Assembly: GCA_036480375.1 (NCBI GenBank)
Contig: JAZGGI010000034.1
Span: forward strand, 62,001-126,000
Source of the DNA: Candidatus Zixiibacteriota bacterium
GTDB taxonomy: Bacteria; Zixibacteria; MSB-5A5; GN15; JAAZOE01
Reading direction: 5' to 3'
DNA length: 64,000 nt
Every line of letters begins with the position of its first letter. Positions within the stretch are counted from its first letter, which is position 1. The translations under genes were made by a program, and so were the position numbers. Of this stretch, positions 1-64,000 are shown in pieces. The notes under the pieces are model-generated. The model had not been told where the DNA came from, made no database searches, and worked only from the letters and a program-made list of their open reading frames with translations.

Positions 1-1144
1 CATCAAATGATTTAAACCTGACCACCTCCGCATCGACGAGGTCCTGGGGGTCAATTTCAGGATTCATAGAATTTGTCAGGCGATTATACTCTCCTGTTTC
101 AAGATTATATATATAAAGATCACTCGGGGACCGGGAACCACTCATATAAAAAGTCATGTACTTCTCGCTTCTCGAAAATCCCACGGATGTTATATCGGCA
201 TCCGGTAAATCCGGCGGATTAATAAGTTCCCCTGTTTCTGTATTGAGTATTTCTATTTCTGTTTTGGCATCATTGTTAACTCCGATAACTCTGTATTTGC
301 CTTTATAAGAAAAATAGGAATACATAATATCCCAATCCGCAGTTTTTACAGCATCGGAAATCCCGCTTGAAATATCATATCTCGCCAAATACTTAAATTC
401 GCTATTTTCGTCTGTTAGATAATAGAGATATTTCGAATCGACGCTAAATCCTCTCGGAGCAAAATCTATTTCACCCTCATGCGGAGTAATATGTTTCATC
501 TCACCGGCTATATTATCATAAAGATATATATCCGCATCATGCATCGTCCTGGATTTGGAAAATACAATATATCGCTTATCATTGGAAATATCGCCAAATG
601 TATAACCCCGGTCATTCTGATAAATCATTTGACTCGTCATTGTTCCCAGTTCCATCTCATAGATATCCATAAACCGGGGGTCGCGCCGATTGCATTCATA
701 AAAGAATGATTTCAAATCATGGCTCCAACCCGCAAAAGTAGCCCGCGCTTCCGGCTCATCAATCAAATCAATGACGCTGCCATCTTCGTTTCGTACGTAT
801 AGATGGTAAACTTCATTTCCACCCTGATCGCTGTCAAAGATTATACGATTATCAAAGGGAAAAAATGAAACCGCGTATATCGAGTTTGAATCCGAATGTG
901 TGAGGGCTTGAGCATCGCCTCCTGTCATGGGGACAGTATAAGCATTATAGACTCCGGATATATTACTGGTAAAGAGTATTTTTGTTTCATCATGCGACAA
1001 TGATGCGCCAAATAGTGAAGTAGTATTGAGAAATTGCTCAATCGTATATTTCTTAACCTCATGATAATTATTCTGACTACATCCTGACGCTAAAAACGCG
1101 CAAATCACAGCCACGCAAACCATAGAATTTTTAAGATATTTCAT
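1..1144 (-). CDS. S9 prolyl-oligopeptidase-like lipoprotein, N-terminal part (cut by window edge)
   Basis: The reading frame is open from an ATG at 1144 to the window edge, about 381 codons. The N-terminus is a lipoprotein signal: a short basic start, a hydrophobic stretch and the lipobox LASGC, so the product is probably anchored in an envelope membrane. The rest consists of β-propeller-type repeats with S-x-D-x-K-I/Y-hydrophobic blades (for example FSVDSKYLYYLTDE), as in the N-terminal propeller of S9/DPP-IV-family peptidases. The frame leaves the window at VVRFKSFD, where such propellers usually pass into the α/β-hydrolase domain, so the catalytic part is inferred, not seen. AGGGG lies five bases before the ATG and supports the start. 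A TolB/PD40-only lipoprotein is the main alternative. Confidence 0.75.
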   Translation of the reverse strand, partial: MKYLKNSMVCVAVICAFLASGCSQNNYHEVKKYTIEQFLNTTSLFGASLSHDETKILFTSNISGVYNAYTVPMTGGDAQALTHSDSNSIYAVSFFPFDNRIIFDSDQGGNEVYHLYVRNEDGSVIDLIDEPEARATFAGWSHDLKSFFYECNRRDPRFMDIYEMELGTMTSQMIYQNDRGYTFGDISNDKRYIVFSKSRTMHDADIYLYDNIAGEMKHITPHEGEIDFAPRGFSVDSKYLYYLTDENSEFKYLARYDISSGISDAVKTADWDIMYSYFSYKGKYRVIGVNNDAKTEIEILNTETGELINPPDLPDADITSVGFSRSEKYMTFYMSGSRSPSDLYIYNLETGEYNRLTNSMNPEIDPQDLVDAEVVRFKSFD

Positions 1145-1233
1145 AAATACCCCTTTTGAGAAAATAAGGATAACTGAAAAATAAGAAAGAGAGATTGGTG
1201 AAATAAATCAATATATTTTTGGCGTGGCGTGTA

Positions 1234-1271
1234 TAAAAAAAACTCCCCTCATGGCAATCCATGAGGGGAGT
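1234..1271 (-). terminator. Rho-independent terminator after the PKD giant gene
   Basis: A perfect 13-bp inverted repeat (1242-1254 with 1259-1271, four-base loop) is followed on the minus strand by a run of eight to nine T. It lies 21 bases past the stop codon of the gene ending at 1293 and closes that operon. Confidence 0.92.
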
Positions 1272-1292
1272 AAAGATAGTATATCTAATTAT

Positions 1293-4200
1293 CTATTTGA
1301 AGCGGACTTCGTTGGAAGTCTGAATAACTGGTTGATTATTCGAAGTTTTCATTTCAATAGAAGCCGCGCCGCCGCCGGATGGGGTAGCGCCTTCTATCGC
1401 GCGAATCCGATAACGGAATTCCAACTTCTGTGACGGATCAATTCGGTCTATTGAAATTAGCAGCTTCTGACCTTCGACTGTAACCGAAACATTGTTTCCG
1501 TTCAGAGTTGCGCTGTTGTCTAAATACTCCGCGCCGTCGGGAATGATATCGGTTAGGATCGTATTTTCGGCCGCAATCGCGCCGGTGTTCTCAATTGTTA
1601 AAATGACTTCCCAGGTATCATCGAGACCGGTTTCTAACACCGCTTGAGATGCTTCAAAAACGGTATCAAATGTAATCGGATTTAAGGTCATGGAAGTCGT
1701 CTTTTCCCAGCCGCCGGCGGGGATAGCGCTCGGAGCCATGAAGCCTCCAATTCTGGTTTTGATAATTACTTCCGTGCGCCGGTTGGGCTGCAGCAATTCG
1801 GAAGTATGCACGTTTTCGATAATTGGACGAGTGGCCGCGAAGCTCTCGAAAGAAAGTCGGTCGCGATCAACATTACGATTTACCGCCAGCCAATCCACTA
1901 CCGCTTTAGCGCGGGCCTCACCCAATTCCCAGTTGGACGGGAATTCGGGCGTGTTGATCTTGCGGTAATCGCAGTGACCCTCGACTTTGATATCGGCATC
2001 AGCGTATTTCATTATCGAGTCGGCTGCAGCTTCGAGCTGAGGAATAGCCGGTTCCAGTAAATCCGCTTTACTGGTGATAAACAGCGCCGGGGTCAAAGTA
2101 ATCTGGACATCCTGAGGCGGAGCCAACAGGAATGGTCCGACGGCAACTTCGACCGGTTCGGATGTTACGGTTTCTACAGCTTGTCCGGTTTTTTCAATAT
2201 CGCCTTCAAGGAAGACCTTGTTCGTCAAGAACTGGCGCATACCGGGCTCTAAATCTCTAAGAGAATAGAGGATCGATTTTTGCATCCGTTCCTGAGCCGC
2301 GGTCACTTCATAGATCAACTGGTTGCCGTCTTCCTGAGGTATCAGCTCCTGCGATTCATTCAGTATCAAATTCATACTCTCGGGGAATGAATCGACGACG
2401 CGGACCCTGGTAGGATCAGCCAGACCGTTCGATTTTATATCGATTTCATAATCTATCAGAACGCCAAGGTTATCGACAATTTGCTCCGGATTCAAACTTG
2501 CCTTTTTGGTTAACTTAATCGTAGGAACAATCGAAGCCTTCTTCTCGATATTGAGACGCGCGTATTCCGGACAGATTCTGAATAGTATATATGATTCACC
2601 GGTTTCATGCACATGAGCGAAGACCGAAGCCTGAGCGTCGTCCGGTATATAGTAACCATCCAAATCTCGCTCATCGAGCATGACAACTCTCTCGCCCGGT
2701 CGAACGGTACTGAAATAGAACATTCCTTTTTCGTTAGCCTGCGATTGAGAGCCGTCATCCAGATAAATATCAATCGGGGATGGGATCGAATCCATATCGG
2801 CTACGCCGTCTCCATCGCAATCGACAATAACTCGACCGCGAATTGATCCGGAGAGGCTATGGCTGAGGATATAAACCCTGGCAACGGCACGATTGGAAGC
2901 GGTTGGAACACCGGCTTGCATTGCCTGAGCTCGAGCGACGTTTTCATGCATACCCGGTTGTGCTGAGGCGCTTACCAAACTTGTATATTCAAGTGTTATG
3001 GTTTCGCTGGCCTGCAAATCTCCCAGAGCCCAGATATAAGGATTGTCGCCGGTAGGATCACCTGAACCGGAACCATTAAGTAGAGATGTTCCACCGATAT
3101 AGAAGATTCCATTAGGCATGGTATCGGTCAGTTGAACATCGGTAAATAGCTGATCAGTGAAATTCTGGACTTGAATCGTGAAACGCATCAGATCGCCGAT
3201 CATGCCGCTTGGAGTACTTGTAGTTTTGGTGATGACAATCGGAACCGTACTGACAGCGGTAATGACTTCGTTACTCTGATCGCTGCCCAGCGAACTCTGA
3301 ACGAGAGCCGTATTCGGGATTTTTATATTTTCAGTGATACCCGAGTTAACAGTCACCTGGAACGATACCATTCTCGATTCGAATGGATTTAATGTACCCA
3401 GTTGCCATTCGAGGCTATCGGTAGCAGAAGTGTAGACACCGCCGCTGCTGATTGAGCCGTTAACGTAAGTCGTCGAATCCGGAATGGCGTCAAAGATAGT
3501 GACATTATTAGCGGCATCGCGGTCATTGGCGACTGTAATGGTATAAGTCAGAACATCTCCCCGTGATGCTAACGTCGCGCTGACAGCTTTGAAGATACCC
3601 AGTTCACCGCCGGTAGGTTGGTCAACTTCGGTTTCGACAATATTACTGTAATAAACCTGAGCGCTGGCGCTCTTGGATTCGGTTCCGATATAAGCTATCG
3701 CCTGGTTATAAACCATGGTTGGGAAAGTCGTAAACGGTCCATCAAGATTAACCATAAACGATACTGTCTCTTCGGCGCCGGGGCTTACGACCGGTATATA
3801 CCAGGAGACCATGTCCAGATTTGGATCATAGATACCATTTCCGGAAATACTGTTTATAAGACATCCGGTTGAATCCGGAATAGTATCAGTCACCAAGACA
3901 TTACTGGCAGGTTCCTGAGAGTTGTTGCGAATCGTCACCGTATAGAGGAGATCATCACCCATACGGGCAAAGCCTTTATCAACAGACTTAGTGACAGAAA
4001 TTGAAGGAGTCACGATTATTTCGCCGTGGGTCGTATCGGCACCGCATTCGTTATTCACGATAAGCGATACATTATAAGTACCATCGGCGGTATATATATG
4101 GCTCGGATTTTGGAGTATCGATACGTTGTCGCCGCTGGTCGGATCGCCAAAGTTCCATTCCCAGGAATAAATAGCCAGACCACTTGTGGACTTATCGGTA

Positions 4201-7200
4201 AAATTGACCAGTAATGGCGCCGTCCCTTGAGTTGGTGTGGCATCAAAAGCGGCGTTGGGACCGCCGTGAATCGTGATGAAATTAGTTTTTGCGACAATAA
4301 TCGAATCTTCATCATTGACAGCCGTCATGGTAACGGTATAAGTTCCGTCCAACCGGTATCTATGCTGAACAATCCGCCCCGATGCGGTATTCTGGCCGCC
4401 GCTGGCCGGATCGCCGAAATTCCACAACCAAGCGACAATATTACAATCGCCGGTTGCGTCGCCATTGAAATAGACAGTCGTTTCGACGCATCCTTCAGTC
4501 GGCTCGGCGAAGAAATCAACGGCGCAGGTATCGATCACATTGATGTATTCTATCTTCGTTTCATTATCATCACCGCAATCATCGGTTACAGTCAGGGATA
4601 CGGTATAGGTTCCCGGAGCGGTATATATATGCGTCGGGGTTTGATCGCCTGACGTACCGCCATCACCGAAATTCCAGTCCCAGGAATTAATAACCAAATC
4701 ACTGGTTGAAAGATCAGTGAAATCGACCGTCATGGGTGAGTTGCCCGAAATCGGCGTGGCGCTGAAATCGGCCGTTGGTCCGGCAATGACCGTGACATAA
4801 TTCACTTTGGTCTCGGTATCATCACCACAGGAGTTGTAAGCCGTCAGGCTGATTGTATAAACACCGGCCGCGGAATAAGTATGCATTGGATTCAGATCCT
4901 GCGAGGTCGTACCGTCTCCGAAATTCCATAAATATGAATCGGCATTCTGGGATGCATTGTAGAAATATACAGTCTCGCCGAGGCATCCTTCGGTCACTTC
5001 AGTATTGAAATCTGCAATAGGTCCAGGCGTGACGGTAATAAATTCTTCTTTAGTTTCAATATCATCACCGCAGGCATTGGTCACTGTCAGAGTAACCGTA
5101 TATACTCCTCCGGCCGTATAAGAATGCGAGGGATATTGATCGGTTGAAGTGGCGCCATCACCGAAGTTCCAGGACCAGATCGTCGCGTACTGAGACATAT
5201 CGATAAAGTAAACTTCCGCGCCAGTACAAACATCTCGGATTTCAGTATCGAAATCGGCCACAGGGTCGGACCATATAGTTATGTATTCGATTTTAGTTTC
5301 AGTTCTCGAACCGCAATCATTGGAAACCGTCAAAGCCACAGTATATGTGCCCGGTGTCGTATAGGTATGAGTCGGGTTTTGAGCGATTGAAGTCCCACCG
5401 TCGCCAAAATTCCACGACCATGTATCAGCCCTGGTCGATAAATCTGTAAATGAAATCGATGTATTGACACAGGTTTCGGTCTTATCTGATGTGAATTCAG
5501 CCAATGGTCCTTCGCCAACGGTAATATATGCTATTTTCGTTTCCGTATCTTCTCCACAGGCATTGGTAACCGTCAGGGACACGGTATAAACTCCCGGACT
5601 GGTATAAGTATGCTGTGGATTTGGATTCTGGCCGGATGATGTTCCACCGTCGCCGAAATCCCAGTACCAGGTGTCGGCGTTGGTCGAGCGGTCCATGAAG
5701 TAAACATCATCAAGAGTGCATACGTTATTGACTTCAACAGTAAAATCGGCCACCGGAGCGGGAGATACGGTTATGAATTCTTCTTTGATTTCAGTATCAT
5801 CGCCGCATTCATTGGTGACCAATAATGAGACGTTGTAAGTTCCGGCTATAGAATAGGAATGAGTCGGGTTTTGATCGTTGGAAGTTGTCCCATCACCAAA
5901 ATTCCAACTCCAGGAATCGGCATCGGTTGACATATCTGTAAAGGTTACTGTGGCACCGGTACAAACCTGATTCTTATCAGATGTGAAGTCAGCTATCGGT
6001 ATTGGATAAATAGTGATGTATTCAACTTTTTCCATGAAATCTGTACCGCATTCATTGGAAACTGTCAATTTGACAGTATAAGTTCCAGCTACCGTATAAG
6101 TGTGTTGAGCGTCATATTGGTTTGACTGTGTACCGTCACCAAAATCCCAGGTTACTGACTTGGCATTTTGTGATACGTTTGTGAAATCAATTGTTTCACC
6201 AACGCAATATTCAATCGTTGAAGTACTGAAATCGGCATATGGCGGGGCTGTGACAGTGATGAACTCAGTTTTATATTCACTATCATCGCCACAATAATTG
6301 GATACCGTCAATCCGACATCGTATTTGCCCGGAGTCGCGTAAGTATGAACCGGATTCTGAACATTTGAATAATTCCCATCACCGAAATCCCAGTACCAGT
6401 CGTCAGCATTAGTTGACTGATCGATAAACGAGACTGGTTCATTCACACACACAGTCGTAATATCTGCAGTAAAGTCTGCGTGAGGCATCGGATGCACACG
6501 AATATATTCAACTTTTGTTTCAGTATCATCAGCGCAAGGATTTGATGCGGTTAGAGTAACCGTATATACCCCGGCAGTATTATAATAATGATCTGGCGAT
6601 TCATCGGATGAAGTCGATCCATCACCGAAATCCCAGTGATAGTCCGTGGCATATGACGAGAGATTTGAGAAATGAACGATTAAACCAACGCAACCTTCAC
6701 TATAATCGGCTTCGAATTCGGCTTCCGGGAGAGGATCGACATCGATGTAATACATTTTATTTTCGTAATTCGTACCACAATCGTTGGTTACAACCAATGT
6801 TACATCATATTCCCCTTGATGATGATAAGTATGCGTTGGATTCTGCAGGGGTGAAGTAGTTCCATCTCCAAAATCCCATTCCCAGGATGTAGCATATTGA
6901 GACAAATCTGTGAAAGATACTGTTTCACCTTCACAGATATAATTCTTATCGGATGTAAAATCAGGTATGGGCTTTGGATGAACGGTTATTATATCAATTT
7001 TGGTTTCGTGATCATCACCGCACATATTACCGACGTTGAGAGTGACCGTGTAAGTTCCCGGTTTATCATAAGTATGAGTCGCGTCATATGTATTGTCAGA
7101 ATTTCCATCTCCAAAATCCCAATGTTGTCCGTCAATATGTGTCGATAGGTTGGTGAACTCAACCGTCAGGGGTTCACAGCCTTCGCCGGGATCGTATGAA

Positions 7201-9593
7201 AATTCCGCAACCGGCAGATGCGCAATATAGATATAATCTACTTTGGTTTCCTTAGAATCACCGCATTCATTAGAGGCTGTCAACGATACGGTATAATAAC
7301 CCTCAGTGGTATATCTGTGAGTCGGGCTGTATTCGGTTGAAGTCGTTCCGTCGCCGAAATCCCACAAATAGCTATTAGAATACTGAGAATTATTGTTAAA
7401 TTTAATGTCCGTATTAGCACATGCCTGCTCTTTGTCGGCGGTGAATAATGCCCATGGTCTCCATATGACATGAATAATATTTTCAAGATATTCGTCATCG
7501 CTGCCGCAGTCATTTGTTGCTGTCAATCTTACCGAGAAGTCACCCTCTTGTGTATAAGTATGAACCGGGTTTTGCTCGGTTGAGGTATTGCCGTCGCCGA
7601 AATCCCAGAGCCAGGATGTGGCGCTGGCTGACTGATCGTAGAAATTTACAGTCATCGGAGCGCAATTGCCACTGGCTTCAATAGTGAAACCGGCTACTGG
7701 AATATCGTGGACGATGACATACTCTTGCCTGTAATCGGTATCCTCACCGCAGGCGTTTCTAACGGTCAACCGGACATCGAAATATCCAAAATGATCATAG
7801 CGATGTATTGGATTTTGCTCGTTTGATGTTCCACCGTCTCCAAAATCCCATTCCCACGATGTTGCATCAGTAGACATATCTGTAAAGTGAACATCTTCGT
7901 GTGCACAAATTTCAGTATCGCTTGCCCGGAAATTGGCCACTGGGGCCTGGCCAACCGTAATATAATTGTCGCGGTATTCACTATCGGATCCGCAATCATT
8001 TTCCACTCTGAGAGATACATCAAAATCTCCTACAGAGGTATAGGTATGACTCGGATTTTGGTCAGTGGAGGTAGTGCCATCACCGAAATCCCAGTACCAT
8101 GAATCGGCGTTGGACGATAAATCGGTAAAATTAACCGTTTCCCCGGCGCATATGTCAGTTTCGTCGGCTGTAAAATCAGGTGTCGGGAGAGCATAAATTA
8201 TGATATACGCTTCTTTTATTTCTGTATCTTCACCGCACTCGTTGGCTACCGTCAGAGTTACTGTATAGGTTCCGGTTGCGCCATAAGAATGCATCGGGTG
8301 TTGATCGGTTGAAGTATGGCCATCTCCAAACTCCCAGTACCAGGAATTTGCGTCGGTTGAAAGATCGATAAACGAAATTGGATACCCGATACAACCTTCG
8401 ACATTATCTGCCGAGAAATCAGCGATCGGAGCTTTCCCAATCAAAATATCGACTTCACGCTGTTCAGTATCTTCGCCGCATTCATTTGTTACGGTCAATG
8501 AAACCATATAAGTTCCTGATGCGGAATAGACATAAGTCGGGTGTTGTTCGATTGACGTATTACCGTCTCCGAAATCCCAGAACCAGCTTGAAGCGTTGAT
8601 TGATCTATCTGTAAATATAACCGTGCCGTCGGAACATCCTTCGGATACATCATAGATAAAATCAGCAATCGGTCCGGGATGTATAGTGATATATTCGAGT
8701 TTCGTCTCGGTATCCCGGCCGCATAGGTTAGTCACTGTAAGGGAAACTGCATATGTTCCGGCAATCGTATAAGTATGTGTCGGATTTTGATCGGTTGACG
8801 TCGCGCCATCACCAAAATCCCATTCCCATGTATCGGCGTACATAGATTGGTCGGTAAACGAAATCGTCGCACCCTCGCATCCTTCAGTAATGTCCGATGT
8901 AAAATCCGCTATCGGTTCGGTATCGGCAGTAATGATAACTTCGCGAATCTTATAATCTATACCGCATGAATTCATGACTTTCAGTGTTACGATATAGGTT
9001 CCTGCCGCCGCATAGGTATGGGTCGGATTCTGGTCATTAGATTCGGTACCATCGCCAAAATCCCAACGCCAATATATTGAGTAGGATGATTTGTCGGTAA
9101 AATCCACCGTAGCGGGAAGGCAACCCGGCCGAATACTAAAATCAAAATCAGCCGTCGGCATTGTTCTGATTATGACATAATTAGTATATGTGTTAGTCGA
9201 TTTACCACCGCATCCGGTAACCGTTAAAGATACGGTATAAAATCCGGGTGAATCATAAAAGTGAGTCGGATATTCCTCATCGGAAGTATTACCGTCACCG
9301 AAATCCCACTCCCATGTATCGATATACCCATATGAATAATCAACGAAATTTACAGTTAATGTATCACAACCACTCCGAGGACAGGCGCAAAAATGTGCCT
9401 GCGGAGGAGGACACAAACTATCATGCAAATCAGCCGGCTTGGTATGTATTTCGTTTATTGCGGGACCACCACAAATCAATTCGCAATCATTGCCCGCCGT
9501 TGCCGGCAGAGTCCCAAAACTCAGTAAAATCATTGTCAGCAGGAACGCTAACGCTACGTGCCTGCCACTGCTCATATAATCTTTGATAATCAT
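1293..9593 (-). CDS. Giant secreted protein: 22 PKD domains, DUF11 domains, SdrD_B-like and OmpA-like domains
   Basis: A 2766-aa protein. A Sec signal (hydrophobic AFLLTMILLSF, cleavage near ATAG) precedes about 22 tandem PKD domains of roughly 82 aa (residues about 65-1870), each with a W-(D/N)FGD(G/P) core and a TYTVSLTV-type strand. Nearly every repeat carries two cysteines, one early in the repeat and one in an (E/A/D)CG motif, suggesting one disulfide per domain. Three DUF11-type domains follow (about 1870-2250), then an SdrD_B-like domain (GRVIVDCDGDGVADMDSI), a fourth DUF11-like domain, an OmpA-C-like peptidoglycan-binding domain (about 2500-2625, with NWELGEARAKAVVDWL) and a final DUF11 domain. 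AGGAG nine bases before the ATG fixes the start. It lies 12 bases downstream of the β-barrel gene, so the two are probably co-transcribed. A cell-envelope scaffold or long fibre tethered to peptidoglycan is inferred. Confidence 0.92.
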   Translation of the reverse strand: MIIKDYMSSGRHVALAFLLTMILLSFGTLPATAGNDCELICGGPAINEIHTKPADLHDSLCPPPQAHFCACPRSGCDTLTVNFVDYSYGYIDTWEWDFGDGNTSDEEYPTHFYDSPGFYTVSLTVTGCGGKSTNTYTNYVIIRTMPTADFDFSIRPGCLPATVDFTDKSSYSIYWRWDFGDGTESNDQNPTHTYAAAGTYIVTLKVMNSCGIDYKIREVIITADTEPIADFTSDITEGCEGATISFTDQSMYADTWEWDFGDGATSTDQNPTHTYTIAGTYAVSLTVTNLCGRDTETKLEYITIHPGPIADFIYDVSEGCSDGTVIFTDRSINASSWFWDFGDGNTSIEQHPTYVYSASGTYMVSLTVTNECGEDTEQREVDILIGKAPIADFSADNVEGCIGYPISFIDLSTDANSWYWEFGDGHTSTDQHPMHSYGATGTYTVTLTVANECGEDTEIKEAYIIIYALPTPDFTADETDICAGETVNFTDLSSNADSWYWDFGDGTTSTDQNPSHTYTSVGDFDVSLRVENDCGSDSEYRDNYITVGQAPVANFRASDTEICAHEDVHFTDMSTDATSWEWDFGDGGTSNEQNPIHRYDHFGYFDVRLTVRNACGEDTDYRQEYVIVHDIPVAGFTIEASGNCAPMTVNFYDQSASATSWLWDFGDGNTSTEQNPVHTYTQEGDFSVRLTATNDCGSDDEYLENIIHVIWRPWALFTADKEQACANTDIKFNNNSQYSNSYLWDFGDGTTSTEYSPTHRYTTEGYYTVSLTASNECGDSKETKVDYIYIAHLPVAEFSYDPGEGCEPLTVEFTNLSTHIDGQHWDFGDGNSDNTYDATHTYDKPGTYTVTLNVGNMCGDDHETKIDIITVHPKPIPDFTSDKNYICEGETVSFTDLSQYATSWEWDFGDGTTSPLQNPTHTYHHQGEYDVTLVVTNDCGTNYENKMYYIDVDPLPEAEFEADYSEGCVGLIVHFSNLSSYATDYHWDFGDGSTSSDESPDHYYNTAGVYTVTLTASNPCADDTETKVEYIRVHPMPHADFTADITTVCVNEPVSFIDQSTNADDWYWDFGDGNYSNVQNPVHTYATPGKYDVGLTVSNYCGDDSEYKTEFITVTAPPYADFSTSTIEYCVGETIDFTNVSQNAKSVTWDFGDGTQSNQYDAQHTYTVAGTYTVKLTVSNECGTDFMEKVEYITIYPIPIADFTSDKNQVCTGATVTFTDMSTDADSWSWNFGDGTTSNDQNPTHSYSIAGTYNVSLLVTNECGDDTEIKEEFITVSPAPVADFTVEVNNVCTLDDVYFMDRSTNADTWYWDFGDGGTSSGQNPNPQHTYTSPGVYTVSLTVTNACGEDTETKIAYITVGEGPLAEFTSDKTETCVNTSISFTDLSTRADTWSWNFGDGGTSIAQNPTHTYTTPGTYTVALTVSNDCGSRTETKIEYITIWSDPVADFDTEIRDVCTGAEVYFIDMSQYATIWSWNFGDGATSTDQYPSHSYTAGGVYTVTLTVTNACGDDIETKEEFITVTPGPIADFNTEVTEGCLGETVYFYNASQNADSYLWNFGDGTTSQDLNPMHTYSAAGVYTISLTAYNSCGDDTETKVNYVTVIAGPTADFSATPISGNSPMTVDFTDLSTSDLVINSWDWNFGDGGTSGDQTPTHIYTAPGTYTVSLTVTDDCGDDNETKIEYINVIDTCAVDFFAEPTEGCVETTVYFNGDATGDCNIVAWLWNFGDPASGGQNTASGRIVQHRYRLDGTYTVTMTAVNDEDSIIVAKTNFITIHGGPNAAFDATPTQGTAPLLVNFTDKSTSGLAIYSWEWNFGDPTSGDNVSILQNPSHIYTADGTYNVSLIVNNECGADTTHGEIIVTPSISVTKSVDKGFARMGDDLLYTVTIRNNSQEPASNVLVTDTIPDSTGCLINSISGNGIYDPNLDMVSWYIPVVSPGAEETVSFMVNLDGPFTTFPTMVYNQAIAYIGTESKSASAQVYYSNIVETEVDQPTGGELGIFKAVSATLASRGDVLTYTITVANDRDAANNVTIFDAIPDSTTYVNGSISSGGVYTSATDSLEWQLGTLNPFESRMVSFQVTVNSGITENIKIPNTALVQSSLGSDQSNEVITAVSTVPIVITKTTSTPSGMIGDLMRFTIQVQNFTDQLFTDVQLTDTMPNGIFYIGGTSLLNGSGSGDPTGDNPYIWALGDLQASETITLEYTSLVSASAQPGMHENVARAQAMQAGVPTASNRAVARVYILSHSLSGSIRGRVIVDCDGDGVADMDSIPSPIDIYLDDGSQSQANEKGMFYFSTVRPGERVVMLDERDLDGYYIPDDAQASVFAHVHETGESYILFRICPEYARLNIEKKASIVPTIKLTKKASLNPEQIVDNLGVLIDYEIDIKSNGLADPTRVRVVDSFPESMNLILNESQELIPQEDGNQLIYEVTAAQERMQKSILYSLRDLEPGMRQFLTNKVFLEGDIEKTGQAVETVTSEPVEVAVGPFLLAPPQDVQITLTPALFITSKADLLEPAIPQLEAAADSIMKYADADIKVEGHCDYRKINTPEFPSNWELGEARAKAVVDWLAVNRNVDRDRLSFESFAATRPIIENVHTSELLQPNRRTEVIIKTRIGGFMAPSAIPAGGWEKTTSMTLNPITFDTVFEASQAVLETGLDDTWEVILTIENTGAIAAENTILTDIIPDGAEYLDNSATLNGNNVSVTVEGQKLLISIDRIDPSQKLEFRYRIRAIEGATPSGGGAASIEMKTSNNQPVIQTSNEVRFK
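4005..9405 (-). repeat. Tandem array of about 22 PKD-coding repeats (about 245 bp each)
   Basis: Each unit encodes one PKD domain. On the plus strand the array shows a recurring 'tccca' block (the antisense of the W-D-F core) about every 245 bases. Units are clearly homologous but have diverged at the DNA level, so this is an old, selected array rather than a recent expansion. The last three units deviate: two lack the first cysteine and two have a longer W-x-W-NFGDP core. Confidence 0.88.
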
Positions 9594-9605
9594 AACGGCA
9601 CGCTC

Positions 9606-12206
9606 CTACATTTTACCCGTGAAACGAACAAAGACGCCCTGGGCGGTGTAATTCCGATCCGTCCGGAGGTCTAGGTCTACGTCGCTCTCGATTCGTTCAT
9701 ATCCCAAAGAGACCCGGAACCAGCTATGGCTGTCATAGCCGGCCTCCAGTCTCGTAATTGTCTTTTTATCATCAAATCCATCGCTTAAAGGATTGGCGTC
9801 AGGAATATCTTTGAGCAGAATCTCCTTGACCGATCCCCGCGCGAAGAAGTTTTCCATGAAAGAAACCGAACCGCTGAAAAGCAGGATGTAGGAAGTTGAA
9901 ACAATTTCATTGAGAGGCTGAAATTCATTCGACTGCCATCGCCTGATTAATCCGGCGGTCAGTTCATTCAACCGATCTCTATTCCAGTTGACGCGCAGTC
10001 CCAAATCCCAGATTTTGCTGAAACTATCCTTGCTGTAATATTTGGCCATGCGGCGATATTCATTTTCGATGTTGAACGACAGATGATGAGTATGGAAATA
10101 AGTCAACTGTCCCTGGATAAAGTCATTAGTCACCCGAGTCGTCGAATCGGCATACCATCGTTCCGAATCATGGCGCCCGATTTTACCTATCGCCTTAATC
10201 TTGTCCAGCGGAATATATTCGGCGGCGAAGGTCCCGGCCTTGTCGATGCGATTCGCATCGTCCTGCCAGAAACTGACGCTGTTGCCCGGAATAGTATATC
10301 TTTTGTATTCGGCTGTTGTCAGTGTTTTGAAATTATCGCCCGGCATGAATTGAATATTAGCGAACAGAGCGTCCTGCCGATCGTCATATAAATCAAGTTC
10401 GCGGTCATTTTTGATAGAAACCCGCTGAGTGAGTTTGATAATCGCTCGTTCACTCGGCTGACTCTTTAGAGTCAATGCCAGTTGGTTGGTGTTAGCGTCA
10501 TGAACGCCGAGCTGGATATTATTGCGGAACAATATCATTTCATAATTGGCCGCATAGTCCAGCTTACCCAGAAAGCCAACTTCTTCAAAAGTACCGGCCA
10601 GATCTATTATAGCCCGGTTTTGATAAGTGTCTTCATGACCGGAATTGAGTCGGTCTTCCTTTTCCCGACGCTCTGCTTTAATCGCAAACCTGAATGCGTC
10701 AATCCAGTCATTCTTGTATCCGAGCTTATAGATATCCTGATTCAAAATTCCGGGATAAGGATTATTCAAGCCATTTCGTTCCAATCCCCGTAAATTCACG
10801 AAAGAGGCCGCGGCAGATTGTTTTTCGGTTATTTTCATTTTGCCGCCAGCGTTTATTCGTCGCTGATTTTTGTTGGGATTGAGGTCTGAGTTTGTAAATG
10901 ACCTGAATTTATCATCAATTTCCATATAATCAAAATTCAGTTTCAGGTTACTAATAGCTTCCGATTGGGCGCCTGCCCTTACTGCTGTATATTTGTCATC
11001 AATATTGGGGTTTTCACTGCTGGCGATTTCGAAATAACCGGTTGAATGATCCTTAACCTTAAAAGTACCGTCGGCAGAAAGCAAATTCTCCGGTTCATCC
11101 TCGCCCATCCCGGAAGCCAGGTCGTCTATGAAACGATGCAGATATGACCCGCTGATTTGGATGTCATCGGTCGGCATGACTCGAGCTCGACCTCCGCCCA
11201 GCTCATCGTTGTTTTCCCGCTGATAATCGTAAGTAATCACGATATAAACCGGGTCGGATGATGGCGTTTCGCTGGCGACCGGCTGATGGAGTAAAATTCG
11301 GCCGCGGAGATAATCAGCAGTGTAGTCAATGTCGCGCCTGAGAATTTGGGTAGAAAGCACGGTTGTTTCGTCAAATCGGTCCCTGACCTGAATTTTGACT
11401 TCTTCGCTCCCTCGCGTAATCGGCGCGTTCGATAAGTCAAATGGCCCGGTCGTCCCGTTGGCCCGGATACCAACCGAAGTTCCCTCTCGGAACGCCTTAC
11501 CTTCCAGTTTTCCGCCCACAGCCTCGACTCCGAAGCGATCCGTATGCAAATCGGCATAAGCGCCAAAAAGAGACCTTTGATGCAGGCTAAATTTTGTGCC
11601 TTTGAAACTGGGCCGAAGCGAGCCGCCCTCAACAACTCCGTATTTCTCCGATTCCAGACGCATCAAGAGCTCGAGGCGAGCCGGCTCCTGGGGTTGGGTC
11701 AATAGTCGGGTATCGAGATTTTCCAGCTCCCATTGACGATGAGGGTCATATAATCCCTGTCCCGTGAATCGCCAACCGTCCCAGATAGGTTCGGTGGATT
11801 TAACCGACATCCTTAAGCGAAATATGCTGGGATCATAAGTGTAATATTCATCACCTATTCTGGAATCAACGATTGCCACGCCATTTACAAGGAAATTTTT
11901 GGTTGTATTGCCGTTGGCAAAAAGCGACAATCGGTAATTTGAAGAAAAATCTTCTTTTAAAGTTAGATTTGCGCCCTCAAAAGCGGATTTGTTTCCGCTG
12001 ATACTGAGGCCGTGCAAGGTTATTTCACCAAAACCAAGCAATAGCAAATCCTGCTTCCCCTGGGACTGATCATGCCATTTGATTACTTTACCTACCGAGG
12101 GACTTGTCCCCAAAAAGATAAAGATAATGGCAATAAGTCCATATCGCAGAATATTAGCATATGGAGTCATAGAAGCCTGCCTTGTGTTTGTATTTATTAT
12201 TTTCAT
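9606..12206 (-). CDS. Outer-membrane β-barrel protein of the PKD-giant operon
   Basis: An 866-aa protein. A hydrophobic N-terminal signal (GLIAIIFIFLG, cleavage near PSVG) precedes a first half of alternating β strands. This part includes ILRRDIDYTADYLRGRI and VYIVITYDYQRE, a pattern seen in large outer-membrane proteins. The second half is made of amphipathic strands with aromatic ends (WYADSTTRVTNDFIQGQLTYF, LGLRVNWNRDRLNELTAGLI) and ends in a strand, FVRFTGKM. It is the first gene of an operon with the PKD giant, 12 bases downstream, so a role in holding, exporting or anchoring that protein is plausible but inferred. The upstream ATG at 12206 has a weak ribosome site; an in-frame ATG at 12170 is an alternative. 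No plug, TonB box or POTRA domain was recognised. Confidence 0.78.
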   Translation of the reverse strand: MKIINTNTRQASMTPYANILRYGLIAIIFIFLGTSPSVGKVIKWHDQSQGKQDLLLLGFGEITLHGLSISGNKSAFEGANLTLKEDFSSNYRLSLFANGNTTKNFLVNGVAIVDSRIGDEYYTYDPSIFRLRMSVKSTEPIWDGWRFTGQGLYDPHRQWELENLDTRLLTQPQEPARLELLMRLESEKYGVVEGGSLRPSFKGTKFSLHQRSLFGAYADLHTDRFGVEAVGGKLEGKAFREGTSVGIRANGTTGPFDLSNAPITRGSEEVKIQVRDRFDETTVLSTQILRRDIDYTADYLRGRILLHQPVASETPSSDPVYIVITYDYQRENNDELGGGRARVMPTDDIQISGSYLHRFIDDLASGMGEDEPENLLSADGTFKVKDHSTGYFEIASSENPNIDDKYTAVRAGAQSEAISNLKLNFDYMEIDDKFRSFTNSDLNPNKNQRRINAGGKMKITEKQSAAASFVNLRGLERNGLNNPYPGILNQDIYKLGYKNDWIDAFRFAIKAERREKEDRLNSGHEDTYQNRAIIDLAGTFEEVGFLGKLDYAANYEMILFRNNIQLGVHDANTNQLALTLKSQPSERAIIKLTQRVSIKNDRELDLYDDRQDALFANIQFMPGDNFKTLTTAEYKRYTIPGNSVSFWQDDANRIDKAGTFAAEYIPLDKIKAIGKIGRHDSERWYADSTTRVTNDFIQGQLTYFHTHHLSFNIENEYRRMAKYYSKDSFSKIWDLGLRVNWNRDRLNELTAGLIRRWQSNEFQPLNEIVSTSYILLFSGSVSFMENFFARGSVKEILLKDIPDANPLSDGFDDKKTITRLEAGYDSHSWFRVSLGYERIESDVDLDLRTDRNYTAQGVFVRFTGKM

Positions 12207-12553
12207 GTTACCAATTCAATCAGTTTGCCACATTTCCCGAAGCTGCTACAGCGTTGTAATTTCCGGTAAGGCTGAGGGGAAATTCAGTATGTCATCCAAT
12301 TGATTAACAGCCCCCACCATATTTGGCGAGTAGTAAAAAGATAAAATTTCCACCGATGCCCAAAATCCTGAGCAGGTATCATCCCACGATTGCTATTACT
12401 TCGCCCAGAATATTTATAGTCATTTTCAAGATACCTAAATTCTGATTTTTGTCAACAGTTTTGGACATAAATATCCACTAATTACGCTTTAACCTGTTGC
12501 AATACACAAGGGTGTAATTTAGGGGCGTGGAAAAATGTTCAAATTCTGAGCAA
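12207..12553. other. Non-coding stretch upstream of the β-barrel gene
   Basis: This AT-rich stretch must hold the promoter of the minus-strand barrel/PKD operon. No convincing -35/-10 pair, riboswitch or terminator was recognised. Its right side runs into the decayed kinase fragment. Confidence 0.5.
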
Positions 12554-12712
12554 ATCGAGATTGAACATATCCCCATTTATTTGAAAAATCCTTTCAGATT
12601 TGACAAAGCTCGAAGCCGGGAGTAGGCGAAACCGGTCTGGGTCTGACGATTGTTAAGTAATTAGCTCGCACAGAGGCAGCATGATCGTCAATAGTATTCT
12701 GTCAGGGAGATT
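12554..12712 (+). pseudogene. Decayed C-terminal piece of a PhoR-like histidine kinase
   Basis: Read on the plus strand across several frames, this stretch recovers the end of a HATPase domain. One frame gives IEIEHIP, then FRFDKARSRE, which is the F-box region of PhoR-type kinases. A frame change (fitting loss of one base after the RSRE codons) then gives VGETGLGLTIVK, the G2 box, followed by a stop, and a further frame gives SMIVNSILSGRF. No frame is open throughout and no start is visible, so the gene is dead. It ends where the phosphate transporter gene ends on the other strand. The family assignment rests on the DKARSRE and GLGLTIVK motifs. Confidence 0.6.
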
Positions 12713-12725
12713 TATAAAACCAATA

Positions 12726-14990
12726 CTAATCCAGATCAAATTCGGTTAATTGATCAACCTGGCCGAAAGATTCGTTGTATATTTCAAGAAGTTTCAGGTT
12801 TTGCTTGGTCAGCATCATCGCGTTACCGATTATGGAATAATACAATATATTCAATCGGGTTTTAGATTCACCGTTGCGGATACGTTCCAGTTGAACTTCA
12901 TGGAAGCGTTGAGCAAGCTGTCTTAATTCTTTGGCCTTTGCCTCAATCTTATCTGTTTTTTCCAGCTGCCGGCGGCTTATAATCAGCTCAACTTCCGACA
13001 GGATATCAATTAGAATTGCTTTTACCTGTCGGAGCTCCTCAACCTGGACATCGAGCAAACCCTTATGGTGATTATTAATATGGTCATGCGAGCGCATGAC
13101 AATATCTCGATGCCCGTCAACCAGTTTCTGCAGTCTGCGGATGGTCTGCCCATATTTATATGAAACCTGCATATCTTCTTTTTGCATCAATCGCATCGCT
13201 TTAAAAATATTGGCGGTAATGATTTTCGACCATCGCTGAAGTTTGTTTGATTTATTTTTTTCCTCACCCAGAATATGTTTATTCTGCAAAAAGAGTCCTT
13301 CCAGCGCTTTATCGAGTGAATCACGAAGAATTCGGATGAGATGACTCATATGTTCGAAAGTCGTGTAAATCGTATCTGAGAGATCGGTTACTTTTTTCAG
13401 ATTAAAGATATCATCCCCCGCCAGCGATTCTCTTCGTTTGATATGGACTTTACGATTTTTCCGGATAATCAGGGCACCAATAATCAGCAAAGCAAATATG
13501 CCTATTGCTTCCCCATAGAAAATAATCACCGTAAAGCATGCCGATATCGTAAAGGCCAAAAGGGCCGTAGTAAACCAACCGCCGATAACAGTAAGCATGC
13601 CGGTTACGCGATAAACGGCACTTTCTCTGCCCCAGGCCCTGTCGGCAAAAGAAGCTCCCATCGCAACCATAAACGTAACATAAGTAGTCGAGAGCGGAAG
13701 CTTTTGAGAAGTGGCGTATGATATAACAGCGCTGGCGACCATCAGGTTGACAGATGCCCGCAAAAGGTCAAATTTGGGTCGATTTTCCTGATCGGTTTCT
13801 GTATCGTAATTTTGGGGAGAAAATCGATTTGTAAACCATGATTGAATTCGACCGGGAGTGTATTTTTCTATCACATCAAAGAAGCTTCTTATAGAAGTTA
13901 CAATAAACCGAGACATAAATGAGGAATCAAATCTTTCTTCTCCTTCGTCTTGCTGGCCCAGGCTAATCTCAGTTTCAGTTACCGTTCTTGCCTTCCTTGA
14001 AATCCATAACGTGACAACCATTACGAAACCTGCGACAAGAAGCAAATACGTTTCAGTCGGAACTTTCTTGCCCAACGCATCCATTGTCACGGTAAGAGGC
14101 GCATCGGATGATGTCGCGGCCTGATAGGCGTGAAAACCGGCCATGGGAACGCCAATAAAGTTAACAAGATCGTTAGCCGCGAATGCCATAGCCAAAGCAA
14201 AAGTGCCCATCAAAACAATTGGTTTAAAAATATTTATCTTCATCATGAGCAATACTTGTAATATCAAAGCCAGAATCGGAATGATTATTATAAAGATTTG
14301 AAACGTATGTGAAATAATCCATTGGGCATTTTCCGGCGAAATTATTGACGAGCCTTTGGCGCCTTTTACTAATATAAAATAAGTAATCATCGACAGAGCA
14401 ATACTGCCCCAAATGGCCCCGTATCGCCTAATTCTCTTCATATAATCAAAAGTGAAAAGTAAACGACTCAAAAACTGAGCAATCGTACCACAGATAAAGG
14501 CAACCGCGACCGAAAATAAAATTCCAAAGATTATGGCAGCGGCTTTACTCGTATTAATGTAATCAATAACTGTTGAAATATCGTTTCCGGCATTTAAAAT
14601 CTTGATGACCGATGCGGCAACAGCCGCGCCCAAAAGTTCGAATACGATAGAAACAGTGGTTGACGTCGGAAGGCCATAGGTATTGAATAGATCAAGCAGG
14701 AGAATATTGGTTAATATTACCGCCAAAAATATGAATGTCAATTCCGGCATGGTAAATAAATGAGGATGGAAAATACCCTTACGAGCCACTTCCATCATGC
14801 CGCCCGAAAAAGTTACTCCCGCAAGGATACCGAGGCTGGCGATAATCATAATAATATGACGGGGGGCAACGCGGGAACCGATAGATGAATTCAGGAAATT
14901 GGCGGCGTCGTTGCTTACGCCGACGACCAGGTTAAAAACGGTAAAGCATCCCAGCAGGATAACTATTCCAAGGAAAAATTCTATGCCCAT
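12726..14990 (-). CDS. PiT-family inorganic phosphate transporter with PhoU-like C-terminal domain
   Basis: A 754-aa inner-membrane protein that probably imports phosphate with Na+ or H+. Two inverted PiT signature halves are visible: GVSNDAANFLNSSIGSRVA near the N-terminus, and FAANDLVNFIGVPMAG further in. Both have the GLPTSTTVS / LPLSTTYVTF partner motifs expected of PLN00136/PF01384-type proteins. About ten to twelve membrane segments end near residue 510. The remaining 240 residues are soluble and helical (LIRILRDSLDKALEGL, MRLMQKEDMQVSYKYG), resembling the PhoU-like domains that modulate PiT transporters. The length exceeds a plain PiT (400-500 aa) because of this tail and a long mid loop. 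It is divergent from the porin gene and convergent with a PhoR-like remnant, which supports a phosphate locus. The start has only a weak ribosome site. Confidence 0.9.
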   Translation of the reverse strand: MGIEFFLGIVILLGCFTVFNLVVGVSNDAANFLNSSIGSRVAPRHIIMIIASLGILAGVTFSGGMMEVARKGIFHPHLFTMPELTFIFLAVILTNILLLDLFNTYGLPTSTTVSIVFELLGAAVAASVIKILNAGNDISTVIDYINTSKAAAIIFGILFSVAVAFICGTIAQFLSRLLFTFDYMKRIRRYGAIWGSIALSMITYFILVKGAKGSSIISPENAQWIISHTFQIFIIIIPILALILQVLLMMKINIFKPIVLMGTFALAMAFAANDLVNFIGVPMAGFHAYQAATSSDAPLTVTMDALGKKVPTETYLLLVAGFVMVVTLWISRKARTVTETEISLGQQDEGEERFDSSFMSRFIVTSIRSFFDVIEKYTPGRIQSWFTNRFSPQNYDTETDQENRPKFDLLRASVNLMVASAVISYATSQKLPLSTTYVTFMVAMGASFADRAWGRESAVYRVTGMLTVIGGWFTTALLAFTISACFTVIIFYGEAIGIFALLIIGALIIRKNRKVHIKRRESLAGDDIFNLKKVTDLSDTIYTTFEHMSHLIRILRDSLDKALEGLFLQNKHILGEEKNKSNKLQRWSKIITANIFKAMRLMQKEDMQVSYKYGQTIRRLQKLVDGHRDIVMRSHDHINNHHKGLLDVQVEELRQVKAILIDILSEVELIISRRQLEKTDKIEAKAKELRQLAQRFHEVQLERIRNGESKTRLNILYYSIIGNAMMLTKQNLKLLEIYNESFGQVDQLTEFDLD

Positions 14991-15386
14991 AATTCTATGC
15001 TTTTGAGGTTAATTTCTTAGCCCTGTAATTCAAATTGCTATGTAAAGTTAACAATCTGCTATCTCAATAGCCATTAAAAGGTTTGAATTGGCGCAATAAT
15101 ATAGGTTAATTTTAAAAAACACAAGAGTAATCTTCAGATAAGTGAATTAAGAAATAATCCGTGATATTTTTTCAATGCGAGCAATAACAAGCGTTTCGAA
15201 TTCGTATTCCGCACGTCTCGAAGCACAACAAGGCTCGATCCACAACAGACTACACCGCAACAACTTATAAAGTTCACCGAATATTGATTTGTTCTTGACA
15301 TTTTCTCGACATTCGTGTTACTTCGTCGTTCAAACTATTACACATTATATTGCTTAGAGGAAAACGAATAGGAAGGATATAAAAGA
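14991..15386. other. Divergent intergenic region between the PiT and porin genes
   Basis: A 396-base stretch that must hold promoters for both genes. The only clear signal is the set of direct repeats just before the porin, listed separately. Nothing convincing was seen for the PiT side. Confidence 0.6.
15295..15323 (+). promoter_or_regulatory. Pho-box-like direct repeats / promoter -35 region upstream of the porin
   Basis: TTGACA (15295), TCGACA (15306) and TTACTT (15318) lie 11 and 12 bases apart, resembling the TT(A/C)ACA direct repeats bound by PhoP-type regulators. TTGACA may also serve as a -35 box, although the base run 17 nt later (TTACTT) is a poor -10. This is suggestive only, and rests partly on the phosphate context. 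Confidence 0.35.
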
Positions 15387-16514
15387 ATGATTAATTCGGG
15401 TAGGTCTGCGGTTCTCATGGCGGCTGCATTATATCTGGCTTGTTTTTCCGCGCCGACTCAGGCGGGAAACTGGTATGACAATGTTAAGATTAAAGGTGAT
15501 TTGCGTTACCGCCACGAAATGATAAAAGAAGAAGACAGCAACGCTCGCAACAGACATCGCATTCGAGCCAGGGTTGGTATTAATGCCAAGGCTAATGAAA
15601 TGTTTGATATTGGTATTCAATTGGCGACCGGTTCCTCAGATCCGGTTTCGACTAATCAGAGTTTGGACGGAGCATTTTCAACAAAAGATATGCGGCTCGA
15701 TTTGGCTTATTTTGATTTTCATCATGAAAAAGCCCCGGCCTTGAAAATAACAGCCGGTAAATTTAAAAATCCATTTTATAAACCGGGGAGCTCTGAGCTC
15801 ATCTGGGACTCGGACTGGAATCCTGAAGGTGGCGTGGTTAAGATACATAAGACCGCCGAAATGTACGAAATAAATTTGATAGGCGCTGGGCTGTGGATTG
15901 AGGAGCGGTCATCTTCAGATGATTCTTATCTGGCAGCCGGTCAGGGCATGGCCAAATTTAACTTCAATGAAAAGAAATCGAGTGTCGCTTTTGGGGTTGG
16001 CTTTTTTAACTATGCCAGCACCCGGGGATTTGAATTGTTTTTTGACCCAAAAGATTCCAAAGGTAACTCGCATGTTGACAAAGACGATGGCGGTGAGACT
16101 ATCAACGTTTATGCCAACGATTATGAGCTGCTTGAGTTATCCGTAGAAGCAACGCATAATTTTGAATCAACCCGCGTCACTATCATGAGCGACTACGTTA
16201 CAAACACAGCCGCTGACAGCCTTGACACCGGATGGTTAGTTGGATTACGCATTGGCAAGGCCAAAAAGGCCGGCTCCTGGGCGTTTCGATATATCTACCG
16301 CGAGGTGAAGAAAGACGCCGTCCTGGGGATATTTACCGATTCCGATTTTCGAGACGGCGGCACGGATGCCAATGGTCATGAAATCGGAGGAACCTGCCAG
16401 TTAGCCACAAACACCGCTTTCAATATCACTTATTTTATCAACGAAATCGGCCTTGAGGAAACTAAAACCAAAGATTTCAAAAAACTGCAGGTTGATCTGC
16501 AATTAAAATTTTAG
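15387..16514 (+). CDS. Porin (Porin_5-like β-barrel), likely for anion or phosphate passage
   Basis: A 375-aa protein. A Sec signal (VLMAAALYLACFSAPTQAG) is followed directly by WYDNVKIKGDLRYRHE, the usual opening strand of putative porins. Alternating strands with turns follow (FDIGIQLATGSSDPVSTNQ, LDLAYFDFHHEKAPALKITAGKFKNPF), ending in LQVDLQLKF with the terminal aromatic residue typical of Gram-negative outer-membrane barrels. The length suits a 16-18-strand porin. A strong AGGAAGGA site lies nine bases before the ATG. It is transcribed away from the PiT phosphate transporter, so phosphate-linked uptake is a reasonable guess, but substrate specificity cannot be read from the sequence. Confidence 0.85.
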   Translation: MINSGRSAVLMAAALYLACFSAPTQAGNWYDNVKIKGDLRYRHEMIKEEDSNARNRHRIRARVGINAKANEMFDIGIQLATGSSDPVSTNQSLDGAFSTKDMRLDLAYFDFHHEKAPALKITAGKFKNPFYKPGSSELIWDSDWNPEGGVVKIHKTAEMYEINLIGAGLWIEERSSSDDSYLAAGQGMAKFNFNEKKSSVAFGVGFFNYASTRGFELFFDPKDSKGNSHVDKDDGGETINVYANDYELLELSVEATHNFESTRVTIMSDYVTNTAADSLDTGWLVGLRIGKAKKAGSWAFRYIYREVKKDAVLGIFTDSDFRDGGTDANGHEIGGTCQLATNTAFNITYFINEIGLEETKTKDFKKLQVDLQLKF

Positions 16515-16534
16515 GATGAAGAAAACCTTCATAG

Positions 16535-16570
16535 TCACTCATTCAATTCATAACTGATTCATATGAGTGA
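16535..16570 (+). terminator. Weak inverted repeat after the porin gene
   Basis: An 8-bp perfect stem (TCACTCAT with ATGAGTGA) with a 20-base loop lies about 20 bases past the porin stop. Only a short T-containing tract follows. It could be a weak terminator. Confidence 0.3.
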
Positions 16571-16795
16571 TTATTTGGAATTATAAATCATATATTTCGA
16601 TGCGAGTAGAAACAAATAGTGGATTAATGAATATATTTTACTTGACAATAAGGACAATATTGCCAAATTTATAGTGGGTTCGGGAGGAAGATTTTCATCT
16701 TTGCGTGTTACATCTCATTCATCGTGGGCACATCTTAATATTAACGAATGATCTGGCGGTTATAATACATCTCGGTGAAATTAGTCAGGTTTGTA
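16571..16795. other. Leader region upstream of the Qmo/Dsr operon
   Basis: Between the porin and the qmo operon this stretch holds a TTGACA (about 16643) and a TATAAT (16761), but neither has a partner at the right spacing. The real operon promoter probably lies between 16640 and 17040. Confidence 0.35.
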
Positions 16796-17008
16796 TTACT
16801 CATGGGCCTCTATACGACCCCAATAGTCGGATATTGCTTCTAAAGCCGGATCGTTGGAAGCTCCTATGTCTGAGAATTGCATGGCATAGTAGCCAGGGCT
16901 CCAAATATCAAAATGTGGGAGACAATCATATCGAATGTAATAATCCGCCAACAGGTATGACCCAATTATCAGATTTCCAAAATGACCGACTCTGATTACA
17001 ACGGGCAT
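16796..17008 (-). CDS. Small unrecognised ORF, possible gene remnant
   Basis: A 70-codon frame with a protein-like composition (DIWSPGYYAMQFSDIGAS, then DPALEAISDYWGRIEAHE) on the strand opposite the qmo operon. There is no good ribosome site before the ATG at 17008 and no signal peptide. I do not recognise a family. It could be the tail of an older gene destroyed when the operon moved in, or chance. It sits where the qmo promoter should be, so expression is doubtful. Confidence 0.28.
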   Translation of the reverse strand: MPVVIRVGHFGNLIIGSYLLADYYIRYDCLPHFDIWSPGYYAMQFSDIGASNDPALEAISDYWGRIEAHE

Positions 17009-17048
17009 GCATCAAAGGCGACACACTATATAAAAGCAAGAGGGAAGG

Positions 17049-18308
17049 ATGAACAAAGACACGAAGCCAATTCTTGTAATTGGAGGCGGCATTTCGGGAA
17101 TGACGGCGGCAGTGGAAGCTGCCGAAGTCGGGTATCGCGTTATCCTCGTTGAGAAGGAATCTTATCTCGGCGGCCGGGTAATGCGTATGCACCGCTATTT
17201 CCCCAAAATGTGCCCTCCCACCTGCGGTTTCGAAATCAATACCCGCAGGATAAAACAAAACCCCAGAATCTCCGTCCATACACTCACCACCGTCGAAGAA
17301 ATATCAGGCTCCCCCGGTAAATATAAAATCCTTCTCAGGAAAAAACCAAGCTATGTCGTGGCGAGTTCTCTCATCGATGATTCAATTACAAATCAAATAT
17401 CTTCCGAACGGAACAATGATTTCAATTATGGCATGGATAAAACAAAAGCTCTCTACATTCCTCATGAAATGGCCTATCCTAAAGAATATGTCATAGATTG
17501 GGCGGCATTATCGAATGAAGATGCCCGTAAGCTGAGTGAAATCAGTCCCCCTGGCGCTATTGATATGAATATGACTCATGAGGATATAAAGATTGAAGTG
17601 GCGGCAATCATAATCGCCACCGGATGGAAACCCTATGACGCGTCGCGACTGGATAATCTGGGATTTGGTAAATATGAAAACGTAATAACCAATATCATGA
17701 TGGAGCGACTGGCATCTCAGAGTGGTCCTACGCGAGGGAAAATTGTCCGGCCGTCAGACGGTAAAAAGGTTGAGAATGTCGCCTTCGTCCAATGCGCCGG
17801 TTCCAGAGATGTCAATCATCTCCCCTACTGCTCGGCGGTCTGCTGTATGGCGGCCATGAAACAGGCCCGTTATATCCGGGAGAAAAACGATAAGGCTAAA
17901 GTCACGATTTTTTATATTGATATCAGGGCAATTGGGCGGCACGAAATATTCTATCAGGAAACTCTCGAAGATAAAGGGATTTCATTTATCAAGGGTAAAG
18001 TCGCTAATATCGAGGAAGAACCCGGAACTAAGAACATGATTCTTGATGTCGAGGATACGATAGCTCGAGAAAATATGCACCCTTCATTTGATATGGTCGT
18101 CCTCTCAACCGGTATCGTTCCCAATACGGAAAATATTAAGATTAATTCAGTCTTGAAAACGGATGAATACGGTTTCGTCGATGAATCCTCCAATGGTAAC
18201 GCTATTTACGCGGCCGGTTGCGTTAAACAACCGTGCGACGTTTCCCGGGCAACAAAAGATTCAACCGCGGCCGCATTGAAAGCAATTCAATGCCTCAAAA
18301 AAGGATAA
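17049..18308 (+). CDS. qmoA: QmoA-like, HdrA-family FAD subunit of the Qmo complex
   Basis: A 419-aa cytoplasmic flavoprotein. The FAD-binding GGGISG (residues 12-17) and the acidic strand end VILVEKE are clear. The HdrA/Qmo-specific motif YFPKMCPPTCGFEIN (C55, C59) follows, then FVQCAGSRD with the YCSAVCC cysteine cluster. Near the C-terminus is the second flavin motif (IYAAGCVKQPCDVSRA). The length matches QmoA (about 410 aa); HdrA of methanogens is much longer. In sulfate reducers QmoABC passes electrons between menaquinone and APS reductase. GAGGGAAGG directly before the ATG fixes the start. It is the first gene of a tight plus-strand operon; qmoB begins six bases after its stop. Confidence 0.88.
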   Translation: MNKDTKPILVIGGGISGMTAAVEAAEVGYRVILVEKESYLGGRVMRMHRYFPKMCPPTCGFEINTRRIKQNPRISVHTLTTVEEISGSPGKYKILLRKKPSYVVASSLIDDSITNQISSERNNDFNYGMDKTKALYIPHEMAYPKEYVIDWAALSNEDARKLSEISPPGAIDMNMTHEDIKIEVAAIIIATGWKPYDASRLDNLGFGKYENVITNIMMERLASQSGPTRGKIVRPSDGKKVENVAFVQCAGSRDVNHLPYCSAVCCMAAMKQARYIREKNDKAKVTIFYIDIRAIGRHEIFYQETLEDKGISFIKGKVANIEEEPGTKNMILDVEDTIARENMHPSFDMVVLSTGIVPNTENIKINSVLKTDEYGFVDESSNGNAIYAAGCVKQPCDVSRATKDSTAAALKAIQCLKKG

Positions 18309-18314
18309 GCTCTC

Positions 18315-20576
18315 ATGGAAAATAAAATTGGGGTGTTTATTTGCACCGGCTATGGAATCGCCGAAGCTCTCGATATCGAAGCATTATGCAAAGTAGCCGA
18401 GGAAGAGTATAAGGTTTCGATTTGCCGTGCGATAGATTCATGCGAAAAAGCGGGATTGGATGAGGTCAATGAAGTTATTAAAACTGAAAATCTGGATAAG
18501 ATACTAATCGCAGGCATATCTCCCCGCCTTTATACGCACGAAATGTTTCCCGAAAACGTGATCGTCGAAAAAGTGGCTCTTCGCGAGCATGTCGTCTGGT
18601 GTCAACCCGCGAATGAGGAAGATACCCAGATGCTCGCTGAAGATTTATTGCGCATGTATATCACCAAATTGCAAAAAATGGAAATACTCGAACCGTTTCA
18701 GCCTGAAGAAACTATTGATAAGAGCATTCTCGTTATCGGCGGAGGTATTACCGGAATGACGGCCGCCCTTGAAATGTCAAAGGCCGATTATGCGGTTCAT
18801 CTCGTTGAAAAAGGCGATAAACTGGGCGGTTGGCTGGGCAGGCAACATAAATCAATTCCAACCAAACCTCCTTTTCGCGATCTGGAAGAAACAAATATTG
18901 ATTTCCTGATTGACGAAATTGAGAGAATCGAAAATATCCAAATTTATACCCAGGCTATCACCGCTGAAATAACGGGTGCGCCCGGTTTATTCGATGTTAA
19001 ATTGAAATCATCTAATAACGGAAACGGGGACTCAATAGCGACTTTTCGAGTCGGCGCCATTATACAGGCGACAGGATGGTCTCCGGCAGATAATAGAGAC
19101 TCTTTACCCTATGGGAATTTAGACGATGTCATCCTGAATGTGGATTTGGAGGAAATGGTCAAATCTTCCGGCAGGATTGTCCGACCGTCGGACGGAAAAG
19201 ATGCCAAAACTATCGCCTTTATTCAATGTTCGGGCAGGGATAAGGACCAACATTCATATTGCTCTTCAATATGCTGTCTCACCTCGCTCAAGCAAGCCCT
19301 ATACCTTCGGGAACGAGAGGACACTAAAGCATATATATTCTATGAATTTATCAGAACTCCCGGCCAGTATGAGGATTTTTATCGCCGAGTTCAGGAAGAC
19401 CCTGGCATATTTTTTACCCGGGGCGAGGTTACCGATATATCTCGCACTGAAAACGGTCGATTAGTTTTGACGGCCAGAAATACTATGCCGGAAAATCAAA
19501 TGCAGGTTGAGGTTGATTTAGTCGTCCTGGCCGCGGGGATGAAACCGAATTCCGCCGACGGCGAAGCTATTCGTGCTCTTGAGGGCGCAAAGCTTACGGT
19601 CGTAGAAGGTGAATCAGAAGGCCAACGCCAAAAAGCAACTGAAACAGTCGAAGAACTCAAGCATCATGAGGGAACGGAAATTCTCAATCTCAACTATCGC
19701 CAGGGTCCTGATTTGCCCACCCTCCAATACGGATTTCCGGATTCGCATTTTATATGTTTCCCCTATGAAAGCAGGCGTACCGGTATCTATCCGGCCGGAT
19801 GCGTCCGGTCGCCGATGGACGGTCTTGGGAGCCGAGCCGACGCCACCGGCGCGGCCCTGAAAGCTATCCAATGCGTTGAGATGATCTCACGAGGCGAAGC
19901 GGTGCATCCTCGAGCCGGTGATAAATCCTATCCTGATTTCTTCCTGCAGAAGTGCACTCAGTGTAAAAGATGTACCGAAGAATGTCCATTCGGTGTTCTC
20001 AACGAAGACGAAAAAGGAACGCCACTGCTCTGGGCCACGCGCTGCCGTAGATGTGGAATTTGCCTCGGGGCCTGCCCTGAAAGAATTGTCTCTTTCAAGG
20101 ACTATTCGGTCAATATCATAGCCTCAATGATTAAAGCTGTCAATGTTCCTGATGAAGATGAGGAAAAGCCTCGCATCCTGGCATTGCTCTGTGAGAATGA
20201 TGCTTTCCCCGCGATGGATTTAATGGGTCAACATCGAATTCAGTATAATCCTCATGTTCGAGTGATTCCTGTCAGATGTCTCGGATCGGTAAATACTGTC
20301 TGGATTACCGAGGCAATTTCAGCCGGATTTGATGGCACGCTTTTAATCGGATGCAAATATGGCGATGATTATCAGTGCCATTTTTGTACGGGAAGCGAAT
20401 TATGCGTTTCACGCGGCGAAAACATCAGAGAGAAACTGGAACAGATGGCTATGGAAAATGAACGCGTCGAGCTGCATCAATTACAGATTTCCGAATATGA
20501 TAAATTGGCCGAGATATTTAATGATTTCGCGGAAGTAATTGAAAAATACGGAATGAATCCATTCAAGGGCATGTAA
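18315..20576 (+). CDS. qmoB: QmoB-like FAD / 2[4Fe-4S] / MvhD-domain subunit
   Basis: A 753-aa protein with the QmoB layout. An N-terminal HdrA-like domain (GVFICTGYGIAEALD) is followed by a flavin domain with VIGGGITGMTAALEMSK (about residue 138) and the cysteine cluster CSGRDKDQHSYCSSICC. Two adjacent ferredoxin motifs follow near residues 546-590 (CTQCKRCTEECPF and CRRCGICLGACPE). The C-terminal 170 residues form an MvhD/δ-subunit domain with VRCLGSVNTVWITEAI and LLIGCKYGDDYQCHFC. Such domains pass electrons between flavin and iron-sulfur partners and are central to ideas of flavin-based bifurcation by Hdr/Qmo. It lies between qmoA and qmoC with tight spacing. The combination is diagnostic, and length and domain order agree with known QmoB. 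Confidence 0.9.
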   Translation: MENKIGVFICTGYGIAEALDIEALCKVAEEEYKVSICRAIDSCEKAGLDEVNEVIKTENLDKILIAGISPRLYTHEMFPENVIVEKVALREHVVWCQPANEEDTQMLAEDLLRMYITKLQKMEILEPFQPEETIDKSILVIGGGITGMTAALEMSKADYAVHLVEKGDKLGGWLGRQHKSIPTKPPFRDLEETNIDFLIDEIERIENIQIYTQAITAEITGAPGLFDVKLKSSNNGNGDSIATFRVGAIIQATGWSPADNRDSLPYGNLDDVILNVDLEEMVKSSGRIVRPSDGKDAKTIAFIQCSGRDKDQHSYCSSICCLTSLKQALYLREREDTKAYIFYEFIRTPGQYEDFYRRVQEDPGIFFTRGEVTDISRTENGRLVLTARNTMPENQMQVEVDLVVLAAGMKPNSADGEAIRALEGAKLTVVEGESEGQRQKATETVEELKHHEGTEILNLNYRQGPDLPTLQYGFPDSHFICFPYESRRTGIYPAGCVRSPMDGLGSRADATGAALKAIQCVEMISRGEAVHPRAGDKSYPDFFLQKCTQCKRCTEECPFGVLNEDEKGTPLLWATRCRRCGICLGACPERIVSFKDYSVNIIASMIKAVNVPDEDEEKPRILALLCENDAFPAMDLMGQHRIQYNPHVRVIPVRCLGSVNTVWITEAISAGFDGTLLIGCKYGDDYQCHFCTGSELCVSRGENIREKLEQMAMENERVELHQLQISEYDKLAEIFNDFAEVIEKYGMNPFKGM

Positions 20577-20637
20577 GATGTAAAGATAAATTTGTTTTGA
20601 ATTAATCGAGGATTACTTGAGGTTGGAGGTGCTTAGA

Positions 20638-21963
20638 ATGAAGCTCGATGAAAATACAACGCAAGATCAAAGAGATAATCAGGGAAAGAATGATATTCAA
20701 ACCTCATGTACTATTCCCGAAGCGATATCGCCGGTTGAGATTGAATCGGATCTGGATTTTATTATTTCAATAAGCAAGCGGGCCGGTGAAACTTTTGTCA
20801 AGTGCTTTCAATGCGGAACCTGTTCAGCCGTTTGCAAAAATTCGCCGGATACTGAACCGTTTCCCAGAAAAGAGATGGCCTGGGCCAATTGGGGTATGAA
20901 AGACGCGTTATTGAGCGATCCTGATATCTGGTTATGCTATAACTGTAATGATTGCTCGGTTCGCTGCCCGCGCGACGCGCGACCCAGCGATGTTCTGGGA
21001 GCGATTCGCCAGGAAACGATTACTCAATTTGCTTTTCCTCGCTTTCTTGCACGCTGGATGAGCCAACCTGGCTGTATACCCCTGTTACTCGGCATTCCGG
21101 CTTTGCTTCTTTCCCTGGCGCTCTTTTTAAAAAGCCCGATTGAAAATAAACTCGGCCTGATGCCGAAATTAGATGAATCAATTGTGTTTTCCTACTCAAG
21201 CGTTTTTCCCCATTGGCTTTTAAACAGCTTCTTTATTTTCTTCAGTATTCTGGCGTTACTTGCTGTAGCGCTGGGTGTCACGAAATACTGGCAGGCTCTA
21301 AAATCATCACGATGGGCAATCCATAATTCCGCCGGTAATAAATTGTCTGCAAGCATTATTACGGTATTAAAAAATATCATCACGCATGACAATTTTACTT
21401 CCTGTCAGGACAATAAATCAAGATACCTGTCGCATATTTTGATTTTTTTCGGATTTATCGCTCTCTGCGCCGTAACATTTTGGATAATCACATCCGGGAT
21501 CAATCCCCTGATTCACGGAGAATTTGTTTATCCTTTCAACTTTTGGAGTCCCTGGAAAATACTGGCCAACCTGGGCGGTCTGGCGTTAATCGCCGGATGT
21601 CTCCTTATGATTCAGCAACGGGCCAAAAACAATGGTAAGGCGGGCGCGGGAAGTTATTTTGACTGGGCTCTCATTACAACATTATTAATTGTTGTATTAA
21701 CCGGATTTATGACTGAGGTCCTGCATTATGTTCGGCTGGAACCGCATCGTCATTTAGCCTATTTCATCCACCTGATGTTCGTATTTGCATTATTAATCTA
21801 TCTGCCGTATTCGAAGCTGGCGCATATTTTCTATCGCACAACGGCGATGATTTACTCTGAATATTCCGGCCGCAATGCGGCCGCATCGTCAATTCCGGAA
21901 AAACAAAATTCTGAGCATCAGGATATGGCAACAGAGTCTCAGAAGGATGGTGATACTCAATGA
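20638..21963 (+). CDS. qmoC: QmoC-like HdrC/HdrE fusion: iron-sulfur domain plus membrane cytochrome b
   Basis: A 441-aa protein. The N-terminal 120 residues carry two ferredoxin-type motifs (CFQCGTCSAVCKN and CYNCNDCSVRCPRDARP) as in HdrC. About six hydrophobic segments follow, with conserved histidines (for example SHILIFFGFIALC and FMTEVLHYVRLEPHRHLAYFIH) as in HdrE/NarI-type cytochromes b, which exchange electrons with the quinone pool. The ATG at 20638 is chosen because GGAGG lies eight bases upstream; an upstream TTG at 20617 is unlikely. In known operons QmoC ends the Qmo set. Here its stop overlaps the dsrJ start by four bases (ATGA), tying the two complexes together at translation. 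Confidence 0.88.
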   Translation: MKLDENTTQDQRDNQGKNDIQTSCTIPEAISPVEIESDLDFIISISKRAGETFVKCFQCGTCSAVCKNSPDTEPFPRKEMAWANWGMKDALLSDPDIWLCYNCNDCSVRCPRDARPSDVLGAIRQETITQFAFPRFLARWMSQPGCIPLLLGIPALLLSLALFLKSPIENKLGLMPKLDESIVFSYSSVFPHWLLNSFFIFFSILALLAVALGVTKYWQALKSSRWAIHNSAGNKLSASIITVLKNIITHDNFTSCQDNKSRYLSHILIFFGFIALCAVTFWIITSGINPLIHGEFVYPFNFWSPWKILANLGGLALIAGCLLMIQQRAKNNGKAGAGSYFDWALITTLLIVVLTGFMTEVLHYVRLEPHRHLAYFIHLMFVFALLIYLPYSKLAHIFYRTTAMIYSEYSGRNAAASSIPEKQNSEHQDMATESQKDGDTQ

Positions 21964-22334
21964 GCATAAATAATATTCTTGACAACAAGGCGACCCTGAT
22001 AAAAATCGTTATCCCGTTGATCATTATTCTTATCCCCTTTGTATACAGTCTTGTTTCGTTTGTCGTGGCCAAAGCGACCGAGCCGGTTCCTCCATTACTG
22101 GAGCGGCCCGATCCGCAATACGAAAAATGCGTCAAAGACACCGATTATATGCGTTATCATCACTGGGAACTTTTGCGAGCCGTCCGGGAGGAAGTCGTTC
22201 GATATGGGAAAAGGGGCGAAATCGGATTAAACGGATGCCGTGAATGTCATACCAGTCGAGAGCGATTTTGCGATAAATGTCATAACGCCGTTAGCCTAAC
22301 GCCCAATTGCTTCGGGTGTCATAATTATCCATAA
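21960..22334 (+). CDS. dsrJ: DsrJ-like triheme cytochrome c
   Basis: A 124-aa protein with an uncleaved N-terminal membrane anchor (IKIVIPLIIILIPFVYSLVSFVV) and three CxxCH heme motifs: CRECH (93-97), CDKCH (104-108) and CFGCH (117-121), all near the C-terminus on the periplasmic side. C57 (EKCVKD) and a following H-H pair are present; studied DsrJ proteins have an unusual His/Cys-ligated heme, and C57 is a candidate ligand here. Size and heme spacing fit DsrJ, not NrfH or a tetraheme type-I cytochrome c3. Its start overlaps the qmoC stop. Normally dsrJ follows dsrM and dsrK, which are absent here. Confidence 0.9.
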   Translation: MSINNILDNKATLIKIVIPLIIILIPFVYSLVSFVVAKATEPVPPLLERPDPQYEKCVKDTDYMRYHHWELLRAVREEVVRYGKRGEIGLNGCRECHTSRERFCDKCHNAVSLTPNCFGCHNYP

Positions 22335-22365
22335 ACTGAAGTAATGCTTTGAAAGCGGGTTGATA

Positions 22366-23103
22366 ATGGATAGAAGAGATTTTTTGAAAATAACCGGAGG
22401 GACATTTTTGGTCGGGACGTCATGCGCCTATGCCTTTCGGTTTTTGGCGACCTCTGTTGCCGGCGCTGATGTCGAAACCGGTCAGGCCGTAAAAAAATGG
22501 GGCATGGTCATTGATATTAATAAATGTCGTTCCGATTGTACCGCATGCGTTAATGCCTGCCGACAGGAAAATAACGTCTCGTTTCACGCCGATAAACGCT
22601 GGGATATTCATTGGATTAGAAAAGTAAATGTCGAAACTGAGATCGGAACAAAAACGATTGATAAACCGGTAGTCCTTCTTTGTAATCATTGCGAGAAACC
22701 TCCCTGCGCCCAGGTCTGCCCTGTTCGGGCAACGTATAAACGCGATGACGGCATCGTTATTGTCGATCATCATCGTTGTATCGGGTGCCGTTATTGCATG
22801 ATTGCCTGCCCCTATAACGCCCGGTTCTTCAATTTTAAGGATAGCGAGGAATGGCCCAATCAGGAACATCCCAAAAGGTCGCACGGGGTCGCCGAAGCGT
22901 GCACCTTGTGCGCTCATCGGCTGGATACCGGAAGAATGCCGGCCTGCGTCGAGGCGTGCGCTAACACAGGCGCGGGGGCCATTATCGTCGGCGATTTAAA
23001 CGATCCCGGAAGCGAAATTTCCAGAATTACTACGACCAGGACAGTCAAGAGACTTCGGGAGGATTTGGGAACTGAGCCAAAAGTTTATTATATCGGTTTA
23101 TGA
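22366..23103 (+). CDS. dsrO: DsrO-like periplasmic ferredoxin with Tat signal
   Basis: A 245-aa protein that starts with a twin-arginine signal, MDRRDFLKITGG, so it is exported folded. Four cysteine groups follow: CRSDCTACVNAC, CNHCEKPPCAQVC, CIGCRYCMIAC and CTLCAHRLDTGRMPACVEAC. This is the pattern of DsrO/NrfC-type proteins that wire a cytochrome to an NrfD-type membrane subunit. An in-frame TTG at 22360 also exists; the ATG at 22366, which begins exactly with the Tat motif, is preferred. It lies between dsrJ (31 bases upstream) and dsrP (22 bases downstream), the canonical J-O-P order. Confidence 0.9.
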   Translation: MDRRDFLKITGGTFLVGTSCAYAFRFLATSVAGADVETGQAVKKWGMVIDINKCRSDCTACVNACRQENNVSFHADKRWDIHWIRKVNVETEIGTKTIDKPVVLLCNHCEKPPCAQVCPVRATYKRDDGIVIVDHHRCIGCRYCMIACPYNARFFNFKDSEEWPNQEHPKRSHGVAEACTLCAHRLDTGRMPACVEACANTGAGAIIVGDLNDPGSEISRITTTRTVKRLREDLGTEPKVYYIGL

Positions 23104-23125
23104 ATCATAACAGGCGAGGACTGAT

Positions 23126-24340
23126 ATGGAGATAAAATTTGAACATATAGAAGGGAATTCAACTAATTACCGAATTTCAATGATGATTCTGGCGGCCATG
23201 GCAATCGTGGGGATGATCGCGACATGGTATGTCATTGAAAAAGGAATTTGGGTAACCGGAATGACTAATCGAGTTCCCTGGGGGCTGCAAATTGTCATGG
23301 CCGTATATTATATTGGATTATCCGCGGGTTCACTGGTCATATCCGGCCTCTACGGCGTTTTTGGAAAACAGGAATACAAACCTTTCGCTCGTATCGCCGT
23401 TTATGTCGCCATGCTCTTTCTTATTGCCGGTCTTTTATCAATTCTCACCGACCAGGGTCGAATGGATCGAGTCTTTGTCGAGCCGTTCGTTTATTTTAAC
23501 CTGCAATCGATGTTCTCTATCAATCCGATTTTGTATATCGGGCATATTTTGATTTGCGTTATTTATCTCTGGGCCCTGTTTGCTGAAATGAAAAAACTAA
23601 CGACCATTGTCGCTACGATCGCTTTTGGCTGGGCTTTCTGCGTTCATAGCGGCACCGGGGCTATTTTCGGGTTCGGCGCGCGGGTGCTCTATGAATCGCC
23701 TCTCCTGCCGGCCAGTTTTGTCGCCGCCGCGATGGCTTCTGGAACGGCCTTGATGATTCTTCTAATCGTCGGGTTATTTAAGCTTACCAAACGGCATGTG
23801 GATGATGGATTGATATTATGGTTGGGCCGTTTTCTGGCAATATGCATTTTGGTCGTGGTTTATTTTCTATTTGTTGAAAACGCGTATCGAGCTTATGTAG
23901 TAGAATTGCGGGATGCCGCTGTGTATTATCTGTTCGGCGGTTTTCACAGCGTACTATTTTGGGTTGGATTGATTTTTTTCGGATGCGTGATTCCCATGAT
24001 TATTCTTTTCAATCGAAAACTGGGAAAATCGGTTAAATGGGTTGTCATCGCGTCGTTTCTTGTCATTTTCGGAGTCCTGTGTGAACGATACGTAATTGTC
24101 CTGCCCGGCTTGACTCATCCTCCGGATTTATTTCCCGGAATGCATATAACCCAATCGGTCATTGAAGAAGGAATTGCATCCTATAGAGTCAGTATACTTG
24201 AAATACTTCAGGCGTTAGGGGTGCTGGGCGTAATCGGCTTTTTATTCGGCTGGGGGCTGAAATATCTGAAACTCCTGCCTACCGAGGCGAGATTATTACA
24301 GCCGGCTGCCCCTACCGCTTCGCCGGAGAGTGAATCATAA
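23126..24340 (+). CDS. dsrP: DsrP-like NrfD-family integral membrane subunit
   Basis: A 404-aa protein with about ten hydrophobic segments. It contains NrfD/PsrC-family signatures: TNRVPWGLQIVMAVYYIGLSAG in the early helices (asparagine and proline positions typical of the quinone site) and WALFAEMKK after helix four. The family exchanges electrons with menaquinol at the periplasmic face. Directly after dsrO, it completes a J-O-P module. GAGGA lies before the ATG (caggcgaggactgatATG). The next gene, a sensor kinase, begins about 50 bases after the stop. The family assignment is firm; the DsrP label rests on operon context. Confidence 0.87.
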   Translation: MEIKFEHIEGNSTNYRISMMILAAMAIVGMIATWYVIEKGIWVTGMTNRVPWGLQIVMAVYYIGLSAGSLVISGLYGVFGKQEYKPFARIAVYVAMLFLIAGLLSILTDQGRMDRVFVEPFVYFNLQSMFSINPILYIGHILICVIYLWALFAEMKKLTTIVATIAFGWAFCVHSGTGAIFGFGARVLYESPLLPASFVAAAMASGTALMILLIVGLFKLTKRHVDDGLILWLGRFLAICILVVVYFLFVENAYRAYVVELRDAAVYYLFGGFHSVLFWVGLIFFGCVIPMIILFNRKLGKSVKWVVIASFLVIFGVLCERYVIVLPGLTHPPDLFPGMHITQSVIEEGIASYRVSILEILQALGVLGVIGFLFGWGLKYLKLLPTEARLLQPAAPTASPESES

Positions 24341-24389
24341 AACCCGGGATGTGGGATCACAGCTAATCCCGACAAAGGTTCACGTTATT

Positions 24390-25886
24390 ATGTTGAAACG
24401 AATAAAAAATTTTTGGATCCTAAGCGCCGCAGTCAATATTATGATATTGTTATTTCTCATCGCACTTTTATATGCGAGTGATTTTTTCGCTCAAAGTGAT
24501 AGCCAAACTGCATCTGATGGCGTTAACGGTCTTCTCGCGATTATAATAATAACCACTATTTGTTTGTGCGTCGGTGTCAATTATGTCCTAGCTAATCATT
24601 TCATCAAAAAACCTATCAGAAGTCTTGCCAACGGCATGAACAAACTGGCCGATAAAAAATTCAGTTTTCGTCTCGATGAGGATAGTATCGAACAATACGG
24701 TTCATTAACTTCATCATTTAATGACATGGCTGAACTGCTCTCATCTTACCTGACCGAGCTTGAAAAAAGCAGGGATTATCTGCGCGGCATATTGGAAAGC
24801 TCGGCCGACATCATAATTACCGTAAATCCTTCAGGCAAAATTCGAACCATCAATATGGGCGTAACAAATGTATTAGGTTATCGCCGTCGAGACGTTATCG
24901 GAAAATCAATTGACGTTTTACTGGCCAATCCCAATGACCGGCAGATTGCCGCCGAACGGCTCCGACATTCGGATAACGTCGTTAACTATGAAACCCAGTT
25001 TCTGACCAAGGATGGAAAATATCGGGATATCTTATTCACTCTTTCTCAACTGCGCAACTCATATGGAGCCATCATCGGAACGATCGCCTTTTGTAAAGAC
25101 ATTACTCATGAAAAACGCCTTCAGGAACAACTGATGCAATCACAGCGGTTCGCTGCCATCGGCCAGGTCTTCACCGGAATACAGCATTCCATGAAAAATA
25201 TGCTGAATGCCTGCCAGGGCGGAGCCTACATGGTCAGGATCGGACTGGCCAAAGACAACAAGAAAATGCTGGAAGAAGGCTGGGAGATGGTCCAGGAAGG
25301 AATTACGCGACTGACCGATATGTCACGGGATATGCTCAAGTATGTCAAGGAATGGAAACCTCGGTTTGAATCAACGGACCTCAAGAAAATCTTATCTGAT
25401 ATCTTAAACGTTATCAGGCAAACGGCCAAAGACAAAGGTATTGAAATAAAGCTCGATTTCCCCGAGCGTCTGCCTTCTGTTATATGCGACTCGCGGATGA
25501 TCCATTCCTGTGTCATGGATATTGTATCTAACGCGATCGACGCCTGTACGTGGAAGAATTATACAGAGAATGAATTACCTGAAATCAATGTCAGCGCCTA
25601 TTTGAATAACAATGATGAAGATTTAATCATCGAAGTTCAGGACAACGGCTGCGGTATGACTCCCGATGTTAAAGAAAGTATTTTCAATCCTTTTTTCAGT
25701 ACCAAGAGTAAAGCCGGTACCGGGTTGGGATTGTCAATAACTTCAAAAATGATAAACGTTCACGGCGGGAAAATTAATGTTGACACAAAACCCAATAAAG
25801 GCACGATTTTCCGTATCGTTTTGCCGCTGGATACAACCGTTAGAAACAAGGAGATCAATGATGGCCAAAAAAGTATTAGTAGTTGA
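24390..25886 (+). CDS. Membrane-bound HAMP-PAS sensor histidine kinase
   Basis: A 498-aa kinase from the ATG at 24390 (a GTG at 24330 is open in frame but its only Shine-Dalgarno touches the codon). Two membrane segments bracket a very short external loop. Then come a HAMP linker (FIKKPIRSLANGMNKLADKKF), a PAS domain (LRGILESSADIIITVNPSGKI), and an H box with H266 in the GIQHSMKN motif. The HATPase shows SNAIDAC (N box), DNGCGM (G1), FFSTKSKAGTGLGLS (F/G2). The small sensor loop suggests sensing within the membrane or by PAS. It is the seventh gene of the Qmo/Dsr operon and overlaps the receiver gene, so it likely signals redox or sulfur status. The output is not visible. Confidence 0.87.
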   Translation: MLKRIKNFWILSAAVNIMILLFLIALLYASDFFAQSDSQTASDGVNGLLAIIIITTICLCVGVNYVLANHFIKKPIRSLANGMNKLADKKFSFRLDEDSIEQYGSLTSSFNDMAELLSSYLTELEKSRDYLRGILESSADIIITVNPSGKIRTINMGVTNVLGYRRRDVIGKSIDVLLANPNDRQIAAERLRHSDNVVNYETQFLTKDGKYRDILFTLSQLRNSYGAIIGTIAFCKDITHEKRLQEQLMQSQRFAAIGQVFTGIQHSMKNMLNACQGGAYMVRIGLAKDNKKMLEEGWEMVQEGITRLTDMSRDMLKYVKEWKPRFESTDLKKILSDILNVIRQTAKDKGIEIKLDFPERLPSVICDSRMIHSCVMDIVSNAIDACTWKNYTENELPEINVSAYLNNNDEDLIIEVQDNGCGMTPDVKESIFNPFFSTKSKAGTGLGLSITSKMINVHGGKINVDTKPNKGTIFRIVLPLDTTVRNKEINDGQKSISS

Positions 25887-26310
25887 TGACGATGTGAACA
25901 CCGTGAAGTTTCTTTCGGTCGCCCTGGAAGAAAACGGATATGAGCCTATTCAGGCTTATAACGGTAAGGAAGGACTGGAGAAAGTATTGAATGAAAAACC
26001 GGATCTGGTTCTTCTTGACGTCATGATGCCCAAGAAAACCGGATTTGTGCTGTTTAAACAGCTCCGCCGCGATGATAATTTTAAGGATTTGCCCGTAATC
26101 ATGCTGACCGGAGTAGCTGAGGTTTTGGAAGGTCTCGATTCTCAAAGCGGTGACACGGAAGAGCGGCCTTACGATACCCTCCGCGAAAAAATGCGACAGG
26201 CAATAAAAGAAATGAGAGACGAGGGCCTGGTCAAGCCCAATATGTTTATCGATAAACCGATCGATCCGGAACTGGTTATAGAAAAGGTCCGCGAATTGAT
26301 TGGCAGCTAA
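25861..26310 (+). CDS. Single-domain (CheY-like) response regulator
   Basis: A 149-aa receiver domain without an output domain. The acidic pocket DDD (9-11), phospho-acceptor D53 in LLDVMMP, the T of VIMLTG, and K in FIDKPID are all present. An insertion between strands four and five (LDSQSGDTEERPYDTLREKM) is longer than in CheY. Two ATGs are adjacent at 25858 and 25861; AAGGAG seven bases before 25861 favours the second. It overlaps the kinase gene by 26 bases, so the two form a translationally coupled pair. Without a DNA-binding domain it must act by protein contact or phosphorelay. Confidence 0.88.
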   Translation: MAKKVLVVDDDVNTVKFLSVALEENGYEPIQAYNGKEGLEKVLNEKPDLVLLDVMMPKKTGFVLFKQLRRDDNFKDLPVIMLTGVAEVLEGLDSQSGDTEERPYDTLREKMRQAIKEMRDEGLVKPNMFIDKPIDPELVIEKVRELIGS

Positions 26311-26432
26311 GCGAAAATAATTATTGTTGCTTCGAAAAAACCATTAATACGAGTGCAACAAATTTTCTCGATGCCAAATATTGAAATTTTTAAGGCATCC
26401 AATTGATTTGTCTGAATAACATAACCACCTAA

Positions 26433-26888
26433 TTACATACTTCCGGGAGGACTGGGATGAATCGTTCTCCAATCGCTGCTTTTTAATACCTTGGCGGCCT
26501 TCTCATAATCGGCTGGATTAACCCAGATAACATATCCGAAGCGACCGGTTCCATCCACCGCGCCATTGGACGCGTGGATATTGATACCGGCATTCGATAA
26601 TTTAAGATGAAAATCATAGAGAGCTCCAACCTTATCCTCTCCCTGAATCAAAAATGCTTTTTTTGGTCCGATTAGAGGGATGTTCGCATCGCCGGCCGCT
26701 TTTTTGAGTTGCTCTGGATCAGCCGGGATAAAATCAATCTGGCTTTGACCTTCAGCGACAGGGAATGCGGTTAGAGCAAGCAGGTTTACTTTTCTCTCGC
26801 TTAAGAATTCCAGAAGTTTTCGTGCCTCTCCCGGCTTATCGGCAGCCAGTGAGTAGTAATATTCGACTTCTTTTACGCTTGAAGCCAT
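26433..26888 (-). CDS. Tandem ACT-domain protein
   Basis: A 151-aa protein with two βαββαβ ACT-like halves: VEYYYSLAADKPGEARKLLEFLSERKVNLLALTAF and KKAFLIQGEDKVGALYDFHLKLSNAGINIHAS. The D/E-K-P/V-G-x-L/A turn that binds small ligands, often amino acids, is present in both. No catalytic domain is attached, so it is probably a stand-alone ligand sensor. It is on the opposite strand and convergent with the response regulator, so it is not part of that operon. The start is the only good ATG. Confidence 0.78.
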   Translation of the reverse strand: MASSVKEVEYYYSLAADKPGEARKLLEFLSERKVNLLALTAFPVAEGQSQIDFIPADPEQLKKAAGDANIPLIGPKKAFLIQGEDKVGALYDFHLKLSNAGINIHASNGAVDGTGRFGYVIWVNPADYEKAAKVLKSSDWRTIHPSPPGSM

Positions 26889-27052
26889 ACTGAACCCCTT
26901 TGTTTTTATTATTCATTTTAATATTCAATTTTCCAGAACGTATTTGCTGCCCGTTCTTTGATCTCAATATAAGTTACGTATCTAAGGTTCCAATGTTGGA
27001 TATCACAGTCCACCCTCCAAACAAAGCAATAGCCCAGGAAGATTAATTCGAA

Positions 27053-27073
27053 TAAAAACCGCCCCAAAGGGCG
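27053..27073 (-). terminator. Terminator after the ankyrin/FG-GAP gene
   Basis: On the minus strand a short GC hairpin (CGCCC-TTTG-GGGCG) is followed by GTTTTTATT. It lies 36 bases past the stop codon of the gene ending at 27109. Confidence 0.75.
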
Positions 27074-27108
27074 ACTTTATCAAAACTGATTTTCGCTTTA
27101 AAGACTTT

Positions 27109-30012
27109 TCATTTTATTTTATTAAACCAAATTGTATTTGAACCTCCGAGAAACTCGGATATAAAAGCATCGATATCGCCATCACCGTCCAAATCACCCA
27201 GAGCCGCTCCGCTATTGCCCTGCAGTCCGCCTAATCTAAGACCGGAATCAAGCAAATTGCCCTTACCATCATTAATCCAAATTGAACTGGGAAAATCAAA
27301 ATTCGTCACAAACGCATCCGGATTTCCGTCACCATTTAAGTCCGCTAATGATATTCGTCCGCTTTTGGTCACGTTTAATTCCTGATTTGATTTTTCATAT
27401 ACCCCGGTTCCATCATTCAACCAGACGATCGTTGGATAAACGCCGTCACGGTCATTTCCCGATGCCATTATGGCATCCGGATCACCGTCGCCATCCAGAT
27501 CGCGGAGACAACCAAATCCTCCAATCAGCATACTACTATCAGAGTGCCGCCAATAATCCGTGAAATTCCCTTTTCCATCATTGAGCATGGTCTTAAATCC
27601 GACTCCAACCTCACGAATGAAAAGGTCTACATCACCGTCATTATCAATATCTCCCCAACTGGAGCCGTCCGGGTAAGAACTCTCCGATTTGGTAAAATTG
27701 GCCGAACCATCGTTTAGATATATGCCATTCGGCTCCTGGTAGTAGATCACCATGGCATCCAGGTCACCATCGCCATCAATATCGTTAAGCGATACTCCAT
27801 TGCCGTTCAATACTGAATCACCAAGATTTTGGCCCGTATCATAAAATTCGGCCTTTCCATTATTCAAATATATTTTACTTGGCCTTTTGTATTCTACTCC
27901 CGATTGACCATATCCGGCACATGTAATAAAAATATCCAAATCACCGTCATCATCTAGATCTCCAAGCGCTGCACCATGGCCCTGTTGAGTCAACTTTTGT
28001 TCGGTCGCGCTAAAATTGCCAGCCCCGTCATTGAGCCAAACCTTGGAATCATTAAATCTCATATTGGCGCAAACCGCATCGAGATCGTTGTCTCCATCAA
28101 GATCGCCTATAACGACTTGATAAGTATCAACCGATTCAAAAGCCTGCTCGCTCTTTTCAAATTCGGGAATTGAATAAATTGAACCGGCTAATCTGTCATG
28201 TCCAATGACGGCTTTTTTGATATCCTCAATTACCTGAGTTGAAAACCACTTATAGTCATCGCCTTCCTGATAGAAGATGTATTTTTGATCATGGCTGATA
28301 AACGTACGCGACATGGGAGCGCCTCTCAACCATCCCCGAAGGCGAAAAGCTCCGGTCCAGTCGCCATTATCCTTTTTGAAACCGACATATAATCTCATGC
28401 CTCGACGTTCCATGAGAGGACGATTGGTACCGAATATTAAATAACTCTCATCGGGCGCAATCGAGGGCATTAACTCATGAAATCCCGTATTGATACCCGC
28501 CCCAAGATTTTTAGGCTGAGTGTATTTATCGTCAATAAATTCGGAAACATAGATATCACTGGCGCCGAATCCATCTTCATACCCTTCGCCAATGAAATAA
28601 AGGTTGCCATTATTACTAATGGTTGGCGCGCGCTGATGATTGTCGTTATTTATAATCGCGTCCATTCGCTGAGGTTTGCCCCACGTATCACCGGACTTTT
28701 CAACATAAAAAAGATCGGAATTATCATTCGGCGCGGCGCCTTCCTCAACGGGAATATGCGAGTGAAAATATATCCGCTTGCCGTCGGGAGAGAAACTCGG
28801 AGCGCCATCGGCATAATCGAGAGCAGGATCTGTAAAAGGCGCAATGGCCGGACGGCTCCAAATACCATCTTCCTGCATTTTCATATACCACATCGCCTGT
28901 ATCGGCATCGCCTGATGACACCAGAACATTTCATTTCCGTCCGGAGAAAACATTATTTTTCCATGTGGCGCGTATGGTGTCAGTAATCCATTCGGGACAA
29001 ATGTTTGAGGTTTTCGACCCGGCTGGGTTTGTCCCAAATATTCACCGGTAAAACCTGAGGTCAAATCGTCGTACGGCCCGGCGTTTTTCGCCAGTAACAT
29101 TTCTACTATATTCTGATGGCCCCAAATATTCGCGTAATACAGTGCTGTTTTGCCGTTTATGCATTTGGCTTCGATATCAACGCCTTTGTCAAGGAGTAAT
29201 TCCACAATTTCATTGAATCCCCGCGCTGCGGCATAATGCAGCATTGTCATCCCAAGGTTGTTGGTCTGAGTAAAATTAATTCCCTTTTCAATCATCTTAT
29301 GCGCAATGTCTTCATCGCGATACGCCAGGGCGTAATACAATAACGATATCCCCTGGCTGGTTGTATCCTCGACGCTCGCCCCATCCGAAAGTAAGATCTC
29401 GGCGATATCATTGTAGTCATTCCAGAGCGCCAAAAAAAGAGACGTTTGGTTATTTCCCGTTTTGGCATTCACATTGGCGCCCAAATCCAATATCCGTTCA
29501 ATCAAAACCGCTTGGTTTCCAATTACGGCATAATGTAATGCGGTCATGCCGCCGTTTGACGCCAGGAGGATCGATGCCTTGTGAGCCAGTAGAAAATTGG
29601 CCGCTTCATATTTTCTAAATGAGATCGCAAAAAGCAAAGGCGTCATGTTGTTGACATCCTGAGCGTCAATATTCACTCCGTGGGATAACAGAATCCCTAT
29701 TATCAATGTATCACCCGATACGGCCGCGTTATGAATGGGGAGGCTGTTTTCATTATCACCAATGCTGGCATCCGCACCCAAATCAAGCAATTCTTTTACG
29801 ATTTCAGCTTGTCTGCGATAAGCGGCCAGATTCAGAGGCGTCATTCCATTTGCATTCTTTACGTTGAGTTGGTCAGGATTTTGATTGAGTATCAATTTGA
29901 CCTGCTCAAGGTTTCCCTGTTCAATTTGGCTATAAAGATCATTCGCTGAAACAAATCCAATTTGAATTAGCAATATTAACATGCCGAATATAAACCTATA
30001 ACATATTTGCAT
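27109..30012 (-). CDS. Exported ankyrin / PD40 / FG-GAP (VCBS) fusion protein
   Basis: A 967-aa protein. An N-terminal signal (FIFGMLILLIQIGFVSA) precedes about nine ankyrin repeats (residues 30-320, with NGMTPLNLAAYRRQAEIV and GMTALHYAV). A six-blade PD40/TolB-like propeller follows (about 330-620, GKIMFSPDGNEMFWCH, PSFSPDGKRIYFHSH). The C-terminal third is about seven FG-GAP/VCBS repeats with calcium-type loops such as DLDGDNDLDAV and DIDGDGDLDAM. GGAGG five bases before the ATG fixes the start. It stands alone between a terminator and the island boundary. The role is unknown; all three parts are binding modules, suggesting extracellular or periplasmic scaffolding. No enzyme motif and no sorting tail is visible. 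Confidence 0.9.
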   Translation of the reverse strand: MQICYRFIFGMLILLIQIGFVSANDLYSQIEQGNLEQVKLILNQNPDQLNVKNANGMTPLNLAAYRRQAEIVKELLDLGADASIGDNENSLPIHNAAVSGDTLIIGILLSHGVNIDAQDVNNMTPLLFAISFRKYEAANFLLAHKASILLASNGGMTALHYAVIGNQAVLIERILDLGANVNAKTGNNQTSLFLALWNDYNDIAEILLSDGASVEDTTSQGISLLYYALAYRDEDIAHKMIEKGINFTQTNNLGMTMLHYAAARGFNEIVELLLDKGVDIEAKCINGKTALYYANIWGHQNIVEMLLAKNAGPYDDLTSGFTGEYLGQTQPGRKPQTFVPNGLLTPYAPHGKIMFSPDGNEMFWCHQAMPIQAMWYMKMQEDGIWSRPAIAPFTDPALDYADGAPSFSPDGKRIYFHSHIPVEEGAAPNDNSDLFYVEKSGDTWGKPQRMDAIINNDNHQRAPTISNNGNLYFIGEGYEDGFGASDIYVSEFIDDKYTQPKNLGAGINTGFHELMPSIAPDESYLIFGTNRPLMERRGMRLYVGFKKDNGDWTGAFRLRGWLRGAPMSRTFISHDQKYIFYQEGDDYKWFSTQVIEDIKKAVIGHDRLAGSIYSIPEFEKSEQAFESVDTYQVVIGDLDGDNDLDAVCANMRFNDSKVWLNDGAGNFSATEQKLTQQGHGAALGDLDDDGDLDIFITCAGYGQSGVEYKRPSKIYLNNGKAEFYDTGQNLGDSVLNGNGVSLNDIDGDGDLDAMVIYYQEPNGIYLNDGSANFTKSESSYPDGSSWGDIDNDGDVDLFIREVGVGFKTMLNDGKGNFTDYWRHSDSSMLIGGFGCLRDLDGDGDPDAIMASGNDRDGVYPTIVWLNDGTGVYEKSNQELNVTKSGRISLADLNGDGNPDAFVTNFDFPSSIWINDGKGNLLDSGLRLGGLQGNSGAALGDLDGDGDIDAFISEFLGGSNTIWFNKIK

Positions 30013-30155
30013 ATGTTCCTCCTGCTGAGAGTTTTTAGAAATTAGATTTGATAGAATTTGGCTCTTATTTAAGAGACGAAATTAAGGGAATACTGTCAAG
30101 AAATAATTTGAAAAATCCTTAATGTGAGCCGTTAGATAAAATAATTTAGTAAAAT
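30013..30155. other. AT-rich spacer between the ankyrin gene and the island boundary
   Basis: No gene or RNA seen. It should contain the promoter of the ankyrin/FG-GAP gene. Confidence 0.4.
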
Positions 30156-30180
30156 TGGCGTCCCCAGGGGGATTTGATAC
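30156..30180 (-). other. Remnant of a tRNA-Glu-like 3' end (possible old attachment site)
   Basis: Read on the minus strand, these 25 bases end in CCTGGGGACGCCA. That matches the T-stem/acceptor/CCA end of tRNA-Glu-type genes, with a one-base change in the T-loop (ATCAAAT for TTCAAAT). No anticodon or D arm follows. Such 3' fragments usually mark integration scars. Confidence 0.5.
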
Positions 30181-30200
30181 ATTTTTGGTTGGAAACCATA

Positions 30201-30245
30201 CCGATTGAGATTGTTATAGTATCTAAGCGGAAAACGGCCTAATCC
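30201..30245 (+). repeat. Element-end sequence block, copy 1
   Basis: A block beginning CCGATTGAGATTGTTA and ending GGCCTAA, about 70 percent identical to 61862-61906. In both places it lies 20-40 bases after an antisense tRNA/tmRNA 3' end, so it looks like a conserved end of a family of integrating elements. Confidence 0.5.
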
Positions 30246-30296
30246 ACTCACACAACCCTAAAAATCGTTAAGGTAAGTGGGGCGGTTAGATTATTT

Positions 30297-30318
30297 AATG
30301 GAGGTGGGGGGAATCGAA
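30297..30318 (-). repeat. Left direct repeat (attL-like), tmRNA/tRNA 3' end
   Basis: A 22-bp copy of the repeat containing TGGAGGTGGGGGGAATCG. Read on the minus strand it is T-loop, T-stem and acceptor strand CACCTCC plus discriminator A. Its T-stem is not completed by the following island sequence. Confidence 0.7.
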
Positions 30319-30433
30319 TTGGGCTGTTTTTGTAACCTTTAGTGGTGCATCAAATTACGGCATAACTCGTTGATTCCCATAAATTTCCAGTTTTTATTTG
30401 GCTTTGTTTGTTTGTGTTTGTTTTTACTTGTTT

Positions 30434-30462
30434 TGACCTCAATTTGGCACAGATTTGGCACA
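30434..30462 (+). repeat. Three 11-bp-phased iterons inside the left island end
   Basis: TGGCACA at 30445 and 30456, with a degenerate TGACCTC at 30434, exactly 11 bases apart. The same architecture occurs at 61990-62018. Candidate arm-type recombinase or accessory-protein binding sites. Confidence 0.5.
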
Positions 30463-30570
30463 AAATATTCTTGAGGTGGATTCACCTTTGTAATTATAAA
30501 GAACCATGAGCATATACCGGATTTGTGTCATACGATATACATTCTCCTCATCTAAATCCCATCACTAATA

Positions 30571-31227
30571 TCACTCTTTGCATTTTTCCAGGCCATCTGT
30601 TGCTGTCTGAAAAGTTGCATATGTCTTAGGCTGGCGGTTGGTGAGAATCATATCACCAGTACTCGCCCTGCTCGTCCAGTAGGTTCCTTCTATTCGCCCT
30701 GTTGGGTCTCCATCCAAGGTCAAGAGCATGCCGCCATGATGAATTTCGCTGCGATGACGGACTTTGGCCTTTGGGGTGTTCATGAAGACGGCTGCAAGTT
30801 CAAAAGATCCGTCTGCGCGTTCGATGAACTTCGTAGCAAGGCAATCAGAACTAGACTCCTCAGTCATGAGTCTGAGATTCAGTTTAGAGTATGTTTGAAA
30901 CACCGACACAAAACCATAGATAGTCGGAGGTTTCTGACTTGTCTCTGGATTTGTCCAGTTGGAGTGTAATTCTAAAGACCAAGTACCACGAATATCTGGC
31001 CTCTTGACCAACCACCCTTTAAAAAAGCCCCAATGCCATGCCCATTTGTCAAATACGATCAGGAGGATTGTCATGGCCACTACGACTGTGCCGAATGGCT
31101 TAAAGTAGCTCAATGCTGTTTGAAAATCTATCGGGAAGGAGAGTGTTCCGTATGCCAATAAGCAGATCACCCAAATCACAACAATGATTAGAAGAAGAAA
31201 GGCGATCTGAACGCGAGTAAGTATCAT
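30571..31227 (-). CDS. cap15: Cap15-like CBASS effector: transmembrane helices plus β-barrel
   Basis: A 218-aa protein from the ATG at 31227, which overlaps the CD-NTase stop as ATGA; a longer frame to 31290 is unlikely. Two N-terminal membrane helices (IAFLLLIIVVIWVICLLAYG and PFGTVVVAMTILLIVF) are followed by a compact β domain opening with RPDIRGTWSLEL and containing LRLMTEESSSDCLA and GRIEGTYWTSRASTGDM. This matches the known layout of Cap15, where a cyclic-nucleotide-binding β-barrel drives oligomerisation and inner-membrane damage. Being directly coupled to a CD-NTase gene strongly supports the call. It kills or arrests the infected cell in characterised systems. No cleavable signal peptide is seen. 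Confidence 0.8.
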   Translation of the reverse strand: MILTRVQIAFLLLIIVVIWVICLLAYGTLSFPIDFQTALSYFKPFGTVVVAMTILLIVFDKWAWHWGFFKGWLVKRPDIRGTWSLELHSNWTNPETSQKPPTIYGFVSVFQTYSKLNLRLMTEESSSDCLATKFIERADGSFELAAVFMNTPKAKVRHRSEIHHGGMLLTLDGDPTGRIEGTYWTSRASTGDMILTNRQPKTYATFQTATDGLEKCKE

Positions 31228-32126
31228 GAGGTAAATCCCACATACTGCCAAGCAGCTAGAGCAAAAGCATTGGCCTGTTGGCGAGTCCACTTCTGAGTGG
31301 AATGAAAGAGATATTTAATGCCGTTAACTTCGGTCCAGCCTTTACAGGAATCATCTTCTTTGGTGTTCTGATAGATGTGGACAATTACATTCCGAACATC
31401 ATCAGTGTAGGAAGAACGGCCAAAGTCGTCATTTGGAACATTAAACACTAGGCACTCGATGAAGAAACCTGGAAGATCCTTTGTAGCTGATTCTCCTGTA
31501 TCTGACATATTAATTGCTAAGCGCTTGAATATGCGAACCAATCGCTTGAAACGACGATTGGTTGCATCGTTTTTACTTACGCCGTTTTCGTAATGCTGCT
31601 CAGGCCAATTCTTGATAACCTCACTAGAATCTGATATGAGTTTGACGCCGGCACGAAACCTGTTGATTCCTGAGTACTCGCGATAATCGAAGAACGGAGC
31701 TACGTCGGCTTCAACCCTGTAACTGTTCTCTTTGATATCGAAAGCTTTGTTGCAACGTGTGACCGCGGCACTACCAAAGTGGGAAGTAAGAGCTGCCTGC
31801 AATTCATTTTTGAAAACAGAATAGTCATACTTAGAGGGTTCAATTCCATAGCCTTCTGCTGTAGCACCTTCTGGGAGGTCATAGTAAAAAGTGTTGTGAC
31901 ATAGTACCGCCACATCAACGTCACTATCCAGTCTTACATTGACTCTGTTTCTGTACGAACCTTGAACAAAGACATTAATGTCGCGATGATTGAGCTGGTC
32001 ACTCTTGTTGATAGCATCCCGTATTGCCTTAATTGCATTCTCGCACCTCTGCTCTTCAGTCTTTCCAGGACCTTGAGCCCAAGACGTGAAAGTGTCCTCC
32101 CATGTAGCCACGAGTGCTGGTTCCAT
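31224..32126 (-). CDS. CD-NTase (cGAS/DncV-like nucleotidyltransferase) of a CBASS system
   Basis: A 300-aa enzyme predicted to make a cyclic oligonucleotide alarm signal on phage infection. The nucleotidyltransferase core shows GSYRNRVNVRLDSDVDVAV, with G56-S57 and catalytic D69-x-D71, and a third acidic residue at D141 in RVEADVAP. Length and the GS(x)nDxD arrangement suit CD-NTases, not poly(A) polymerase or kanamycin nucleotidyltransferases. AGGAAAGGA directly precedes the ATG. The effector gene overlaps its stop and the Zn-ribbon gene lies 26 bases upstream, so all three are probably one transcript. The clade and product nucleotide cannot be read here. No Cap2/Cap3 or HORMA/TRIP13 partner is present, so it looks like a short type I CBASS. 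Confidence 0.88.
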   Translation of the reverse strand: MEPALVATWEDTFTSWAQGPGKTEEQRCENAIKAIRDAINKSDQLNHRDINVFVQGSYRNRVNVRLDSDVDVAVLCHNTFYYDLPEGATAEGYGIEPSKYDYSVFKNELQAALTSHFGSAAVTRCNKAFDIKENSYRVEADVAPFFDYREYSGINRFRAGVKLISDSSEVIKNWPEQHYENGVSKNDATNRRFKRLVRIFKRLAINMSDTGESATKDLPGFFIECLVFNVPNDDFGRSSYTDDVRNVIVHIYQNTKEDDSCKGWTEVNGIKYLFHSTQKWTRQQANAFALAAWQYVGFTS

Positions 32127-32152
32127 TCCTTTCCTAAGCTCTGCTGCTATGT

Positions 32153-33259
32153 CTATTTCGTTTCTTCATGCTCTATGTTTATGTTATATTCCAATTCACT
32201 GTTTAGTTGACTGATGACCTGGCGACATAACTCGATGAAACGAGATATGTCATCTCCAAGAAGTGGAACCGTTCGGCCTAGTTGCTCATGTTCTTCGGCT
32301 TTTGCGGCGTCCAGGTACGCTTGGTCTGCAAGGCTGAGATTATGTCCGGCAACGTGGCGTTTCTCGACGTTTAACGCGAGAATCGTGAGTTCGTCTTCAG
32401 AGAGTAAACTGAAGGGATCAAGGGAAAGGTTATTCCAAAGCCCACGAGCTCGAGCGATATTCTGGAACCGGTTTCCAATAGTCCGTTTAGTGAGTAACTC
32501 ATCGATCCTATCGGGTGTGCGGAGTCTGACCAGATGACGGTAAACAACTTTCTGATAAGCCTCGAATGCTGTCAAGACATCCTCATGCGCATTGCCCATG
32601 AGCCTATACGCGAGCTCCTGTTTGCCCTGAGATGACATTTCTTGGGCAAGAGCAATTTGTAGCACTATAAGTTCAGCCTCGCGTTGAAAATGGGTTTTCA
32701 GATTAGGTACGCCACAATCGGGGCAATACAAACCAATGGCGTAGACCCCATAGCTGCAACCACAAATGTTACACCGGATATCTCGGAGGAGATCTTCACG
32801 CCAAGCGAATGGGCGAGATTTCCTGGGTCGTTGGACTTTCATCGAGAGCTCGAATAGACCACCACCGGCGCGCTTCATCGAGCGATTGAAATCCTTCGCT
32901 AGATTATCAAAGTGCTCTCCCACGTCCTGCATAGCAGCCCATTCGATGTACTGCTGGGCTGCCTTAATATCATCTCGAAAGAGAAATTCGTCGTCATCAT
33001 CATCATACCCACAGTAGGGACAGGTTATGCCGGGAGTACCTGGCTGTCGCCGGATATGTTTAGCGTGCTCCGGTGGTATTGACTGGTCTTCTGGAGGTTC
33101 ACCTAATTGAAACAGGTTAGGTTCACAATCTGGCACAGGGCACCATCGGTAAATCTTTCCAGATGGACTCCGAGGTATAGGAATGGAAAGTTCCATCTCG
33201 TCCCGTGTCCCACCAACACGATGCTTCTCAAGCTTTCTGAATCGAAACGACCTGTTCAT
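32153..33259 (-). CDS. Unrecognised multi-Zn-ribbon protein upstream of the CBASS genes
   Basis: A 368-aa protein with at least two zinc-binding modules in its first half (WCPVPDC, then CPYCG about 60 residues later; CNICGCSYG, then CPDCG). An α-helical second half follows (VLQIALAQEMSSQGKQELAYRLMGNAHEDVLTAFEAYQKVVYRHLVRL). No nuclease, ATPase or transmembrane motif was recognised. AGGA eight bases before the ATG supports the start. It is the first gene of the putative CBASS transcript, 26 bases before the CD-NTase, and may be an accessory factor, an independent defence gene or a regulator. The helical part recalls HEPN-like bundles, but no R-x4-H motif was identified. Confidence 0.72.
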   Translation of the reverse strand: MNRSFRFRKLEKHRVGGTRDEMELSIPIPRSPSGKIYRWCPVPDCEPNLFQLGEPPEDQSIPPEHAKHIRRQPGTPGITCPYCGYDDDDDEFLFRDDIKAAQQYIEWAAMQDVGEHFDNLAKDFNRSMKRAGGGLFELSMKVQRPRKSRPFAWREDLLRDIRCNICGCSYGVYAIGLYCPDCGVPNLKTHFQREAELIVLQIALAQEMSSQGKQELAYRLMGNAHEDVLTAFEAYQKVVYRHLVRLRTPDRIDELLTKRTIGNRFQNIARARGLWNNLSLDPFSLLSEDELTILALNVEKRHVAGHNLSLADQAYLDAAKAEEHEQLGRTVPLLGDDISRFIELCRQVISQLNSELEYNINIEHEETK

Positions 33260-33308
33260 TATTTCCTCATGAATTTCCGTCTAATTTATAATAATGAATA
33301 TACTTAAT

Positions 33309-33513
33309 TCAAAACTTAATTTCAATCGATTTTGATTTTCGGCCATTATTGGATTTTGATTCAAGCCATTTAATTATCTCCTGTTCTTTGAAACGAACAA
33401 ACCTACCCAACTTCACATGCGGAATATATCCGATATGAGTCCACTGATAAATAGTGGAAAGCTTCACAATTCATGCGCACCTAATAGATGCTGCAACTCT
33501 TATGGATGATATC
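33309..33513 (-). pseudogene. Interrupted HTH_17-type (excisionase/MerR-like) gene
   Basis: The minus-strand frame ending at 33309 encodes STIYQWTHIGYIPHVKLGRF followed by VRFKEQEIIKWLESKS, the standard wing and C-terminal part of small excisionase-type HTH proteins. In the same frame an in-frame TGA (33471-33473) separates it from an N-terminal-like piece, NEISSIRVAAS. The only start after the TGA is a GTG without ribosome site, which would miss the first helix. The gene is probably dead. It lies 49 bases upstream of the Zn-ribbon gene and directly after the TPR gene. Confidence 0.6.
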
Positions 33514-34941
33514 TCATTGACGAATAGACCATATTATCATTTGCAATATCACAAGAAGCAAGACTACCGATACCAATCCAAATGAGATTATTGGACTAGT
33601 CACCCTCAATCGTTCAGATCGAGACTCTAAAAGTAACATAACGTGACGGACTGTACTAAACACATAAAGAGTGAGTAGGGTCAAAGTGGTAAGAAACAGG
33701 AGTATTTTTATAACGACATGAGCCTTTACCCATTTGTATGCCAGACCAGTATGGAAGCTAGCAACAGCTTCTCTGTACCGGCCTATATGTCCGAGAGCAA
33801 AGCTACGGTTTATCCAGATTGTGGGATCATCGCTTCTGAAATCCAAAGCGGTATCGTAACTGGCAACGGCTTCCACGTACCGCCTAAGAGAGTTAAGAGC
33901 AACTCCCCTGTTATTCCATACCAAAGGATTATCGCATTTGAAGCTAATAGCAGTATCATAGCTATCAATTGCTTCCTCATGTCGACCAAGTTCACGTAGA
34001 GCATCACCCTGGTTACCCCATGCCAGAGGAAAGTCGCGATTGTAGCTAATAGCAGTATCGTAGCTGGCGATAGCTTCTTGGTGACGACCAAGGCAACAAA
34101 GGGAGACACCTTGGTTGTTCCATACCAGGGGAAAATCACGTTTGTATTTAATCGAAGTGTCACAGCTGGTAACAGCTTCTTGGTAGCGGCCAAGGTGATG
34201 AAGAGCAACACCCCGATTGCTCCAAACTATGTAATCATCGGGATTATAAGTCAGGACAGTGTCGTAGCTGGCAAGAGCTTCCTTGTACCGTCCTAGATGG
34301 CGAAGTGCAACTCCTCGGGAGTTCCAGGCTACAAGCAAATCGTGTTTGTAGCTAATGGCGGTATCACAGCTGGCAAGGGATTCCTGAAACCGATCAACAT
34401 TTCTAAAAACAATGGCCTTGTATGAATGGATCTTAGCAGCTTCTTCCGAGTTACCGATGGTGGTTATCATAGCACGATCCAGAAGAGTGAGGGCGTCGTT
34501 GTATTCCATGAGGCCAATAGCTACTAAAGCACTATCAAGTGCGCTATTAGCGCTGTCTGCTGTACACTCAGCTACTGCCGCAGCAAAGATCGTATCCTGA
34601 GGATTTAATGGTAATCCAATGATGATATCCGCAAGAAACTCCAGGGTACACTGCATGGAATCTATCTTGAAACTCTGCTGATCGATCTTGACTTGCAACT
34701 GTGTCAATTCTTTGTGACCCCCGTCTTTTTTAACAAGCTGCACCGTGAGTGCCAAGCCAGCCACCAGTAATCCAAAATAGGCGATATAGAGCCTGATTTT
34801 CCATTTCTTATATTTTTTGATATCTCTGCGGTGTTTTCCGGCCTTTGGCTTCTCAAGGAATCTGAGGCTGACTGTTAGCCCAGCGATCGCGATGGCTAAT
34901 ACGCACATGATGATCACGATGTAGACTTCTGCCCATTCCAT
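33514..34941 (-). CDS. Membrane protein with tetratricopeptide repeats
   Basis: A 475-aa protein. Two N-terminal membrane helices (VYIVIIMCVLAIAIAGLTV, IAYFGLLVAGLALTVQL) precede about eight TPR units of the form A-W-x-N-(R/Q)-G-x-A-L-x-x-L-G-R-(Y/H)-x-E-A-(I/V)-x-S-(Y/C)-D-T-A. Two more helices close the protein (IKILLFLTTLTLLTLYV, FGLVSVVLLLVILQMI). TPR units are protein-interaction modules; no partner is evident. The repeats are similar at DNA level, suggesting recent unit duplication. Its ATG overlaps the stop of a 38-codon frame (TAATG). Possibly a defence or sensing component of the island. Confidence 0.85.
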   Translation of the reverse strand: MEWAEVYIVIIMCVLAIAIAGLTVSLRFLEKPKAGKHRRDIKKYKKWKIRLYIAYFGLLVAGLALTVQLVKKDGGHKELTQLQVKIDQQSFKIDSMQCTLEFLADIIIGLPLNPQDTIFAAAVAECTADSANSALDSALVAIGLMEYNDALTLLDRAMITTIGNSEEAAKIHSYKAIVFRNVDRFQESLASCDTAISYKHDLLVAWNSRGVALRHLGRYKEALASYDTVLTYNPDDYIVWSNRGVALHHLGRYQEAVTSCDTSIKYKRDFPLVWNNQGVSLCCLGRHQEAIASYDTAISYNRDFPLAWGNQGDALRELGRHEEAIDSYDTAISFKCDNPLVWNNRGVALNSLRRYVEAVASYDTALDFRSDDPTIWINRSFALGHIGRYREAVASFHTGLAYKWVKAHVVIKILLFLTTLTLLTLYVFSTVRHVMLLLESRSERLRVTSPIISFGLVSVVLLLVILQMIIWSIRQ

Positions 34942-35057
34942 TATTTGTCAGTTCCTTGTAGGTCCAGAAATTTCGGGATCAATCCTGCATCAAGTCTCTC
35001 TTGCCTACCATTGGATATATCTATTAAGATATGTTCGTCGTCAGACAAAGTGGACAT
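34941..35057 (-). CDS. 38-aa small ORF coupled to the TPR gene
   Basis: This frame encodes a 38-aa acidic peptide (MSTLSDDEHILIDISNG, ending FLDLQGTDK). Its stop overlaps the TPR start codon as TAATG, typical of translational coupling. The ATG at 35057 has no good ribosome site. A strong AAAGGAGG stands before another ATG at 35095, whose 23-codon frame (MKHDYYSLILEAI) runs into the other frame. A single-base loss near 35060 would explain both as one former gene of about 51 codons. It may therefore be a leader peptide plus coupled ORF, or a frameshifted small gene. Confidence 0.45.
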   Translation of the reverse strand: MSTLSDDEHILIDISNGRQERLDAGLIPKFLDLQGTDK

Positions 35058-35385
35058 ATCGCTTCAAGAATTAGAGAATAATAATCATGTTTCATGATAT
35101 CCTCCTTTGTTTTTCCTTGTTATTTTTATACAAACAGAACCATTACAAGTTTGTCAAGTTTAAATAGTTCTTCTATTTTCCTTTTGCCAACAATTTACGG
35201 AATGGTTGGGGGATTCACTATATATGCTCTAACAACGTTGTTACCAACATATAGATTCTTTTGAAAAAGAGGGGTTGACGTCACAATAGACAGAACTTTC
35301 CGGTTTAGTCTGAAATTCAAAATTGCACTATAAAGGCAATGTTTGACTCACCACAATCCAGCAAATTCTGCTAAATGACAATCAG
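35058..35385. other. Regulatory spacer upstream of the TPR gene
   Basis: Contains on the minus strand a strong ribosome site (AAAGGAGG, about 35102-35109), a TTGACA (35152-35157) with a weak TTTGTA 17 bases later, and a perfect 12-bp palindrome AACAACGTTGTT (35231-35242). No further gene seen. Confidence 0.45.
35129..35157 (-). promoter_or_regulatory. Possible promoter for the 38-aa ORF / TPR gene
   Basis: TTGACA (35152-35157) and TTTGTA (35129-35134) are separated by 17 bases on the minus strand; TATAAA overlaps just downstream. The -35 is perfect, the -10 weak. Confidence 0.4.
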
Positions 35386-36120
35386 TTAGAGGGATTCAAC
35401 GTGGTCATACCATGATATATGCTCACCCAACAAATTCCTTAGCTTCCATGACAGTGTTTTTTCAGACGAATCGATAGTGTATTCCATTTCTTCAAGTATC
35501 GATCCAAACGCAAATTCATTACCAATTTCTCTGCTGTATATTATCCTGATAGACCTAAAACCCTCTTTTAGGGCTTTCCACCATCTCCAATTTATAGAAC
35601 ACAACCTCGTAATATAGCCTATGTCAATCCCTTCATTTGTATCGTCAATTATTTTGTGTTCGTTTAGAAGGGCACAGATATCTACAACATCTTTAAGCTT
35701 CATTTCATGTATCTGGATTTTTGACAAAAATAGGTCACTTACAGAGATTGTTGGGTAATCAATAGTGATTCTATTCCTCAGATCAAGATTTTGACAGAAG
35801 GACAATTTATCGAAGATCAAATCGACATTTACAGAATTGTCTTGTATCACAAACGATCTTCTTCTCCCCCCACTAATCATTCTGAATCTCGTATCTTCTT
35901 GAAATCCAATCGAACATAATACGCGACATGCCTTTTCCGATTGAGTTGATAAACCCAATAAATCTATATCGTGTATTGTCCTATTGAAACGATCAAAATA
36001 TTCCTTGCTTCCGGGACAATGAAGGAATACAGCTAAACCTCCAATGGCTCTTATGGTTAGACCGTTGTTTTCAGCCTCTTTCATTATGCGGTTAAACATC
36101 TGGATTAAATGAGAATTCAC
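35386..36120 (-). CDS. Nucleotidyltransferase-fold protein
   Basis: A 244-aa protein with the Pol-β-type nucleotidyltransferase core near its N-terminus: IRAIGGLAVFLH followed by R-T-I-H-D-I-D-L-L, giving the GG and hDhD motifs, and a third acidic residue in NVDLIFD. This resembles AbiEii/MNT-type and other orphan nucleotidyltransferases. The C-terminal half is helical. It is the last gene of a minus-strand series with a metallophosphoesterase (24 bases upstream), a permease and a kinase. Substrate unknown. An AMP- or UMP-transfer antitoxin or toxin role is possible. The start is the first ATG, near TTTAAGTCACTC, without a strong ribosome site. Confidence 0.65.
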   Translation of the reverse strand: MNSHLIQMFNRIMKEAENNGLTIRAIGGLAVFLHCPGSKEYFDRFNRTIHDIDLLGLSTQSEKACRVLCSIGFQEDTRFRMISGGRRRSFVIQDNSVNVDLIFDKLSFCQNLDLRNRITIDYPTISVSDLFLSKIQIHEMKLKDVVDICALLNEHKIIDDTNEGIDIGYITRLCSINWRWWKALKEGFRSIRIIYSREIGNEFAFGSILEEMEYTIDSSEKTLSWKLRNLLGEHISWYDHVESL

Positions 36121-36144
36121 GAGTGACTTAAATCTCCATCAGGG

Positions 36145-37107
36145 CTATGTGGTAAGCCATTGATAACCTTCCAAATTGCCATCTTGAATATGAATAAGGA
36201 AACCTGTCAGTGTCCCCGAGGAATAATCCGAACCAGGATTAAAGCAAACCGTTCGGCCTATTTTATCAATCCCAGCCGATTCATGAACGTGACCATGCAA
36301 CCCAATCATAGGCTGATATTTCTCAAGAGCCTTGCGGACCGCCGTGCTGCCCACATGATCACGTCTAACGCTTCTATCAAAAAGTAATTTGTCAGAACTC
36401 GGGACTTCGGCTATATCCAATTTTGAGGTATTTGGTGGGCAGTGTATATTGCATATTGAATTCTTTGGATTTTTTACTTTTTGGAACAGATTATCCAGCA
36501 ATATTTGTAGATCCTCCTCGCGTTTCTCTCGCGGTGTCTTGAATGGAGTAATGTTTGAATCCCCAACTGTCAAAACATCATACTTATTGACGGTAATAAC
36601 ACTATTATACGCCCACATGATATCATCATCAATATGGCTTGCTATCGCGGCGTCAATTTCCTTGGGATCGTCATTTCCTGGGCTAAATACTATTTTTACT
36701 TTTTTTGTGTCAACCTTATCTCGTGCGAGTTTAAGCCAAAACTTCAACCTTTCGATGGCCAAATTATTTCGAGTAGTACAGCATAATTCATGGTCATTTT
36801 GAACCTTCTCATTTAGATCCTTATCACATCTGAAAATATATCTACCGTTATTTTCAAAGTTCCGGCTCAGTTGGTCAACCTCAGCAGGATTGACATCATT
36901 TTCTACTAATCCCCTTTCATCCCAGACTTCAATATAAGTACCCCCCGTTACTATTCGGGTAAGTGATTTTCCACAGAGATCCCCACTTATAATAATGAGA
37001 TCAACCTCGTGGAATTTGGGAACATTCAATATACGCCTATAAGCAAGGGTTGAGCCATGAATATCGCAGGCAAAGAATAGTCGAAATCTTCCCATTGTTA
37101 CACTCAA
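36145..37107 (-). CDS. Calcineurin-like metallophosphoesterase
   Basis: A 320-aa hydrolase with all five family blocks: FFACDIHGS (D-x-H), IIISGDL (GD), FSPGNDD (the GNH/D block), CNIHCPPN, and GLHGHVHES. These residues bind two metal ions and cleave phosphoesters or phosphodiesters. A charged insertion of about 90 residues separates blocks two and three. The protein is cytosolic. It sits 15 bases after the permease and 24 bases before the nucleotidyltransferase, so it is probably co-transcribed. A possible pairing is a nucleotidyltransferase adding a group that the phosphoesterase removes; this is inference from neighbourhood only. Confidence 0.85.
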   Translation of the reverse strand: MSVTMGRFRLFFACDIHGSTLAYRRILNVPKFHEVDLIIISGDLCGKSLTRIVTGGTYIEVWDERGLVENDVNPAEVDQLSRNFENNGRYIFRCDKDLNEKVQNDHELCCTTRNNLAIERLKFWLKLARDKVDTKKVKIVFSPGNDDPKEIDAAIASHIDDDIMWAYNSVITVNKYDVLTVGDSNITPFKTPREKREEDLQILLDNLFQKVKNPKNSICNIHCPPNTSKLDIAEVPSSDKLLFDRSVRRDHVGSTAVRKALEKYQPMIGLHGHVHESAGIDKIGRTVCFNPGSDYSSGTLTGFLIHIQDGNLEGYQWLTT

Positions 37108-37122
37108 TCGCGATTAGTTAGT

Positions 37123-38691
37123 TTATGCTGGTGGAATTTCGGAGTAAACTTTATCAATTATTATCCCTTTTTTTCGATTCTTTAGATATTGCACATAATA
37201 AATGAGAAGTCCCATGGCCATAATTACTGCTGTTGTAATCGAAACGGCAAGGGTCATTTGACGAATCGTAAAGAAAAGGACAAACCAGCCTATACCAAAC
37301 GTAAGAACGCCCGATACGCTATATATCGGAACGCCGAACATCCTTGTCTTTATTGGACAACTCTCATAAAGCTCCGGTTTACGATACGGCAAAAGCATTG
37401 CACTAATCCCATAAAGCCAAAAGACAAAAAACGCTGCAAAGAGTAACGTACCCAGTACGACCTCCACATTCATGACATTAAAAAGAACGCCTAAAATGGC
37501 TATGATTATTGTCACATGGGTACTCCATGTGGGAGCACCGGCTTTATTCACATTAGCCATCTTCTCAGGAATCGCTCTATCCATAGCCAGTGCGAAAATC
37601 AGCCTTGATGGAGAGAAGAAATAAGGAATTATCGTACTTAAAAGCCAAAAGGAAATTCCTAGCGCAAGCAATATCCCAAACCAATGTGAAGGCATCAGAG
37701 AAGCGAGGTAGAACGGTATTGAGGGGGCAATTGGAGTCATTATTTCTCCCAACAATTGGCTATGATTTTGATATAAAAAATCATATGCTCCCAAAAATCC
37801 CTCCATCGGTATAAGTATTGAATAGGCTACCAGTATGTAGAATAAACCAAGAGCCACCCATGCAATCATATATCCGGTGAATACCTTCCTTCCCACCTGC
37901 CCAATTTCTCCACTGGCATAACTTATCACTTCAATTCCGCCAAAAGACCACAATACGACAAGCAGAGCGCTAATGGTTTGACTCCACGAAAATCCGGGGG
38001 AATTCCACCCATTCTGTGCGGCCAGATTGAGAATATTATTGAATGTACCCTGGCCCCAAGTATTATCGAAAAGGCGCTCGGCTGAAGACGATGATGTGAA
38101 GAGAAAATATACGACTGTGATGAGTGTACAGCCCAAAGTAATGACAAACAATAGCCTCATCATATTTCTGAACAAATGGACTCCTGCTAAGATTGTCGCC
38201 CAAATTATTATCAGGAATGCTATACTTATCACCAACTGCCATGTTGTAGTCTGCATTACCGATCCAATACTCTTGAGAAAGGTAGAAGCCGAAACTTCCC
38301 CAAAATTGGCAATAATTCCTCCGATTACTCCAACGGCAACATATGAAATTACACCTGCCGCAAGACTATAGGCGACATAGAGTAGGAAACCCGCAAGATA
38401 GCCCAAAGCAGGGTCAATAACTCTGCTAATTAATACATATAAACTACCTGATCTCGGGATCATAACAGAGCTGCATGCCGCGAGGAATATTATCGGCAGA
38501 AATATTATCATCCCTATAAGAAAACTGAGCGGTATGCTGGCACCTGGATACGTAGAGGCGGTGGAAACAGAATAATAGATTATACCTGAACCAGCAGGTG
38601 CCGAAATAGCAAGCAATGATATATCAGTCCAAGAAAAGGTTTTTACTAAGCCGCTAGTGCCTTTTGCGAAGATTTGATCTGTCTTATTCAT
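37123..38691 (-). CDS. APC-superfamily amino acid permease
   Basis: A 522-aa transporter from the ATG at 38691, chosen because GAGGAAGGA directly precedes it (an in-frame ATG at 38715 is weaker). About twelve membrane segments are present. The first helix has the unwound APC motif around APAGSGIIYYSVSTAS, and helix six shows SFGGIEVISYASGEIGQ, typical of APC and glutamate/GABA antiporter-like proteins. The substrate is probably an amino acid or amine. A transporter between a kinase and a phosphoesterase inside an island is unusual and suggests uptake or export linked to the upstream biosynthetic cluster. Confidence 0.87.
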   Translation of the reverse strand: MNKTDQIFAKGTSGLVKTFSWTDISLLAISAPAGSGIIYYSVSTASTYPGASIPLSFLIGMIIFLPIIFLAACSSVMIPRSGSLYVLISRVIDPALGYLAGFLLYVAYSLAAGVISYVAVGVIGGIIANFGEVSASTFLKSIGSVMQTTTWQLVISIAFLIIIWATILAGVHLFRNMMRLLFVITLGCTLITVVYFLFTSSSSAERLFDNTWGQGTFNNILNLAAQNGWNSPGFSWSQTISALLVVLWSFGGIEVISYASGEIGQVGRKVFTGYMIAWVALGLFYILVAYSILIPMEGFLGAYDFLYQNHSQLLGEIMTPIAPSIPFYLASLMPSHWFGILLALGISFWLLSTIIPYFFSPSRLIFALAMDRAIPEKMANVNKAGAPTWSTHVTIIIAILGVLFNVMNVEVVLGTLLFAAFFVFWLYGISAMLLPYRKPELYESCPIKTRMFGVPIYSVSGVLTFGIGWFVLFFTIRQMTLAVSITTAVIMAMGLLIYYVQYLKNRKKGIIIDKVYSEIPPA

Positions 38692-38741
38692 TCCTTCCTC
38701 ACGTTCTAAAGCCAAGAGCTTTGGGATTTTTTTATCTTTAA

Positions 38742-41237
38742 TTATTTACATGTTTTGAATTCTTTTAGCATTTTGATTGCATTTTCATACCTATCCAAGG
38801 GATTAAAGGACAGTGCCTTCCTTATGAGTTCAACAAGTTTTACATGTTTATTGCCTAGTTCTTTTTGAAGTTGATTACATGAGTTATTCAATATTTTGGA
38901 TACTTCATTAGCCTTACCGACATTAAAACCTTTTGAACTTGACAGTTTCTTCATTATTTTTTCATAATTGTTTATTTTTCCAGAGTTATTTACTGGGTGC
39001 CTCAGCATGATCAATTCATAAAAAATCAAGCCAAGAGAAAACACATCGCTGCGCTGACTTATTGGTATAGCAGTTATGTAAAACTCGGGTGCTTTGTAAT
39101 ATGGATCTCTAACCTTATCGTCAAGAGTATTTATGGGTTGGGCCAAAAATCTTGCTAATCCGTAGTCGACTACTATGGGACGCTCACTTTCGTCTTCAAT
39201 CATAATGTTGGCAGGTTTTAAATCCGAATGAATTAATACGCTATTTTTCTTTTTGCGAGAATGTAGATACTGCACGCCTTTAAGAATCTCCTCCATATAA
39301 ACGAGCATCTTTGATAGCTTTAGCTTAGTCACTTTCGCCTTTATATCAGCAATCACTTTCTTTAGGTCTAAGCCCTTAACGTAATCCATAACTACATAAT
39401 ACCTTGAGTTGTACGGAAATATTTCTATATATTTTATAACATTCTCATTTTCAAATTCATTAAAGGGAATTTCCAATTCCATGAGCGATGGTACTTCGTC
39501 TTGTACTTTGATAGCCACCTTCCTTATTTCTTTTTTCTCTTCGTAATTAGCCAAATACAGGTTCCCTGACTTCCCTCCGCCCAGCCTGGATTCTATATTA
39601 TATTTGCCTATTGCCTCCTTAATCATACTTAACTTTTTGATATTCACGATACATTCGAGAAATAATAAAAATAGGTTACGCATCTTTTCTTCATTTATTG
39701 GCGGATTTTTCTCGAATCTAAGTGCAAATTCCCTACAAATGTCATCTCTCCAAGACTTTCCTAACTCAGCAATTCTCAAGTTCCCGGAAAAACAGACTAT
39801 TACAAAGCCGCTTTTATTAATGTCAATAAACCAGTGTTTCTTTGCCCCACGCTGCACGAGCTTAATTCCGGAATTCATGTATTTCTTGCATTCGTTAATT
39901 CTCACAAAACGACGAGAAAACTCACTTTTAATAACACTAATGAACTTATCTGTTATATCACCAGCACCATTCGTGAAATTCACAAAATTATCTTCGATTT
40001 GCGAGGCTAACTTCTTGGCCAGTTCTGAAATACGTTTATCCCCATCAGGTTCTGCCACAACTTCATGGCTAATACTATCATCAATTGTATATCCAACCAT
40101 CATAATATGAATCTGAAATAAATCTCTCTCTAGCCTTAAAATATCACGCTGAGCCCTGGTTTTTAGGCATACGGGCTTTACTTCCGCATTTGATATTCTC
40201 AGTAACCTTTTATCACCTAGAAGTTGTAAATATTCACTAATCACCCTTCCGCTTATAGATTCGAACTTTGATTTATGGACATTTGCAGAAATAGTCAATT
40301 TGATTTCTTTTTTGGGATACGGTACCGAAGAAATGGAGCGCAAATCTGTACCCGCCTCATGGGATAATATTTTCGTCAACTCATTTATGTTGGTGGAATC
40401 ATCCATTGTTATCTCAAAATCACATATTCGTTCGTTGGGTGGTTTAATGATCACAGACAGTGCATTACGCTCACTATCAAGTCGTACTGTGACATATATT
40501 CGAACTGAGTTATCAAAGGTGATATGAGATTGCTTGAAAATTACTTCTAATAGTCCTTTCAGAATGGTGATATATGTTTTTTCGTTTTTGCCGCGGCATA
40601 TTTTCACCTCGTCATCATTTATATGGACTTCTTTCTCTAATGAATTACTATCTCTAGGTTTATAATAATTTTCTTTCCAACATTGTTCGATCGAAAGTAA
40701 GGGACCCTTATAATGTAATTTCTTGTTCTTGCCTATATATGTTTTTTCAAAGCACTCAGCAATCTTGAGTAACTTCAGCTCTTTTGCCCGCTTCCACAAT
40801 ATTCTATTTATATTGGAATAATCGCATGGTATCTGTCTCGCTAATTTCCGGATTTGATTTTCTATTCCCTGCATAATCCCAATAGCTGAAGCTTCTGAAT
40901 ATTCAGGATTGGCGCAATCAATACCGTTGATTGTGCTCATATTCAAATAGAGTGTCTCTTCATCCTTTATTAATTTAATTAGATCGTGAGCGGCTTCAGT
41001 CTTATTAGGCATTTTGAATCGAAAATTGTACAATGTTGATAATTCCTTCCTCAGGAAGGGTGACAGCACTAGTTCATATTTATTCGCCTCTACCTTAACG
41101 TTTTCATGGTAAAGGAAATTCGCAAAAAAATTGTTCTTCTCCAATCCTATCGCGTCACCCATGTAGGATGGCATAGGCAACAGCCAGTCTTTGCAAGATT
41201 TATCCCAATAAATAACGCTCGAATGGTATAACTTCAT
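38742..41237 (-). CDS. Protein kinase with large unrecognised N-terminal region
   Basis: An 831-aa protein whose last 285 residues are a complete Hanks-type Ser/Thr kinase: glycine loop GGGKSG (553-558), VAIK with K577, HSDLKPANI with H670, D672 and N677, DYG with D691 (instead of DFG), and APE (716-718). The first 545 residues have no recognisable domain; they are soluble, lysine-rich and contain an ordered α/β stretch. There is no membrane helix and no PASTA domain, so it is not a PknB-type wall sensor. The gene lies 192 bases after the radical SAM gene and 26-50 bases before the permease. It may regulate the neighbouring module or be a defence kinase. Confidence 0.83.
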   Translation of the reverse strand: MKLYHSSVIYWDKSCKDWLLPMPSYMGDAIGLEKNNFFANFLYHENVKVEANKYELVLSPFLRKELSTLYNFRFKMPNKTEAAHDLIKLIKDEETLYLNMSTINGIDCANPEYSEASAIGIMQGIENQIRKLARQIPCDYSNINRILWKRAKELKLLKIAECFEKTYIGKNKKLHYKGPLLSIEQCWKENYYKPRDSNSLEKEVHINDDEVKICRGKNEKTYITILKGLLEVIFKQSHITFDNSVRIYVTVRLDSERNALSVIIKPPNERICDFEITMDDSTNINELTKILSHEAGTDLRSISSVPYPKKEIKLTISANVHKSKFESISGRVISEYLQLLGDKRLLRISNAEVKPVCLKTRAQRDILRLERDLFQIHIMMVGYTIDDSISHEVVAEPDGDKRISELAKKLASQIEDNFVNFTNGAGDITDKFISVIKSEFSRRFVRINECKKYMNSGIKLVQRGAKKHWFIDINKSGFVIVCFSGNLRIAELGKSWRDDICREFALRFEKNPPINEEKMRNLFLLFLECIVNIKKLSMIKEAIGKYNIESRLGGGKSGNLYLANYEEKKEIRKVAIKVQDEVPSLMELEIPFNEFENENVIKYIEIFPYNSRYYVVMDYVKGLDLKKVIADIKAKVTKLKLSKMLVYMEEILKGVQYLHSRKKKNSVLIHSDLKPANIMIEDESERPIVVDYGLARFLAQPINTLDDKVRDPYYKAPEFYITAIPISQRSDVFSLGLIFYELIMLRHPVNNSGKINNYEKIMKKLSSSKGFNVGKANEVSKILNNSCNQLQKELGNKHVKLVELIRKALSFNPLDRYENAIKMLKEFKTCK

Positions 41238-41429
41238 TCAAAGTCTCCCCAGCTTGCCCTTGCACAGACACAACTCTATTTATAGGCCATTATCGTCGAC
41301 AGTGAATATATAACAATCATTTATAAGATTAATGTTCTCGACCATCAGCTATTTGAACCTCCATAGCCCATGAGTTTTCCGATTCAGGATATGGCCTATT
41401 AACTATTGCCCAATAGTCATTTACGCCAG

Positions 41430-43331
41430 CTATTGAATTTCATACCAGATACGCCGTTTACCGGAGGGAAAACTCTCAGCCACCATACTCTCTATTCTGA
41501 TTGTTGAGCCTTCCCCTGTCTTAATTGATTTAATCATAAAATCTTTTCTAGGCCCTGTCAAGGCATTTTTTATACTGGCTGGGAAGCCCTCTCCGATTTT
41601 AGAGCGATGTAAAGCGGAGATGCTAAGTTGGATTGATTTATATTTTCCGATTAGTATCTTCAAACCTCCGGTGTCGATGTTCCCCGCCCAAGGATAACTC
41701 AATGCCAGATCAGTGGTTGAGTCTTGCTGTAAATTTATTACGGAATCATCCCAATATTTTTCCATTGGTGTATTGATCTCGGGATGATAATACCCATATG
41801 AAATTGAGCCAATATAGGCCAGATTCTTTTCAACAAAATCTACAGTCTGTAATGCATCGGGCAAGGTCTCAGTCGGCAACCCATACATAATCAAAATCCG
41901 ATTATGTATGCCAGCTTCAGCGGCAAACCTGATGATCTTTTGTGTTGCATCAAGGCTGTAACTTTTGTTTATAGTCTTTAGAATTCTGTTGCATCCGGAT
42001 TCCAAACCCCAATTGATACATATACATCCGCTCTTTGCCATTTGCTCAATAAGTTTTTTACTAAAGGCTTTTTCGAATTTGGCAAAAATTATCCATTCTA
42101 TATTAAGATTTGCGACCAGTAGGGCTTTACTAAGCTTGTCCGCATAGTTTGGCGAAATGATAGCATCTGAGAAATGGATTGTTTTCGCACCAAATGAATC
42201 AGTCAATACTCTTATGTCTTTAATTACTTTCTCGATATTTCTCACCTTATATTTGGGCTCAAGTAACGGATAGGAACAAAAAGTACATTTCCCCCAATAA
42301 CAACCCCTTGAAGCCTGAATAGGGAATGTTGCTACCGTATCATATTTGTTTAGATCTTTCTGATTAAATATTGGAGTTGGCAAATTATCCATATTTAATT
42401 CACAATGTTTGACACATGTTGCCGGCGAGCCATCTCTATTTAAAACGTGATTCGGGACTTCACTAATAGGTAGTTCCCCTCCCAATGCCAAAACCAACCT
42501 GTAAAGGGATTCTTCTCCCTCGAATACTATTAGGCTGTCAATAAACGGGAACATTCCAAGTTTTGGGGCTAGCTTTTCTCTCACGTGACTGCACCAAGGT
42601 CCTCCGATTACTATGTGAATCTGAGGGATTCTTTCTTTTATTAAATTAGCCAACGTAAAAGCTGGGACTACCTGGTTGGCGGCAATAATCGATATTCCAA
42701 GAACTGAAGGTTCTCGACTTATGACGGTGGAAAGGATATTTTCTTCAAAGTAACTATAGTATGGATTCGCGGAAGCATCGGTAGAGGCGGCATGTAGATC
42801 ATCAGATGAAAACGTACAATCACTAAGAGAAATATCAGAATATAGAAGGTCATGATAACCCAGCTGGCTGCTATCTATTTCCGCCTCCCGGGGAGAAAGG
42901 CTGCAGTATTCTCTATTGAATATACTAAAATTAATTAGTAGTTTGCGATAGAAGGGCTTTGATATTATCTCATGCTCTACTTCATGCTTAAATTGTTGTT
43001 TTCTTAAACCGACAACAGCGGCCATTCTTTTGGCCAATTCAATATCTTTACCCTCGACAAATTTCCCTTTGTTCAGAATTTTCCATCTTTTCTGAAGATT
43101 ATGATAAATGATGTTAATCTGTTCGGATTTATAGAAGTGATTCCAAAATTCGACATTGGCGTCTATTTGACTAACCTCAATCCCTCTCTCAGACAAATAG
43201 GCAGCCAGCATTGCCGTGCTTAGATAAGGTGCCTCCGGAAGCCAAACCGGAGGAAAAACCAGCAAGACATTGAAATTATGACTTATCTTCATCATCTGCA
43301 TATTCCAACTTGATATGACAGATTCCGTCAA
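41430..43331 (-). CDS. Cobalamin-binding-type radical SAM enzyme (RiPP-maturase-like)
   Basis: A 633-aa enzyme. The N-terminal region opens VLLVFPPVWLPEAPYLSTAMLAAYLSERG and continues to IVIGGPWCSHVREKL, the Rossmann-like B12-binding domain of class B radical SAM proteins. The radical SAM core holds GCYWGKCTFC with C344, C349 and C352, a C-x4-C-x2-C spacing like that of RiPP-associated maturases. Further core strands follow (IHFSDAIISPNYADKLSK, NWGLESGCNRILKTINK, RILIMYGLPTET). The first ATG at 43331 overlaps the upstream gene by 56 bases; ATGs at 43301 and 43292 are alternatives. Such enzymes methylate or rearrange unactivated carbons. It is the fifth gene of the small-protein/RRE/methyltransferase cluster. 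Confidence 0.85.
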   Translation of the reverse strand: MTESVISSWNMQMMKISHNFNVLLVFPPVWLPEAPYLSTAMLAAYLSERGIEVSQIDANVEFWNHFYKSEQINIIYHNLQKRWKILNKGKFVEGKDIELAKRMAAVVGLRKQQFKHEVEHEIISKPFYRKLLINFSIFNREYCSLSPREAEIDSSQLGYHDLLYSDISLSDCTFSSDDLHAASTDASANPYYSYFEENILSTVISREPSVLGISIIAANQVVPAFTLANLIKERIPQIHIVIGGPWCSHVREKLAPKLGMFPFIDSLIVFEGEESLYRLVLALGGELPISEVPNHVLNRDGSPATCVKHCELNMDNLPTPIFNQKDLNKYDTVATFPIQASRGCYWGKCTFCSYPLLEPKYKVRNIEKVIKDIRVLTDSFGAKTIHFSDAIISPNYADKLSKALLVANLNIEWIIFAKFEKAFSKKLIEQMAKSGCICINWGLESGCNRILKTINKSYSLDATQKIIRFAAEAGIHNRILIMYGLPTETLPDALQTVDFVEKNLAYIGSISYGYYHPEINTPMEKYWDDSVINLQQDSTTDLALSYPWAGNIDTGGLKILIGKYKSIQLSISALHRSKIGEGFPASIKNALTGPRKDFMIKSIKTGEGSTIRIESMVAESFPSGKRRIWYEIQ

Positions 43332-43629
43332 TTATAGCCTTTTCTACGTTGTAATGACGGCCGTCTTCTTTTTCGAACAAACCCTGAATTATCCCCATAT
43401 GACCATCACAAATTAAAGTACATCCATTCCGCGCATAAGAGCAATTAATACAGCTGATATCTATTGCTTTAGATGTCATCTCAGAAATTCTATGAGAAGT
43501 AAGTTCGCCAAATATTTTATCCAGACTTAATTGTGCATTTAGTGGAAGCCAGATTGTATCAGTCTTATCTAAAAGTAGCTTCCGCTTAGCAAACTCTGCC
43601 CAAAAATCTTTTGATGATAGTGCCTTCAT
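43276..43629 (-). CDS. Unrecognised Cys-rich small protein of the radical SAM cluster
   Basis: A 117-aa soluble protein with a cysteine cluster SCINCSYARNGCTLICDGH (C-x2-C-x6-C-x3-C) and a fifth cysteine in GICHIKLEY. The pattern could bind Zn or an iron-sulfur cluster, and faintly recalls V4R-type small-molecule domains, but I cannot assign a family. Its start overlaps the methyltransferase stop by four bases and its stop overlaps the radical SAM frame, so it is tightly coupled to both. An accessory or partner of the radical SAM enzyme is inferred. Confidence 0.72.
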   Translation of the reverse strand: MKALSSKDFWAEFAKRKLLLDKTDTIWLPLNAQLSLDKIFGELTSHRISEMTSKAIDISCINCSYARNGCTLICDGHMGIIQGLFEKEDGRHYNVEKAIIDGICHIKLEYADDEDKS

Positions 43630-44528
43630 TTTTTTTGCGCGATCATTATAGTCTGAGAGCCCAAGTATTTAAACGGGTATAACCCGGATAGAAAATTATT
43701 CAATAGCGAAGCTAAAATATTTTCCGCAGGCAAGGGTTTTACTCCTATAACCTTAATTATCCGAAACTTGTGAGACACAAGGGTCTTAATAATTTGTCGA
43801 GTAGAAAAGCACATACGCATTGAAAATAAGCCAAAAGTTCGTTGATGAAAAATGGGAATTGTTGGTCTTTCTTTTGAAAACATTCTTTTTCCAACCTCGA
43901 TTACACTCATGGATGGATACGAAATTATAACAACTCCATTTCTCCTAAGCACTCGTGATATTTCCCCGACTGCTCGGTTGGGATCAGGTACATGTTCTAA
44001 AACGAAGCTGCACAATATTGATCCGAATACTTCATTTTTAAACGGTAGATCCCCTGCGTCGCCATTCATTTGCAGACCAATAATTTCTTCATCTGATGGA
44101 ATTTGTTGTGAGTTTTTAATGCATAGATCTAAGGATAAAATCTCTGATTTGCCATTAAAGTAATTTCCAGGGCCGGATCCCAAATCCAAGATAGGGTCTT
44201 GGATAAGGAATTTATTCACTAGAGGCGATAGGTATTTTCCGAATATTGCATAGGTATCAATAAAAGGGCTGTTGCTTCCAAACAAGCGTGAAAAGTATAA
44301 ATTTAGGTGATTTACCGCCTTCCTCTCCCCAGAAGACCCAGCCCAGCATTGCTGCATAGGATCAATTATGAGAGGTTGGCTATCAACCACCTGTAAATAT
44401 GCCCCGATATCTGATGGTCTTAGCGCACACTTGAATATACCATTATTGTCAAAGACTAAGCCATAGCCCCAAAAATCTTTATCATAAATAATGTGAATAG
44501 AATGCTTGCCGATATTGGAATCAGTCAT
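43626..44528 (-). CDS. Class I SAM-dependent methyltransferase
   Basis: A 300-aa protein. After a 100-residue N-terminal region come motif I (PILDLGSGPGNYF), the acidic strand end SLDL, DAGDLPFKNEVFGSILCSFVLEHVPDPNRAVGEISRVLRRNGVVIISYPS (motifs II to III in pieces), typical of Methyltransf_11 proteins. The C-terminal part is longer than average and basic. It lies five bases after the RRE-like gene and overlaps the Cys-rich gene by four bases, so it belongs to the same operon. Substrate unknown; peptide or intermediate O/N-methylation is plausible in this setting. Confidence 0.85.
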   Translation of the reverse strand: MTDSNIGKHSIHIIYDKDFWGYGLVFDNNGIFKCALRPSDIGAYLQVVDSQPLIIDPMQQCWAGSSGERKAVNHLNLYFSRLFGSNSPFIDTYAIFGKYLSPLVNKFLIQDPILDLGSGPGNYFNGKSEILSLDLCIKNSQQIPSDEEIIGLQMNGDAGDLPFKNEVFGSILCSFVLEHVPDPNRAVGEISRVLRRNGVVIISYPSMSVIEVGKRMFSKERPTIPIFHQRTFGLFSMRMCFSTRQIIKTLVSHKFRIIKVIGVKPLPAENILASLLNNFLSGLYPFKYLGSQTIMIAQKK

Positions 44529-44533
44529 AATCC

Positions 44534-44794
44534 CTAAGAAAACTCAAGAAATCCTTTATGATGACATTCTGAAATCATTTTCAAGATGTCATCTCTGAAT
44601 TGAATTGGATCTTTAGGTTTGTATTTATCTTGCAGAAAATCAAAAATTTCAGAGATTTTGCGTCCACCAGCGCAAAGAAAGATTATGTCAATAGATAAAA
44701 GATCATCCAATGCAAGAAACAGATCACGGTTCTTAGAATATAGAGAAACCGCTACGTCCGGATTGAGATATGGAGTCCTATCGTCATTCATCAT
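44534..44794 (-). CDS. PqqD/RRE-like small protein
   Basis: An 86-aa protein. Its second half, IIFLCAGGRKISEIFDFLQD followed by FRDDILKMISECHHKGFLEF, matches the winged-helix pattern of PqqD-type RiPP recognition elements (hxLhxG-x-(K/R)-(T/K)-hxEI, then D-h-x-x-h-h-x-x-h-x-x-x-G-h-L). The N-terminal P-x-hxPDVAV also fits. RRE proteins bind the leader of a precursor peptide and bring it to the modifying enzymes. AGGAAGG directly precedes the ATG, and it overlaps the 79-aa ORF by 11 bases. The call is by pattern; a divergent winged helix with another role is possible. Confidence 0.62.
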   Translation of the reverse strand: MMNDDRTPYLNPDVAVSLYSKNRDLFLALDDLLSIDIIFLCAGGRKISEIFDFLQDKYKPKDPIQFRDDILKMISECHHKGFLEFS

Positions 44795-45023
44795 CCTTCC
44801 TGCTACCTTTTCCTATTTTTGTAGAAGAAGAGCTTATGCTTGTCTCAATCTCATCAAATGGGAATGGTCCTCTAATAAACCTATAAACGGGACCGCCGCC
44901 TTTGGCTACGATAAGATCATCGTAGTTGTTATACCCCTTACGATTAGTTCTTCCACCGAAAATACGATAACTTGGTCTGACCTGCCCACTATTCTCCTGG
45001 GATCTATGCACATTTTTTGCCAT
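44784..45023 (-). CDS. 79-aa small protein, candidate RiPP precursor
   Basis: The first gene of the radical SAM cluster. It encodes a 79-aa basic, Gly/Ser/Tyr-rich peptide: a polar N-terminal half (MAKNVHRSQENSGQVRPSY), a middle segment with GGRTN and AKGGGPVYRF, the hydrophobic FIRGPFPFDEIETSI, and a Ser/Lys-rich tail. An AGGGG site stands six bases before the ATG. Position (before an RRE-like gene), size and lack of known fold fit a precursor with leader and core, but no established core motif is seen. It could also be a small structural partner. A TATACT -10-like box lies about 46 bases upstream. Confidence 0.5.
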   Translation of the reverse strand: MAKNVHRSQENSGQVRPSYRIFGGRTNRKGYNNYDDLIVAKGGGPVYRFIRGPFPFDEIETSISSSSTKIGKGSRKDDE

Positions 45024-45200
45024 CGTACACCCCTATAATTTATTTACGAAATTCTATTTTCTTTGGGCAGTATAATTGACTATGCATAAGCAAGCTACTA
45101 AATAAAATATATGCTTCAACCGCCCATTGTCAAGCGATAACTGGGCCAAAGGTGATCTTCTACGTTCCTTGGAACTGATTTCTATTTCCATATATCGGCA

Positions 45201-45242
45201 GACACAATTTCAAACTTTATTGACACAATTTCGGATTTTATT
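45201..45242. repeat. Two tandem 21-bp operator-like repeats
   Basis: GACACAATTTC starts both units, which agree at 18 of 21 positions and lie exactly two helical turns apart. An inverted partial copy (GCAATTGTC) follows at 45245. About 180 bases upstream of the RiPP-like operon start; a regulator site is inferred. Confidence 0.5.
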
Positions 45243-45497
45243 ATGCAATTGTCAAGGACGTATGTAAACAAAATAACTCAATGACGTAATCCCTTTTTAT
45301 TCAATAAATTAGATGCATATAATCTCTTTGCAAAATTGTCTATCTACCTCGCTAATTAAGCATTAGATGACATTCTCCCACAATGTATCCTCGTTGATGA
45401 ATTTGGCTTTTATTTCCATCATTTTTGGTCCATACGATCATTGAACAGGCCTCATAGCTCTTTAGGCTATCGGGTGCCGGTTCCAAAAGCAATTAAA

Positions 45498-45529
45498 CCT
45501 CAGCCAATCCTGACAAAAATGGCTGGAGG
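45498..45529. other. Inverted repeat downstream of hsdR
   Basis: CCTCAGCCA pairs with TGGCTGGAGG apart from one bulged base, with a 13-base loop. No T-tract follows on either strand, so it is not a classical terminator. Confidence 0.35.
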
Positions 45530-45667
45530 ACTAACTTAGAATGTGGTACAATAACTGGGGGCAGGTCAACTTTTCTAAGCTCTCCGCGGTACTATTCAGT
45601 CATTATTTCATGCCGTCTCCTGGTTGGCGCGAACATCCATTCGCCGAAAACGCTATATTATTTAGCC

Positions 45668-48600
45668 TCATGCTGCCGCATACACACTTCGCCCAGCTCC
45701 ATAGTAGGCGTCATAGACGTGCTGGAATATGGCTGTAGTTTTTTGATCAAATAGCTCTGGAGTGTAAACACTCGGCAATCCCTCGTCTAGAAGTTTCTCA
45801 ATGGTCACCCGCACTTCTGCGCGGGCCTGCTGGCGTTTACGCCAATCGAGTACCAGCTTGCCTTCCTTGAGAGTGATCAGCAGCTCCTGGGCCGTGGCTT
45901 TGACCTTTTCCCGGTCCGCCTCGCTCATTTCAATGTTGGGCTTGGTCAGGAGATCGAAAAGCACCAACTCCTCTTCAGTAAGCTGTTCGCCCACGGCCCG
46001 GAGTTCTTCTTTATCCAGACTCTTGGCAAAGGCCACCAGTTGTTGGAAGAACTCCTCGGCATTGAGGCTGCCCGCGTTGTAGGCGTCAATCATCGCCTGG
46101 AAACGCTCCAGATAATCAATACGCGTGCGGTTGAGTCGAACCATTACCATCAGCTTTATCGATATCTTTCCTTTGAGCCTCTCGTTTAAAGTACGTTTAC
46201 GGCTTGTCTTGAATCTCTCGGCCAGTGCCTCAAAGTCTATGTTACTGAGATCAATTAAATGGTCATCGCTTTCGGGTGGACCTGTCTCGCGAATGACATA
46301 GCCTTCGGTAGCGATGGAACGATCGAGCAATCCCTCCACCTGCTGCATAACTTTTGAGATGTCCGCCACCGGGGTCAGCGCGCGGATTTTCTCGGTGATG
46401 ACATGTATGGGTGTCACCTCGGCGGCAAATTCCCGTGCGGCGGGATCAGGTAGCACCGCCTTATACAGCCTCCTCACCGTGTTGGCCAGGTCGAGAAAGC
46501 GGCGCTTAATCTCCTCGGAAGCTACCAGCGCTTCCACTGCATCATCGAGCAGGCCGATGCGGACGAATCCCTCGGCATTCCGGATGGCCGTAAGGTCCAC
46601 CTCCTGTCCCAAACACAGGGCTTGGGTTTCCTCCAGTGCCTGCCGCAATGCCGCTACCAGAGCCTTCTTATCCTCCACCGGCTTATTACCACCGCCACCC
46701 GCACCGTAAATAGCCAGCGCCCGCTCCAGATTGCGGAAGACACCAGTGTAGTCCACGATCAGACCGTTTACCTTGTCGGCATAAACGCGGTTGGCCCGAG
46801 CGATGGTTTGCATCAGCGTATGGTTGCGCATTGGCTTATCAAGGTAAAGCGTCGAGCATATTGGCACATCAAAACCGGTCATCCACATGGCGCATACGAA
46901 AACCAGTCGGAAAGGATCGTCCGGGTTCTTGAACTTGGTTTCCAGGTCCTCTTCGACCATGCGTTTGCGATGTGGGCGGATGTCCAAACCTTTTTCGGCC
47001 ATGTCCGCGATTTCGTTCTGCCCCTGAGATACCACGACCGCCATATCGGTTTCTGCCATATAGGCGATTAGGTTTTCAATCTCCCGCCGGTTGTCTTCGC
47101 TCGCCTCGGTCAGTTCCGTCTGTAACGCTTCGATTTTTGCCGCCCAGTGTTTTTTCACCTTGTCAAACATGCGGATAGCAGTGGCCTTGTCGATACAGAT
47201 TATCATGGCCTTGCCATGAATGCCCCGCCCTGTGAAATGCCCAACCAAGTCTTCTGCAACCGCCTCCAAACGTTCATCGCGGGTAATTAGATGGTACTCG
47301 CGGGCAAACTCCCGCTCCAGCTTTTTCTCCTTCGACTCGTCAAGTTCGGCCTCTTCCAGCAGGCGCTCCATGTCCTCGTTAAGGTCCTCATTGACCAATT
47401 GCAGTTCGGGGATACGGTTCTCGTAATAAAGCGGCACTGTCGAGCCGTCGGCCACAGACTGCTGGAAATCATACACGCTGATATAATCGCCGAAGACTTG
47501 ACGGGTTTTTTCCTCGCCCACAATCAGTGGCGTTCCGGTGAAGGCCAGGAAGGCGGCATTAGGCAAAGCCGTGCGCATGTTCAGAGCCAGCATGTCATAT
47601 TGGCTGCGATGAGCCTCATCGGTAACTACAATAATGTCATCACGATTGGAAGCCTCCTCCTGCTCCCGAAACTTGTGAATCAGGGTGAAGATATAGCGGT
47701 GATCCTCGCCAAGCAATTGTCGGAGATGGGAACAGCTTTCTGCCTGGGCGCGGCCTTCCGTCACTACCCCGGACGAGACGAAGTTTTTGTATATCTGTCC
47801 GTCCAGCTCTTTACGGTCTGTGACGATCACGAAGGTCCAGTTACCCGGAATCTTTCGCAACACCTTCTGTGCAAAGAAAATCATCGAAACGCTTTTGCCA
47901 CTACCCTGGGTATGCCAGAAAACCCCCAGTTTACCTTCCCGCTGGCGGATTTCGGTCAAAGCCTCCAGCGCATTGTTGACCCCCAAATATTGATGATTTT
48001 TAGCCGTCAACTTGATCAATCCGCCCGAGGCTTCCTGAAACAGTGTGAAGTTTTCCACTAAATCCAACAACCGCGATGGCTTACAAATACCACGTAGCAT
48101 GGTCTCAAGTGACACGCGGCCGGCCTCGTCCTCGCTTCCCACCTTCTTCCACTCGTTGAAATGTTCCCATCCGGCCGTAACGCTGCCTACTCGACTTTGG
48201 CTTCCGTTGGAAAGGATAATTAGGGCATTAGGCCAAAAAAGCTGAGGTATGGTGTCTTTGTAGTCGCGCAGATTGCCAGCAAAGGCTGTCTCCAGACGAC
48301 GGTGAACGGCCTTGAGTTCGATCAGGATCAGCGGCAGGCCGTTGACAAAACCCACCAAGTCGGCGCGGCGGGTGTGCATCTCGCCGGTAACCCAGAACTG
48401 GGAGCAGAGCAGAAAGTCGTTGTTCTCCGGGTTATCGAAGTCAATTAAACGCAGCACCTCCACTGTCTCGCCGCCCCCTTCAGGGTCGGGAATGGGAACG
48501 CGCACGCCATCTTTAAGCAAATGGTAAATCTCGCGGTTTGCGGCTGCCATACTCAGGCGCGAGCGGTCGCGGGTCAGTTCTTCAATAGCTTGGCCAATCG

Positions 48601-48808
48601 CCTCAGGCGACGCTTCGGGATTGAGCCTTTGCAGGGCCGGGAGGAGCCCGGAGATGAGGATGACTTCAGCCCGCGTCTCGCGGCCCATTGTGCTCGCTCC
48701 AGAGTCGAACTCGTGATACGCATTGACCGTCTCCCATCCCAACTTCGCCAGCAATTCAATGGCTGGTTGCTCGACTAAGGCGTCTTCGGTATAACCAGTG
48801 GGCGTCAA
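45668..48808 (-). CDS. hsdR: Type I restriction enzyme, HsdR subunit
   Basis: A 1046-aa motor/nuclease subunit. The N-terminal PD-(D/E)xK nuclease is visible as RADLVGFVNGLPLILIELK with D150, E164 and K166. The SF2 translocase has Walker A QGSGKS (301-306), DEAH (397-400), AFTGTP (about 422-427) and motif VI-like TIARANRV. The C-terminus is helical, as needed for binding HsdM. The length fits HsdR. The ATG overlaps the DUF262 gene's stop by four bases. Its base composition is clearly GC-richer than the flanking island genes, a sign of separate transfer. It is the last gene of the operon. Confidence 0.95.
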   Translation of the reverse strand: MTPTGYTEDALVEQPAIELLAKLGWETVNAYHEFDSGASTMGRETRAEVILISGLLPALQRLNPEASPEAIGQAIEELTRDRSRLSMAAANREIYHLLKDGVRVPIPDPEGGGETVEVLRLIDFDNPENNDFLLCSQFWVTGEMHTRRADLVGFVNGLPLILIELKAVHRRLETAFAGNLRDYKDTIPQLFWPNALIILSNGSQSRVGSVTAGWEHFNEWKKVGSEDEAGRVSLETMLRGICKPSRLLDLVENFTLFQEASGGLIKLTAKNHQYLGVNNALEALTEIRQREGKLGVFWHTQGSGKSVSMIFFAQKVLRKIPGNWTFVIVTDRKELDGQIYKNFVSSGVVTEGRAQAESCSHLRQLLGEDHRYIFTLIHKFREQEEASNRDDIIVVTDEAHRSQYDMLALNMRTALPNAAFLAFTGTPLIVGEEKTRQVFGDYISVYDFQQSVADGSTVPLYYENRIPELQLVNEDLNEDMERLLEEAELDESKEKKLEREFAREYHLITRDERLEAVAEDLVGHFTGRGIHGKAMIICIDKATAIRMFDKVKKHWAAKIEALQTELTEASEDNRREIENLIAYMAETDMAVVVSQGQNEIADMAEKGLDIRPHRKRMVEEDLETKFKNPDDPFRLVFVCAMWMTGFDVPICSTLYLDKPMRNHTLMQTIARANRVYADKVNGLIVDYTGVFRNLERALAIYGAGGGGNKPVEDKKALVAALRQALEETQALCLGQEVDLTAIRNAEGFVRIGLLDDAVEALVASEEIKRRFLDLANTVRRLYKAVLPDPAAREFAAEVTPIHVITEKIRALTPVADISKVMQQVEGLLDRSIATEGYVIRETGPPESDDHLIDLSNIDFEALAERFKTSRKRTLNERLKGKISIKLMVMVRLNRTRIDYLERFQAMIDAYNAGSLNAEEFFQQLVAFAKSLDKEELRAVGEQLTEEELVLFDLLTKPNIEMSEADREKVKATAQELLITLKEGKLVLDWRKRQQARAEVRVTIEKLLDEGLPSVYTPELFDQKTTAIFQHVYDAYYGAGRSVYAAA

Positions 48809-50919
48809 TGTTCGCTCCCATTCCCCATTTGACGGTCAAAGGACTGGCGCACCAATGCTATAATATATGGTAGCTCCTCAACCGAGGTGAAACCGACTTC
48901 CACATCACCATTACCCCAGCGACTGACATTGGTAACATCCCGACAGAGGCCGCGAGGATCGTTAATATCAGCAAAATGCATATTTAGCGCCAACCTCAAT
49001 CGCTTTGCCTGTGGTATTACATCGACAAAGTTGGTTTCGGCCTTGTAGGCCACATAGAGTTTTAGAAACTCCTCGCTTACTGCTGGATCGAGTGCCAAAA
49101 CCTCTTTACGAAATGCCGCAAAAAGTTCTTGTCCCAAGCCACTGAGGAGATGAGGATGATCATCGATTGAATAGCCTGTTGTTGATTCTACCTTGGGCCG
49201 ATAGGCGGTCAGGATATCGGCATCCAGTTTTGGGGCACGCCATACTTCTACTACCGAATCCTTCAATCGTTGGGCGCGCGCTTTGATCGTTTCTTCATTC
49301 CAATTCTCAAGCTGACCAAGATCCTGGTTTAGTTTAAGCGGGCTTTCCTTAAAGCCACCCTGCATATTGCGTTTCTCGCCAAAAGTCCGGTCACCATATT
49401 CCGAATTGTATCCGGTCAGAGTCAGGTTGCCGAGGGTATGGAGCCAGGTATCTCGGATACGTTCCCATTCCGTGCCCAGAGCTTCTTTCCACTCTTTGGA
49501 AAGCTTTTCATTCTGAGGCAGGATATGCTCAATGGTATATTCGGCCACCTCAACGCGCTCCTTACGGCCATAGTTTTCCAGCCGCCTCAGCCAGTAACTG
49601 CAACTCCTGAAATTGTAGAGATTACGCACCGGCAATTCCCGTTTGAACTCCTCATCATTCGGGAAACGCCGATAGGAAGGAAGCAGAAGCAAATGGGCCT
49701 GAACGCTTTCCAGATAGCGGTCTTTTTTCAGAGCCTTTGTAAAGGTAGCGAAGGTCTTGTTGAGCGAATTAGTGGGGATGGCGCAGACGGCCCGGCGGAA
49801 GACATAAGATTCAATGAATCGCACCGTCGACACAAAATCATTCTTCGATAATATGTCCTTCGTATAATCGTGATAAAGTTCCAATAGGAAGGGATACGCC
49901 ACATCCACCTTGAGCTCACGCAGGTCGCGAAAGGCGAGCTTGAGGTTTTGATCAGTCTCGGCTCCCAAAGCCATGGCACAAAAATAACGCGCAAAGTCTC
50001 GAATGTCGAAAACTAATGACTCCACCCCTGCCTCCGCTATAATAGGGGAGCGGGCATGAGCCTTAAAGGCATCGTATACGGCGTCCAATTTTGGAATATC
50101 GCCGGTCTTAACCGTCAAATAATGTCGCATGAAGCTGTCGAAGTGGGTGCCGTAGGCCTCCTGCCCGAAGTCCAGTTCCATAGGCCGCCAGAAATTCTCA
50201 TAAAGGCGAATCTGCAAGTCCGGCTCCAGGCCCATCAAAATGAAGTTGCGGATTAAATCAGCCTGGGTTAGTTCCCGCCCGGTGGAGTTCATACTTTCAA
50301 AGATTAATTGCGAATTGTCCTGATCCCGGTTTAGCGCAATGTCCACAACCACCAGCTTGGCAATCCCATTGCATAGTGCGGTAAGATCACCCGCACATCC
50401 AGCAATCCATGTTTCAAAGAGTTTATAGTTCTCCGCGATACGCCGAGAATAATCTTTGGGTTGTTCGTTTCCGGTTACAACGGCAAGAAGCGAATCTTTG
50501 TCAGTCTGGGATAGAATTAGTTTATAATGACGCTCGTCTTTTTCTTCCGGGTTGATGAGATAGTAATTGCGTAACTTCCGGGGTGAGAAGCCCTCAACCG
50601 GTTCCCGGTCTTCATCCGGCAGATTATCCAGAGCCTTCGCCACTGCGGCTATCAGCAGCGCCATCGTGGTCAGGCGTTGTTGGCCATCAATAACCAGAAG
50701 CGGCGACTGGTACGTCACCTGATACAGTCCCTTTTCTATATAGACGATGGAGCCGACAAAATGAGCAGACACCTTTTCGTTACTGCCGGTGCGCAGGATA
50801 TCGTCCCAGAGCTGCCTGCACTCACGCTCGGTCCAAGAATATGTGCGCTGGTAAATGGGAATAACAAACTGAGGTGACTTCTTTATAAAGTCTAAAAATC
50901 TTGCTTCGGTAGCTTTCAT
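48805..50919 (-). CDS. DUF262/DUF1524 (GmrSD-like) protein inside the hsd operon
   Basis: A 704-aa protein from the ATG at 50919, which overlaps the hsdS stop as ATGA; the longer frame to 51066 lies inside hsdS and is not used. The DUF262 half (FVIPIYQRTYSWTERECRQLWDDI and LLVIDGQQRLTTMALLIAA) is a ParB-like domain that hydrolyses or senses nucleotides in GmrS and BrxU. The C-terminal half has the DUF1524 HNH-type nuclease pattern (YTIEHILPQN, LGNLTLTGYN and a later R-N motif). Such proteins restrict DNA with modified bases. Its stop overlaps hsdR by four bases, so it is translated within the type I system. It may widen restriction to modified phage DNA. Confidence 0.9.
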   Translation of the reverse strand: MKATEARFLDFIKKSPQFVIPIYQRTYSWTERECRQLWDDILRTGSNEKVSAHFVGSIVYIEKGLYQVTYQSPLLVIDGQQRLTTMALLIAAVAKALDNLPDEDREPVEGFSPRKLRNYYLINPEEKDERHYKLILSQTDKDSLLAVVTGNEQPKDYSRRIAENYKLFETWIAGCAGDLTALCNGIAKLVVVDIALNRDQDNSQLIFESMNSTGRELTQADLIRNFILMGLEPDLQIRLYENFWRPMELDFGQEAYGTHFDSFMRHYLTVKTGDIPKLDAVYDAFKAHARSPIIAEAGVESLVFDIRDFARYFCAMALGAETDQNLKLAFRDLRELKVDVAYPFLLELYHDYTKDILSKNDFVSTVRFIESYVFRRAVCAIPTNSLNKTFATFTKALKKDRYLESVQAHLLLLPSYRRFPNDEEFKRELPVRNLYNFRSCSYWLRRLENYGRKERVEVAEYTIEHILPQNEKLSKEWKEALGTEWERIRDTWLHTLGNLTLTGYNSEYGDRTFGEKRNMQGGFKESPLKLNQDLGQLENWNEETIKARAQRLKDSVVEVWRAPKLDADILTAYRPKVESTTGYSIDDHPHLLSGLGQELFAAFRKEVLALDPAVSEEFLKLYVAYKAETNFVDVIPQAKRLRLALNMHFADINDPRGLCRDVTNVSRWGNGDVEVGFTSVEELPYIIALVRQSFDRQMGNGSEH

Positions 50920-52226
50920 ATTTCGACCTCCTCGGGAAAGGCAATATCTAACTCCAAAACATCTATCTCGCCGGATATGAGCTTGGGCAACAGCAGATCG
51001 CGGGTGCGGCGGAGGGTAGTGTTTTTTCGGCCAAAAGTAGCGATCTCTGAAAACAATGGAACACACAGGTCACAAAAGCGTTCCTGCAAATCCGCCGGTG
51101 GCACGCAACGATTTACCTTCTCAAGGTAATCTGACCATTTGAAATTAGAAATTCCAGTAGACTGTACTTGGTATTGCTCTATCTCACCAGATACATAAGC
51201 ATCCAAGAAAGATAAGTAAAGAAGCTCGGACGCATATTGCTGTGAATCTGGCCGAATCCGTTTACAAAAACTAGCGCATATTACAGAGTCACCATTAAAG
51301 GCTGCGAACAGTTCAGATGATATTAATAAGGATCTACCTAACGGTTGGTCTTTACTACCACCAGACACTTCAAAAATAATATCACCCGGCATGAGACAAC
51401 GTGATTTCAAGTTCGATGTTGTATGATACCTGAAAGGGACCTTTGAACAATTGCAGAAACGCGCATCTGGAATATCTGTGCCACGAATTACCCATGCAGG
51501 CACGGTGTGCCTCTCATCTGCGACATCCTTCCCCCATCCACCGCCAATATGCTCCGCTATGAGTGAGCCGAGCGCCTTCACCTCCCACCCTTCTGGAATC
51601 CGGCCGAGGGGAGAATCGGTGAAGCGGGCGTGCTGGTGGCCGGGGAAGCGGAACTTGACGAACCACTCGCGGTAGAGGTTCTGCGCCATCTCCTCCAGAA
51701 TCTTGATCCGCTGCAGGTTGTTCTCAATCAGGTCGTCGTAGGCCGAGAGTATCGCCGCGATCTTCCGTTGGGTGGATAAGGAGGGGACGCGGATGTCAAC
51801 TTCGGAAAGGCGCCCTCGTGCCAATTCTGTTTGACCCGTTGCTCCTTCACCCAGAGTCTCAATATACTTTTCGGCATCGAATAAAGCATAGCCAAAGTAC
51901 CTGCCATCTAGTTGTTCAAGATCGGGTCTTACGATTGTGACGTGAGAGTCAACAATCGTGCTATTGACTGGTTTGAGGATTTGGGCCACCCGTCCCAAAG
52001 TTCCAACACCTGTAGAGTTAACGAGTCCATCCCATTGACATACGAACTTCTCGGGCTTAACCGATGTTTTCTCACTGTCAGAAAATCGAATCCTGCTGAA
52101 ATCAACGCGCTGCTCCCGAATGCATCGCTGATTAATCACGACATAACCGTTCTCGTCGTACTTTGGTGAGATTCCACGAGATATAAACGTTGTAACCTCG
52201 GATAGGGGCTTTTTACTTGCCATCAT
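50916..52226 (-). CDS. hsdS: Type I restriction enzyme, specificity subunit HsdS
   Basis: A 436-aa protein with two target-recognition domains and two conserved helical spacers. The first spacer reads [49 protein letters not shown], and the second ends [49 protein letters not shown] (only parts are quoted as motifs). This two-fold layout is diagnostic for HsdS. It determines the bipartite DNA sequence recognised by HsdM and HsdR. Its start overlaps the hsdM stop by four bases and its stop overlaps the DUF262 start by four bases. The central TRDs are AT-richer than the spacers, as expected for exchanged specificity segments. Confidence 0.94.
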
Positions 52227-53776
52227 TCCTTCTCCAACAACTTGACCACGTTCTCCGCGATCCGCTCTTCCAGTTCCCGCGCCTCGACATTGAGGACCTC
52301 CAGTTCCTCGTTCAGTTCCCCCAGCCGCTCATTAAAGTCAAAGTCGTCCTCGGTGCGGTCGGCTACGCCCACATAGCGGCCGGGATTGAGGCTCCAACCC
52401 TGGGATTCGATCTCGTTCAGCGTTGCCACCTTGCAAAGTCCTGCCACATCGGCATACTTGGGTTTCTTGCCGAAGTTTTCGGTCAGCAGTTCGAAGCTGC
52501 CGTGCAAATTCTCCGGTTCCTCGCCTCGGTAGAACCGGGCGATGTTGGCCAAAAACTCAATCTGTGCCGGGGTCCAGTCGCGGTGAGCGCGGTCGATCTG
52601 GCGGTAGAGGTGGCGGGCGTCGATAAAGAGAACCTTATCGGCGCGGTCGGTCTTGCGCTTGCTATTGTCGAAAAACCATAGGGTACAGGGCAGGGTCACG
52701 GTGTAGAAGAAGTTGGAACCGACGGCCACCATCACATCCACGGCGTGAGCTTCGATGAGCTGTTTGCGGATGTCCAGTTCCGAGCCGCGGGCGTCGGAGG
52801 CGGAGTTGGCCATGACGAATCCGCCCCGGCCGGTGTCGCTCAGAGCACTGTGGAAAAGTTGAATCCAAATGTAGTTGGCGTTGTCGGTGCGTGGCAGGCC
52901 GAAGGGAAAGCGCGGGTCGTCCTTGAGCCGGTCCTTGTCAACCCGATTTACATTAAAAGGCGGATTGGCCATTACGAAATCGAACTTGCCAGTGGAGCGA
53001 TGCAAATCTTCATAGTAAGAGTTGCCCTGACGGATGTCGCCAGCAAGTCCATGCACGGCGAGGTTCATCTTGTTCAGCCTGACAGTTTCAGCAACCCTTT
53101 CCTGTCCGTATATGCTCAGTTCGGCGCCAGGATTCTTTTTGCGTTCCTCAACAAATCGGGCGCTCTGTACGAACATGCCGCCTGAGCCGCAGGCCGGGTC
53201 GAAGATGCGCCCATGGAATGGTTCGATAATACCAACAATAAGCTGGACGATGGCGGTAGGGGTGAAGAACTCGCCGCCCTTCTGGCCCTCACTCATGGCG
53301 AAGTGGCCAAGGAAGTATTCGTATATCTTGCCGAAAGCGTCTCCCTCGATATCCATGGGGACGGAGTTCATGGTCTTGAGCAGTTCTTTAAGCAGGGCGT
53401 TTTCAAAGCGGTTGTAGGTCTTGGGCAAGACGCCCTTGAGGTCGGGATTATCCGCCTCGATGGCGCGCATGGCGTCATTGATGGCCGCGCCAATGTTGGA
53501 TCCCTCCGGCAATTTAATCAGTGCCGAGAAACGTGCTGCTTCGGGCAAATAGAGCACCCCCCGAGCCTGATAGTCGGCAGGGCCAATCTTCCGCCGTCCG
53601 CCGCCAGTGCCGGTCAATTCCATTGCCGCCGTCTGGAACTTGTGGTCGGCATATCGCAAAAAAACCAGTCCTAACACGGGGACAGAATATTCAGAAGATT
53701 TCAGTTTGGAATTAGCCCGCAGTTCGTCTGCAGCTGCCCACAGGCGGGCCTCAATCTGGTTGCCATTATGATTCAT
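52223..53776 (-). CDS. hsdM: Type I restriction enzyme, methyltransferase subunit HsdM
   Basis: A 517-aa N6-adenine methyltransferase, starting at the ATG at 53776 with GGGAGGAAGG directly upstream (the frame is open to 53836). The N-terminal HsdM_N helical domain ([29 protein letters not shown]) is followed by the SAM-binding motif [15 protein letters not shown] and catalytic NPPF (in [10 protein letters not shown]). The C-terminus is a coiled coil. It is the first gene of hsdM-hsdS-DUF262-hsdR. The gene is notably GC-rich against its neighbours. A promoter should lie within 53777-54055, but no clear pair was seen. Confidence 0.95.
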
Positions 53777-54055
53777 CCTTCCTCCCAAGGGCCGGATAAT
53801 ATACCTGCCAAGATTCGTCGAGTCCTTTCCGGACATGGCTCACCTTTGAAGAGGGTTGAACTCTCTCTGCTTTTCAAGCAAAAATGGGCAAGGCTGCCTC
53901 ATAATTGTGTCCATCTTTTCCCAAATCACGGAGCCATATCTTAAATTATTTGTAAATACTTTAACTATATAAGATAACCCACGCAATTGAAGATGTCAAC
54001 TCTGAGAACGCCCGAAAGCTCAATTGAATCTTCTGAATACAGGGGTCAGCCGGAA

Positions 54056-54604
54056 TCAAGTCCTGTTGATAAGCTTCAAGGCGGCAAGCGCGGCTTTGAC
54101 ATCTCCGGCCGCCAATTGAGATCTCAGTAGAAACGGATTTTTCAGCAGGGCATCAATGGTTTTATCGTGTTCTTTCTGGCATTTATAGGTTAGATTATAA
54201 CAATGTCTGCACCCGAAATATTTACCGTTCGGGGGCAAGTATAACTTCCCTACCCTTCTTTGGCAGATCCGATTTTCAACCACACATGGACAGATAAACC
54301 AATATCGCCTGCCACCGAAATAACAAGGCGTAGTTGTCAAATCAATTCGATAATTAAAACTTTGGGATTCCTCCTGGTGCTGATCTATGAGAGTATACGT
54401 CATCTCAAGATAAAGATTCTCGTGGAGATCACTCCTAACCCAGTATCCAAAGCTGCAGATCACTTTCCCTTGTCTATTTCTATATTGTAAACTCCAATAT
54501 TTCCCTGGCCCACCCTTGAAGACTCCGTCTTTGGACATTTTGATCACATCCAAAGCCCAACATTGTTCAACCGTTTTTCGATTTGACCATTCCCACCTGC
54601 CCAT
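54056..54604 (-). CDS. Element-associated Zn-ribbon protein of unknown function
   Basis: A 182-aa protein; the ATG at 54604 is chosen because AGGAGGAGC lies just before it (the frame is open to 54664). The N-terminal part (GRWEWSNRKTVEQC) and a β-rich middle lead to a zinc ribbon with WFICPC-x6-CQRRVGKLYLPP and YFGCRHCYNLTYKCQKE, a signature I associate with a conserved hypothetical family on bacterial integrating elements. No enzymatic motif is visible. It is separate from the primase operon by a 113-base gap after a broken gene. Probably an element housekeeping gene. Confidence 0.7.
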   Translation of the reverse strand: MGRWEWSNRKTVEQCWALDVIKMSKDGVFKGGPGKYWSLQYRNRQGKVICSFGYWVRSDLHENLYLEMTYTLIDQHQEESQSFNYRIDLTTTPCYFGGRRYWFICPCVVENRICQRRVGKLYLPPNGKYFGCRHCYNLTYKCQKEHDKTIDALLKNPFLLRSQLAAGDVKAALAALKLINRT

Positions 54605-54777
54605 TCGCTCCTCCTGGATTTGTTTTATCAGATTTTTACCTAAATCATTACACAAAATGTGCACTTTCAGGTAATCTCAAATTACTGTAATTCGTTAATT
54701 AGTAGAGCGTTATGGTTGAATTGCGCCATTTCCGGTTTGTGCACAATTTGTCCACTCATTTACGAAACGAAGCCAAG

Positions 54778-55205
54778 TTATGATTGCCCAGAAATATCAA
54801 CATCGATAGCCATAGGAACCTGAGGATTCTCGCCTTTTCTTGCTGCTTGAAATCTTATGAGTTCATGCAAGGCTTTATAAATCTGTTTCTCAATTGTGGT
54901 CTCATACCGAGTCAGGTTCAGCCAAGCACCATTCTTGCCAAGCTCTCGCGAAACAACCCTATTCCAAGCTTTGGCATCACCAAATTCTATTCCATTCCAG
55001 TCCACACTACATTCAGCTAATTCAGCCTCTAAAAACTCGGTTTCGACATGCAGTACTCGTCGTAGCCGTCAAGTAATATCTCCTTGCTAAGTATGCCATG
55101 CTTCAAAGCATTATACCGAGTCAAAGAAGTGTTTTTTGGCCCAGTTGATTTTTTAGCATTATGGCGGTTTGCCTCTATTTTCTTCCTAGTGGTTTGCTTT
55201 GTCAT
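54778..55205 (-). pseudogene. Broken conserved element gene (frameshifted)
   Basis: The 5' part, from an ATG at 55205 with GAGGAG upstream, reads KKIEANRHNAKKSTGPKN then YNALKHGILSKEILL, a pattern typical of a phage/element family. After GYDEYC the frame closes. A +1 shift gives VETEFLEAELAECSVDWNG and continues to NLTRYETTIEKQIYKALHEL and the C-terminal HELIRFQAARKG, stopping at 54778. Known relatives have a longer middle, so an internal deletion plus frameshift is likely. The product, if any, would be truncated. Confidence 0.65.
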
Positions 55206-55500
55206 TTTTCTCCTCGCCTGATCCTTTGAATTTTCCCTCAATTTCCTTTATGGTTTCCTCAATCGATCGACCACCATTCCACCAATGGAATCGCCTATCG
55301 CTTGAAAACGGTATGACCAGATCGTCGTATTGATCGATAAATGGCTTATGTCCCGTCTCCCTCTTGCTAGGTTCGTCCCTGTTGTCATTGGGCATAATTC
55401 CGTTTTGCCTACGATAACAAGCAATCAGACGTTCTCGAAGAGCCCGATGTATCTTAGGATCAAGTTGTTCAATCTGAGCCTTAAGACCTATTGTTTCCAT
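55186..55500 (-). CDS. Small conserved element protein next to the primase
   Basis: A 104-aa soluble protein with no recognised domain. Features are an N-terminal helical part (LKAQIEQLDPKIHRALRERLIACYRRQ), a polar middle, and the motif VIPFSSDRRFHWWNGGRSIE, then a charged tail. It overlaps the primase gene by 13 bases upstream and the broken gene's start by 20 bases downstream, so it lies in one operon with both. The aromatic FHWWNGG segment may be a protein contact site. Function unknown; a primase partner is possible from its position. Confidence 0.65.
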   Translation of the reverse strand: METIGLKAQIEQLDPKIHRALRERLIACYRRQNGIMPNDNRDEPSKRETGHKPFIDQYDDLVIPFSSDRRFHWWNGGRSIEETIKEIEGKFKGSGEEKNDKANH

Positions 55501-58112
55501 AGGGGAATATCCTCCTGATATGTATTGATTAAAACCTCAGTATCCTCAGTATGGTCAGTTTCATCAGCCATCACTCCAGGTGATGCTGAGGTTACTGATG
55601 TTACTGAGCTTTTGCTCAAGCCGTATTTCTCCGCAATTCGCTCCAATTGGCCCGAATCCCAAATCATGGCAGATGTGCCATCGCTCATTTTGGCCTTTTT
55701 GATTCCAAGTGCCGAAAGCCTTTTTCCTACAAGTTGTGGAGTAAACTTATGTCTTTCTGATCTATCTTCATTTATTGCGCTCAAAATCTCTTTCTGCTGT
55801 AATAATCCATGTTCCACTTTATGCCTGAGAGCCAATGCGGCCTCCAAGATTTGGGCTTCAATTGTTTCGGACTTTTCGAGTCGACGCTCACCTTCCAGTT
55901 TCTCTATAAGGTTGATTAGCGCAGCTTCCCGGTTCGGCCTCACCACGCTTATTATTTGAAAAATTGGCTTAAGGATATCACCAAGCCTTCCAAGAGCTGG
56001 TTTTGGCCTATCCGGGAGGGATTGCTCCATGTGTCTGGCACGAAAACAAACCAACCTTTCCTTCAACGGCAGGGCTAATTCGGGTGTCACATCATTTTCG
56101 AATTGCTTGGATGTTTCCGGCATATTGATCTGGATTGCTCGGGTACCGAGAATTCGGTGAACTGGTTCATTGGTCCCGATAATGGTTGGTCCAAAGACTT
56201 CATAGTAAACCATATCTCGATGAGCACCACGTTCAGGGTAAAGCACACGTGGTACTTTGCTACCTTTCTCAAACCTCAAAAGAAGAATATCTTCGCTTCC
56301 ATTTTTCTCAGCCTTTCGCCAAATATCCTTGACATCAAAGAATAAGGTAGCCTGGAGATCGTTGGCTACTCTAATAATATAGGCGTCTCGGAGCGATTCG
56401 ACATGTATACCGCGGTAAGCCAGATTGATAATTCCTTTGCCCGTCCGAGTCTTTCCACGTTCCGGCACTGCGAATAGGCAAATGATCGGAGTATATTGAA
56501 TCTGTTCGCGTAGATATGTGTGAAAATCCCAAGCCGTAATGAAGTCATAATACTCATCCGATGGTAATTCCGAAATTCGCTTATGATAATCTCTCAAATC
56601 ATCATACAGGGCGCCATCGCTCTCTTCAGGAGTCAGTTCTTGTTCAATATTGTAAAATTCAAGTATCTTTTCTCCTCGAGGTAATAGCCATGGGATTTGC
56701 ACTTTAGGCGGTGGTGTAAAAATATCTCCGTCAATTTCTACTTCCGATTGTATCTCAACTCCATCGCCATTTCTAACAAGAAACGCTGGCTCGCCGCAAT
56801 TGGAAACGAGGTCGATTAGGCCATCAAAATGAGCAGTATATTTGGCTGTGTCATTCTTACTGGATGATTTATTTCTCTTTGCCTTACTTTCTTCTGATTC
56901 CTTCTTAATAAGCCTCCTATATGCGTCGATATCATCTTTTTTCAAATCGAACCGCGTCTTTATTACATGCGAGAGATACGCCTCGGCAGTGGCTGGATCA
57001 GTTTTTGAAATATCCAGCAGAATCGGCTTCAATCTCTCCGCTAATTCCACCTTATTCGTCTCAGGCGAAATACAGTTAATCTTATATTTGATCAGGTCTT
57101 CAGCTTCTTTCTTTATCTTCTCGAAATCTTCATTGGAATATTCTCTAAAATAATCATTAAGATCAAAACCATCCGGAAGCCGAATTATCCGGGCTTGGTT
57201 TCCTAATTTTTCGGCAATCTTGAGAGCAGCGGATTCACCTGGGGAATCAGCGTCCATACAGATATAAATCCGTTCACAACGTTCAAATTTATGGATATAT
57301 TCATCTTTAAAACCCCCTGTACCATAGATGCCCACCGAAGAATACCCAGCCTGCACAGCCGCAATGCAATCCGGTATACCCTCTGCGATCAGTACCATCT
57401 TCTCGTATAACATATCCTCGTTAAACAAGTATTTAATCTTTCCGGGCATGTGTATATATTTCGGTTCTTGATTATCGAGACATCTTCCAGTCAGGTGCAT
57501 AGCTTTGCCATGCCGGATATTAGGGAAAATAATGCGCTTATAGAAATAATCCCGGAGGACACCATCATCACCCTGTTTTAGTAGGCCTGTTTGTATACAC
57601 GCTTCCGCCGGATATTCTTTAACCTTCAGCAAAAAATCCCTCAATGTCCCATCAGCATAGCCGATTTGAAAATCTTTTATCGTTTTCTCCGTAAAACCAC
57701 GCTCCTTTGTCAAATATGCCTTTGCCTGATGGGTCAATCTCCCGTGGTAAAAACTTACGGCCTCGGACAGGATTTCGCCGTAAATTCTTCTTTTCTCAAT
57801 ATCCTCAGCTTCCTGGCTGGTAAACGATGGGTTTGCCACACCGGCTCCTGATGCGAGTTCTTTAACGACATCCATAAACCCCTTTTTCTCAAATAGTATG
57901 AGGAATTTAAAGACGTCACCTCCAATTCCGCATCCAAAGCACTTGAAGAATTGTCCGGCTTTGTGAACATGGAAACTCGGGTTGTTGTCTTTGTGGAATG
58001 GGCAGAGCCCCCAAAGCCTTGAATCCAATCGTACATGCTGGCCAATAACTTGGGCGATATCTACATTTCCGCGAACCTTATCCAAAAATCGACGAAGCTC
58101 AGAATTACTCAT
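55488..58112 (-). CDS. DnaG-like primase with C-terminal ATPase-like region
   Basis: An 874-aa replication protein. The CHC2 zinc finger is clear: LCPFHKDNNPSFHVHKAG with C37 and H40, and KCFGCGIGGDV with C58 and C61. The primase core follows with a TOPRIM region (VLIAEGIPDCIAAVQAGYSSVG, ICMDADSPGESAAL). After a charged linker (about 390-430), a C-terminal domain has FAVPERGKTRTGKG, a Walker-A-like motif in an otherwise DUF3987-type or element-helicase region, and TIIGTNEPVHRILGTRAIQ. It likely primes and helps unwind the element's own DNA. Its ATG overlaps the upstream 58-aa gene's stop (ATGA). Confidence 0.88.
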   Translation of the reverse strand: MSNSELRRFLDKVRGNVDIAQVIGQHVRLDSRLWGLCPFHKDNNPSFHVHKAGQFFKCFGCGIGGDVFKFLILFEKKGFMDVVKELASGAGVANPSFTSQEAEDIEKRRIYGEILSEAVSFYHGRLTHQAKAYLTKERGFTEKTIKDFQIGYADGTLRDFLLKVKEYPAEACIQTGLLKQGDDGVLRDYFYKRIIFPNIRHGKAMHLTGRCLDNQEPKYIHMPGKIKYLFNEDMLYEKMVLIAEGIPDCIAAVQAGYSSVGIYGTGGFKDEYIHKFERCERIYICMDADSPGESAALKIAEKLGNQARIIRLPDGFDLNDYFREYSNEDFEKIKKEAEDLIKYKINCISPETNKVELAERLKPILLDISKTDPATAEAYLSHVIKTRFDLKKDDIDAYRRLIKKESEESKAKRNKSSSKNDTAKYTAHFDGLIDLVSNCGEPAFLVRNGDGVEIQSEVEIDGDIFTPPPKVQIPWLLPRGEKILEFYNIEQELTPEESDGALYDDLRDYHKRISELPSDEYYDFITAWDFHTYLREQIQYTPIICLFAVPERGKTRTGKGIINLAYRGIHVESLRDAYIIRVANDLQATLFFDVKDIWRKAEKNGSEDILLLRFEKGSKVPRVLYPERGAHRDMVYYEVFGPTIIGTNEPVHRILGTRAIQINMPETSKQFENDVTPELALPLKERLVCFRARHMEQSLPDRPKPALGRLGDILKPIFQIISVVRPNREAALINLIEKLEGERRLEKSETIEAQILEAALALRHKVEHGLLQQKEILSAINEDRSERHKFTPQLVGKRLSALGIKKAKMSDGTSAMIWDSGQLERIAEKYGLSKSSVTSVTSASPGVMADETDHTEDTEVLINTYQEDIPLWKQ

Positions 58113-58285
58113 GCGGTCACCTTTTCCTTAATTAAATCGCACCTATTTTTAGGGAATTTGGGATTGTTATATGAGGTATTCACTTCCCCGTTGTGACCGC
58201 TAACTCTGTCTTCAAGAACCTTGCGAGCAATAAGTCGGGCCAGAATCTGTAAGCCCATATTTATATTGTTCTGACTATCATTCAT
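58109..58285 (-). CDS. 58-aa small protein between the XRE and primase genes
   Basis: A 58-codon ORF, MNDSQNNINMGLQILARLIA then a charged remainder ending DLIKEKVTA. Both ends overlap neighbours by four bases as ATGA: the XRE gene's stop at its start and the primase start at its stop. Such perfect nesting in a three-gene series supports a real gene. It has one amphipathic helix and no recognised motif. It may regulate copy or primase action. Confidence 0.6.
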   Translation of the reverse strand: MNDSQNNINMGLQILARLIARKVLEDRVSGHNGEVNTSYNNPKFPKNRCDLIKEKVTA

Positions 58286-58497
58286 TTTTGAATCTCAAAT
58301 AGCTCATCAAACGACAGGTGTTCAAAATATTTCATGATTCTATCCCGCATATCAGGTGACGGCATACGTTTACCATTCAATAGCTGCGATACATAGCCGC
58401 TTGATATGCCGAGCCGATAAGCTAACCAATTCTGAGATCTATTTCTCTTGGCCAGTAGAATCAGGATCGCTTCTTTTTTCAGGGCCACTTTAACCAT
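58282..58497 (-). CDS. Cro-like XRE-family regulator
   Basis: A 71-aa HTH protein: SQNWLAYRLGISSGYVSQLLNGKRMPSP is a textbook helix-turn-helix with the Q-x3-A-x3-G-x9-I/L pattern. It has no extra domain, like phage Cro or element repressors. It is the first gene of the minus-strand replication operon and diverges from a second XRE gene, with an operator-like palindrome between them. It is likely one half of a bistable switch controlling element replication and recombination. Confidence 0.88.
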   Translation of the reverse strand: MVKVALKKEAILILLAKRNRSQNWLAYRLGISSGYVSQLLNGKRMPSPDMRDRIMKYFEHLSFDELFEIQK

Positions 58498-58531
58498 ACA
58501 AACACTTTTCCGGTGTTGACAACTGCTTATT

Positions 58532-58560
58532 ATTGTAAGTATCGCTTACGCTAATGTCAA
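58532..58560 (-). promoter_or_regulatory. Promoter of the minus-strand replication operon
   Basis: TTGACA (58555-58560) and TACAAT (58532-58537) are separated by exactly 17 bases on the minus strand, a near-consensus sigma-70 promoter. An operator-like palindrome lies inside the spacer. Confidence 0.78.
58535..58549. promoter_or_regulatory. Operator-like palindrome
   Basis: GTAAG-N5-CTTAC, a 5-bp perfect dyad covering the spacer and -10 of the minus-strand promoter. Binding there would block that promoter. Likely site for one of the two flanking XRE regulators. Confidence 0.6.
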
Positions 58561-58591
58561 ATTAAAAATGCTCTCTAAATAAAAATAGTGC

Positions 58592-58620
58592 TTGCAGGAT
58601 TTAGCAATATCTTATATACT
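58592..58620 (+). promoter_or_regulatory. Promoter of the XRE / ImmA / recombinase genes
   Basis: TTGCAG (58592-58597) and TATACT (58615-58620) are 17 bases apart. The start codon is 26 bases downstream. Confidence 0.7.
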
Positions 58621-58645
58621 ATTCTCGACCGGAAAGGAGGTATGT

Positions 58646-59023
58646 TTGAAAACGCTGGGTACATATTTAAAAAAAGCTAGGCTGAAAGCTGGACTTTCAC
58701 TTCGAGAAGTTGAAGAGAAGGCAGATGTTTCAAATGCATATATATCAATGATCGAAAGCGGTCACAGGGTGGACCCGCATCCAAAAATTTTACGAAAGCT
58801 TGCAAAAGCTTACGGCCTGGAAATGCAAGAGGTCATGGATCATGCCGGTTACCTCAGTATGGAGGCCGATAACAAAAGTGAAGAAGACGAAGTTGAAGAA
58901 TGGTACCGAAGGGCAATCGCTGATCCTGAGTTTTCATTCGGGCGTCGTTCAAAAGACAAGATCGACTATCCCGCAAAAAAAATGGTAGCCATGATGTATA
59001 AGCGTCTAAAGGAAAAGGGGTAA
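58646..59023 (+). CDS. XRE-family repressor-like regulator (TTG start)
   Basis: A 125-aa protein from a TTG at 58646, set by AAAGGAGG five bases upstream; the earlier in-frame ATG at 58592 would sit on the promoter and is rejected. The N-terminal HTH is ARLKAGLSLREVEEKADVSN followed by AYISMIESG, an XRE fold. The C-terminal 60 residues are acidic then basic (KSEEDEVEEWYRRAIADPEF). It lies five bases upstream of the ImmA/IrrE-like gene, as in ICE switches where the metalloprotease destroys the repressor. It is thus the probable repressor partner of this island. Confidence 0.85.
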   Translation: MKTLGTYLKKARLKAGLSLREVEEKADVSNAYISMIESGHRVDPHPKILRKLAKAYGLEMQEVMDHAGYLSMEADNKSEEDEVEEWYRRAIADPEFSFGRRSKDKIDYPAKKMVAMMYKRLKEKG

Positions 59024-59028
59024 AAAAA

Positions 59029-59982
59029 GTGGATTTTATAAGATCCAATCAAGATAGGGCCCCATTGGAGGTGTTTTGTCAGAGGTTCTTAAAGGCTTAT
59101 GGTATACAAGGCCTCATGGACTCTGAGCTTCTGGCCACCCAATTAAAAAAACACTTTGGTTTTTCTGGCGTGCTTAGACTTCAAGATCTAATGAATCTCG
59201 CTCCTCGGTTAGGTATATCTTCGATTACACCTTACGCTCCGGCTTCCAAAGAACGGGGTGCGTTTGGCAAACTTGGGCAGCATATTGAGATACTATTTAA
59301 AGAAGATGATTGGGATGGTTCGCAAGAACATTCAATCGGCCATGAATTGCGAGAAATCATCGGCAAAGTGGCGAGTGAATTAGATCCTAACTTCGTTGAT
59401 GCTGAGGGTAATGAACTCGAAGATATTGCTGACTCTTTCTCCGCTGCATTATTTATGGATAAAGAGAGCTTTTATGATGATATGATCTCCACGGGATTTG
59501 ATCCTATAACCCTTAGGAATCATTACCACAAGTCTTATATAGGAATAATGGGCAGAATGGCGACGATACTAAGATTCAAAACACCCAGAGAATTTATATG
59601 GGTGTCTGTATTAGAATCAGATTCCACCGCACCTGCAGGATATTTTCGGGCGAAATGCTTCCATCGGAGCCCTCGATATATTCCAAAGGTTCGATATCAA
59701 ATACCCAATTTTTTGTTCCCGAAACGTGGCCAATTAGTCCCTATTTTAGGTAATATGAAAAAGGCTTTTGAAAGCAAGAGATCAGTTTATATCCGAAAAC
59801 TCAACGGGCTTGATTTTTGGAATCAGTATTCACTATCAGTAATTATCCGACCGGTCATCTGGGCAGGTAAAGTGGCCAAATTACTGGTTATCGCTCTTCC
59901 TGAATCTGATGCATATAAACTAAGGCCACAGCTAATATCAGCCAAACCCCTCATAACTGATGAATCATTTCAGGTTCTGTAG
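59029..59982 (+). CDS. ImmA/IrrE-family protein with altered metal motif
   Basis: A 317-aa protein starting at a GTG (59029). The family region is HSIGHELREIIGKV, with H101, H105 and E106, followed by the glu/asp-rich helix ELEDIADSFSAALFMDKESF. Family members usually have HExxH; here the sequence is HELRE, with an extra His four residues before. This could shift the zinc ligands or mark loss of protease activity. The C-terminal 120 residues are β-rich and typical of this group's sensor part. The gene is five bases after the repressor and nine bases before the recombinase, so the three form one operon. It probably relieves repression on DNA damage. Confidence 0.75.
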   Translation: MDFIRSNQDRAPLEVFCQRFLKAYGIQGLMDSELLATQLKKHFGFSGVLRLQDLMNLAPRLGISSITPYAPASKERGAFGKLGQHIEILFKEDDWDGSQEHSIGHELREIIGKVASELDPNFVDAEGNELEDIADSFSAALFMDKESFYDDMISTGFDPITLRNHYHKSYIGIMGRMATILRFKTPREFIWVSVLESDSTAPAGYFRAKCFHRSPRYIPKVRYQIPNFLFPKRGQLVPILGNMKKAFESKRSVYIRKLNGLDFWNQYSLSVIIRPVIWAGKVAKLLVIALPESDAYKLRPQLISAKPLITDESFQVL

Positions 59983-59991
59983 AGGCATATC

Positions 59992-61572
59992 ATGAAAGCT
60001 GTTTTATATGCAAGAGTATCATCAGAAAAACAGGCAGAAAAGGATCTGTCAATTTCCGCCCAGCTCAAAGCTATGCGTAAATATGCTACCAAGCATGAAT
60101 ATACAATTGTTAAAGAGTTCGTTGATAAGGCCGAGAGTGCCCGAACCGCTGACCGGCCGGCCTTTCAGGAAATGATATCATTTGCGCGAGCGAAGACGAA
60201 ACCGTTTGATGTTGTACTGGTTTGGAAATTATCTCGTTTCGCCCGCAATCGTGAAGATTCGATTATATACAAATCTCTTCTTCGGAAACGCGGCATTCAG
60301 GTAATCTCCATCAACGAAAATCTTGATCAAACTCCTGCGGGAATACTGCTTGAAGGTATGATAGAAGTAATCGATGAATTCTACTCGATCAATTTATCTC
60401 AAGACACTAAGCGAGGCTTGAGGGAAAACTCAATGAGAGGATTCTGCAACGGCGGTGCTCCCCCATACGGATATCGACATAAGCGTGTGATAGACGGCAA
60501 TGCCACCCGGCTTACTCTTGAGATTGATCCGGACTACGCCTCCATTGTAAAGAAAATCTACTGCATGAGTTTAGAGGGGAACGGTGCAAAGGAAATCGCC
60601 AAAACCTTAAATGGTGAGGGGATAAGAACTGCCAGGGGTAATCTCTGGGATAGTTACGGAATCTTGCGTATTCTCAAGAACCCCATGTACATTGGTGTAT
60701 ACATCTATGCCCGACATCGGCAACTTAAACCTGGCGAAGAACGGTTTGAAATCAAGGGTAAACATCCTGCCCTTATAAAAGAGGACGATTTCAATACAAT
60801 TCAGAAGCTGATCGAGAAACGATCTTTTAAAGGCAGTCATCCTCGGAGAACGGCATCAAATTACCTTCTCAGTGGGTTATTATATTGCGGCAAATGTGGG
60901 AAGGCTTTGCAGGGAGGATCAGCAAAGTCCGGCCAATATCAATACTACTCCTGTTATAATTACCTGCGTCGCGGGAAATCAGTCTGCGATTTAAAAATGA
61001 TTGGCACTGAGACGCTGGAACGGGCAATTATAGACAAACTTAAGGAGCGCGTTCTAACTCCAGAACACCTTGCTGAATTACTTGAATTAGTTAATGCGGA
61101 AATCGAGTGTACACAGCAGACGCAAAAATCTGAAATTGATACGCTCAATAAGCAGGTTTCCCACAAGCAGTCAAAGCTTGACAGACTTTATGACGCTTTG
61201 GAATCTGGAAACCTCGATCTCAATGATCTATCACCGAGAATCAAGAAACTAAAGGCCGAAATAGATCAGCTTCAGGGCAAGATTGGCAGCATAAAATTCG
61301 GCTCTGCTGCCAGTGCCCAGATCAGGTCCATATCTAGGGCCGAATTAAGGCGATATACTGATGATCTCTACTCGTTATTGAATGAGGGTGAGTTTTTTGA
61401 GCGACGTGAATTTTTACGGTCTTTTATTAAGCGAATCAATATTAATTATCCGCAAGTTGAAGTTATGTACACAATTCCAATAATGAAAAAACCTCCGAAA
61501 AAATCGGAGGTTCTGTCTATTGTGGCTTATGGCGGGGCGGACGAGACTCGAACTCGGGATTCTCTGATTTGA
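59992..61572 (+). CDS. Large serine recombinase (site-specific integrase)
   Basis: A 526-aa recombinase. The resolvase domain starts AVLYARVSSEKQAEKDLSI with the catalytic serine at 10 or 11, and contains WKLSRFARNREDSI (R-x-x-R). The recombinase domain (APPYGYRHKRV, then NGEGIRTARGNLWDSYGILRILKNP) is followed by a zinc ribbon (LYCGKCGKALQGG, SCYNYL, SVCDL) and a coiled coil (IDTLNKQVSHKQSKLDRLYDALE). The last 30 codons are unusual: they cross a terminator hairpin and end GGADETRTRDSLI, which is translation through the antisense of a tRNA 3' end. It is the likely enzyme for island integration and excision. It lies 227 bases from the right direct repeat. Confidence 0.92.
   Translation: MKAVLYARVSSEKQAEKDLSISAQLKAMRKYATKHEYTIVKEFVDKAESARTADRPAFQEMISFARAKTKPFDVVLVWKLSRFARNREDSIIYKSLLRKRGIQVISINENLDQTPAGILLEGMIEVIDEFYSINLSQDTKRGLRENSMRGFCNGGAPPYGYRHKRVIDGNATRLTLEIDPDYASIVKKIYCMSLEGNGAKEIAKTLNGEGIRTARGNLWDSYGILRILKNPMYIGVYIYARHRQLKPGEERFEIKGKHPALIKEDDFNTIQKLIEKRSFKGSHPRRTASNYLLSGLLYCGKCGKALQGGSAKSGQYQYYSCYNYLRRGKSVCDLKMIGTETLERAIIDKLKERVLTPEHLAELLELVNAEIECTQQTQKSEIDTLNKQVSHKQSKLDRLYDALESGNLDLNDLSPRIKKLKAEIDQLQGKIGSIKFGSAASAQIRSISRAELRRYTDDLYSLLNEGEFFERREFLRSFIKRININYPQVEVMYTIPIMKKPPKKSEVLSIVAYGGADETRTRDSLI
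61486..61512 (-). terminator. Minus-strand terminator inside the recombinase 3' end
   Basis: A 9-bp perfect stem (AACCTCCGA / TCGGAGGTT, 5-base loop) is followed on the minus strand by six T. It lies about 18 bases beyond the tRNA 3' end at 61530 and looks like that RNA gene's own terminator. Confidence 0.75.
61530..61560 (-). other. tRNA 3'-end remnant overlapping the recombinase stop
   Basis: Read on the minus strand: a T-loop GTTCGAGTC with partial T-stem, acceptor strand CCGCCCC, discriminator G and CCA. The 5' half (GGGGCGG expected 75-90 bases upstream) is absent; the adjacent sequence only mimics a D-arm. A fragment, not a working gene. Confidence 0.55.
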
Positions 61573-61799
61573 CAGTTCTGCTCTTCAGCAGCTACAGAAT
61601 TGTCCCGTGATTAGAAAAGGAATTGGCCTTCAGTGAGTTTGCAATCCGACACGTAGAAGAAGGCTGTGACCAATTTGTGACCACGATCGTCGTAAGTTAT
61701 TGCATGATATTCAGCGATATAGCCGAAGGGTGGGGGGTATAAGCAAATGTTCCGGCACCAATGTTATTGTAAGCTATTGATTTGTAATGAATTATAACA
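61573..61799. other. Spacer between the recombinase and the right repeat
   Basis: No ORF or promoter recognised. Includes a hairpin CTGCTCTTCAGCAG (61579-61592) next to the tRNA remnant. Probably the right-end recombination site region of the island. Confidence 0.4.
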
Positions 61800-61821
61800 A
61801 ATGGAGGTGGGGGGAATCGAA
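61800..61821 (-). repeat. Right direct repeat; also left end of a second element
   Basis: A second 22-bp perfect copy of the repeat at 30297. Here the following bases (CCCCCGA) complete the T-stem, so the tmRNA/tRNA-like 3' end is longer: GGGGG-TTCGATT-CCCCC, CACCTCC and A on the minus strand. The expected 5' acceptor would be GGGGGTG, giving the G3-U70 pair of tmRNA; no such 5' end lies within the next 350 bases. Confidence 0.7.
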
Positions 61822-61861
61822 CCCCCGACTGAAATAGATAAATGAATTGGGCAAAATTTTT

Positions 61862-61906
61862 CCGATTGAAACTGTTACCGCAACTAAGAGAAGAATGGCC
61901 TAAGAT
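61862..61906 (+). repeat. Element-end sequence block, copy 2
   Basis: Begins CCGATTGAAACTGTTA and ends GGCCTAA. A diverged copy of the block at 30201-30245, again just inside an antisense RNA-gene 3' end. Confidence 0.5.
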
Positions 61907-61934
61907 ATTATTTTTCAGTCAATTATAGTAACCG

Positions 61935-61964
61935 CCGTATAAAATCCTTGAGCATTTTATACGG
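61935..61964. other. Perfect 11-bp inverted repeat
   Basis: CCGTATAAAAT pairs with ATTTTATACGG around an 8-base loop. No T-tract. It lies between the sequence block and the iterons of the second element, so a recombination or regulatory site is more likely than a terminator. Confidence 0.5.
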
Positions 61965-61989
61965 GTACGCAGGATAATTTGTACTGATT

Positions 61990-62018
61990 TGGACTGACTA
62001 TGGACACTATTTGGACAC
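61990..62018 (+). repeat. Three 11-bp-phased iterons of the second element
   Basis: TGGACTG (61990), TGGACAC (62001) and TGGACAC (62012), each exactly 11 bases apart. Counterpart of the set at 30434-30462. Confidence 0.55.
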
Positions 62019-62123
62019 CCTGGTGAATTGGATTTTCACTTGATTTTTTAATTTTAACTATTATATTTCTGAACAACTATTTGCGTTCGAGAAAAGTCAA
62101 TTCATATAGGTTTCGGTATTATT

Positions 62124-62447
62124 ATGTTTGGTGATGCTCCTAAGCATGTAAAATGTTTTGCCTGCTCACTTATAAGTATCGCGATGGTTGGAATTTTTGC
62201 GATTCAGGGTGAAGAACTGGCCACCGATCCAGAATTATTAAAAATATCAATAACGCTTTTTGGCCTTTCAACAATAGTATTTTTCGGACTTGGAATTATT
62301 TTTCTTTTGTTTGATAGTGGGGGATTATCACGGTCTCGTAGATCGTATTCTAATGATTCGCAGAATGGTGGCTTTTGGAAAGCGTTGGCTTTCATAAGCG
62401 GAATAGCTGGAATAATCACAATCGTAAGTGTTGTCAAGGGATGCTGA
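62124..62447 (+). CDS. Small membrane protein of unknown function
   Basis: A 107-aa protein with three hydrophobic segments (VKCFACSLISIAMVGIFAI, LFGLSTIVFFGLGIIFLLF, ALAFISGIAGIITIVSVV). The second and third are separated by a polar stretch, GGLSRSRRSYSNDSQNGG. It has no signal peptide and no known family. The ribosome site is weak, but the hydrophobic pattern argues for a real gene. It is the first gene of the second element. Small membrane proteins in such places are often toxins, immunity or effector proteins. Confidence 0.55.
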   Translation: MFGDAPKHVKCFACSLISIAMVGIFAIQGEELATDPELLKISITLFGLSTIVFFGLGIIFLLFDSGGLSRSRRSYSNDSQNGGFWKALAFISGIAGIITIVSVVKGC

Positions 62448-62603
62448 AACGGCTAAGGTCAGCATTTTACCACGAAAATTTCTATAAAAATGTGATTGTC
62501 TTTGGGCAATATTAGTGTTCAATAGACTAATTACTGTGTCATAAATGAAAGTTTTTGTTGCCCATATAAATCAATATACGTATAAAAAAATAGGTGGTGT
62601 GCG

Positions 62604-63290
62604 ATGACCTTTAAAAAAGAATCGGAAATGCTTGAACCGGTATTGTCTTGGGCACATACCCGGGGATTTACTACAAAAACTGAATTCCCTACAGGTTGGG
62701 GAATTTGTGATGTGGTTGCCGCAAGTCCCAATAAATTTAGTATCAAGAAACGGTTAAAGTATAATCAGAAAAAGCCAATTCTATCGCTTCAAAAAATTGA
62801 CCTCCTTTATAATATACCTGATGAAGAAAATGGACACAGTATATCGTTGAAAAGACTTGGGAGAGAATCTAAATCTCATTATCCTGATATTGATTTAGAT
62901 TTTGAACTAACAGAATTAACTCGTCAAAGGTATATTGTTAGTCCCAGAGCTGGTTATTACCAAAAACGAAACGGATGGCAGCCCCTTCAAAAGAAACTAC
63001 TTGCTATAGAAATAAAGTTAAATCGCATTGAAGAAGCACTATTTCAGGCGTTTAATAATCTAAAGTTTGCATCAGAATCTTATGTTGCTCTACCAAAGCA
63101 AATTGCGTCGAGAATTGCAAAATCAAAACGCCTTGTTGATTTTGTTGAATGTGGGGTGGGATTAATATCTGTTAATCAAAATACATGCAGAGTTTTAAGA
63201 AAGTCGAAATCCAATAATACTATACTCAATTCCAAAGTACAAATGACGTATATTGAAAGATTTTGGCAAGATTGGCTTAAAGACAATTAA
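62604..63290 (+). CDS. PD-(D/E)xK-like nuclease-fold protein
   Basis: A 228-aa protein. N-terminal ESEMLEPVLSWAHTRGFT resembles the opening helix of restriction-like nucleases. It is followed by EFPTGWGICDVVAA (conserved D after the G-x-G turn) and, after an 80-residue insertion, by LLAIEIKLNRIEEALFQAF, the E-x-K strand with the following helix. This D...ExK pair fits the PD-(D/E)xK fold. The rest is YVALPKQIASRI and a C-terminal helix. AGGTGG before the ATG sets the start. It is convergent with the next gene and overlaps it by 14 bases. Likely a defence or repair nuclease of the second element; the specific role is unknown. Confidence 0.62.
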   Translation: MTFKKESEMLEPVLSWAHTRGFTTKTEFPTGWGICDVVAASPNKFSIKKRLKYNQKKPILSLQKIDLLYNIPDEENGHSISLKRLGRESKSHYPDIDLDFELTELTRQRYIVSPRAGYYQKRNGWQPLQKKLLAIEIKLNRIEEALFQAFNNLKFASESYVALPKQIASRIAKSKRLVDFVECGVGLISVNQNTCRVLRKSKSNNTILNSKVQMTYIERFWQDWLKDN

Positions 63291-64000
63291 GCATTAACTG
63301 TTGCGCAACTTTTTCGGGCGAAGCTCCAGGTTGTTCGTCGCGTGGTAGATGTTTTTTTATTTCTTTTCCCAAGACATAGGCCTCGGATAAACTTTGATAA
63401 AGCGCAAGAGCCCTACCAGAGTCGGGCACTCCTAATATAGATTCAATCCAGTCTTTATAAAAATCAACAATCTGCCTTTTTGCATTATTGGGATTGTCGG
63501 CGTATGAATTAAACTTTTTCAAAATATTCAATAGTTCTTTTTGAGCACCCTGATGTCTAATTTCCCCTTTTGTGATTTCGATTAGCCATTTTTGTAATGA
63601 AGGAGAGGCAACGGCCAATCTTTTTAACGGTTGTAATGCTATTCGGATTTTTGCCTGACTCTTGAGTCCGTAAGGGATTTGACCAGGAAGAAAATATTGA
63701 GGTAACACACCCATTTTGATGGCCGAATGTGATGACAAACCACGTGCCAATAGTAGAATATTGGCACCCCAGTAAGGCCCAGAAATAATTATCGATTCGG
63801 CCCCTAAGAGTTTTCGTAGGTCTCTATGAAACTTGATTAGATTGGGTAAACGTCGATTCCCCATAGTATCAGAACCGCTAAAATCTTTCAAATCGCAATC
63901 AACAACCCACACACCTTTTGCGTTAGATAGCCGATAACATTTATTGATATGATTTAATATTCGCGTGCGCTGTACACTATACCTGGTTTGGTTCTCATGC
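63277..64000 (-). CDS. Unrecognised protein, 3' part (continues past the window)
   Basis: The frame is open to the window edge (at least 241 codons). A GTG at 63912 is not needed as a start, because the upstream frame is protein-like (SNAKGVWVVDCDLKDFSG). Conserved-looking motifs include LGAESIIISGPYWGANILLLARGL and PQYFLPGQIPYG, followed by a helical C-terminal half ending PEKVAQQLMLNCL. I do not recognise a family. It converges on the nuclease-like gene with a 14-base overlap, so the two may form a pair despite opposite strands. Confidence 0.6.
   Translation of the reverse strand, partial: HENQTRYSVQRTRILNHINKCYRLSNAKGVWVVDCDLKDFSGSDTMGNRRLPNLIKFHRDLRKLLGAESIIISGPYWGANILLLARGLSSHSAIKMGVLPQYFLPGQIPYGLKSQAKIRIALQPLKRLAVASPSLQKWLIEITKGEIRHQGAQKELLNILKKFNSYADNPNNAKRQIVDFYKDWIESILGVPDSGRALALYQSLSEAYVLGKEIKKHLPRDEQPGASPEKVAQQLMLNCL

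Follow-up and report, generated by a model that had tools for sequence, protein, structure and literature searches.

A probable orphan RiPP-type gene cluster with a B12 radical SAM enzyme on a likely integrative element of a Candidatus Zixiibacteriota bacterium

Do five closely packed genes in a Candidatus Zixiibacteriota genome form a pathway for modifying a ribosomally made peptide, and if so, which peptide is it? The genes lie in a window of 64,000 nucleotides (GenBank assembly GCA_036480375.1, contig JAZGGI010000034.1, positions 62,001 to 126,000 of the forward strand), and a first-pass annotation had read them as a candidate RiPP-like cluster whose first and smallest product is the substrate. 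B12 radical SAM enzymes perform some of the hardest known carbon modifications, and the combination of such an enzyme with a separate RRE and an unrecognised cysteine-rich partner is a lead to new chemistry. The verdict reached here is that this is a probable orphan RiPP-type cluster. That the five genes make up a RiPP-type peptide modification operon, with the 79-aa peptide as the most likely substrate, is the reading we favour, with some reservation.

The five-gene operon is real. All five ORFs are on the minus strand, co-directional and closely packed, running from 45023 down to 41430, and the gene lengths, the three overlapping junctions and the single 5-bp gap given in the first-pass annotation are all borne out by the ORFs. 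The genes for the 79-aa and 86-aa proteins overlap by 11 bp, the 5-bp gap lies between the 86-aa and 300-aa genes, and the 300-aa and 117-aa genes overlap by 4 bp. The last overlap, between the 117-aa and 633-aa genes, is about 15–56 bp depending on which start the 633-aa gene uses; this may be a TTG at 43331, and in-frame ATGs some 30–40 bases further in are equally possible. About 80 bases upstream of the first ORF there is a promoter-like site on the same strand, TTGACA-16-TATATT (45106..45133), with an 11/12 match to the consensus. It is one of three tied best sites within 34900–45800, and the count of promoter-like matches across the region is not above chance. The tight co-directional arrangement, the ribosome site and the promoter-like match together count in favour of the RiPP-type reading. 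No exporter or leader peptidase was recognised in the cluster, with only an APC-type amino acid permease lying downstream.

The second gene (44534..44794, minus strand) encodes an 86-aa protein that had been described as a PqqD/RRE-like winged helix, with a profile search suggested as the check. That search does find RRE similarity: PqqD is the top family both in Pfam (E=0.0015) and in NCBIfam (E=0.0059), in each case below the curated cutoff. For the PqqD of PQQ biosynthesis (TIGR03859) the score is 16.5 bits, short of the cutoff of 46 bits, and the operon contains no pqq genes. The fold was predicted with AlphaFold2 from the single sequence (mean pLDDT 71, which is moderate) and compared with 350,542 PDB chains. 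The first four places are taken by a lasso B1 protein with its leader (6jx3), PqqD (5sxy) and TbiB1 with its leader (5v1u, two chains); the E-values are weak (0.25–1.5), and three N-terminal strands are unresolved in the model. Since RREs take all four top places, in agreement with the sequence result, the protein is accepted as a discrete PqqD-type RRE, judging from sub-threshold profile matches and the fold of a predicted structure. A different view is that the operon serves to make or modify a lipid or small molecule, in which case the PqqD-like protein would be a scaffold or a DNA-binding winged helix and the first ORF incidental. Winged-helix regulators are known false positives in RRE searches (PMC12710340). 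However, in Pfam, NCBIfam and the PDB fold search the 86-aa protein hits PqqD families or RRE structures and not a regulator family, and a discrete PqqD-like protein encoded beside a radical SAM enzyme is a typical sign of peptide modification (PMC7470986).

If the RRE binds a peptide, the first gene (44784..45023, minus strand) is its most likely source. Its 79-aa product is basic (net charge +5), rich in glycine, serine and arginine, and contains no cysteine. An AGGGG Shine-Dalgarno-like site is found about 8 nt before the ATG. The codon score of this ORF is like that of the neighbouring genes, but one spurious ORF (the best) scores equally, so that codon usage does not prove translation; the ORF is probably translated. 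No homologue of the peptide was found in the loci, plasmids or viral contigs searched. The motifs recognised by RREs of the PqqD/FusE/McjB group have the form W/Y/LxxP/L/I (PMC12710340), and the peptide has two candidate recognition stretches, YDDL (Y34) and YRFI (Y47). About half of the shuffled versions of the peptide contain at least one YxxL/I-type motif, meaning that these two are not better than chance. The peptide has no clear boundary between leader and core. It is the position of the ORF and the presence of an RRE that point to a precursor role. Of the RiPP reading in the first-pass annotation, the RRE, the B12 radical SAM enzyme and the methyltransferase have held up, while the substrate has gained neither a homologue nor a motif above chance level. 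It could also be that the operon is of RiPP type and the 79-aa ORF is a small accessory or regulatory protein, with the RRE presenting some other peptide or a segment from within one of the cluster's proteins. This would agree with the missing conserved leader and homologues, with a composition unlike that of a clear leader-core peptide, and with a coding score not above the best spurious ORF. Still, it is the first ORF, a good ribosome site precedes it, and it overlaps the gene of the RRE, a usual layout for a precursor, and no further unassigned short ORF was seen on the same strand of the operon. We regard another substrate as fairly unlikely.

The last gene of the operon (41430..43331, minus strand) encodes a 633-aa protein with a B12-binding domain (PF02310, E=2.8e-8) and a Radical_SAM domain (PF04055, E=1.7e-15), both above cutoff, which on this domain content is a genuine B12-binding radical SAM enzyme, as had been proposed. 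Its CYWGKCTFC motif has the spacing CX4CX2C, not the canonical CX3CX2C. The same spacing is found in most relatives and is typical of the family. The best NCBIfam families are TIGR03975 (RiPP C-methyltransferases), PhpK and ApyD, and the match to TIGR03975 (130 bits, E=1e-37) stays under the cutoff of 281.85 bits. Five relatives of mixed context give 82–136 bits with the same profile, up to 136 without RiPP features, so a match of this level is common to the wider family. As both the CX4CX2C motif and the TIGR03975 match are common to chromosomal relatives without an RRE or Cys-protein homologue, the enzyme by itself does not argue for a RiPP.

These relatives share 29–33% identity with the enzyme and come from Nitrospinota, Nitrospirota, planctomycete-type genomes, Melainabacteria and others. 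The genome-neighbourhood search that had been suggested for the radical SAM protein succeeded in finding such distant relatives, but at the loci examined (some with flanks of only ~1.5 kb) none has an RRE, Cys-protein or peptide homologue beside it. Among 60 relatives of the genome itself there is no closer match at E<=1e-30. Across these 60 and four phylum-level samples the best candidate for an orthologue has ~33% identity, and in two of those samples nothing matched at strict thresholds. In a tree of radical SAM proteins the enzyme forms a long single branch with weak placement and no informative clade, and it is on present sampling a long-branch singleton. No orthologous cluster was found that could serve as a second example; these searches were sampled, not exhaustive. 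With no matching gene set found elsewhere, the identity of the modified protein is a guess. That the closest relatives are chromosomal and often in tandem, with none of the small partners, does speak for a small-molecule or lipid pathway. Weighed against the RRE matches described above, that view is unlikely.

The third and fourth genes lie between the RRE gene and that of the radical SAM enzyme. The 300-aa protein (43626..44528, minus strand), called a class I methyltransferase from the start, matches Methyltransf_11 above cutoff at residues 114–202 (E=2.8e-13), and no domain is assigned to its N-terminal ~100 residues. The 117-aa protein (43276..43629, minus strand) is indeed a small cysteine-cluster protein, with five cysteines in the arrangement C-x2-C-x6-C-x3-C plus one late cysteine. 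It has no confident family in Pfam or NCBIfam. With a profile made from 12 DUF6144 sequences it ranks 29 of 5001, the other members being shuffles, and in Pfam there is no V4R or DUF6144 hit, so that the likeness of its C-terminal half to these domains is only suggestive. A single-sequence model (pLDDT 44) is too poor for use. An origin from ATC hydrolase was also considered, and profile and hhalign comparisons gave nothing; a match to Potato inhibitor II (E=0.0035, 21 residues) was judged to be an artefact of cysteine composition. None of 131 other genomes of the phylum has this protein. When the Cys, RRE, methyltransferase and peptide proteins were searched in viral and plasmid collections, the only relatives were generic methyltransferases.

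The surroundings of the operon suggest how it may travel. An exact 22-nt direct repeat is found at 30297..30318 and again at 61800..61821 (both given on the plus strand), where by chance none is expected. The right copy is a 3' fragment of tmRNA, based on a partial match to RF00023 (E=1.5e-5 when 601 bases were searched; the score is under the gathering threshold), and adjoining it is a large serine recombinase (59992..61572, plus strand) with Resolvase, Recombinase and zinc ribbon domains, likely the integrase. From the exact repeats, the tmRNA 3' end and the adjoining recombinase, the 31.5-kb region is most likely an integrative element that carries the operon as cargo. The operon is in an AT-rich stretch at 35–45 kb, with a GC content of 36–41% compared with 41–48% to the left and 49–54% to the right. 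On one side of this stretch there are a CBASS cyclase and a Cap15 effector, and on the other a type I restriction system with a GmrSD protein. It is worth noting that this mobile defence island did not figure in the first-pass interpretation.

The AT-rich stretch also holds four other genes, all on the operon strand. Nearest is the gene for an 831-aa protein with a C-terminal Ser/Thr kinase (38742..41237; Pkinase E=1.1e-36). It is separated from the operon by 192 bp in which a scan found no terminator, and may be co-transcribed with it. Then follow an APC-type amino acid permease (37123..38715), a metallophosphoesterase (36145..37107) and a nucleotidyltransferase-like protein (35386..36120), and it is uncertain whether these three belong to the pathway of the operon. 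One could take the operon, perhaps with this downstream group, to be an anti-phage defence system in its own right: its place is within an integrative element, with CBASS on one side and type I restriction on the other, no terminator was found between it and the downstream genes, and the 831-aa kinase matches defence-kinase profiles. But those matches cover the kinase domain only, no small gene of the operon matches any PADLOC family, the match of the 633-aa enzyme to PDC-M51A is weak and limited to the common core, and such islands carry bacteriocins and metabolic cargo as well. A defence system is a very improbable explanation. Defence systems and mobile elements are reported to be found in company with RiPP clusters, radical SAM ones among them (PMC12715929). 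Given this, the island setting is compatible with either a bacteriocin-like role or one in defence. Finding such an operon as cargo of a mobile defence island touches on the question of why anti-phage systems and RiPP clusters so often move together.

Returning to the RiPP-type pathway, the following course of events would fit the genes. The substrate would be a ribosomally made peptide, and the 79-aa product of the first gene is the most likely one. The 86-aa RRE would bind part of it and hand it over to the B12-dependent radical SAM enzyme, which would use cobalamin and a 5'-deoxyadenosyl radical to modify an unactivated carbon, with C-methylation as the most likely reaction and cross-linking as a possible one. 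A second methylation, of the ordinary kind, would fall to the class I methyltransferase, and the Cys-rich protein would serve as a metal, Fe-S or redox partner. From their sequences, both the radical SAM enzyme and the methyltransferase are candidate peptide modifiers. The product probably benefits the mobile island, and may be bacteriocin-like or act inside the cell. What is new is an orphan cluster in which an RRE and a B12 radical SAM enzyme are joined by a Cys-rich protein of no recognised family; the RiPP-type kind is already known. A bolder proposal is that the operon founds a new RRE-dependent class of peptides, built on a singleton CX4CX2C lineage of B12 radical SAM enzymes and a Cys-rich V4R-like partner, the product serving the island in conflicts with competitors or phages, perhaps in concert with the neighbouring kinase; this we consider a long shot.

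How does the operon compare with known systems? The 86-aa protein is like PqqD and the discrete RREs of lasso-peptide B1 proteins (TbiB1, 6jx3) in size, in the PqqD helical region and in fold, with 15–29% identity over 52–54 aligned columns. The operon differs from lasso and PQQ systems in being without lasso cyclase, B2 peptidase and PQQ genes; neither a lasso cyclase nor a leader peptidase is present among the operon and neighbour genes, as a lasso cluster would have them. With DUF6144/V4R Cys domains, the C-terminal half of the 117-aa protein has similar spacing of cysteines and glycines. The large CYWGKCTFC family of B12 radical SAM proteins in Nitrospirota, Nitrospinota and planctomycete-type genomes is like the 633-aa enzyme in length and in the CX4CX2C motif, but unlike the operon its members are chromosomal and often in tandem with other radical SAM genes. 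With TIGR03975 rSAM_ocin_1, the B12 radical SAM C-methyltransferases of RiPP maturation, the enzyme has the layout of B12-binding and radical SAM domains in common, although the match is far below cutoff and limited to the common core. In ApyD and biphenomycin-type clusters a B12 radical SAM enzyme occurs in a RiPP setting, and a methyltransferase is part of the ApyD pathway. Compared with ApyD, the 633-aa enzyme scores 105 bits against a cutoff of 750, and no MNIO (DUF692) gene was seen in the operon; what the operon shares with these clusters is the B12 radical SAM enzyme, and with the ApyD pathway also a methyltransferase.

Two identical 22-nt sequences in direct orientation (window 30297-30318 and 61800-61821), each a fragment of the tmRNA 3' end, border a 31.5-kb stretch that is most likely an integrative element; the right copy is adjoined by a gene for a large serine recombinase. 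Within the element there is also a CBASS operon (window 30571-32126), which consists of a CD-NTase cyclase and a Cap15 effector with two TM segments. Next to it lies a gene for a 368-aa protein (window 32153-33259), which matches the candidate defence family PDC-M14A only weakly. A TPR protein gene contains a 102-nt unit in five tandem copies (window 33896-34405). At window 38742-41237 an 831-aa protein is encoded that has a Ser/Thr kinase at its C-terminal end; for its N-terminal region of about 530 aa, no relative was found among plasmids. Type I restriction-modification genes occupy window 45668-53836, with a GmrSD-type protein encoded between hsdR and hsdS, and this segment is GC-rich compared to the rest of the element.

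On the Sinorhizobium meliloti plasmid pAK76 (locus L009, positions 5971-8305), a related B12 radical SAM enzyme of 694 aa is encoded. There, the gene is followed by a 72-aa ORF with GGQNC at its end and, further along, by one gene for a 2OG-Fe(II) oxygenase and another for a cupin, making this locus another RiPP-like candidate.
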